34,825 bases of DNA from Turneriella parva. GTDB taxonomy: Bacteria; Spirochaetota; Leptospiria; Turneriellales; Turneriellaceae. Each line of letters begins with the position of its first letter. Position 1 is the first letter of the stretch. Both the position numbers and the translations under genes were made by a program. Below are positions 1 to 34,825 of this stretch, in pieces. The notes under the pieces were generated by a model. The model had not been told where the DNA came from and searched no databases. It saw nothing but the letters and a program-made list of their open reading frames with translations. The stretch is from NCBI GenBank assembly GCA_020719945.1, contig DYPL01000024.1, positions 1 to 34,825 on the forward strand, written 5' to 3'.

Positions 1-107
1 TGCTTTTCAAGCAAATATCTTCAATAATCTGTCAGATATGTCTCCGGGTTGCATAGTGATAACTGGTTTTGCACTTGACTGGTTAACTTCAGTTCCAAGC
101 ATCCAAT

Positions 108-1205
108 ATGGACAATATCCAAAGGCAAAGAGATTTTCGCAACAAAACGGTAACCTCCCTTGCGTCGTATATGCCCGGAGAACAACCCCAGGCTCCGGGC
201 TGGATCAAGCTCAACACCAATGAATTGCCGTTTTCTCCGTCTCCCAAGGCGCTTTCTGTGCTCGAGGTATTTTCAGGAGAACCCAATCTGCTGCGCCGCT
301 ATCCGTCTCCCGTTGGGGAGCCATTGCGCTCACTCATTGCCGAAAAAAATGGCCTGAAACCAGAACAGGTTCTCGTTGCCAATGGTTCCGACGAGGCCAT
401 TTCCCTTATTATAAGAGCTGTTCTCTCCGAGGGCGAAACCGCAGCCATGCCCCAGATTACCTATTCTTTGTATCCAGTTCTGCTCTCTTCTATTGGTGCG
501 TCTGCCCTTTACGTACCCATGAAACAAGGCACTCTGCTAACCGATGCAGAGGCTCTATCGCAAATCCCGGCCCGCCTGATTTTTTTGCCAAATCCCAATG
601 CACCGACCGGCGAATTTATTCCTCTCGATTATTTGTCGTATCTGATTGGCAAAAGCGAAGCGCTGTGGGTGATAGACGAAGCCTACAATGACTTTGTTAC
701 AGAGGCGAATCCTTCTTCTGCGCTCAGTCTTTTGAATAAGCATGACAATCTGATTGTCTTGAGAACATTTTCCAAATCGCATGGATTGGCGGGCATGCGC
801 GTGGGTTATGCAGCCTCTACCAATGCACAGCTCATGGAGGGTTTATACGCTCTCAAGGATTCCTACAATACCGATGCCCTTTCTGTTCGCATTGCCGCAG
901 AAGCCTATACAGATACCGATTATACAAACGAGGTTCTAGGCAAAGTTATTGCAAACCGCGAAACTCTTAATAGAGAGCTTACAGACCGTTCTTTTACGGT
1001 ATTGCCATCCCAGGCTAATTTTCTTCTCTTTTCGCGCGATGGCACAGATAATCTGTTCCCTTTGTACGAGCATTGTAAAAAGGCGAAAATTTTAGTCCGC
1101 CATTTTAATACACCTGCTCTGCAAAAGTATTTGCGTATTTCCATTGGCACCCGGGAAGAGCACGAGGCTTTGCTTGCTACTATCGACTCCTTCAGCTTTT
1201 CATGA
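108..1205 (+). CDS. hisC: Histidinol-phosphate aminotransferase-like PLP enzyme (HisC family)
   Basis: This is a 365-residue class I/II PLP-dependent aminotransferase of the HisC type, which transfers an amino group between glutamate and imidazole-acetol phosphate in histidine synthesis. Visible landmarks are ANGSDEAI near residue 91 (phosphate/ring contacts), NPNAPTG near 162-168, Asp190 in WVIDEAY (contacts the PLP ring nitrogen), and Lys223 in FSKSHGLAGMRVGY, the expected Schiff-base lysine. Length fits the family (about 350-370). No Shine-Dalgarno sequence precedes the ATG, but the reading frame begins well with the family N-terminus. The last four bases overlap the next gene, so the two are probably co-transcribed. 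No other his genes lie nearby. Related subfamilies (threonine-phosphate decarboxylase CobD, aromatic aminotransferases) look alike, so the exact substrate is inferred. Confidence 0.85.
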   Translation: MDNIQRQRDFRNKTVTSLASYMPGEQPQAPGWIKLNTNELPFSPSPKALSVLEVFSGEPNLLRRYPSPVGEPLRSLIAEKNGLKPEQVLVANGSDEAISLIIRAVLSEGETAAMPQITYSLYPVLLSSIGASALYVPMKQGTLLTDAEALSQIPARLIFLPNPNAPTGEFIPLDYLSYLIGKSEALWVIDEAYNDFVTEANPSSALSLLNKHDNLIVLRTFSKSHGLAGMRVGYAASTNAQLMEGLYALKDSYNTDALSVRIAAEAYTDTDYTNEVLGKVIANRETLNRELTDRSFTVLPSQANFLLFSRDGTDNLFPLYEHCKKAKILVRHFNTPALQKYLRISIGTREEHEALLATIDSFSFS

Positions 1206-2449
1206 AACAGTTCCTCTTTGCCGTAATTCTTGTTTTTGAATCCGCCTTTGCTTCTGCATTTCTGATCCCCATGGATAACAGCCAGAAAGAGCATTTGCGG
1301 GCCTACGGCGTTGTATACCGTTCGCTATCGAGGGGAGACAAAGCAGAAATCCTGCTCAATTACCGGGGCGGATCTTTTCTGGTTCCTGCCACTCCCGAAA
1401 ACCATGTAGAATTAATCCAGAAAGGAATTGTCTTTGTTAAAGTAGATTCTTCTTTTCGTAGTTTAATAGAAAAAGAAATGGATGGAAAAAATCAGTCGAT
1501 TTTAACTCTCGAAAATGCTCCGGCCATTGCCGTATACCAGCCCGATGGAACCGATCCTTGGGACGACGCCGTGGTGCTGGTTCTCGAATATGCCGATATT
1601 CCCTTTGATCGCATTTATGATCCGGGGATTCTAAAAGGGGAATTGTCTCGATATGACTGGCTGCATCTGCATCACGAAGATTTTACAGGCCAGTTTGGAA
1701 AATTTTATGGCTTTGCGGAGCAGCGGCAATGGTACCAGCAGCGAAGGCTAATGCTGGAAAGCATGGCAGCTGCGCACGGCTACGCGCGCGTGGCCGATAT
1801 GAAGCTTGCCGTGGTTCAGAAAATACGCAAATTTACGGAAGAGGGCGGCTTTCTATTTGCGATGTGTTCCGCAACGGATACCATCGATATTGCTCTTGCA
1901 GCCGCTTCAACCGATATTGTGCCATCGGAGATAGACCATACCCCCGTGGATCCATCTTTTGCTTCCAAGCTGAATTTTTCCAATACCTTTGCATTTGAAA
2001 ATTTTGAAGTCTATACGGATCCAAATTTATACGAATTTTCATCGATAGATATAAATCCCCGCGCAGAGGGACTATTGCAGAGCGACGACTATTTTCAGTT
2101 GTTTACGTTTCACGCTAAAACAGATCCTGTTTTGTCTTTGTTGACACAAAACCATGTAAAAGAAATTTCTGGCTTTCTGGGACAGACGACTGCTTTCCAC
2201 GGAAAGCATATAAAACCAGGGGTGATTGTACTTGGGGAATCTCCAGGTACTGATCGCGTTCGGTATCTGGCGGGTTCGCTCGGAAAGGGATTTTTCAGTT
2301 TCTATGGCGGCCACGATCCAGAGGATTACCAGCATCTGGTTGGGGATCCACCTGTGAACATGGCGGAGCATCCATCTTCTCCCGGTTATCGCTTAATTCT
2401 CAATAATATATTTTTGCCTTCTGTAAAAAAGAAAGAGAAAAAAACCTGA
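1202..2449 (+). CDS. Exported protein of unknown function (family often mislabelled 'asparagine synthetase B')
   Basis: The 415-residue product starts with a clear signal peptide (hydrophobic core at residues 4-18, likely cleavage after ASA) followed by FLIPMDNSQKEHLRAYG. From memory, proteins with this ILIPMD..QK.HLKAYG start and a nearby LLNYRGGSFL segment (LLNYRGGSFL at about residues 51-60) occur in Bacteroidetes and Leptospira and are labelled asparagine synthetase B. I see neither an N-terminal Cys nucleophile nor an ATP-pyrophosphatase motif, and the protein is exported, so that name is unlikely to be right. The middle part (about 105-270) contains short Rossmann-like strands and GGFLFAMCSATDT, suggesting a flavodoxin/GATase-like fold, which is inference only. 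The ATG overlaps the hisC stop by four bases (ATGA). The lysine-rich C-terminus ends the unit. Confidence 0.7.
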   Translation: MKQFLFAVILVFESAFASAFLIPMDNSQKEHLRAYGVVYRSLSRGDKAEILLNYRGGSFLVPATPENHVELIQKGIVFVKVDSSFRSLIEKEMDGKNQSILTLENAPAIAVYQPDGTDPWDDAVVLVLEYADIPFDRIYDPGILKGELSRYDWLHLHHEDFTGQFGKFYGFAEQRQWYQQRRLMLESMAAAHGYARVADMKLAVVQKIRKFTEEGGFLFAMCSATDTIDIALAAASTDIVPSEIDHTPVDPSFASKLNFSNTFAFENFEVYTDPNLYEFSSIDINPRAEGLLQSDDYFQLFTFHAKTDPVLSLLTQNHVKEISGFLGQTTAFHGKHIKPGVIVLGESPGTDRVRYLAGSLGKGFFSFYGGHDPEDYQHLVGDPPVNMAEHPSSPGYRLILNNIFLPSVKKKEKKT

Positions 2450-2489
2450 TGGTTCTGTGTATCTACGGTATCCGAATAATAGAACAATT

Positions 2490-2504
2490 TTTTGTCTGAC
2501 AAAA
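2490..2504. promoter_or_regulatory. 15-bp perfect palindrome resembling a Leptospira LexA (SOS) box
   Basis: The sequence TTTTGTC-T-GACAAAA is a perfect inverted repeat with 7-base arms about one central base. It contains TTTG-N5-CAAA, which I recall as the reported LexA1 recognition pattern in Leptospira interrogans. It lies 41 bp after the stop of the exported protein gene and 91 bp before the start of the zinc-ribbon/LolA fusion gene. A second small hairpin (GGCAG 2519-2523 with CTGCC 2531-2535) follows it. Function is inferred from sequence only. Confidence 0.4.
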
Positions 2505-2594
2505 CATCTTTTTCTTTCGGCAGAAAAACTCTGCCCGAGTAGGGCTTTCATAAAACGGAATTGACCGCATGCTGGCAAACCTGTTTATGTAGCC

Positions 2595-3587
2595 ATGTCC
2601 GAAAAAGAATTCAAAAGTCCGGTTGCCAATGCCATGCTGCGGCGCACCGTCCAGAACGATCGCGAATACTATGTATGTCCGGAAACAGGAGGCATGTATC
2701 TCCATAAGGGAGATCTAAATGCTCTGCTTCCCCACCATGAATCTCTGTTTGCTTCGGAGGATCTCGAACTCTCATCGCTCGTCAAAAAGACAGAGAAAGA
2801 TGTGCACGGCGATATTCCCTGCATTCACTGCGGAAACCCGGCCATGACAAAAGTTACTTTTTTAGCGGAGTCTGGCATTGTTCTCGATCATTGCGAGCAG
2901 TGCGGTTCCTTCTGGATTGATGGCGGCGAGCTGCGGAAAATGCGAGAGTACTGGGAAAATGTAGAAGAAAACTCCAAAAAAGCGCATGACCCCGCGATTC
3001 AGGTTTTTCTTAATTTCCTGAAATCTCTTTCCATTCCTTTCTTTTCAGCTATCCTCTATTTTTCGGCTATTACCGGAATCCGCGCCGACGCTGCTTTAGA
3101 TTCTCTGCGCGGCAAAATTGGCGGGCTTTACAGCAGTTTTACGGCCAACTTTTCGGTAGCCGGTTCGAGCGGACAGGCTTTAAGTGGCAAAATCTATTAC
3201 CAAGCTCCCAATAAAGTGCATATTAAAATGTCTAATGGCGGAATCATTGCCTCTAACGGGCAATACATTGTCATTTACAACCCTGCCTCTGGAATGGCTG
3301 CCAAACAGGATGCAGGCGGAACCAGCGGGGGCATTCTCGGTTTGCTGCGCGGCTACGAGGGAACCGTACAGGGAAACCGTTACATTTTTCGCAAACCAGA
3401 CACGCAGGAACAAATTGTCGTATCGGTTGCCAACAATATGCTGAGCTCGGTGCAAATACGCAGGGAAACGGGAACCGTCACGTATTCTTTTTCTGGCGTG
3501 AACGTGGGTGCCGGGATTTCGGGTTCTCTTTTCAGTTATAAACCTCCCACGAGTGTTCGCGTCATAGAAAATCCCTTAAACCGTTAA
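2595..3587 (+). CDS. Zinc-ribbon / transmembrane / LolA-like fusion protein
   Basis: The 330-residue protein has two unlike halves. Residues 70-116 form a TFIIB-type zinc ribbon: Cys76-X2-Cys79 and Cys100-X2-Cys103 followed by SFWIDGGEL, typical of the zf-TFIIB family. A degenerate half copy with a single Cys28 (CPETGGMYLHKGDL) precedes it. A hydrophobic segment at about 137-162 ending in RADAAL looks like a membrane anchor or internal signal sequence. Residues 167-330 resemble LolA-like outer-membrane lipoprotein carriers: a start LDSLRGKIGGLYSSFTANFSV, then GKIYYQAPNKVHIKM and a long run of antiparallel-strand-like segments ending in VRVIENP. The predicted topology is cytosolic zinc ribbon and periplasmic LolA fold. 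No Shine-Dalgarno is visible before the ATG. The reading frame is unbroken, so the fusion is real in this sequence. Function is unknown. Confidence 0.75.
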   Translation: MSEKEFKSPVANAMLRRTVQNDREYYVCPETGGMYLHKGDLNALLPHHESLFASEDLELSSLVKKTEKDVHGDIPCIHCGNPAMTKVTFLAESGIVLDHCEQCGSFWIDGGELRKMREYWENVEENSKKAHDPAIQVFLNFLKSLSIPFFSAILYFSAITGIRADAALDSLRGKIGGLYSSFTANFSVAGSSGQALSGKIYYQAPNKVHIKMSNGGIIASNGQYIVIYNPASGMAAKQDAGGTSGGILGLLRGYEGTVQGNRYIFRKPDTQEQIVVSVANNMLSSVQIRRETGTVTYSFSGVNVGAGISGSLFSYKPPTSVRVIENPLNR

Positions 3588-3689
3588 CGCGATTGCCGAT
3601 ACTCATAAAAACGTTGCGAAAGTGCTTGCCGGATTAAGCCGACATTCCTAAGCTAACGTAAGCATTAACTACTAAAACAGGAGTCTGCC

Positions 3690-4388
3690 ATGATAAAAAT
3701 GGAACAATTGGAACAACTCGAGGGAAGAATTGTAAAAGCTCTCGAGCTTATCTCAGATTTGCGCGTTGAAAACAGCCATCTCGAAACAGAAGTAGACGAA
3801 CTGAAGGCCAGCAACGACCAGCTTCGCCTCAATTCAGAAGAAAAAGAGCGCGAATCCATGGATCTTCGCGTACAGCTCAAAGAAGCAACCGAAGAGCTCA
3901 CCCGCCTCAAATCCAAAGAAGAAGAACTCGAAACCAAAATACTTTCTATTATTGCACGCCTTGACGGTCTCAAAGAAAGTGGTTCTTCTGCTCCGGCACC
4001 GGTTTCACGCGCTGCTGCCTCTAAAAGTGCACCCGCTCCTGTTTCTGCACCCCTTGCCCCTGCAGAGTCTGGCCGCGAAGAACTTCTCGTAGAAGAAGAG
4101 ATAGAAGAACCTGCAGCAGTCCAGGAAGAGTCCGCTGGGGCTCAGGAACCAGCAGAAGAAGAGGTTCCATCTTACAACGAAGACGAAGACGACGAGATAG
4201 TAATTCTTGATGACGAAGATGATGACGAAGAGATTATTATCGCTGACGATGCCCCTCCCGTTTCCCGCGTGGAGGAAGATAACACCCCGTCAGGCAGCGA
4301 TGTCATTATTGACGATGACGACGATGTTCTCGGCGTTTTTGACGAAGACGACGAAGAAGATTTTCTCATTGTAGAAGACGACAAGTAA
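3690..4388 (+). CDS. Coiled-coil protein with acidic tail, ZapB-like, next to zapA
   Basis: The 232-residue product begins with a continuous heptad-rich coiled coil (about residues 4-92: LEQLEGRIVKALELISDLRVEN and onward). An Ala/Pro/Ser linker (about 95-128) follows, then a tail of about 100 residues dominated by Asp and Glu. There is no signal peptide or membrane segment. The coiled coil and its place 1 bp ahead of zapA suggest a ZapB-type or other divisome-associated partner, which is inference from context. GGAG lies 6 bp before the ATG at 3690, supporting this start; Met4 is an alternative. The tail is probably disordered. Its base sequence is a run of GAC/GAA/GAT codons, so alignments there will be unreliable. 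Confidence 0.7.
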   Translation: MIKMEQLEQLEGRIVKALELISDLRVENSHLETEVDELKASNDQLRLNSEEKERESMDLRVQLKEATEELTRLKSKEEELETKILSIIARLDGLKESGSSAPAPVSRAAASKSAPAPVSAPLAPAESGREELLVEEEIEEPAAVQEESAGAQEPAEEEVPSYNEDEDDEIVILDDEDDDEEIIIADDAPPVSRVEEDNTPSGSDVIIDDDDDVLGVFDEDDEEDFLIVEDDK

Positions 4389-4389
4389 A

Positions 4390-4725
4390 ATGGAATCCGG
4401 AACCCAGGTGTCCCGCACCCGCGTAGAGCTAATGGGGCACCAGTACACTCTCAAGGGCGATCTCGATCCCGAGTACATGAAGTCTCTGGCCACCTATGTG
4501 GACGAGAAAATTCGCAATCTGCAAAAGCTGATGCCGGGCTTTGACAGCACGCGCCTTGCTTTACTCGTAAGCCTCAATATGGCAGATGAGCTTTTTCAGG
4601 CGAAAGCCGGTAGAAATGCTTTGCCCGACGGTGTGGACGAAAAAACACTGAGGGAGCTTGGCGAAAAAACGCAAAAAATGATTGAACTTCTCGAAGAAGG
4701 CATTATCGGAGAACCGCTTCGTTAA
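4390..4725 (+). CDS. zapA: Cell division protein ZapA
   Basis: This 111-residue protein matches ZapA, the small cytoplasmic protein that cross-links FtsZ protofilaments at mid-cell. The N-terminal globular part carries the pattern VELMGHQYTLKGDLDPEYMKSLATYVDEKI, characteristic of the family. It is followed by LALLVSLNMADELFQ and a C-terminal helix (about residues 80-105) for coiled-coil tetramerisation. The length is normal. The start lies one base after the stop of the acidic coiled-coil gene, so the two must be co-transcribed and are likely translationally coupled. The gene is convergent with the large SprA-like gene, with only 43 bp between stops and no convincing terminator there. Confidence 0.88.
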   Translation: MESGTQVSRTRVELMGHQYTLKGDLDPEYMKSLATYVDEKIRNLQKLMPGFDSTRLALLVSLNMADELFQAKAGRNALPDGVDEKTLRELGEKTQKMIELLEEGIIGEPLR

Positions 4726-4768
4726 ACCCTGGCCATGCCTCAGAGTTACTGCCCGCATACAGAGGCTG

Positions 4769-7700
4769 CTAAAAAAGAATTCTAGCGCCCAGTCCTATTT
4801 CCAGACCCAGTATTTCCTGTTCCGTATTTTTGGTGTGCACGTCCCGGTGTATATCCCAAAGCGTAAGAACGTTAAAGTTGCCCGTCACATTCTGATGTAA
4901 ATTTATGTCCAGAGTCTGGTTGACTGCATAGCGATCCAGTGTCGTTGGAGTCGTGATAGTTTCGTCCCTTGCATATTCAATCCGATTGAGATCCGCAGAA
5001 ATTTTGGCCGAGTAGCGCGGCTTGTAGGTTAAATTGAGTTTGGTGAGCTCGGCAAGATATACCCGCAGCGATTCCATTTCTGTCGTATATTCCAGTGCCG
5101 TCTGCGCGCCGTGTTCCGTTTTTCCGATGAGTGCCCCGCGCTCTGGAATTGCCTGGTACAGAATTTTATCTGCCTCTGGCCCGTCTGGAGAAAGATATTC
5201 TTCTTCTGTATACTGCGATAATCGATAATTCAATAACAGCGATAGAGTGCGTCGTTCTGATTTTTTGGTATTCCAAGTAAATGTAAGCGTTAGTCCAGGC
5301 GTATGAGCATCTTCGCGAAGATTTTCTGTGATTCTCATTTTGCGGTCAAAGGTATAGCGAAGCTCCGACGTGAAGGAACGCCCACCCAGATTTTCGAGAA
5401 ACGGCATGTCGATCAGTTTCATTAAGTCCATCGTTTCGCGCACCGTATAGGCCAGCAAAACCTGTTGCTGCGGGAGAGCCGTAAGGGAAGAGCGGCGCGC
5501 CTCTTGGGCAAGACGAAAATCCGTAATGATAAATATTTCCTTAGGCAATTGAAATTTGGAGGGAAAAGCGACAGAATCTCTCTGGCTTAAAGAGTTGGAA
5601 TATTCCAGGAGCAATGCTTCGCTGTCTGCCGGCAGCACGGGACGATACTTTGTCGTTCTTACATATTCCCTTGCATTGGAAAAATTATTCTCTTTTCGGT
5701 TTTGCGAAACAAAGCCATACCAGAAGGGATAGCTGAACAGATCCATGCTGCGCACGGAAAGAGGAGGAACCACGCGCCGGAATCCCAGCTCATCTTCGAG
5801 AAGCTCGCGGCCCCTGGTATAGGGTAGTGAATTTTCTGCGAGCGTTATTTCCCGTTCAAAGCGCGGAACGAACGAAGAGAAAAATTTCAGCATATTGTGG
5901 ATGGCGGGAGGCTTAACCGGTATGGACAGAGAAATTAATGTTTGCGTGGAAGGCTGTTTTAAGCGTTGGTAAGATTCTTCCTCAAAAGAGATTGGATTGT
6001 CTCGAAAGGAATTTTCCTGGTAGAGAATGCTGGCCTCTGTTTCCATGGAGAGAGCCTTAAATCGCAGCGAGTTTTTTAACGATGCGTCTGTAATTCTCTG
6101 CCGGTATCGAAAGTTTCCGGGGCGCGTATACGGCAGAGTAAATTCTCCGTGCAGTGGCTGAAGGATATTGCTGTCTGTCAGTTTTTTTTCCAGAAGCATT
6201 TTTCTGGAATGGCGAATAGAGGGCGTCATGCTGAAAAAGGAATTTTCAAGTGTGAGCGAGTTTTCGGAATCTTCGGATTGTTCTTTTTCGCTGTCCGAAG
6301 ATACCAGGCTGTTAGAATCGTCTATGTTTACCGACTCCATCCGTTTGTGAAAATAGCGCAGAGAAGAGCGGAACTGGTAAATGAGTTTGGCATTGCCTAT
6401 AATTTTTTTCTCTTCTTTCAACGCTACGGACGGTGAGTGTATTTTCTGTTCTTCGATTGTTTCGAGTCTATCACTATCTTCTATGCCGGTCTTGAGAAAA
6501 TCGCGATAGTTTCTCGATATGGATTGATAATTATACTGTGTCGAAACATCCGGAATTCCGGTTTGCTCAAACTGAAAATCATTTTTCACAGAATGGTTGA
6601 GTTCTGTTCGTGAACCCCGCTTATCCGACGAAACGAGAATGCTCTCTGGATCTGCCATGGTGTACAGAGCATTGAAGGAATATGCTGATTTCCACCAGGG
6701 AGTAATGTTGGTGTTAGCCGTGAAAAAAGAATGATCTTCTGAATAGTGATACCGCGAGGTCCCGATTCCGGAAAAATCTTTTCCTCTGTGCTTTTGCTGG
6801 TAGTGCAGAACAATATCCGATAAAATGGGAGTTCCCGATTTGGTTGTGTAGAGGGGTTCTGTAATTTTTACTGTGCTGCGGAACAGCCACGCATCGTCCG
6901 TGAGCAGCGACACATCAGAGACAGTTATGTCGTTAAACCAGATTTCGCCCGAGCCGAGAGTTGTATCATCTCCCATCCCGATTTGAACGAGAGAGATTTC
7001 CTGCAGATTGGGCCGACCCATGGCAGCACTCGGTCTTTTGAGATCAAACGAAAGGTTTGTCCAGCTGTTTCCTGGCAGAGAAGTTTCAAATTCAAAATAA
7101 TTCGATTCATCCGAACCAATCCGTAGAAATACTTTTTCCGACCCGCTGTGGCTGCGCGTTCTGCTCCATATGTGCATTTTTCCATATTGTTCCAGATTCA
7201 TGGGATCGGGGAATACGCGCGAAATAAAATATCTGGTATATGAACTTTGGAAATCGTAAGTCACTTTGAGTGTAGCTTCGCGCAGTCTGTCATATTCTGT
7301 GTTGGTATATTTTCCGTGCAGTTTTTCGTAATCGTCTCTTTTCTGTTTAATAAACGCTTCCGAGTAATATTCGTCGCGCGAGTTAAAATTATCCATGATG
7401 AGAGCAGAGAAATATTCCGGATCCGTAATTTCGGCAGAATCGCCCGATGGCGTTATGGCCCGCGCGGAGCGCCACCGTGGTGATCCAAATTTGATTCCGT
7501 CTATCAGAAGTTTCCCTTTGCCGCTGCCACTGTCTGGCGTTATAAAAAGGCGCAGCGAGTAAACGGATGAGAGAGCCTGTTTCTGGCTGTTGGTGAGTTT
7601 GTTGCGATCGATCAAAAAGCGGAAATGTTTCCATTCACCGGGGCTGATAGTATTGTCTCCGGAATGATCTGCGATAAAGGCAGTCGTTCCATCAGGAATT

Positions 7701-10678
7701 CGCACCGTATTTTCGCCGGTCGAAAGAATTCCATCCCGGATGGTATCTTCCGTGTTTAACACGCCATTGCCGTCTGTGGCGGGATACCCGCTTATGGATG
7801 GTCCGGCTCCGACGGTTGTCGTAACCGTGCAGGATGGTGGATTAAAAAGATACCCAATATCTTCTGTTTTTCCGGAATCTCGCTCGGTAGACAACAGATA
7901 ATCTCCCTCGTGCGGATCGCTGGCTCCGTCCGCTACATGATTGAATCCAAGATCCTCCGTATCGAGAATTCCGTCTCCGTCGCTGTCTTCCGAGATGGTT
8001 CCCGTTTCCAGAAAAATATTAATTATTTGTGCTGCGGTCGCGTCTGTCAGTTTCGCATTAAATTCTACATAAGCTACCTGAGAAAAATCTCTCGCAGCGC
8101 TGCCAAAGGTTCTCGTTGCAATCGCGGCAAAGGGTTCTGCTCCCGCACTGTCGAAATCATAGTCGAGAACCAGCGAAACCTGTTTTTCTGCTTGGTCTGT
8201 TTTTAACTGCGAAGAATCGAGATGTCCTTCTGCCACATTGTACGGTCCCGGCATTGCAGCATAGGAAGGAGATGCTTTGGGGACGGAAGAAAGCGAGAGC
8301 AGGCCTATGCGTGGGTCTGCCGGATCGCGGTAATACTTATAGAGAAGAGGCGCACGGCTGCAGGCATCGTAGGGGGCCGTGGTCGCTTGGTTTAGCGGTG
8401 GCGAACTCAAGATCCAGTCTCGTTCAGAAATGGGAGCTTCGATGGAATCTTCTGAAGATTCAAAATCGTCTACCAGAGCAACGCCGTATGTATTCTGGTT
8501 GTGTATGCTGCGCGCGGCTTCGGCATACGTGTCTACGTCTACGGCAAGATGTTCGATTTCTCCAAGCGAAAGCATGCCGGCAAGGGCAGACATTTTGTCT
8601 TCCCCATAATGCAGATGCATGTCTGCCTCTGTCACGAGCTGGCTGGCGGGTTCTTCTCCCGGGCGAGGAGCAGAGAAGGGCGAGAACTGTCCGTTATAGA
8701 GCAGCGTGCTCCCTAAAGTGAGCTCTCGCGATGCCTTATACTCCGTGCGTAGCCCGCCAATATATCCCTGGCCAGAAATTCCATACGGAGAATATTCATA
8801 AGAAATTTCAACTTTTGTACCATTTCCGACAAGTGGTTTATCTGGATTTATAAAGGTAAAATATCCAGAATAATAATCTACATAATACAGAGAAGAATCT
8901 ACGGGTTCATTGTCCACGCGAACGCGCACACTGCCTCGCAGAATGTTGGGGTGTCGCAAACGATACGATTGAACTTTTTGCGTGTATTCCAAGCGAAGCT
9001 GCAGAGCCGTGAAATCTGCTGCGCCGGCAGGTGGCTTGTCTGAATACAGGTTGTACCGCGCGGAATCCGAAATATAAAAGGCTCCATTAGTATCCGTTAC
9101 ATTGAGAAATGGTTCGCGCAGAAAAAAGAAAATTCGCCCGGTTTCGTAATCGATAGAATATGTCCCGAGAGAAGAGAGCCCCGCAGCTTGGTTGTAAGCG
9201 CGGTCGAGCAGGCTCATCTGGAAATCGGCTTCGTCTATCTGGCTGTCGTCGGTTTCGTAAATGCCTCGAATTTCGTAAATATCAAGGTTGGGTGAGGCGT
9301 CGTCTATTACGGTTATATCATCGTTTCCTGTAGAAATTCCATTGCGCAATATGTCTTCCTGTAGAGAGCTGTCCCATTTTAGAAAGGTTTCTATTATGCC
9401 TGATCCATCCTGCCATGCCGTGGTGTCGCAGGTAGAAGCAGATGACGTTCTTGTGTAGCGCACAAACACTCTGTCTTCGGGAGATAAAAACGATGGAAAA
9501 ACAATGCGCCCACTTTCGGGATAAAATACATAATCTTTCCCCGAAGTCATTTTGTGGTATTTGCCGAGAGAATCGGATAATGTCCGGGCAGAAATCTGGG
9601 AGAGTACTTTGGCTCCATTAGTATCGTCATTGCGCGCATTGCGATCGTCCAAGTAAATTTCAAGACTTCCGTCTACTATGGATACTGCCGTGCCGGTAAG
9701 GGGTACGCTTCCCGAATAGCGGGAAGACAGCGTCCGAAGGGCAGAAGGACTCGTCCTATTGTAGGAGGCAGAGCTGACAGAAGGAAGGCAACCGTCGCCA
9801 TAATAGAGAAATGGTTCAAGCTGGTAATATTTGCGCGGAGTGTATCGGTACTCCTGGACATGGGAAGTCGTTCTTTTGGTCATCCCCGTAAAGGTCTCTG
9901 TTTCGGATTCCCCCCGCGTGAGCGTGGCAATTCCGTGAAAGGATAGTTTTCCCCGCTGCATTTTCGAGTCGAGACCAATCGTTTTTTTGGAATTTTTTTG
10001 AAACACGGCAAATTCAGATTCTGGTATGGATAAATCAATATTTCCAATGGTCACTTCTCGAACAAACTCCCGCCGTCGGATTGCTTTGTATTGAACCTGT
10101 ACCGTGTTCTCTGTCTGTTTTTCGTTGCGGTCGTAATCTATATCTACAGTAATGCGCTTTCCAATTTTTCCTTTTACGTTTACCTGCATGGGCATTTGCA
10201 CTTGGAAGCCGCGCCGTATTCCGGAAGATTTTGCAATGGAGTAATCATCGGTTCGGTCTTTTTCGGATCGGTAGGCTGTGGCTCCATACGTGGCATTGAT
10301 GTTCGTATTGCCGTAAATCACGAGCTTCACCGCGCCATAATCAAATCCTATTCCTTGGTTTTCCGGAACGCCTTCGGCCTGCTCCACATTGTCCCAGCGC
10401 TCATAAAAAAAATAGCCATCCGCATTGTAGCGATGGTTCGGCTGCATGGATCGCGACCAGGTAATTCGCTCCGCAGAGGAGGCAGGAGAAAGAGCAGGTT
10501 CGGAGAGAAGATTTTGCGTTCGGCTTTGTTGCAGGTATTCCGCATAATGCACTTCGTCATCTTCTTGCGATTCCTGTGCCTGCAAAAAAACCGCGCGAAA
10601 AGAGGCGGCTAAAAAAATTATGCCAAAAAGAAAAATAGCAGGAGCATAAAAAGGGAGCGTGCGTTGCTCAAGCTTCAT
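4769..10678 (-). CDS. SprA/Sov-like giant outer-membrane protein (type IX translocon homologue)
   Basis: The 1969-residue protein opens with a signal peptide (hydrophobic core about 9-33, likely cleavage after LQA). It resembles SprA (Sov in Porphyromonas), the roughly 36-strand outer-membrane barrel through which the type IX secretion system of Bacteroidetes exports proteins. Supporting signs are IGNIDLSIPESEFAVFQKN and a following KMQRGKLSFHGIATLTRGES, matching the SprA pattern of a GD.-LPLPNSEF segment then a GKL-..A..S-.RG segment; two YSIDYETGRIFF / YYVDYYSGYFTF units like SprA_N repeats; VDDFESSEDSI at 736-746 followed by W-LSSPPL, as in the SprA DDFEGS region; Asp-rich calcium-site-like loops DSDGDGILDTEDLG from 898; and a long C-terminal half of alternating amphipathic strands ending in Phe (barrel signal). 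SprA itself is about 2400 residues. No other type IX genes are in the window. The start overlaps the STAS gene by 11 bp. Confidence 0.75.
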   Translation of the reverse strand: MKLEQRTLPFYAPAIFLFGIIFLAASFRAVFLQAQESQEDDEVHYAEYLQQSRTQNLLSEPALSPASSAERITWSRSMQPNHRYNADGYFFYERWDNVEQAEGVPENQGIGFDYGAVKLVIYGNTNINATYGATAYRSEKDRTDDYSIAKSSGIRRGFQVQMPMQVNVKGKIGKRITVDIDYDRNEKQTENTVQVQYKAIRRREFVREVTIGNIDLSIPESEFAVFQKNSKKTIGLDSKMQRGKLSFHGIATLTRGESETETFTGMTKRTTSHVQEYRYTPRKYYQLEPFLYYGDGCLPSVSSASYNRTSPSALRTLSSRYSGSVPLTGTAVSIVDGSLEIYLDDRNARNDDTNGAKVLSQISARTLSDSLGKYHKMTSGKDYVFYPESGRIVFPSFLSPEDRVFVRYTRTSSASTCDTTAWQDGSGIIETFLKWDSSLQEDILRNGISTGNDDITVIDDASPNLDIYEIRGIYETDDSQIDEADFQMSLLDRAYNQAAGLSSLGTYSIDYETGRIFFFLREPFLNVTDTNGAFYISDSARYNLYSDKPPAGAADFTALQLRLEYTQKVQSYRLRHPNILRGSVRVRVDNEPVDSSLYYVDYYSGYFTFINPDKPLVGNGTKVEISYEYSPYGISGQGYIGGLRTEYKASRELTLGSTLLYNGQFSPFSAPRPGEEPASQLVTEADMHLHYGEDKMSALAGMLSLGEIEHLAVDVDTYAEAARSIHNQNTYGVALVDDFESSEDSIEAPISERDWILSSPPLNQATTAPYDACSRAPLLYKYYRDPADPRIGLLSLSSVPKASPSYAAMPGPYNVAEGHLDSSQLKTDQAEKQVSLVLDYDFDSAGAEPFAAIATRTFGSAARDFSQVAYVEFNAKLTDATAAQIINIFLETGTISEDSDGDGILDTEDLGFNHVADGASDPHEGDYLLSTERDSGKTEDIGYLFNPPSCTVTTTVGAGPSISGYPATDGNGVLNTEDTIRDGILSTGENTVRIPDGTTAFIADHSGDNTISPGEWKHFRFLIDRNKLTNSQKQALSSVYSLRLFITPDSGSGKGKLLIDGIKFGSPRWRSARAITPSGDSAEITDPEYFSALIMDNFNSRDEYYSEAFIKQKRDDYEKLHGKYTNTEYDRLREATLKVTYDFQSSYTRYFISRVFPDPMNLEQYGKMHIWSRTRSHSGSEKVFLRIGSDESNYFEFETSLPGNSWTNLSFDLKRPSAAMGRPNLQEISLVQIGMGDDTTLGSGEIWFNDITVSDVSLLTDDAWLFRSTVKITEPLYTTKSGTPILSDIVLHYQQKHRGKDFSGIGTSRYHYSEDHSFFTANTNITPWWKSAYSFNALYTMADPESILVSSDKRGSRTELNHSVKNDFQFEQTGIPDVSTQYNYQSISRNYRDFLKTGIEDSDRLETIEEQKIHSPSVALKEEKKIIGNAKLIYQFRSSLRYFHKRMESVNIDDSNSLVSSDSEKEQSEDSENSLTLENSFFSMTPSIRHSRKMLLEKKLTDSNILQPLHGEFTLPYTRPGNFRYRQRITDASLKNSLRFKALSMETEASILYQENSFRDNPISFEEESYQRLKQPSTQTLISLSIPVKPPAIHNMLKFFSSFVPRFEREITLAENSLPYTRGRELLEDELGFRRVVPPLSVRSMDLFSYPFWYGFVSQNRKENNFSNAREYVRTTKYRPVLPADSEALLLEYSNSLSQRDSVAFPSKFQLPKEIFIITDFRLAQEARRSSLTALPQQQVLLAYTVRETMDLMKLIDMPFLENLGGRSFTSELRYTFDRKMRITENLREDAHTPGLTLTFTWNTKKSERRTLSLLLNYRLSQYTEEEYLSPDGPEADKILYQAIPERGALIGKTEHGAQTALEYTTEMESLRVYLAELTKLNLTYKPRYSAKISADLNRIEYARDETITTPTTLDRYAVNQTLDINLHQNVTGNFNVLTLWDIHRDVHTKNTEQEILGLEIGLGARILF

Positions 10679-11015
10679 TCTCCACCGGATATTTGTCTCT
10701 GAGTTCTCCCGGAGTCAGAATATGGAAAAAATTGTTGAGTCCGGCTATTTTGAATATTTTTTCGATCATGGGTACCAGCCCGGACAGAAATAGAGCCATA
10801 TTTTTTCCGTTGAGTTCGTTGACCAGTTTAATAAGAGTGCCAATGCCGGAGGAATCGATATAGGTAACGAGAGCAAGATCCAGAATCACTATGAAGCCAG
10901 GGCCGGGTTGCATGTTGTCAATGGCATGTTTTAGATCCAGCGATGTATACATGTCCAGTGAGCCATCCAGTGACAGAACGGCATACGAGTCTGTTTTTTG
11001 ATTTCGAATTTTCAT
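10668..11015 (-). CDS. STAS-domain anti-sigma-factor antagonist
   Basis: The 115-residue product (start chosen at MKIRNQKTDSY) is a single STAS domain of the SpoIIAA/RsbV type. Such proteins free a sigma factor or other target by binding an anti-sigma kinase. The expected features are present: VLSLDGSLDMYTSLDLKHAI at the N-terminal side, a VILDLALVTYIDSSGIG core with Ser55 in the DSSG motif as the probable phosphorylation site, and a C-terminal FKIAGLNNFFHI helix region. Longer starts exist (ATG at 11027, GTG at 11111), but GGAAG lies 5 bp before the ATG at 11015 and the shorter form fits the family length. Its stop overlaps the start of the SprA-like gene, so the two form one operon. No partner kinase or sigma factor is nearby. 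Regulation of the large membrane protein is inference. Confidence 0.82.
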   Translation of the reverse strand: MKIRNQKTDSYAVLSLDGSLDMYTSLDLKHAIDNMQPGPGFIVILDLALVTYIDSSGIGTLIKLVNELNGKNMALFLSGLVPMIEKIFKIAGLNNFFHILTPGELRDKYPVENEA

Positions 11016-11159
11016 AGACTCTTCCATTTTCTGTTCTGCCCTGCCTTTGGCAACAATTTTTAGGTAAGGGCGAATTAAAACGCGCTTGTTCGCTTTAATC
11101 CAGAAAAACACTCAATGAAAGAGCAAAGCAGCCGATGATGGGAGCATCGGGAGACTACA

Positions 11160-11729
11160 ATGAAGAATATTTTCACCCAAATAGCTGTTTCACTTATCCT
11201 TATCTTTCCTCTCGCAGCACAAGAAAAAAATATGCTGGAGGAGGAAATTGCAGATCTGCACGTACAGCTAAATACTCTGGTAACGGATTACATAGAAACC
11301 CGCGATGGAGTAAGTAAAGACGGCACGCTCAAGCTGCCTCTCGATATGGGACTTCGCAACCGGATTGAAGATCCACAACCATTCACCTTCAAAGAAGAGG
11401 CAATCCTCAAAGTGAGCGGAAAAGCCATCACCGGCATCGAGTTTTATTTTACAAAGACAATCATTGCCAATTTAATGATACAGACGCGTCGTTATGTCAA
11501 CGAAGCACCCGGTGGAAGCACAGACGGTATCAAAATCATCTACGAATCCAACATGGATGAGGGCACAGAAATCAAGATCGCAGATCTTGGAAATTCCTTG
11601 AAGCATGTCTCCATGCGCCAGTACCGGGACTATCTCACGCAGACAGTTCGAGTGTTACAACTTGCACGAGAGTACCGGGAAGAAGACCAGAGACTCGAAG
11701 TTAATAAAGTCATATTTCTGAATGAATAA
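11160..11729 (+). CDS. Small exported protein of unknown function
   Basis: I do not recognise a family. The 189-residue product has a good signal peptide (MKNIFTQIAVSLILIFPLAA, cleavage likely before QEKN). A short heptad-like helix (LEEEIADLHVQLNTLVTDYIE) follows, then a strand-rich centre around LKVSGKAITGIEFYFTKTIIANLMIQTRRYV, and a charged C-terminal helix. A GGGAG sequence 6 bp before the ATG makes the start secure. The pattern of a short coiled segment plus a small beta domain is common among periplasmic or surface-exposed spirochaete proteins. The stop overlaps the start of the HAD pseudogene (ATGAATAA), so the two were once translationally coupled. Confidence 0.7.
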   Translation: MKNIFTQIAVSLILIFPLAAQEKNMLEEEIADLHVQLNTLVTDYIETRDGVSKDGTLKLPLDMGLRNRIEDPQPFTFKEEAILKVSGKAITGIEFYFTKTIIANLMIQTRRYVNEAPGGSTDGIKIIYESNMDEGTEIKIADLGNSLKHVSMRQYRDYLTQTVRVLQLAREYREEDQRLEVNKVIFLNE

Positions 11730-11956
11730 CTGCCCGCACCTGTATCTTTTCGATGTCGATGGCACACTCATCCGCAGTGGTGGCGCCGGCAGGCATGACT
11801 CTCGTAGGAGATACTCCGTTTGACATAGAAGCGGCAAGGGAGGCTGGCGCTGTCGCCGTAGCAGTGACCACGGGAATTTACGCGGCGCAGGAATTACAGC
11901 ACGCCGATAAGGTATACAATTCGCTGCTGGATTTTGCACGGGATTTACTTAAGTAA
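11722..11956 (+). pseudogene. HAD-superfamily phosphatase with internal deletion
   Basis: The reading frame from ATG 11722 encodes MNNCPHLYLFDVDGTLIRSGGAG, the motif I of a phosphoglycolate-phosphatase-like HAD enzyme, then runs out of frame into a stop at 11821-11823. In the +1 frame the sequence resumes as GMTLVGDTPFDIEAAREAGA and continues to a stop at 11954-11956; this is motif IV plus the C-terminus of the same family. Roughly 150 residues that should lie between (cap domain, motifs II and III) are absent, and the joint near 11790-11796 is out of frame. A frameshift alone cannot explain this; it is an internal deletion. The remnant cannot be catalytic. The ATG overlaps the upstream gene's stop, showing an old two-gene operon. 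Confidence 0.85.
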
Positions 11957-11999
11957 AACCGCCGAAGCCAAAAGTCGTTCTGTATTCGATATCGCCGGG

Positions 12000-12287
12000 T
12001 TAGCGTTCCATATCCGATGTTTCTCCGAGTCTGTTTAATTGCTCCTCAAATGTTTCCGGCTTTTCAACCGGTATGCAGTCGGAATGCGGGTAATGTTCTT
12101 TTTTCTGCATAAAGTATTTGGCCCAGCCACGGTAATCAAAGCGACCATCTTCTGAAATCAAAGAATCTTCCAGATAGTGCTTTCCTTTACTCGTAAGTCC
12201 GCGCTGGGGGTCGCACGGATCTACGGGGATATTTTTCCCGCAGGCAGCCAGCAACATAAGGACAGTAAACAGCAGCAGGGGCCTCAT
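12000..12287 (-). CDS. Small predicted lipoprotein
   Basis: The 95-residue product has a typical lipoprotein signal (MRPLLLFTVLMLLAAC) with a lipobox ending at Cys16, so it is probably membrane anchored and periplasmic or surface exposed. The mature part is short and hydrophilic with two further cysteines (in VDPCDPQRG and HSDCIPVEK) that could pair. I do not recognise a domain. A run of GGGGGA lies about 3 bp before the start, supporting it. It is divergent from purH across 62 bp and convergent with the HAD remnant. Confidence 0.68.
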   Translation of the reverse strand: MRPLLLFTVLMLLAACGKNIPVDPCDPQRGLTSKGKHYLEDSLISEDGRFDYRGWAKYFMQKKEHYPHSDCIPVEKPETFEEQLNRLGETSDMER

Positions 12288-12349
12288 AATCCCCCGTGTC
12301 AGATTTCGTTCTGCTTGACAAGGTGAATTTCAGTTGAAACCTGTTTGTT

Positions 12350-13897
12350 ATGAAGAAAATCAAACGTGCTCTTATTTCTGTTTCTGATAAATCAGGTCTT
12401 GTCGATCTCGCTCTCTTTTTAAAAGACCAGGGAGTGGAAATGTTCTCCACGGGTGGTACCCTGAGAAGTCTTACCGAAAACGGAATAGAGGCTCGTTCTG
12501 TAGAAAGCTATACCGGCTTTCCCGAAATGCTCGATGGTCGCGTAAAAACTCTGCACCCCAAAATTCATGGCGGCATTCTTGCCCGCCGTGACATTCCCGC
12601 GCACATGGATGCCCTCGAAAAATATGAAATTGCTACTTTCGATTTGCTCATCATTAATCTGTATCCCCTTGAAGAAGTACTTCGCAGGGATTCTTTTTCT
12701 TTTGAAGAAGCCATAGAAAATATTGACATTGGCGGCCCCTCGATGATTCGCAGTGCCGCAAAAAATTATAAGGATGTCGCTGTAGTCGTCAATCCACTGC
12801 GCTATGGAGCCCTTAAAGAAATGATGGTATCGAACAACGCAGCTACCTCGGAGGAATTTCGCTTTTCACTCATGGTAGAGGCGTTTTCGAGAACAGCAGC
12901 ATACGATGTCGTAATTTCTACCTATCTTCGTTCTCTTCAGGGAGATGAATTTCCCGATGCTATCGGCATGGCTTTTCGGCGCGAACAGGAACTTCGCTAT
13001 GGCGAAAACCCGCACCAGAAGGCAGCATTTTATGTCCCCGTTCTCCAGACAGAAAAACCCTGGAACCAGTTACACGGAAAAGAGCTATCCTATAACAATC
13101 TGCTCGATCTCGATACAGCCATCCGCCTTTCCGCAGAAATGCAGGAACCAACGGTCGCTATTTTTAAGCACACGAATCCCTGCGGTGTGGCATTTGGAAA
13201 ATCCCAGTCTGAAAATATGAAACGCGCCATGGAAGCAGATCCAGTCAGTTTTTTTGGCGGCATTGTTGTCATTACCGAAACAGTGAACGCAGAAACGGCA
13301 GCACTCATAGGCGACCAATTCTTTGAAATTGTCGTTGCACCCGGTTACGACAAAGAGGCCTTTTCGATTCTTAGCAAAAAGAAAAATATCCGCATCATAG
13401 AAGTTCCGGATCTCAACGGGATGCGTCTCAATCGCCTTGAGATTCGCAATTCTGCCGGTGGATTTCTCGCGCAGGAGGCAGATATCGCGATACCGGATCC
13501 ATCCGCCTGGAAAACGGTCACCAAAGCGACAGCTACAGAAAAACAAATTCAGGATCTCGCTTTTGCTTTCCACATTGTCAAATATGTTAAATCCAATGCC
13601 ATCGTGCTCGTAAAAGATGGCATGACGATTGGCATAGGTGCTGGCCAGATGAGCCGTGTTGACAGTATGCGCATTGCCATGGAAAAAGCCGCGATTGCGG
13701 GGTTTACCACACAGGGAGCGGTTCTCGCTTCCGATGCCTTTTTCCCGTTTCGCGATGCCGTAGACATTGCGGCAAAGGCAGGCATTGCGGCCATAGTGCA
13801 GCCAGGTGGCTCCATGCGCGACGAAGATTCCATTCAGGCAGCAGACGAGGCCGGCATTGCAATGCTCATGAGTGGCGTGCGGCATTTCCGCCATTAA
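12350..13897 (+). CDS. purH: Bifunctional AICAR formyltransferase / IMP cyclohydrolase
   Basis: This 515-residue protein matches PurH, which performs the last two steps of purine synthesis: formylation of AICAR with 10-formyl-tetrahydrofolate and closure of the ring to IMP. The N-terminal cyclohydrolase (MGS-like) domain is seen as RALISVSDKSGLVDLA, FSTGGTLRSL and GRVKTLHPKIHGGILARR. The INLYPLEEVL and ENIDIGGPSMIRSAAKN blocks follow. The transformylase domain contains ELRYGENPHQKAAFY and the catalytic KHTNPCG (Lys273-His274). Length and motif order are normal. No Shine-Dalgarno precedes the ATG. A TTGACA box begins 35 bp upstream, but no good -10 is seen. The next gene starts two bases after the stop, so they share a transcript. 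Confidence 0.96.
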   Translation: MKKIKRALISVSDKSGLVDLALFLKDQGVEMFSTGGTLRSLTENGIEARSVESYTGFPEMLDGRVKTLHPKIHGGILARRDIPAHMDALEKYEIATFDLLIINLYPLEEVLRRDSFSFEEAIENIDIGGPSMIRSAAKNYKDVAVVVNPLRYGALKEMMVSNNAATSEEFRFSLMVEAFSRTAAYDVVISTYLRSLQGDEFPDAIGMAFRREQELRYGENPHQKAAFYVPVLQTEKPWNQLHGKELSYNNLLDLDTAIRLSAEMQEPTVAIFKHTNPCGVAFGKSQSENMKRAMEADPVSFFGGIVVITETVNAETAALIGDQFFEIVVAPGYDKEAFSILSKKKNIRIIEVPDLNGMRLNRLEIRNSAGGFLAQEADIAIPDPSAWKTVTKATATEKQIQDLAFAFHIVKYVKSNAIVLVKDGMTIGIGAGQMSRVDSMRIAMEKAAIAGFTTQGAVLASDAFFPFRDAVDIAAKAGIAAIVQPGGSMRDEDSIQAADEAGIAMLMSGVRHFRH

Positions 13898-13899
13898 TC

Positions 13900-15246
13900 G
13901 TGGATATTAAAAAACTCAGGCGGGACGACTACGTCGTCCTCGAGTGCAAGGCACTTGCTGCAGAAGGGATGGGTCTCTGCCATCTTCCCGAAGGCCTTGG
14001 TCGCGGTCCTTCTACCGGATTTGTCTGGGGTGTTCTCGAGGGCGAAACCTTTATTGCCCGCATCGCTAAAACGCATTCCGGGGTTTTCTTTGGCATTCTT
14101 GCCACAAGGGCAGAACTCCCGGAGGAGATTCTTGCGCTAAACGAAGAACCCGTTTTTGTAGACGAAGAATTTGCACTTCTCAGAAAATCGCCCCGCAGAG
14201 TTGTTTCGGATTGTTCCAACTTTGTTCATTGCGGCGGCTGCAAACTTCGGCATATTTCCTACCAGGACAGCCTCGATGTCAAGCGCGGCTGGTTGCAGAA
14301 TCATTTGCGCCGGGAAAAAATTTCTCACGAAAATATCGAGATCGTACCGTCTCCCGTGACAGAGCAGTATCGCAACCATGTACAGATCCACATTAATAAA
14401 TACAGGCAGAGAGGTTTTTATGCGCCTTTCAGTTACACAACGGTTCCGTTCCCGGAAGAGGGCTGCCGTCTGTATCCACAAAAACAGGCGGATGCACTAT
14501 TTCCGGAAGAATTGTCTCTGGAACGTGTGGTTCGCATTCGCCACGATGCCCGTTCCGGAAACTTTCAGTTTACAGCCTTTAATTCTCCGGGAGATAAAAC
14601 GGTCCGTTTTGCGTACCACATTGAATATCCGCCGGGAACAGTGACAACCATCGAACAGTCCAACACGGCTTTTTTTCAGGTTAACAACCATGCACTGCCA
14701 TTATGGTTAAAACAGATAGAGCAGTATTTTACTGTTTCACTTCCCGAGCGAAAAGGCCGAGTTCTCGAACTTTTTTCTGGATCCGGATTCATCACCCGCC
14801 ATTTATCGTATACATTTGCTCTCGACGTTGTGGGCATAGATACGCTAAAAAAAAGCGATGCTACTTCTGCCGGTTACCATAATGACCAGTACGGAGATGC
14901 ACCTTCCGGAAAGTATTTTAGTGATAATTATATTCAGGCAGATTTGACCAATTTATCTGTCTTAAAAGAGAAAGATAGATTGAGGATACGAGAATTTGGC
15001 CCGGATATTCTGCTGCTTAATCCTCCGCGTTCCGGATTTGCTCCTTCTCAATCAGATATTTTGTTCGAAGAACTGATTCCATCTTTCACGGGCAATATCG
15101 TGTATTCCTCCTGCAACGGGGCTACTCTGGCCAGGGATCTTCCTGCGTTTCTAAAGCGAGGGTATTCCATTGCAGAAATGAAAATACTTGATTTCTTTCC
15201 TTATACTGCGCATTTTGAAATACTCGTTTTTTTACGTAAGCTCTGA
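13900..15246 (+). CDS. 23S rRNA (uracil-C5)-methyltransferase, RlmD/RumA-like
   Basis: The 448-residue product belongs to the RumA/TrmA family, which methylates C5 of a uracil in RNA using S-adenosylmethionine. An N-terminal TRAM-like RNA-binding region (about 5-70) leads into an iron-sulphur motif, Cys105-X5-Cys111-X2-Cys114 with the fourth ligand likely Cys189. The SAM fold begins at RVLELFSGSGFITRHL (about 287-302). LLLNPPRSGF at 371-380 and Cys405 in YSSCNGATLARDL (catalytic nucleophile) follow. The iron-sulphur cysteines favour RlmD/RlmCD over TrmA, but which uracil is modified cannot be told. Start is GTG 13900, two bases after purH, with no clear Shine-Dalgarno. It was chosen because later starts would cut into the TRAM region. 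Confidence 0.88.
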   Translation: MDIKKLRRDDYVVLECKALAAEGMGLCHLPEGLGRGPSTGFVWGVLEGETFIARIAKTHSGVFFGILATRAELPEEILALNEEPVFVDEEFALLRKSPRRVVSDCSNFVHCGGCKLRHISYQDSLDVKRGWLQNHLRREKISHENIEIVPSPVTEQYRNHVQIHINKYRQRGFYAPFSYTTVPFPEEGCRLYPQKQADALFPEELSLERVVRIRHDARSGNFQFTAFNSPGDKTVRFAYHIEYPPGTVTTIEQSNTAFFQVNNHALPLWLKQIEQYFTVSLPERKGRVLELFSGSGFITRHLSYTFALDVVGIDTLKKSDATSAGYHNDQYGDAPSGKYFSDNYIQADLTNLSVLKEKDRLRIREFGPDILLLNPPRSGFAPSQSDILFEELIPSFTGNIVYSSCNGATLARDLPAFLKRGYSIAEMKILDFFPYTAHFEILVFLRKL

Positions 15247-15293
15247 TACAGGATGCCGTCGGCTTGTTTCGCGCCGTCGCTACGCGAACAGAG
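15241..15293. terminator. Possible stem-loop between convergent rRNA methyltransferase and hemE genes
   Basis: TTCGCG at 15268-15273 pairs with CGCGAA at 15283-15288 across a 9-base loop. CTCTG at 15241-15245 could extend it with CAGAG at 15289-15293 across a bulge. It sits between the stops of two convergent genes, where a shared terminator is expected. There is no U-run on either strand, so intrinsic termination is doubtful. Confidence 0.3.
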
Positions 15294-15332
15294 GTTGTTC
15301 CCTAACCAGAGAATAATCGCCCGGAGAGGTGC

Positions 15333-16358
15333 TTAAAAGCGGTGCTTTTGAACTGTCTCTACCATGGCGCTCACTGCTTCGAGATTTGCTTGAGGAGAAA
15401 TTCCATGGCCAAGATTGAATATAAGACCCGGTTTGTTTCCTCTAAGGGAAAGAATGTCCTTTACGCCTTTCACGACAGCCTCTACACTTCCTTCGAGAAA
15501 CGCTGGATCCAGATTACCCTGAACGGGCCGGTCGCCAAAATAATCGATATCCATGCGCCAGTCTACCGAAACGGCCGAAGCTCCTGCCTCATACAGGGGA
15601 AGAAGTGTTTCGCGCAGAATGGAAGAACCCCGATGGAATACAGTCACGGGTACTGCTTTGGAAACTTTGCTGACCAGTTTTACGAGGGATGGTAAAATAT
15701 GTTCGCGGTAGACTAACGGGTGCATGGCATCGCCCCAGGATTCAAAAATTTGAACTACGTCTGCTCCAGCAGCATGCTGCATTTCGAGATACATGGCAGT
15801 AGCGTCCGTGATAGCGTCGAGCAGGGAGGCAAATTCCTGCGGCTGCGAAAACATATAAGCACGCGTTTTATTGTGCGTTTTCGATGTGGTTCCCTCTACG
15901 AGATAACTCGCAAGAGTAAAGGGTGCGGCTGCAAAACCAAAAAGACTTTTATTTGGAGAAAGATTCTTTCTTGTGAGCGAAAGGGACTCCCGAAAAAAAG
16001 AAAGTCTTTCTGCAATGGTTTCCATCGAAATTCTGCTGCGCAAAGAGTCAATGGAGCGCTGTCCTTCGTAGCGAAAGTCGATCGAGGGGGGGCCATCTTC
16101 AAAGGAAACCTGAATGCCAAGTCCGGTCAGCAAAGTCATTATATCCGCAAAGATGATGGCTGCGTCGAGATTGAATCGTTCTATGGGCTGCAGGGTAATC
16201 TCCGCAGCAATTTCCGGATTTTCTGTCATTTGCAGAAAAGACAAGGACTCTCTCACTTTTCTGTATTCCGGGAGATATCGTCCTGCCTGTCTCATAAACC
16301 AGATGGGTACGCGTTCTGTATTTTGGGCTTTCAGGGTTTGGTGCAGTAGAGTTGTCAT
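15333..16358 (-). CDS. hemE: Uroporphyrinogen III decarboxylase
   Basis: The 341-residue protein matches HemE, the cytoplasmic enzyme that decarboxylates the four acetate side chains of uroporphyrinogen III to give coproporphyrinogen III. The family signature PIWFMRQAGRYLPEYR (residues 18-33, with Arg23 and Arg27) and the catalytic Asp72 in IIFADIMTLL are present, as are GFAAAPFTLASYLVEG and the C-terminal FNLGHGI block. The reading frame extends upstream to 16388, but the ATG at 16358, one base after the response-regulator stop and with AGGA just upstream, gives the family N-terminus and is preferred. It is the last gene of the heme operon in this window. No hemN or hemG follows; the next gene is convergent. 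Confidence 0.95.
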   Translation of the reverse strand: MTTLLHQTLKAQNTERVPIWFMRQAGRYLPEYRKVRESLSFLQMTENPEIAAEITLQPIERFNLDAAIIFADIMTLLTGLGIQVSFEDGPPSIDFRYEGQRSIDSLRSRISMETIAERLSFFRESLSLTRKNLSPNKSLFGFAAAPFTLASYLVEGTTSKTHNKTRAYMFSQPQEFASLLDAITDATAMYLEMQHAAGADVVQIFESWGDAMHPLVYREHILPSLVKLVSKVSKAVPVTVFHRGSSILRETLLPLYEAGASAVSVDWRMDIDYFGDRPVQGNLDPAFLEGSVEAVVKGVKDILSLRGNKPGLIFNLGHGISPQANLEAVSAMVETVQKHRF

Positions 16359-16359
16359 G

Positions 16360-17067
16360 TTAGAATCCTGGATTTTTTTTATAAGCATAGCCTTTTTTGG
16401 GAAATGTTAAAAAAAGCTCGGGGGTTGTCTGGTCCTCTTCAAATATTTTTCGAAATTTGACGAGAAAGTTGTCAATGTTTCTCCCGGAAACAAAAACATC
16501 CGAACCCCATATATGCTCAATGAGTTCATTGCGCGAAATAATTCTGTCCGGGTTTTGAACAAAGTAGAGGAGGGCCTGTGCTTCTTTGGGGGAAAGTGAG
16601 TAAATATCGCCTCCGCTTTTTACCTGCATCAGATTCCAGTTAATTTCTCCAATACCAATTTTGCCAGGCAGGGGTGAATGTCCTCTTGGTACAAAGTGAT
16701 ACAAAAGATTTTGTATTTTGCTGAGAAGTAAATCCATTTCAAAGGGTTTCACTATATAATCAATAGCACCCAGTTTATAGGCTTCTGCAATTTTTGTTTG
16801 CGCTCCGAGGGCAGAGATAAACAGAATGGGAACAGGATTGTGGGATTTTTTTATTTTCTCGGCAAATTGAAGTCCACTTTCGCCGGGCAACATAATATCG
16901 AGTAACAGGAGGTCGTATTTTCGGGGCTGGAATACTTTCTCGAACTGCTCAATGGAAAAAAATGAGTCCACCGCAAAACCAGAGTCGTGCAGATTATATT
17001 CCAGAAGTTCGCGAATGGAATCATCGTCTTCTACCAGTGCCAGATTTGCATTAATATTTTCACTCAT
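16360..17067 (-). CDS. OmpR/PhoB-family response regulator in the heme operon (Rrlep-like)
   Basis: The 235-residue product has an N-terminal receiver domain with acidic pocket Glu13-Asp14-Asp15, phospho-acceptor Asp57 in LLLLDIMLPGESG, and the conserved Lys in DYIVKPFE. The C-terminal winged-helix DNA-binding domain includes LSPKEAQALLYFVQNPDRIISRNELIEHIWG and FLVKFRKIFEEDQTTPELFLTFPKKGYAYK. It lies 4 bp after the histidine kinase gene and 1 bp before hemE, so it is co-transcribed with both. From memory, Leptospira heme loci carry a two-component pair called Hklep/Rrlep that controls heme biosynthesis genes. The position here fits that role, making autoregulation of the operon likely but not shown. 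Confidence 0.92.
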   Translation of the reverse strand: MSENINANLALVEDDDSIRELLEYNLHDSGFAVDSFFSIEQFEKVFQPRKYDLLLLDIMLPGESGLQFAEKIKKSHNPVPILFISALGAQTKIAEAYKLGAIDYIVKPFEMDLLLSKIQNLLYHFVPRGHSPLPGKIGIGEINWNLMQVKSGGDIYSLSPKEAQALLYFVQNPDRIISRNELIEHIWGSDVFVSGRNIDNFLVKFRKIFEEDQTTPELFLTFPKKGYAYKKNPGF

Positions 17068-17071
17068 GTAA

Positions 17072-18169
17072 TTACCTCAGGGTTAGGCTAAATGTGCTTC
17101 CCTTTTGTTCTCCGTCGCTTTCAATGTCCAGTTTTAATCCTAACAGCGAAACAAGGCGCATTACGGTAAATAAACCCAGGCCGGTTCCCTTTGTATTTTG
17201 AACTTGGTGGCGCGAAGAGCGGAAAAACATCATTCCGATTTTCTTTATTTCTTCCGGAGTAAAGCCAATCCCGCTGTCCTTCACTTCAATGACAGCATTT
17301 TTTTTATTTGCCACCAAATTTACTTCTATTTTGTCTTCAGAGTATATCAGAGCATTTTTGATTAAATTGGTCAAAATGGTTTGCAGTCCTTGCCGATTGC
17401 AGGTGCAGAAATCCAGGGCCTCTGGAATCCGGCTGGTGAAAACGATTCTCTCGTTGCCATCTTCGCGGGTAGATTTCATGTAATCTGCAACGGAGAGTAC
17501 AAAGCCCGATACGGAGTAGCTTGAAGTTTCCTTGCGCGAAAAGATGGTGAGTTCCTGCACCTTGAGAATATTTTCAAGCTGAATTTTTACCGTCTGGATT
17601 TCCGAGATTCCTTTTTGTATAAACTCATTGCGGCGGTTTTCCGGAATTGTTTGCCTTTTTAAACTCTCCAGCATCAGGGATATGCGTGCTAAAGGATGCT
17701 TTAGTTCATGGGTTGCCATGGCCAGGAATTCTTCGCGCTCCGTGTTCAGTCTCTTTTCGCGCAGGATAAGATAAATCATATAAAATCCGGCAGTTCCGAG
17801 TACTGAAATTAAAAATATGGTTTCGGAAAAAATCATATTCATTCGGCGATTGCGTTCGTTAACGATCGCGTTATAGAATTGCGGGGAGATTTGAATTTTT
17901 TCTCCAGGCTGCCTTAAAGAGTCAAAGCAGGGAATCAGTTCGCAGCTTACTGAATATATCACTTTACCACTGCTGAGTAAACCGGGCAGTATTTCCGGGT
18001 TGGTTGTTTGGGACAAAAAGATTTGTCGTTCCAAAAGGAGGAACTCCGCCTGTAAAAACGAATTGAGAGTTCGTGAAAAAACGACAAGCCACCAGAGCGT
18101 CATCAATATCACTGAAAAAAAAATCAGTGACAGGGCAATAGGGATTCCGGTGGCAAAGCTTCTCCGCAT
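17072..18169 (-). CDS. Membrane sensor histidine kinase in the heme operon (Hklep-like)
   Basis: The 365-residue protein has two membrane segments (about residues 10-32 and 115-136) enclosing a small extracytoplasmic sensor loop of about 80 residues with Cys76 and Cys81. The kinase core is complete: H-box ATHELKHPLARIS with phospho-accepting His154, N-box LTNLIKNALIY (Asn268/Asn272), G1 box DSGIG at 298-302, F-box around MMFFRSS, and G2 box GTGLGL at 328-333. It starts 2 bp after hemL and ends 4 bp before the response regulator gene, so the pair is part of the heme operon. The sensed signal is unknown. The two cysteines in the sensor loop could sense redox or bind heme/metal, which is speculation. 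Confidence 0.92.
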   Translation of the reverse strand: MRRSFATGIPIALSLIFFSVILMTLWWLVVFSRTLNSFLQAEFLLLERQIFLSQTTNPEILPGLLSSGKVIYSVSCELIPCFDSLRQPGEKIQISPQFYNAIVNERNRRMNMIFSETIFLISVLGTAGFYMIYLILREKRLNTEREEFLAMATHELKHPLARISLMLESLKRQTIPENRRNEFIQKGISEIQTVKIQLENILKVQELTIFSRKETSSYSVSGFVLSVADYMKSTREDGNERIVFTSRIPEALDFCTCNRQGLQTILTNLIKNALIYSEDKIEVNLVANKKNAVIEVKDSGIGFTPEEIKKIGMMFFRSSRHQVQNTKGTGLGLFTVMRLVSLLGLKLDIESDGEQKGSTFSLTLR

Positions 18170-18171
18170 GC

Positions 18172-19524
18172 TTAGGCTTCCGGAGTCTCCATTTCCTGTA
18201 AGGTTGGTGATTTGCGGATTGCGGCAGCAAGCTTCTGCAGAAACAGATCTATATCTCTGGTTTCCATGGCAACCGATAGAAATCCTACTTCGTAAGCAGA
18301 GGGAGCAAGGTAAACTCCATCGTTCAGCAGGGCTTTAAACAAGTGCCTGTAAATGAGAGCAGATTTGTTCCAGATTCTATCGACGCGTCGCACTGGTTCG
18401 TAGGCTCCAGTTACGTGGAAGTTGAACCAGAAGAGGGAATCTTCCTGTACCAGAGTCATATCGTAATCTTTTCCTTCGAGAGCAGATGGAATCAGTTTGT
18501 TGAATTCCTTTCCGAGGTATTTTGCGAGATCCGACAATTTGTCGTATCCGTTTTTTTCCAGCATGGTATTCAGAGTGGCCAGGCCGGCAGCCATGGCCAG
18601 CGGATTTCCGGAAAGCGTACCCGCCTGGTATACCGGTCCCGCCGGGGCCAGATGATTCATGACTTCGCGGCTTCCTCCAACGGCTCCAACCGGTAGACCA
18701 CCGCCAATTATTTTGCCATATGTTACAATGTCTGGTGTAACGCCATATTTACCGGCAAAGCCGGAAATCCCAAGGCGAAAGCCGGAAATAACTTCGTCGA
18801 GAATCAAAAGTGCTCCATGCCGAATAGTAATATCGCGCACCAGTTTAAGAAATTCATCGCGCTGTTTAAGCAAACCGGCATTGGCTGGCAGAGGTTCAAT
18901 AATTACGGCAGCGATTTTGTCTCCGTAGAGTTCAAAGATTTTTTGAAAAGATGGCTCGTCATCGAGAGGAACGGTGAGCGTAGTCTTTGCCGTCTCGGCG
19001 GGAATGCCAGGCGAAGAAGCAACCGAAATATCTCCCGAAGCGGTGAGAAGCCCGGAACCTGCGTTTACGAGCATCCCGTCACTATGGCCATGGTAGCAGC
19101 CATCAAATTTTACAATCAGGTCTCTTCCTGTAATTCCCCTTGCCAGGCGTAGAGCCGTCATAACTGCTTCGGTGCCGCTGTTGACAAAGCGGATTCGTTC
19201 AATGTGGGGCACATGTTTTAGAATGAATTCTCCCAATTTTATTTCCTGTATCGAAACCGCCCCGTAAGAAGTACCCAGCTCGCTTTGTTCTTTGAGTGCT
19301 TTCAATACTTTTTTGTTTCCGTGGCCAAGAACAAGGGGGCCCCATGAATTGACAAAATCCAAGTAGGTATTCTCATCCGTGTCGGTTAAATAGGCGCCTT
19401 GGGCAGAGGCAATTACGACGGGATCTCCGCCAACAGAGCGGAATGCTCTGACCGGAGAGTTTACTCCACCCGGAAAAACTTCAAGAGCTCTCTTCCACAT
19501 TTTAATAGATTCTTTGTGTTTCAT
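18172..19524 (-). CDS. hemL: Glutamate-1-semialdehyde 2,1-aminomutase
   Basis: The 450-residue product matches HemL, which converts glutamate-1-semialdehyde to 5-aminolevulinate, the second step of the C5 heme route. It shows FPGGVNSPVRAF at the N-terminus, RFVNSGTEAVMTALRLAR for PLP phosphate binding, ILDEVISGFRL with the PLP-ring Asp, and Lys271 in VTYGKIIGGGLPVGA as the Schiff-base lysine. Two ATGs are possible. The one at 19524 overlaps the hemCD stop as ATGA and has GGAGG 5 bp upstream, so it is preferred over 19536. Length and motifs are typical. The next gene, the histidine kinase, begins 2 bp after the stop. Confidence 0.96.
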   Translation of the reverse strand: MKHKESIKMWKRALEVFPGGVNSPVRAFRSVGGDPVVIASAQGAYLTDTDENTYLDFVNSWGPLVLGHGNKKVLKALKEQSELGTSYGAVSIQEIKLGEFILKHVPHIERIRFVNSGTEAVMTALRLARGITGRDLIVKFDGCYHGHSDGMLVNAGSGLLTASGDISVASSPGIPAETAKTTLTVPLDDEPSFQKIFELYGDKIAAVIIEPLPANAGLLKQRDEFLKLVRDITIRHGALLILDEVISGFRLGISGFAGKYGVTPDIVTYGKIIGGGLPVGAVGGSREVMNHLAPAGPVYQAGTLSGNPLAMAAGLATLNTMLEKNGYDKLSDLAKYLGKEFNKLIPSALEGKDYDMTLVQEDSLFWFNFHVTGAYEPVRRVDRIWNKSALIYRHLFKALLNDGVYLAPSAYEVGFLSVAMETRDIDLFLQKLAAAIRKSPTLQEMETPEA

Positions 19525-21281
19525 GGTATCCTCCACTGGATTGCTGAAAATGGACGAAGATCTTCCCGTCCCTGAATTGATTTTATTAACTGAACAAAAG
19601 ACTTTCCGCCTGAGACAATATACGGCTGTATTCCAGAACCAAGCAGGGATAACGCAGTTGTTTCGCCCATGGCAGCTATTCTGTGCTGCGGATTTTGGAA
19701 GTGGCTGGCATAGTGACTGACTGCCGATGGCGAACTGAAAATCCAGAGGAAATCCTGATCCTGCGGTATGCTGACAGATTCTGAAGGAACATTTTTATAG
19801 GGGAAAAGAGTCTGCACCCGAACCCCCTGTGCGCGCAATAGTTCGTAGCCCTCTGTTATTCCGTTCTCTGCGGTAATCCATAGAACATCTTCTATTTTCT
19901 GCTCTAAGACCGCCCGTGCGGCTGAAAGCGCGCCGGCACCATGCGGAGTGGTCACGTCCTGAAAATAGGCGCGGAGTCTGTGGGCACTGGAATCGCCCGC
20001 TGCAAAAACGGGAATTTCCGAGTCTGGTGCCTGAGACAAAAGATACTGAACGGCTTCTGGAGAAGTGGCTACAATCGCTGTTCCGGGTTTCAGAGCGGGC
20101 AGGGTAACCGGCAAAAACTCTGTTTTAATGAAAGGAATATATTGAACGGAACGACTGCAGTTTGTCTCCTCCATTGCCTTCTTGAACGATAGACTGCTTT
20201 TTCCGGTAAAAAGCAGGGGGTGATTGTCCTCGCCGCGCATTTCTGAAGAGAGCCAAAAAGAGCGCTCTGGAGTAAGGAAGCGCGTTGCTCTGAATTCTTT
20301 TCCTACCGCATCTGTTCCAGAAAAAAATGAGGGAGAATAAAATGCCTGTGTGCGGAACAGGCTTCCCGCTGTGGCATTTTCAATGGTAACTGTCTGAAGA
20401 GTTTGTTTGGCAAGCGGGAGGGAATACAGTCCCAATGGAACAGAACAGCCTGCACCGAGGGAAGACATAATTTCTCTTTCCATATTTGCCTTTTCCCGAA
20501 GAGTCTGGTTTTCCCGCAACGCCGAGAGAGGATAGTCGGCGCGGGTTTCCAGGCCCAGCACGCCTTGGTTTACTGCCGGTATGAGGACATCCGGAGAAAT
20601 GTCGTAAAAATGGAGATTTTTCTCGATAATAACCGAAAGCCGGACGTGATCCGCATCGAGGCGTTCCCGTAAGGTAGAAGCAAGTCTTTCGCCAAATTTT
20701 TCTTTTTGTGTCGGCCAGTTCTGGAAAAAGGCAAACAGACGCCGTATTCCAGCCGACGCAAGAAGAAGGCCATGGAACGAATCCGATGCCAGAAGTTTTT
20801 CAAAACGGGTGATAAGATTCCCCCGAACATTGACGAGCTCTACGTCCGGTGCGTATTGCTTTAGCTGAGCAGCACGGCGCAAACTGGAAGATCCTATCGT
20901 GGCGCCATTGAGCCAGTCCGCGAGGGAAGTCGGCTCTACGGGGGTTCGCGTAACGACCATATCGCCACTTACTTCCGGGGAAAACACGGAGTGGAGCATG
21001 AGACCGTGGGGCAGTTCCGTTGGCAGATCTTTCAGAGAGTGGACGGCAACATCGCCCGACGATTCGAGCAGCGCGGTTTCGAGTTCTTTGGTAAAGAAAG
21101 CTTTCCCTTCTTTGTCAACCCCGCTTTTCATATTGTACAGCGGGTCTTGCAGGTTAATATCTCCTAGGGTTTTGAGAGCGATAATTTCCCAGGGAATCTG
21201 CGCATGGTCAAGAATTTCTGCCGTGTGCAGTGTTTGAGCGAGAGCAAGAAAAGAATCACGGGAGACAATGCGGATTTTCAA
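19521..21281 (-). CDS. hemCD: Fused porphobilinogen deaminase / uroporphyrinogen III synthase
   Basis: The 586-residue protein joins two consecutive heme enzymes. Residues 1 to about 345 are HemC: SRDSFLALAQT, AVHSLKDLPTELP with catalytic Asp85, IGSSSLRRAAQL with substrate-binding arginines at 135-136, and Cys279 in SLGAGCSVPLG, which carries the dipyrromethane cofactor. A loop of about 30 extra residues (around 186-225) is present compared with E. coli HemC. Residues from about 355 to the end look like HemD, a poorly conserved family, recognised by IVATSPEAVQYLL, WITAENGITEGYELLRAQG and WIFSSPSAVSHY. From memory, a bifunctional HemC is known in Leptospira. The start is TTG at 21281 (TTGA overlap with the hemA stop), backed by AGGAGG 4 bp upstream. 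The hemL start overlaps the stop. Confidence 0.9.
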   Translation of the reverse strand: MKIRIVSRDSFLALAQTLHTAEILDHAQIPWEIIALKTLGDINLQDPLYNMKSGVDKEGKAFFTKELETALLESSGDVAVHSLKDLPTELPHGLMLHSVFSPEVSGDMVVTRTPVEPTSLADWLNGATIGSSSLRRAAQLKQYAPDVELVNVRGNLITRFEKLLASDSFHGLLLASAGIRRLFAFFQNWPTQKEKFGERLASTLRERLDADHVRLSVIIEKNLHFYDISPDVLIPAVNQGVLGLETRADYPLSALRENQTLREKANMEREIMSSLGAGCSVPLGLYSLPLAKQTLQTVTIENATAGSLFRTQAFYSPSFFSGTDAVGKEFRATRFLTPERSFWLSSEMRGEDNHPLLFTGKSSLSFKKAMEETNCSRSVQYIPFIKTEFLPVTLPALKPGTAIVATSPEAVQYLLSQAPDSEIPVFAAGDSSAHRLRAYFQDVTTPHGAGALSAARAVLEQKIEDVLWITAENGITEGYELLRAQGVRVQTLFPYKNVPSESVSIPQDQDFLWIFSSPSAVSHYASHFQNPQHRIAAMGETTALSLLGSGIQPYIVSGGKSFVQLIKSIQGREDLRPFSAIQWRIP

Positions 21282-22546
21282 GCTTCCTCCTGGGTATAGG
21301 TGAGCATTTCTATAAACAAATTTTTGTGAGCTTTAAGAGTTTTCTTCTCCTGCTTTCGGAAATGGTCGTATAAAATTCGCTGCTGTTTGGCAGAAATGTC
21401 GCGAAGGGGCCCTTTGAGTAATGCTTCCCATTCCTGTTTTCTCTCTTCTTCTACCCGGCGCAATGCTTCATTGACGAGATCCGGATTTTGCCTGTAAACG
21501 AGATCCATGGAGAGAGAATTGATGGCGCGGTCTACAAAGGGCAGTGCCTGTTTCAGATGATACTGTCGAATGGTCTTGTTATTGGCACTTACATTTTGGA
21601 GATCGTTGAGATTGATAATATGTTCTGAAGAATCATTCTGGGAGAGAGTTTCAATATTGGGTGGTAGTCCTAAATCGGCAAAGATGGCTCGAGGAGATAT
21701 TTTTCCGCTCTGCTTCCACTCAAGAATCTGTTCTTCCCGAAGCAGGGGTGTGTCCGAGGCAGTCGAAGTAATTAAAAGCTCATAATCGTGTTGGTCTTCC
21801 ACAAAAAAGTCTGACCAGTTGAGGTAGCGAATGGAGACGGAGGTTCCGTGGATTGCCTTATCCCAAGCTGGAGGCAGGGGGTTGGTTATGTCGTGCCTTA
21901 AAATCAGAATTTCCTGCGCTCCCTTGTTTAGCACAAATCGCAGCGCTTTTTGGGACATATCGCCGGTTCCGCCAATTACGGCTTTTTCAAGAACGAGCTG
22001 ATCCTGTTTCCAGCGGCTAAGGATAGCGCGTTCCATGAGAGACAGCAGAGAAATTGGATTGGAGCCAATATCTGTATGCGTGCGGATTGCTTTCTGCACT
22101 TCAAAAGTCTTTTGCAGTAATGTGCGAAAAAATGCCGAAAGATACAGTTTTTCTTCTGCAAGTGCCATCGCACGTTTTACCTGACCCGTGATCTGGGTTT
22201 CTCCTATGGCCATGCTTTTTAATCCGCTCGTCACTTGAAACAAATGGCGTATGGCAGCTGATCCCGATTTATGTACCGGTTCATGGCGGTGTACGCCCAG
22301 GTTGACAGGAGATTCCATCAGCAGTGCACGGATTTGTACCGAATCCTTGGGGGGCAGGCCTTTCAGTTCGAGATACAGTTCGGCACGATTGCAGGTAGAT
22401 ACATAGAAAACGGATTGAATGGCCTGGTCCCTCTGCCAGTCTACCGAATAGAATGTTTGCGAGTCCGGAAACGACTGCAAGGCCTGGAGATCGTGGTCTT
22501 CGTATGTCCAGCTTAAAAGGACAAATTGCCGAAAGAAAGAGAGCAT
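21278..22546 (-). CDS. hemA: Glutamyl-tRNA reductase
   Basis: The 422-residue product matches HemA of the C5 pathway, which reduces glutamyl-tRNA to glutamate-1-semialdehyde with NADPH. The active-site Cys52 lies in YVSTCNRAELY. GLKSMAIGETQITGQVKRA, FEVQKAIRTHTDIGSNPIS and the nucleotide-binding AVIGGTGDMSQKALRFV follow. The C-terminal dimerisation helix is present. The N-terminus is slightly divergent but the length is normal. It is the first gene of the operon hemA-hemCD-hemL-kinase-regulator-hemE. Its upstream gap (22547-22691) holds the repeats described separately. The weak AGGC-type ribosome site before the ATG leaves the start a little uncertain. Confidence 0.95.
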   Translation of the reverse strand: MLSFFRQFVLLSWTYEDHDLQALQSFPDSQTFYSVDWQRDQAIQSVFYVSTCNRAELYLELKGLPPKDSVQIRALLMESPVNLGVHRHEPVHKSGSAAIRHLFQVTSGLKSMAIGETQITGQVKRAMALAEEKLYLSAFFRTLLQKTFEVQKAIRTHTDIGSNPISLLSLMERAILSRWKQDQLVLEKAVIGGTGDMSQKALRFVLNKGAQEILILRHDITNPLPPAWDKAIHGTSVSIRYLNWSDFFVEDQHDYELLITSTASDTPLLREEQILEWKQSGKISPRAIFADLGLPPNIETLSQNDSSEHIINLNDLQNVSANNKTIRQYHLKQALPFVDRAINSLSMDLVYRQNPDLVNEALRRVEEERKQEWEALLKGPLRDISAKQQRILYDHFRKQEKKTLKAHKNLFIEMLTYTQEEA

Positions 22547-22590
22547 CAGCCTGCTTTTTCATGGGAATGCTGCCTGAAAAGCAAAATAGT

Positions 22591-22663
22591 TTTTTACTGT
22601 CATTAAACTGTAAAAACCTATATTTTTGTATTTAGCGAAATATGTAATTATTTAGCGAAATAT
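22591..22663. promoter_or_regulatory. Repeat-rich control region between the heme and Mla operons
   Basis: This AT-rich gap between two divergent operons contains two identical 14-base copies of ATTTAGCGAAATAT at 22630-22643 and 22650-22663, spaced exactly 20 bp (about two helical turns). Each copy is itself a short ATTT-AGCG-AAAT inverted repeat. A separate inverted repeat, TTTTTAC at 22591-22597 and GTAAAAA at 22610-22616, lies nearer to hemA. Phased direct repeats suit a dimeric regulator such as an OmpR-type protein, and the adjacent operon encodes one. I found no convincing -35/-10 pair on either strand. The binding protein is inferred. Confidence 0.55.
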
Positions 22664-22691
22664 TTTAACAGATGGGGATAGACATATTTGT

Positions 22692-23558
22692 ATGCGCATA
22701 CAAGTCTTGCTGGTTTTGCAAGGCAAGCTTTTTGGTTGCGCGTCTGTATCGCAGATGGTGTTTGCCGGTATGCTTGCTCTTCTGGAAAGAACCGGTTCCC
22801 GCGTTATCTCCATGTTAGAAACATTTGGAGCCTTTGTCATTTTCAGTGCACAGACCATCCGCTATGTGTTTGCCCCGCCCTTCGACTTTCGGTCGTTCAT
22901 GAAACAAATGAGTGAAATTGGCGTAAAATCCATACCTGTTGGCGTAATCTCTTCCTTTTTTGTGGGGATGGTTATGGCTCTTCAGCTTGGTGGTCCGATG
23001 GAAGAGCAGATTCAGGGTATCTCTGTCTATATGGGAGGTGGTATTGCACTCGCCATGGTGCGCGAGCTGGCACCGGTTCTTACGGCTGTATTGCTGGCAG
23101 GGCGCGTTGGCTCTTCCATTGCAGCAGAGGTGGGAACCATGAAGGTAACAGAGCAGATAGATGCTCTCACCACTCTTGCCACCAATCCCATTCATTATCT
23201 TTCTGTCCCACGTTTTCTCGCCGCATTTTTTTCTCTCCCTTTGATAACTATGATGTCCATGGTGGTAGGTGTGCTGGGTGGAGCCCTTATATCCCTCGTG
23301 AGTCTGGACATCCCTTTGCCTGTATACCTGGAAAATGCGAAGACTCTCGTGTATTTTACGGATGTGATTTCTGGCCTCATCAAGACATTTTTCTTTGGAG
23401 CGGAAATTGCTCTCATTGCATCCTTCACCGGGTTTCGCGCAAAAGGTGGAGCAGAAGGCGTAGGGCAGGCCACCATACAGGCCGTTGTGTTCTCATTCAT
23501 GATGATTATCGTCTCGGACTATTTCTTAACATATCTGTTGCAGGTTATGGGGCTGTAA
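22692..23558 (+). CDS. mlaE: MlaE-family ABC transporter permease
   Basis: The 288-residue membrane protein matches the MlaE/YrbE permease family, the inner-membrane channel of Mla/MCE phospholipid transporters. Supporting segments are MVMALQLGGPMEEQI, GGGIALAMVRELAPVLTAVL, LAGRVGSSIAAEVGTMKVTEQIDAL (family signature EXGTM-V.EQ-DAL) and MAT-like NPIHYLSVPRFLAA. Five to six hydrophobic segments follow the usual pattern. The first 26 residues are poorly conserved and the true start may be the Met at 22770; the ATG at 22692 has only a distant GGGGA. The stop shares one base with the mlaF start (TAATG). It is the first gene of the transporter operon and divergent from hemA. Confidence 0.92.
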   Translation: MRIQVLLVLQGKLFGCASVSQMVFAGMLALLERTGSRVISMLETFGAFVIFSAQTIRYVFAPPFDFRSFMKQMSEIGVKSIPVGVISSFFVGMVMALQLGGPMEEQIQGISVYMGGGIALAMVRELAPVLTAVLLAGRVGSSIAAEVGTMKVTEQIDALTTLATNPIHYLSVPRFLAAFFSLPLITMMSMVVGVLGGALISLVSLDIPLPVYLENAKTLVYFTDVISGLIKTFFFGAEIALIASFTGFRAKGGAEGVGQATIQAVVFSFMMIIVSDYFLTYLLQVMGL

Positions 23559-24310
23559 TGCCAGAGATTCGCATCAAAATCGAACAACTCTATAAAAGTT
23601 TTGGCACCAATCATGTATTGCAGGGGGCCGATATAGATATTTTCGATGGCGAGATTCTATTTATAATCGGCAAGAGTGGTACAGGAAAGTCTGTCATGCT
23701 CAAACATATTTCCGGGCTTCTCACTCCCGATTCCGGGCGCGTCCTTATAGACGGGGAGGATCTTTTTGATCTCGACGATGAGAATCTGAGTCGCGTGAGG
23801 CGCAAGATGGGAATTCTCTTTCAGATGGCAGCCCTGTTTGACAGTATGACCGTATACGAAAATGTTGCTTTTACGCTGCGCCGTTTCACCAAAAAAAAAG
23901 ACTCAGAAATTCACAAAATTGTACTGGAAAAACTCGAACTAGTTGGCCTGCGCGGAGTGGAAAACCTGAATCCATCTGCCCTTTCTCAAGGCATGCAGAA
24001 ACGCGTGGGGCTTGCCCGTGCCATCGCCATTGAGCCGCAGATTGTACTGTACGACGAACCTACGACTGCCGTAGATCCCATTTTAGGGGCGGCGGTCGAT
24101 GATCTCATCGGCACGCTGAATCGTGAACTTGGGGTTACGTCTATTGTGATCTCCCATGATATGAAGTCTGTATTCCGCACGGCCCACCGCGTGGCTCTGC
24201 TTCACGAAGGGCGCTTCATAAAAATTGGTACTCCGGACGAATATAAAAACAGCGATGATCCTGCGGTAAGGCAGTTTGTCGATGGAGTGGCAGAGGGGCC
24301 CATGGCTTGA
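23558..24310 (+). CDS. mlaF: MlaF-family ABC transporter ATPase
   Basis: The 250-residue protein is an ABC ATPase of the Mla subfamily that powers the permease. Walker A is GKSGTGKS (38-45), the Q-loop is at Gln89 in ILFQMAALFDSM (the AALFDS motif is typical of MlaF/Ttg2A), the signature is LSQGMQKRVGLARA (142-155), Walker B is IVLYDEPTTAVDP (Asp166, Glu167), and the switch His is in SIVISHDM. The start codon shares a base with the mlaE stop, indicating translational coupling. The following MCE gene starts 41 bp later with its own AAGGAG site, within the same transcript. Length and motif order are normal. Confidence 0.95.
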   Translation: MPEIRIKIEQLYKSFGTNHVLQGADIDIFDGEILFIIGKSGTGKSVMLKHISGLLTPDSGRVLIDGEDLFDLDDENLSRVRRKMGILFQMAALFDSMTVYENVAFTLRRFTKKKDSEIHKIVLEKLELVGLRGVENLNPSALSQGMQKRVGLARAIAIEPQIVLYDEPTTAVDPILGAAVDDLIGTLNRELGVTSIVISHDMKSVFRTAHRVALLHEGRFIKIGTPDEYKNSDDPAVRQFVDGVAEGPMA

Positions 24311-24351
24311 ACGCTGCCCATAACAGATAACGATACATTAAGGAGCTGATA

Positions 24352-25248
24352 ATGAGAACATCCAGAATTGAAAACATCCTCGTGGGGCTTATGGTCATTG
24401 TGAGCCTTGGTTTGTTTATCGTTATTGCCCTGGTGCTTGGAAAATACCAGCAGGGCAAAAAGGGATTTGAAGTTTCCGTTGAATTCAATTTTCTCAACAA
24501 CCTTGGTAAGGGGGCTCCCGTTTTGATTTCCGGCGGAATTAAAACTGGGTATGTCAAAGAAATTTATCAGAAAGATCTAAAAACCTATGTGAGACTGTAT
24601 CTCGACGACACTGTCAAAAACAAGCTCCCAAAAAAGGAAGGCATGACGTTTTCCATTTTCACGACGGGTCTCATGGGACAAAAGTATATTAATCTTACGA
24701 TACCTCCGGTAGAGCCGGGAGATACTTTTCTACAGGATGGTGATATCGTGAGGGGACAGGATCCCCCTTCCGTTGATCAGATGATCCTTGCATTTTCCTC
24801 CTGGTTTAAAGGAAAAAATGGAGGACAGGTTCTCGCAGAGATTATGCAGGAAACGCAGCGCTTTATTAACAACCTCAATTCCATTGCGCAGGAAAACAGA
24901 GGCGATGTGCGCATGACGATTTCGCAGGCGAGAGAATCCATCGTGACGCTCAGCGCCCAGTTAGACTCTCTGATGGTGAAGCTCAATGTTCTCACCGATA
25001 ACTTCAGTGAAATTTCCACCCAGAACAAGCGCGATATTCAAATTATGCTTGCCAATATGTCGCGCATTTCCAGAGACCTCAATCTTATCACGCAGAGAAT
25101 CAACAGCGGGCGCGGTACGGTCGGAAAATTTGTCGCGGACGAGGCGTTGTACAATAATGCAACGGAGGCACTCGCGAATGCGAGGGATTTATTAAAACTG
25201 CTTAACGAAAAACCATATCTGCTCATTCAAAAGGAAAGCAGTTTTTAA
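24352..25248 (+). CDS. MCE/MlaD-family lipid-binding protein, first copy
   Basis: The 298-residue protein has an N-terminal membrane anchor (about 9-30) and one MCE domain (about 38-125) recognised by VEFNFLNNLGKGAPVLISGGIKTGYVKEI and MTFSIFTTGLMGQKYINL. MCE proteins form periplasmic hexameric rings that carry phospholipids between the membranes. The remainder (about 145-298) is predominantly helical with a heptad-like stretch around 175-245, suggesting a coiled extension beyond the ring. AAGGAG 6 bp before the ATG makes the start secure. The next gene encodes a close relative one base after the stop. No MlaB, MlaC or MlaA gene is in the window. Confidence 0.9.
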   Translation: MRTSRIENILVGLMVIVSLGLFIVIALVLGKYQQGKKGFEVSVEFNFLNNLGKGAPVLISGGIKTGYVKEIYQKDLKTYVRLYLDDTVKNKLPKKEGMTFSIFTTGLMGQKYINLTIPPVEPGDTFLQDGDIVRGQDPPSVDQMILAFSSWFKGKNGGQVLAEIMQETQRFINNLNSIAQENRGDVRMTISQARESIVTLSAQLDSLMVKLNVLTDNFSEISTQNKRDIQIMLANMSRISRDLNLITQRINSGRGTVGKFVADEALYNNATEALANARDLLKLLNEKPYLLIQKESSF

Positions 25249-25249
25249 G

Positions 25250-26155
25250 ATGAAACGCAAAGATCCGGCAAAACAGGCGCGCAGAGCCGGGTTTACGGCT
25301 CTGCTGATTATGGTCGTTTTTTCGCTTCTCGTCGTATTGCTCAATACATTTTTTTTTCTTCCCCAGCGGTTTTATGTTTTCGTGAAATTTAACTTCCTCA
25401 ACAATCTGGCCGTGGGTTCTCCTGTACTGCTCAAGGGGGCTATCCGGGCCGGGATGGTGGTAGATATTTTTCAGAAAGAACAGCAGACGTATGTAAAACT
25501 CTCTCTTGATCCCAAACTGAGTGGTAAAATTCCGCTGACTGATTCCACCGTTTTTTCCATCAGCACGCGCGGACTTCTCGGAGAAAAATACATCAATATT
25601 CAGTTTCAGCCTGCGAGAGAGGGTCAGAGAACTCTTGAGCGGGGGGATACCGTGGAGGGTTTATCGCCACCATCCATGGATCAGATGATTCTGTCGTTCA
25701 GTACTTGGGCGGGCGAGTCTGATCCGGCTGCCGTGGTTTCTGGAGTTCTTTCGGATGTAAATCGCCTCAACACGACCATTGAAGACATGATTGCCGAAAA
25801 TGCAGACGACGTAGCCTTTCTCCAAAAGCATGGAGAAGAATCTTTTGGTGAAATTAGAGGCAAGATAGATCAGCTTTTAAAAGGCATTGATTTTTTGTCT
25901 GCGGAATATTCGGATATCATGCAGTCCAACAAAGTTTCTCTCGATGAAATTATTACGTATTTAGGATCTATTACGGCTGCTTTGGAGCAGATTGATGCAC
26001 TTGTAAAAAAGGGAAGTGGCGCCGCCCATGGCTTTTTAACCGATAAACAGATTGCTTCTTTGTCGCGCGAAGTGGCAGAAGAAACCAAAGTAATGAAAAA
26101 CTGTCTCCTTAACCCTTGGATTCTGCTCAACAAAGACCAGTCCTGCCCGCGTTAA
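25250..26155 (+). CDS. MCE/MlaD-family lipid-binding protein, second copy
   Basis: The 301-residue product is a tandem paralogue of the preceding protein, with the same order: membrane anchor (about 14-38), MCE domain (about 42-130; VKFNFLNNLAVGSPVLLKGAIRAGMVVDI and FSISTRGLLGEKYINI), then a helical tail. Both share the segment PPS-DQMIL-FS-W just after the MCE domain, showing common descent by duplication. It starts one base after the first copy and closes the operon. Two different MCE subunits with one permease suggest a mixed ring or two alternative rings, which is inference. The C-terminus ends in a Cys-containing stretch (KNCLLNPWILLNKDQSCPR) absent from the first copy. Confidence 0.9.
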   Translation: MKRKDPAKQARRAGFTALLIMVVFSLLVVLLNTFFFLPQRFYVFVKFNFLNNLAVGSPVLLKGAIRAGMVVDIFQKEQQTYVKLSLDPKLSGKIPLTDSTVFSISTRGLLGEKYINIQFQPAREGQRTLERGDTVEGLSPPSMDQMILSFSTWAGESDPAAVVSGVLSDVNRLNTTIEDMIAENADDVAFLQKHGEESFGEIRGKIDQLLKGIDFLSAEYSDIMQSNKVSLDEIITYLGSITAALEQIDALVKKGSGAAHGFLTDKQIASLSREVAEETKVMKNCLLNPWILLNKDQSCPR

Positions 26156-26395
26156 TTTTTCTCTAAGGCTTACATCGCTGTCAGAGTATTGCAGGATTTA
26201 GAGTCGGTATAATAATAAAGCCGGTTCTAAAACCCGCCGCACTGGCCAGCGTACTCAAAAACCTGGAAGCTGTGCAGCAATCGTGTAACTGGTTCGCGGG
26301 CCTGTCTCTGCCCCCTTTGGCAAGCTCAGGGTAAACAAGGTAACTCCAAAAAATCTTGACGGCATTCGCGTGATATATTATGTCTCATCACTGTA
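26156..26395. other. Intergenic region with repeat-like motif and possible promoter elements
   Basis: No gene is visible in these 240 bases. TATAAT occurs at 26208-26213 without a good -35. TTGACG at 26356-26361, 40 bp before the next gene, is followed by AT-rich sequence (TATATTATG at 26374-26382) but with non-ideal spacing. CCCTTTGGCAAGCTCAGGG at 26313-26331 has 4-base inverted ends. It resembles, from memory, the CCCTTCGACAAGCTCAGGG-type intergenic repeat seen in many bacterial genomes. I see no tRNA, riboswitch or terminator here. Confidence 0.4.
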
Positions 26396-27775
26396 ATGAA
26401 AGACAAAATCCGCATACAGTTTCTCGGGGCCACGGGCTATGTGACCGGCTCGCGCATTCTGGTAGAGACTGACCACACCCGCCTGTACGTAGACGCCGGC
26501 CTGTACCAGGGCCCTTCCTATGTGGAAGAACGAAATTTTATTCCGCTCGAAACCGATCCATCGAGGATACATGCCATATTTCTGACGCATGCCCATATTG
26601 ATCATACGGGGCTGCTGCCGCTGCTGGTAAAAAAAGGATTTCGGGGAGAGATTTTTGCCACTCCGGGAACGCGGGAACTGCTGCACATTCTTCTCCCCGA
26701 CGCGGGAAGAATCCAGGAAGAAGAGTACAAATTCTATTCCAAAAAAAAGATACGCAACTTTGAATTAACGGGCCCGTTGTTCACAGAAGAGGATGCTCTC
26801 AACACGCTCTCCCTGATCCAAGCGGTTCCTTTCAATACTCCCTTTCCGTACCGGGAGTTTACGGCAACTTACTACTGGGCTGGCCATATTCTCGGGGCGG
26901 CTCAGCTTCGCCTTGAGGCTCTCAATCGGTCTATTCATTTTAGCGGAGATTTGGGTCCCCGCGAACCCATTCTGCACAGGCCGCGCGAGAATCCGCCTCC
27001 TGCGGATTATGTCGTTGTGGAATCTACTTACGGCAACCGAATGCACGAAGAAGAAGACTATACCAAAAAACTGGAAATGGCCGTTCAGACAATCCTGCGC
27101 CGCAAGAGCATGCTCATTATCCCATCGTTTGCCGTGGGTAGAACGCAGCTTATTCTGTACGTGCTCTATAAAATGATGAAGGATAAAATTATTCCGGAGG
27201 TTCCCGTCTTTATTGATTCGCCCATGGCAACCCGGGCAACGCATACATATTTGGCGTATCCCTCCGAGATGCTTGCTTCGATTATCAAGGAAGGATTTTT
27301 TGATTATCTTCAGTCGCGTCGCATACAGATGATAGAAGATGTTGCTGATTCCAAAAGGCTCAATTATTTTAGCGGACCCGGCATTATCGTGAGTGCCTCC
27401 GGCATGGCCAACGGGGGCCGCATTCTGCACCATCTGTACAACCGCCTCTGGGATCGTCGCAATGTGCTTTTGTTTATTGGTTACCAGGCACAGGGCACAC
27501 TCGGAAGGCTGATTCTCGAAGGAGCCTCGCGCGTGAAAATTTTTAACCGCGAGGTGCCCGTGCGGCTCGAGGTAGATAAAATCAATTCTTTCTCTGCCCA
27601 TGCAGACCAGGAAGGCCTGATTGAATTTATTCGCCTGTTTATAGAAAACGAACCAAAAACTCTGTTCATTAACCACGGCGAAGACGAGGCGCGCGAGACA
27701 CTGGCATCCAAAGTCCGCTTTTTCAAAAACACCCGGATTGAAATTCCTCGATTTGAATCGACGTATTATTTATGA
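26396..27775 (+). CDS. Beta-CASP metallo-beta-lactamase-fold hydrolase (CPSF/RNase J-like)
   Basis: The 459-residue product has the metallo-beta-lactamase motif HAHIDH at residues 65-70 (two zinc ions), GHILGAAQL, the metal-binding Asp in HFSGDLG, and the beta-CASP insertion recognised by VVESTYGNR, IPSFAVGRTQLILYVLY, IVSASGMANGGRILHHL and NSFSAHADQEGL. FINHGEDEAR closes the catalytic set. Proteins of this type (YtfP/KHsubset, CPSF-like) usually cut RNA, by relation to RNase J and the eukaryotic CPSF73; exact substrate is unknown. It lacks the N-terminal KH domains of archaeal aCPSF1. The gene stands alone between the Mla operon and a strong terminator at 27907-27938. Confidence 0.93.
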   Translation: MKDKIRIQFLGATGYVTGSRILVETDHTRLYVDAGLYQGPSYVEERNFIPLETDPSRIHAIFLTHAHIDHTGLLPLLVKKGFRGEIFATPGTRELLHILLPDAGRIQEEEYKFYSKKKIRNFELTGPLFTEEDALNTLSLIQAVPFNTPFPYREFTATYYWAGHILGAAQLRLEALNRSIHFSGDLGPREPILHRPRENPPPADYVVVESTYGNRMHEEEDYTKKLEMAVQTILRRKSMLIIPSFAVGRTQLILYVLYKMMKDKIIPEVPVFIDSPMATRATHTYLAYPSEMLASIIKEGFFDYLQSRRIQMIEDVADSKRLNYFSGPGIIVSASGMANGGRILHHLYNRLWDRRNVLLFIGYQAQGTLGRLILEGASRVKIFNREVPVRLEVDKINSFSAHADQEGLIEFIRLFIENEPKTLFINHGEDEARETLASKVRFFKNTRIEIPRFESTYYL

Positions 27776-27783
27776 CTCTGTTC

Positions 27784-27798
27784 GCCCGCGTTGCGGGC
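27784..27798. terminator. GC-only hairpin just after the beta-CASP gene
   Basis: GCCCGC (27784-27789) and GCGGGC (27793-27798) form a perfect six-pair stem with a three-base loop, starting 9 bp after the stop codon. No T-run follows, so alone it is not a classical terminator. It may protect the 3' end or act with the terminator further downstream. Confidence 0.4.
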
Positions 27799-27906
27799 AC
27801 CACGATGAAAATATTCTGGTTGCAGCAATGCCCGCTTGTTTTCACAAATGGTTTGCCTGTCGATGCGCTTACCATTGAGAAGCATGGGGCTACAGGTGTC
27901 TCCCTT

Positions 27907-27938
27907 AAAAAGCAGCTCTCCGTCAGGAGAGAATTTTT
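27907..27938. terminator. Bidirectional Rho-independent terminator
   Basis: CTCTCC (27916-27921) pairs perfectly with GGAGAG (27926-27931) over a 4-base loop. AATTTTT follows on the plus strand (27932-27938), and AAAAAGCAG precedes it (27907-27915), giving a T-run on the minus strand as well. It sits between the convergent beta-CASP and DUF5683-like genes and can end both transcripts. Confidence 0.75.
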
Positions 27939-27963
27939 GAATTTGGGGTCTGATGAAACAGAC

Positions 27964-29004
27964 TCACTCCAGCGTATACACCGCCGAAAAAGTGAACGCA
28001 TAGCCGGGGGCAAAATTGCCGGCAAAAGGATTTTGGAAAAGCGCTGGTGCAAAAGCAGCCTTCACCGTTACATTGCCGGTATCGGGCGGCATAAAATACG
28101 AATGGATAAGGGAGGCAGTGTACACGCCACCTAAAATATACAGAGAGACAAACAGGTTTTCCCGCGTGGATTCTATTTTGGTCTCGAGATCGGCAAAGTC
28201 TCTGGCTGCGCCTTCGGGATCGTACAGAGCTGTTTCTCCTTCTGGAGTTATTACATGCTTGGGAGTGAAATTGAGATAGTCCTGAATGGCATCGTCGTAG
28301 GCGTATAGAGAATACGCGCTGTAAACAAAAGACAAAGCGAAAAGGGTTATGTATGTGTATCCCCATTCTTCCTGCTGTTTGTAGAGTAGTCCCCAGCCGG
28401 GTGCGACGGCAGAGCGCCACAGTGCTCCGTTATCTGTGGGATAAAACAGGTCTTTGATTTTCGCCGCGAGATTTTCGGAGAGATTCTGCAACTGGTTAAA
28501 GAGTTCGTTGTCTGGCGTGCTCGTGATGTTCCGCCTTGCCACGATTTTTTCGTCAATGGCGGATAGAATAATCCCTTCTGCTTCAATCACGTTTTTGTCG
28601 TTGATAAAAAAGCTGCCATAGATGATTCCGTCGGCACCGAGGTTTCTTGCGAGCAATGCTATTTTCTTTTTGTTTTCGTAGTCTTCATTTTTTAACCCCA
28701 TCTTTTTGGCTTCTGCTTCCCAGGCTTCTCTTGGAATGCGGTCGTATTCGTATTTATCCTGTACGAGTTCGTGCATGGAATCTCCAATGGAGGATTCTAT
28801 AAACTGGTAATCCGGACTTTTATTGCGGTTGGCAAAATCGAGGAAGATGAGTTTTTTGCGTGGCTGGATACTCTGCACAGTGGAGGATGTATCTCCGGTT
28901 ACGACAACGGCTTCTGCCTCGTACTGCGAAAAGTCTGTCTGTGCGTTCAGACTGGACGCAACTATAAGGAGCAATACTGCGATGCGTGCTTTTATAAAAT
29001 CCAC
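27964..29004 (-). CDS. Exported protein with nucleotide-free CsgG/TolB-N-like and DUF5683-like regions
   Basis: The 346-residue product begins at GTG 29004 with a signal peptide (FIKARIAVLLLIVASSLNAQ, cleavage before TD); longer in-frame extensions to 29268 lack a signal peptide and are rejected. Residues about 50-195 (KKLIFLDFANRNKSPDYQFIESSIGDSM and LARNLGADGIIYGSFFIND) follow the pattern of periplasmic domains that form an alpha/beta sheet in CsgG/TolB-N/GNA1162-type proteins. Residues about 205-346 contain two hydrophobic segments beginning with WRSAVAPGWGLLYKQQ, which resembles the DUF5683 signature (S-.PG-GQ-Y). The function is unknown. An envelope location is likely. It ends at the bidirectional terminator and is divergent from the giant lipoprotein. 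Confidence 0.72.
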   Translation of the reverse strand: MDFIKARIAVLLLIVASSLNAQTDFSQYEAEAVVVTGDTSSTVQSIQPRKKLIFLDFANRNKSPDYQFIESSIGDSMHELVQDKYEYDRIPREAWEAEAKKMGLKNEDYENKKKIALLARNLGADGIIYGSFFINDKNVIEAEGIILSAIDEKIVARRNITSTPDNELFNQLQNLSENLAAKIKDLFYPTDNGALWRSAVAPGWGLLYKQQEEWGYTYITLFALSFVYSAYSLYAYDDAIQDYLNFTPKHVITPEGETALYDPEGAARDFADLETKIESTRENLFVSLYILGGVYTASLIHSYFMPPDTGNVTVKAAFAPALFQNPFAGNFAPGYAFTFSAVYTLE

Positions 29005-29158
29005 AGGACACTTTATATAGTTGTAATAGTCAATCAATAAAAAATGCTGGACTATTTGTCCTGAATTTTCCAGATATTGACTGACTGCGAACGTATATGT
29101 CAGCCTCTGTTTTGCGGAATACAGGCCGGTCATGTTCGTGCGCGCTAAGGGGATATTT

Positions 29159-32100
29159 GTGAAAAAGACAGTAACACTATTATTATTTATTTCTATTGCA
29201 ATAATCAATACAGCGTGCAGCCGCTGGCAGCACAATAAAGAAGCCAACTGCCTGAATCCCGCCTCCAACTGCTATGTGCCGGATGTGACCGCACCGGAGA
29301 TTACCGCCGTAGCCATCTATACAGATTCCACGTTGACTACTCCCGGTGCACCCGGCAGCACGGTGAGTACGCTGTATGCCATTGATATCACTTATTCTGA
29401 GGTAATGCTGAATGCAGATGATGCGGATCAGTTCAGGTTTACCGGGGGGGCGGGGGATTCCCAGTTGTCCATTTCCTCCATAGAGAAGCTTTCCTCCATC
29501 CAGTACAGATACCGCATCGCCGGGAAAGTGAGAAACGGCGCCATAAAACTGGAGACCAGTGCCACGGATGTTTCTAAAAAATCTTTGCAGGTGGTTGCCG
29601 GCCTGTACCCCGTTGAGTTTACCGGCAGCACCGATGTGTCTATTGGCATTGCATCCATAGAGAGCAATTACCTCACGGTGAACGTGAATACTTCTACCGA
29701 ATATAACGACATAGATATTGCGTGGAGCCACGATTATGTTCCCGACAATGCCACCAATGTAACGCGATACTGGGTGAACTTAAATGCGGCGTGTTCGTTT
29801 AGCAGCAGCGAAGCATCTAATTTAACGGAGACGACGCATGGAAGCAATTTCTCTGCTGCGGATCTCGCAGCCGCTGTTAGTGTAACGACCAATCTGAAAG
29901 CTTCGGTTTTGCCTGTAGGAAACAGTACGTTGTATATCTGCGTGGAAAATGTTACAGAGAACAAGCAGGGCTATGCGGCCATCCCGCTTGTCCGCGACGA
30001 TACGCTGCCCACCTCGCGGCTGACTCTGAATTCTCCGGGAACAGGTAATTACGCCAGCGTACAGAGCGTGGAAACAGAATGCACGGATCCCAATTGCTCC
30101 ATGATAGCGTATACCCAGAACTCCAGTGACCCCACCTTTTCGCTGGGAGCCATCACTAACGGAACACAGTATTTGGCGGCATGGAGTACACCATGGACCG
30201 TTGATCCCACTACAACCGTATTCAGATTCCGGGCGATGGACAGAGCCGGGAATGTGGAATCCAGCGTTCATGAATATACCTATACTATCGACACCCGCGT
30301 TCCCGTGGTCACGCTCACGTCGAATTTATCCCACCAGTATCTGAAAGCGGGGGTCACCACTTCGTTTTCTTTTAGTTCAAACTTAAATGGGAATCACAAG
30401 GTTCTGCTCGACGTGCCTTCCTGCCCGGCATCGGGGGATGGATCGTGGTCGGGTGCAACGAGCACGACCAAGAACACAGATTACAACTACAGCTTTACCG
30501 CCGATACAGCTTCTGCGGATTTCACCACGGAGGGCGTGCACACCATTCTGGTATGCGTAAAAGAGTCGGAAACGGGAATGAATTATGTGGGCACTTTGTC
30601 CCGCAGCGTTATGGTAGATTTTACCGTCCCCAAGGCCCAGGATGGCACGTCTGCCTTTGCCGGCATTGCCTCCGCCACGCCTATTGGAACGGATATTATC
30701 CTCACATGGACGGCGGCCACGGACGCTTCGCCGGTGTATTACGATATCTATGAATCCACATCGTCTCCGGTGGCTACGGCGGGAGCGGCCAGTTATTCCA
30801 CAGAACATGCAACGACCGCACAAAATTGTTCTGTCAATGACATTACCAAAGAGGTGTCTTGCACGCTTACGGGAAAAGATGCCAATACCGTATATTACTA
30901 CGTGGTGCGAGCGCGTGATAAGGCGGGCAATGCGGAAACGAATACGGTGGAAAAACAGGCGGGCTACACGGTAAAAATTGCACGGTTAGATTCCAATAAC
31001 AACACAGTACAGCTTGCACTAAAGACGGGAACCCCGCTTACACAAAGGGCAACGCTGGCAATAGCAACGCAGAGCACCAGTCCTTTTAATTACCGCCTAG
31101 ATTTAAACGAACCTTATTCCGTGGAGATTACCAGCCAGCCGCCGGGTCGCGTTTGTGCTATTAAAGAGAAGCAGTTTGGCACGGTGGATGGCGTCGTTAC
31201 GATGAACATGAATTGCAGTTTGGGATACATGGTGGGCGGCCGCTACCAACAGGTTCCGGCGGCACCGCTGAATATGATGCTCTACCGGGGGAAGGTGACG
31301 GATGTTGTTATATCCGGTGCCGTTGCCGGAATGACCTATCTCAATGGAAATTTGTATTTCATTAATGTTTATAATAGAATTTCAAAATGGGATGGTTCCA
31401 ATGTAACACACATAGCAGGGAATGATACTTCCACCAGAGCTGACGGAGCGTGTTCTGGAGTCACGAATCAAATCCATACAGCCTATTCTTTGACCACAGA
31501 TGGAACAAATCTCTACTTTACCGAAAACAGCTCTCCCCGCGCGATACGAAAAATTTCGGATCCGTCAACAAGCAGCTGCAAAATCACCACGTTATATACC
31601 AGTGACGATACGATGGATGCCGTGGAAGGGATTGTACACGATGGAATGGACGCGCTTTATCTCGCAAACCGATATTACAAGGGAGTGGTTAAATTCCAAC
31701 TTTCCACCGGCACAATGACGACAATCCAGCCAGCCTCTGCCTTTGTGGAACCCATGGATTTAACTCTGTTGAACAATAAGCTGTACGTTGCCAATTTTGG
31801 GGAGAACAATATTAAGGTGATTGACCTTGGCACGGGAAACATTGTTGAAACAATGGGAGCATACGGTTTCCAAGATGGTAGATTATCTGCCGCAAAATTC
31901 TATGGTCCCTACGGTATAACGACAGACGGAACAAATCTTTTTGTCTCGGAATATTACAACCAGACTGTAAGACGCATTAACCTGAAGAACAATACCGTTT
32001 CCACGATTGCAGGTGCTTCGGGTGTCGATGGAACAAATGGCACAACTGCAACAGGAGTGAATGCGCTGTTCAATAATGCAGTCCGGATTGTAGCCGACGG

Positions 32101-34693
32101 TCGCAGTCTGTATGTTTCGAACCGTACAAGCGGCCATATCACTAAAATCACAGACTCCGGACTGGTGGGCTACTGGCCGCTGAACGGGACGGCGGTGGAT
32201 TATAGTAGCGATGGAACATCTGTACCGGATGGGGCAACCCCATCCACAACCAGCGGCCGCTATGCGACAACCGGCGATGCGACGGGCTCGTATTCGTTTG
32301 ATGGTGTGGATGATTATATTTTTGGATCAGGAGCAACGTTGCCTCAGGGCACAAGTCCATCTACCATGTGTGCCTGGGTAAAACCGACTTTGTTGCCAAT
32401 TAACTTCGGAGATCAAGCTCCCATAGTTTCCTATGGTGGTTCAAATGTAAAAACAGTGCGATTTCTTGGAATTAAAAATAATTCCGGGATACAAAAAATT
32501 ATAATGCGGGGTTGGACATCCGATGTTGAGTTTTCCTATACTCTTTCAACGATACATTGGAGCCATGTGTGCGCCACTTTTGTTCATAACGGCACCAATG
32601 ATCAATGGATTGCTATTTATGTAAACGGAAAAATTATTGGGAAGGGAAAAACGCCATCGGATTGGTCTACTGGATCAGGATCCTATGTTATTGGTGGAAA
32701 AGCATTCAACGGAGGAGGTGAAGTATTCTTCAACGGCTCCATCGCGGACGTGCGCATCTACTCCCGTGCCCTCAACGATGGCGAGATCAACGAGCTGGCC
32801 CAGGATGCCGGCGGCACTGCCATGGTGGGCAGCAGCTACAACACGGCAGCCACGGGATTGTTGAGTCACTATGGGTTTGATGATGCCGATGGAATTGGAG
32901 TGGGGACAGATCCCAGCCTCACCGATGCCGGTTCACTGGTGCATGCGGTGACAAATAATAGTGCGACCACAGCCAGCGGCAAAGAGGGAGACGCGAACGG
33001 TGCGTTTCAATATGACGGCAGCAACCAGTATCTCGATAGCACATCAGACCTCGGTCTGCCCAAAAATGCTGAGCCGAGCACAGTTTGCGCCTGGATCAAA
33101 CCGAAGAGCTATGCTACCTCATTACATCAGACTGCAGTATCATTTGGATTATATAGTAATGATGCACGAGGTCTAGCTGTTGATAGCGGAAGGCATGCGA
33201 ATTTCCATTATGAAAATGCGAATAGTGTTACAGGAACAGCCATCATCCCCCTGAACGCTTGGACGCATATTTGTGGGGTTTACAATGGAACACAGGCGAC
33301 TCTCTTTACAAATGGATCGCTGGATGGACTTAGTGCAGAATCATTAGTTCTTACCACGGAATCAGGTTCGTTTGAGATCGGGAAATGGGTCTTAGGCACC
33401 AATTATTTCCCCGGCACCATCGACGATGTGCGCATCTACAACAACGCCCTCACCAGCGACCAGATCCGCCAGCTTGCCAGCCAGATCCCGGCAGGGCTTG
33501 TGGCGCGGTATGACCTGAACGGCGATGCCAAGGATGCCAGCGGCTGGGGGAATCATGGTACGGCAAGCGGATCACCATCCTTAACACAGGACCGCTTTGG
33601 GCAGGCAAACGCAGCCTATGGTTTTGCGGCGAGTAGCTCCCAGAATTTTGAGATGTCCGGCTCCCTGCTTCCTACCGGCAAGGCTGCCCGCACCATCTGC
33701 GCCTGGGGTAAGCGGAGCACGGCATCACCGGGTTCAACCCAGTATATGGTGGGCTATGGAGCTAATAGCGATCATAATGGACAGGGTCTTGCAAACAATA
33801 ACGGTTCCCACACCCTTTACGTGGGCTGGACTGATGATGTTGATTTTCCCCAGGAATATGTGGGCACCTGGAATTTCTACTGCGGCACGTATGATGGGGC
33901 GGATGCCATTTTTTATATAAACGGAGCGGCACCCGCCGGCCCGGTCTCAAAAACCTCCTGGAACACTTCTGCCAGCAACCTGTTCATTGGTGCTTTTCCC
34001 GGCCCGGAACAATTCTGGGATGGCCAGGTTGACGAGGTCTCCATCTACAACCGCGTGCTGACCCCGGCGGAAATCCAAGCTCTCACCAACCAGCCGAATA
34101 AGAGGATAAGCGTGAGCACATCAACTACGGATGGAAAGATAACTGCATGGAACGGTGGTTCCTATACAACGGGTATTCTCGGGGCGGATGCATTGTGCCA
34201 AAATAATTTTGGGTCAACCTACAAAGCCATGATTGTGGACGACGGCACAGGGTGCAGTGGTGCTCCCTGCCGCCGGGCGTGTACCACGGCGAACTGTGCG
34301 ACACCGGATGCAAACGGTGTCGGAATACAACAAAACATCAACTGGGTGCTGCGGCCGGGTGTGACATACATCCGCTCTGACGGCGTGACCCCCATTTTCA
34401 CGGCGAACTGGAACGGGGTGTTTGAGTTTGGGGCTGGGGGCAATACGAATTTATGGCCGAATAGCGTTGAGGTTTTAGCTTCAGAAGTGTGGACGGGTAT
34501 TAACGGCATATGGAAATCTGGACTAATATGCGACAATTGGACTGACAATACCATTGGGACTAACGGAAATATTGGTAGTTCAGCCGGAAGAGACGGAAGT
34601 AATAATGCTGCACCTGACAACAACGGCGCATTATATGATTTTAACGTAACTTGCAACGATGCTGATAATAAGCTCTACTGCGTGGAACAGTAG
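29159..34693 (+). CDS. Giant lipoprotein with Ig/FN3-like, NHL propeller, three LamG and DUF1554-like modules
   Basis: The 1844-residue product starts at GTG 29159, preceded by AAGGGGAT at 5 bp; an ATG at 29132 lacks such a site. The signal VKKTVTLLLFISIAIINTAC ends at Cys20, a relaxed spirochaetal lipobox, so it is probably lipid anchored. Residues about 45-620 hold several Ig/FN3-like modules, with repeated R-RA-D-AGN motifs. About 715-998 hold six NHL-like repeats (DGTNLYFTE, NNKLYVANF, DGTNLFVSE, GRSLYVSN), that is one propeller. Three LamG (concanavalin-like) domains follow at about 999-1215, 1232-1434 and 1443-1644, each with a C-A-W motif, a second Cys and a D-VRIYNRAL-type end. The last 195 residues match DUF1554, a cysteine-rich domain I know from Leptospira surface proteins, ending KLYCVEQ. 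Adhesion or glycan binding is inferred. Confidence 0.88.
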   Translation: MKKTVTLLLFISIAIINTACSRWQHNKEANCLNPASNCYVPDVTAPEITAVAIYTDSTLTTPGAPGSTVSTLYAIDITYSEVMLNADDADQFRFTGGAGDSQLSISSIEKLSSIQYRYRIAGKVRNGAIKLETSATDVSKKSLQVVAGLYPVEFTGSTDVSIGIASIESNYLTVNVNTSTEYNDIDIAWSHDYVPDNATNVTRYWVNLNAACSFSSSEASNLTETTHGSNFSAADLAAAVSVTTNLKASVLPVGNSTLYICVENVTENKQGYAAIPLVRDDTLPTSRLTLNSPGTGNYASVQSVETECTDPNCSMIAYTQNSSDPTFSLGAITNGTQYLAAWSTPWTVDPTTTVFRFRAMDRAGNVESSVHEYTYTIDTRVPVVTLTSNLSHQYLKAGVTTSFSFSSNLNGNHKVLLDVPSCPASGDGSWSGATSTTKNTDYNYSFTADTASADFTTEGVHTILVCVKESETGMNYVGTLSRSVMVDFTVPKAQDGTSAFAGIASATPIGTDIILTWTAATDASPVYYDIYESTSSPVATAGAASYSTEHATTAQNCSVNDITKEVSCTLTGKDANTVYYYVVRARDKAGNAETNTVEKQAGYTVKIARLDSNNNTVQLALKTGTPLTQRATLAIATQSTSPFNYRLDLNEPYSVEITSQPPGRVCAIKEKQFGTVDGVVTMNMNCSLGYMVGGRYQQVPAAPLNMMLYRGKVTDVVISGAVAGMTYLNGNLYFINVYNRISKWDGSNVTHIAGNDTSTRADGACSGVTNQIHTAYSLTTDGTNLYFTENSSPRAIRKISDPSTSSCKITTLYTSDDTMDAVEGIVHDGMDALYLANRYYKGVVKFQLSTGTMTTIQPASAFVEPMDLTLLNNKLYVANFGENNIKVIDLGTGNIVETMGAYGFQDGRLSAAKFYGPYGITTDGTNLFVSEYYNQTVRRINLKNNTVSTIAGASGVDGTNGTTATGVNALFNNAVRIVADGRSLYVSNRTSGHITKITDSGLVGYWPLNGTAVDYSSDGTSVPDGATPSTTSGRYATTGDATGSYSFDGVDDYIFGSGATLPQGTSPSTMCAWVKPTLLPINFGDQAPIVSYGGSNVKTVRFLGIKNNSGIQKIIMRGWTSDVEFSYTLSTIHWSHVCATFVHNGTNDQWIAIYVNGKIIGKGKTPSDWSTGSGSYVIGGKAFNGGGEVFFNGSIADVRIYSRALNDGEINELAQDAGGTAMVGSSYNTAATGLLSHYGFDDADGIGVGTDPSLTDAGSLVHAVTNNSATTASGKEGDANGAFQYDGSNQYLDSTSDLGLPKNAEPSTVCAWIKPKSYATSLHQTAVSFGLYSNDARGLAVDSGRHANFHYENANSVTGTAIIPLNAWTHICGVYNGTQATLFTNGSLDGLSAESLVLTTESGSFEIGKWVLGTNYFPGTIDDVRIYNNALTSDQIRQLASQIPAGLVARYDLNGDAKDASGWGNHGTASGSPSLTQDRFGQANAAYGFAASSSQNFEMSGSLLPTGKAARTICAWGKRSTASPGSTQYMVGYGANSDHNGQGLANNNGSHTLYVGWTDDVDFPQEYVGTWNFYCGTYDGADAIFYINGAAPAGPVSKTSWNTSASNLFIGAFPGPEQFWDGQVDEVSIYNRVLTPAEIQALTNQPNKRISVSTSTTDGKITAWNGGSYTTGILGADALCQNNFGSTYKAMIVDDGTGCSGAPCRRACTTANCATPDANGVGIQQNINWVLRPGVTYIRSDGVTPIFTANWNGVFEFGAGGNTNLWPNSVEVLASEVWTGINGIWKSGLICDNWTDNTIGTNGNIGSSAGRDGSNNAAPDNNGALYDFNVTCNDADNKLYCVEQ

Positions 34694-34775
34694 GGGCGTG
34701 GCCTCGATACAATTTTTGCCGGTTGTCGAGTAGCCGCGAAGCGGCGTATCGAGACACGGCAAAAATCACTCGCCC
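34694..34775. repeat. Large imperfect palindrome with interleaved inverted repeats
   Basis: Nested arms are GGGCG (34694-34698) with CGCCC (34771-34775), ATTTTTGCCG (34712-34721) with CGGCAAAAAT (34757-34766), TGTC (34724-34727) with GACA (34753-34756), and GCCGC-GAA-GCGGC (34733-34745) at the tip. A competing pair, CTCGATAC (34703-34710) with GTATCGAG (34746-34753), cannot form together with the second and third arms without a pseudoknot. The core resembles, from memory, repetitive GCCGC-GAA-GCGGC elements with flanking TCGAG/TATCGAG scattered between genes of many bacteria. It begins one base after the giant lipoprotein's stop and may end its transcript, though without a T-run. Confidence 0.7.
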
Positions 34776-34825
34776 ACCGCAGTGGAATGAACAATAGATC
34801 TGCAGCCACTCTGGAGGAATAATAC

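Follow-up and report, generated by a model that had tools for sequence, protein, structure and literature searches.

The window analysed here, a stretch of 34,825 nucleotides from Turneriella parva, encodes a true but divergent homologue of SprA/Sov of the type IX secretion system (T9SS), which has the same fold and belongs to the SprA superfamily. Considering this protein together with the genes found elsewhere in its genome and in related genomes, we regard it as probable that Spirochaetota use a type-IX-like export, in which a giant barrel of the SprA superfamily would serve as the translocon, with dedicated PorV-type carriers and a source of energy other than GldLM. In the publications consulted, T9SS is described as specific to Bacteroidota or to the Fibrobacteres-Chlorobi-Bacteroidetes (FCB) group. 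Full-text open-licence literature contained no report of SprA or T9SS in spirochaetes, although earlier notice elsewhere is possible.

A divergent SprA homologue with the SprA fold

The SprA-like gene (4769..10678, reverse strand) starts with ATG, is present in a single copy in its genome and encodes a protein of 1969 residues. Its first residues, about 1-34 (10577..10678, reverse strand), are hydrophobic and were assigned to a signal peptide from the sequence itself. The motifs named in the earlier note were all located in this open reading frame, with IPESEFAVF at residues 218-226, DYETGRIFF at 510-518 and VDDFESSED at 736-744. The note had also described DSDGDG loops in the plural; the motif is present, but in one exact copy only, at residues 898-903 (7970..7987, reverse strand), where it forms a calcium-site-like loop and an acidic block conserved in the family.

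Against the NCBIfam model TIGR04189, one of the checks proposed for the claim, the protein gave a significant match (E = 2.9e-37, 127.6 bits), though below the curated equivalog cut-off of 200 bits. Two segments match the model, an N-terminal one (9812..10264, reverse strand), aligned to model positions 112-258, and a core segment, residues 503-770 (8369..9172, reverse strand), which corresponds to positions 522-797 and includes VDDFESSED. All of the 21 aligned orthologues matched the model as well, the best of them with E = 1.8e-52. No spirochaete genome reached the equivalog cut-off. As the window protein falls short of it, we use the name "SprA-like". The other profile proposed, Pfam SprA_N, matched neither the window protein nor any of the 21 orthologues, and Pfam otherwise returned nothing notable.

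No SprA emerged when the PDB was searched by sequence, even with a profile of 21 sequences, and the immunoglobulin matches returned were rejected as chance. Among the PDB searches, SprA was found by fold comparison alone. AlphaFold models were obtained for residues 100-1290 (59 sequences, pLDDT 84.7, pTM 0.74) and for residues 780-1969 (54 sequences, pLDDT 85.1, pTM 0.62). For both parts, the top four matches were the T9SS SprA structures 8gl6, 8gl8, 6h3i and 6h3j, with E = 1.7e-45 and 2.5e-25, respectively, for 8gl6. The next matches, to carbohydrate-binding modules or TonB-dependent receptors, were unrelated and had E-values of about 1e-5 or weaker. The TM-scores to the query were moderate (0.59 and 0.45), since each model covers part of the protein and SprA is the larger protein, and identity in the fold alignments was 10-14%. 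The claimed homology to SprA/Sov is thus borne out by the TIGR04189 match and by the fold match to solved SprA.

A SprA barrel is expected to have more than 30 strands, and that of Flavobacterium johnsoniae has 36. The models of the window protein contain 40 strands of at least 10 residues in total, some of which do not belong to a barrel, and closure of the barrel is not readable from the split models. Of these, 24 follow residue 1280 and were assigned to the C-terminal part of the protein (residues 1287-1969; 4772..6820, reverse strand; pLDDT 85.1).

Distribution, descent and gene neighbourhood

Using a profile of 21 sequences, we identified relatives in 100 of the 393 sampled Spirochaetota genomes, representing 69 of 168 genera. 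A scan of public genomes returned 376 relatives, and those kept extend to Elusimicrobiota, Aerophobota and a small number of other groups. Within the class, the gene is restricted to the window's order, where it is carried by all four sampled families, though not by genus g3 of the window's own family. The description of the genome as Leptospira-type in the earlier note is accurate at the level of the class, but the gene was not present in either of the other two families sampled from the class. Very divergent SprA-like reading frames of 1571-1623 aa were also observed in three other spirochaete genomes (L184, L185 and L186), at a different conserved locus and beside barrel-like reading frames of 447-458 aa and larger.

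A quick tree was computed by maximum likelihood from 66 long sequences. In it, a fully supported branch separates the Spirochaetota from the remaining sequences, and the window's order forms a supported subgroup among them. Two differently named bins fell among the Spirochaetota, one of them in the window's genus, and were taken as mislabelled. The tree is consistent with vertical descent of the SprA-like gene in Spirochaetota, and the Spirochaetota clade argues for such descent over contamination. That a Bacteroidota contig had contaminated a metagenome bin was considered because the sampled genomes are mostly such bins, and in a related one (G160:C145, L163:2291-4816) a contig with a C-terminal sorting domain (CTD) does resemble Bacteroidota contamination. 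The window's gene, however, shares its 34.8-kb contig with zapA, purH and a haem cluster and is syntenic with many relatives, and its protein groups with Spirochaetota in the tree. We rejected contamination on synteny and tree, and hold it to be very improbable for the window. The CTD protein of G160:C145, a short contig, gave the best TIGR04183 score.

Directly upstream of the SprA-like gene and on the same strand is a gene for a STAS protein of the anti-sigma-factor-antagonist type (10668..11015, reverse strand), which scores 66.3 bits with TIGR00377, above the cut-off of 53.45 bits, and keeps the DSSG motif, as do 8 of 8 orthologues. Its reading frame spans 10668..11111, or 10668..11015 from an internal start that fits the orthologues of 110-113 aa, and shares 11 nt with the start of the SprA-like gene. 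This overlap is limited to the window's genus, the gaps elsewhere in the order being about 38-135 nt. Gene order was compared in 10 sampled genomes of the order, including the window's own, and in 8 of them the STAS gene immediately precedes SprA; in the f3 family of the order it is missing from this position, and the class's two other sampled families lack SprA. The zapA locus of 13 SprA-less relatives contained neither gene. STAS beside SprA was not found in the phylum beyond the window's order, and an M23 peptidase gene is often upstream of SprA there.

The STAS gene is thus kept in the order, is missing where SprA is missing from the locus and did not turn up in the rest of the phylum. This makes it a local partner: its linkage is real but confined to the order, and it is not a general partner of SprA. 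The overlap described in the earlier note is confirmed. The STAS gene may have a partner-switch role; no kinase partner adjoining it was identified. In another spirochaete lineage (L042, L043, L045, L047 and L049), a gene for a SpoIIE-type phosphatase lies two genes from SprA, in convergent orientation. The presence of such a phosphatase and of STAS near SprA may hint at partner switching, or may be a coincidence.

Downstream of the SprA-like gene and convergent to it is zapA (4390..4725, forward strand; PF05164, 1.7e-18, and synteny), a syntenic landmark that we do not count as a component of the system. A coiled-coil gene is likewise downstream and convergent. Beside the SprA-STAS locus, most of the order also has a small lipoprotein (12000-12287, reverse strand) and a signal-peptide protein of 189 aa with no function assigned (11160-11729, forward strand). 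Further along, the window contains hemA, a fused hemC-hemD (586 aa), a hemL-type aminotransferase, a histidine kinase, a response regulator and hemE (15333-22546, reverse strand), as well as a protein of 1853 aa with three Laminin_G_3 domains and a C-terminal DUF1554 (29132-34693, forward strand).

CTD proteins, PorV-family carriers and the motor

The earlier note had recorded no PorV and no CTD-type substrates, which is true within the window, but CTD-PorV pairs exist elsewhere in the genome. Proteins of the PorV/PorQ family were found in 31 of the 32 genomes searched, and matches to the T9SS CTD in 25 of them. Across these 32 genomes, 44 of 147 CTD matches are followed on the same strand, at a distance of less than 400 nt, by a PorV-family match, against 0.2 pairs expected by chance under a rough uniform model, and the reversed order did not occur. 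The positions of the two kinds of gene are therefore not independent. The ordered pairs are distributed over 17 of the 32 genomes, all of them SprA-positive.

Three such operons (A, B and C) were read in the window's own genome. Operon A combines a CTD protein of about 864-940 aa, which includes a Calx-beta domain, with a PorV-family protein of 516 aa, whose gene comes next with no gap between the two. Its CTD scores 25.4 bits with TIGR04183 (cut-off 23), making this the only own-genome pair above the cut-off, and its carrier matches the PorV/PorQ family NF033709 with E = 6.5e-17. In operon B, a protein of 116 aa consisting of a signal peptide and a CTD-like part precedes a PorV-like protein of 347 aa, with folP- and diadenylate-cyclase-like neighbours, named from gene order and sequence. 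Operon C encodes a CTD-like protein and then a fusion of a PorV-like barrel with a long TPR region. The gene at L148:4167-7715 (own genome, C87), for a PorV-like barrel with a TPR region of about 850 aa, is conserved throughout the order. PorV/PorQ matches in the own genome had E-values down to 1.8e-17, all of them below the family cut-off of 90 bits. The three carriers examined contain 0, 0 and 1 cysteines and thus have no SprF-like twin-cysteine tether.

The CTD model overlaps FlgD-type Ig domains. Single TIGR04183 matches in a genome were rejected as evidence, since they are also present in SprA-negative genomes, and we relied instead on ordered pairing and on multiple matches. Among genomes with at least two CTD matches, 36 of 42 were SprA-positive, compared with 64 of the 351 others (Fisher p = 2.5e-18, shared ancestry ignored). 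A strong B-type carrier was found in 54 genomes, 46 of them SprA-positive (p = 8e-24, shared ancestry ignored). Six g3 genomes, which have no SprA, have kept the B pair of a small Ig-like protein and a PorV-like partner; at the three loci read in g3, the small protein resembles a lipoprotein. The B pair can therefore exist without SprA, and a small CTD protein with a PorV-like partner was rejected as a perfect SprA marker. Several SprA-positive genomes (e.g. G112, G198, G117 and G170) had no CTD match.

The absence of GldL and GldM noted for the window was upheld more widely. The GldM model had no match anywhere (0 of 32 genomes), and the GldL model gave no credible match in 25 genomes, both sets being without a positive-control genome; two weak matches to it, at 24.3 and 22.5 bits (cut-off 68.3), were rejected as long or unrelated reading frames. 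The negative set includes genomes with more than 40 CTD matches. The PorU-type peptidase C25 was absent from the own genome and from 23 of 25 tested, the one clear match being in G047, whose bin shows 6% contamination.

Proposed export route and comparison with known systems

In F. johnsoniae, PorV blocks the lateral opening of SprA in the SprA-PorV-CTD complex, and the CTD binds the loops of PorV in the pore (PMC10994853). Type B cargo of Flavobacterium keep dedicated carriers (PMC12635249). By analogy with this complex and these carriers, and starting from the computed SprA homology and fold, the presence of CTD and PorV, their ordered pairing and the co-occurrence with SprA, we infer an export route through the SprA-like pore, including its docking step, its direction and its source of energy. 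The cargo would reach the periplasm by means of its signal peptide, and its C-terminal Ig-like domain, the CTD, would then enter the SprA pore. There, the PorV-family barrel whose gene directly follows that of the cargo would dock and take over the CTD, after which the carrier would depart with the cargo to the cell surface. Each cargo would tend towards a carrier of its own, rather than sharing one general PorV. A source of energy other than GldL/GldM is proposed because the canonical motor was not detected.

Counted against this export reading are the sub-cut-off SprA score, the SprA-positive genomes without a CTD match, the SprA-negative genomes with single CTD matches, the overlap with FlgD-type Ig domains and the B pair of g3. 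Some of these points would suit a SprA-derived barrel with another job, such as lipid, glycan or surface-lipoprotein traffic, next to a separate CTD-PorV system: SprA-positive genomes without CTD matches exist, SprA-less g3 retains a carrier pair, and the GldL/GldM models found no motor. We nevertheless consider this unlikely, as CTD-PorV pairs at the TIGR04183 level occurred solely in SprA-positive genomes among the 32 compared, SprA and multiple CTD matches co-occur strongly across the 393 genomes, and PorV and CTD are the exact partners of SprA in the solved complex (PMC10994853). The type IX system might instead be complete and ordinary, with a GldK-N motor and a PorU that have diverged beyond the reach of the models; this appears comparably improbable. 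In its favour, SprA, PorV and CTD also show divergence, scoring below or close to the cut-offs, and the GldM search, with no match anywhere, lacked a positive control; on the other side stand the missing GldM and GldL in genomes with more than 40 CTD matches and the near-general lack of a C25 peptidase.

A more tentative suggestion goes further. The SprA-based export machine may be older than the type IX system of Bacteroidota and common to Spirochaetota and probably Elusimicrobiota/Aerophobota, operating without GldLM and with one PorV-type carrier per cargo. If true, the presence of SprA and carrier-cargo pairs in a quarter of the sampled spirochaete genomes would widen the range of type IX secretion and make available a version without the known motor, in which it would be testable what SprA and its carriers do alone and how the motor was added.

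The window protein resembles SprA/Sov of the F. johnsoniae T9SS (6H3I, 6H3J, 8GL6 and 8GL8) in its length class, signal peptide, TIGR04189 core and overall predicted fold, and its genome contains PorV-family and CTD partners. It differs in being about 1970 aa long, compared with 2124-2290 modelled residues in solved SprA, in its sub-equivalog score, in its gene neighbourhood and in the low identity of the fold alignments. As with type B cargo of Flavobacterium (SprB-SprF/PorP type), a carrier is encoded beside each cargo; unlike in type B, the carriers here are of the PorV/PorQ family, the domain of the cargo fits the type A CTD model, and the three carriers examined of the own genome lack the twin-cysteine tether of SprF. 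These carriers match PorV/PorQ (NF033709), the main one being that of operon A, but differ from the usual members of the family in forming several paralogues, one of which is fused to the TPR region of about 850 aa.
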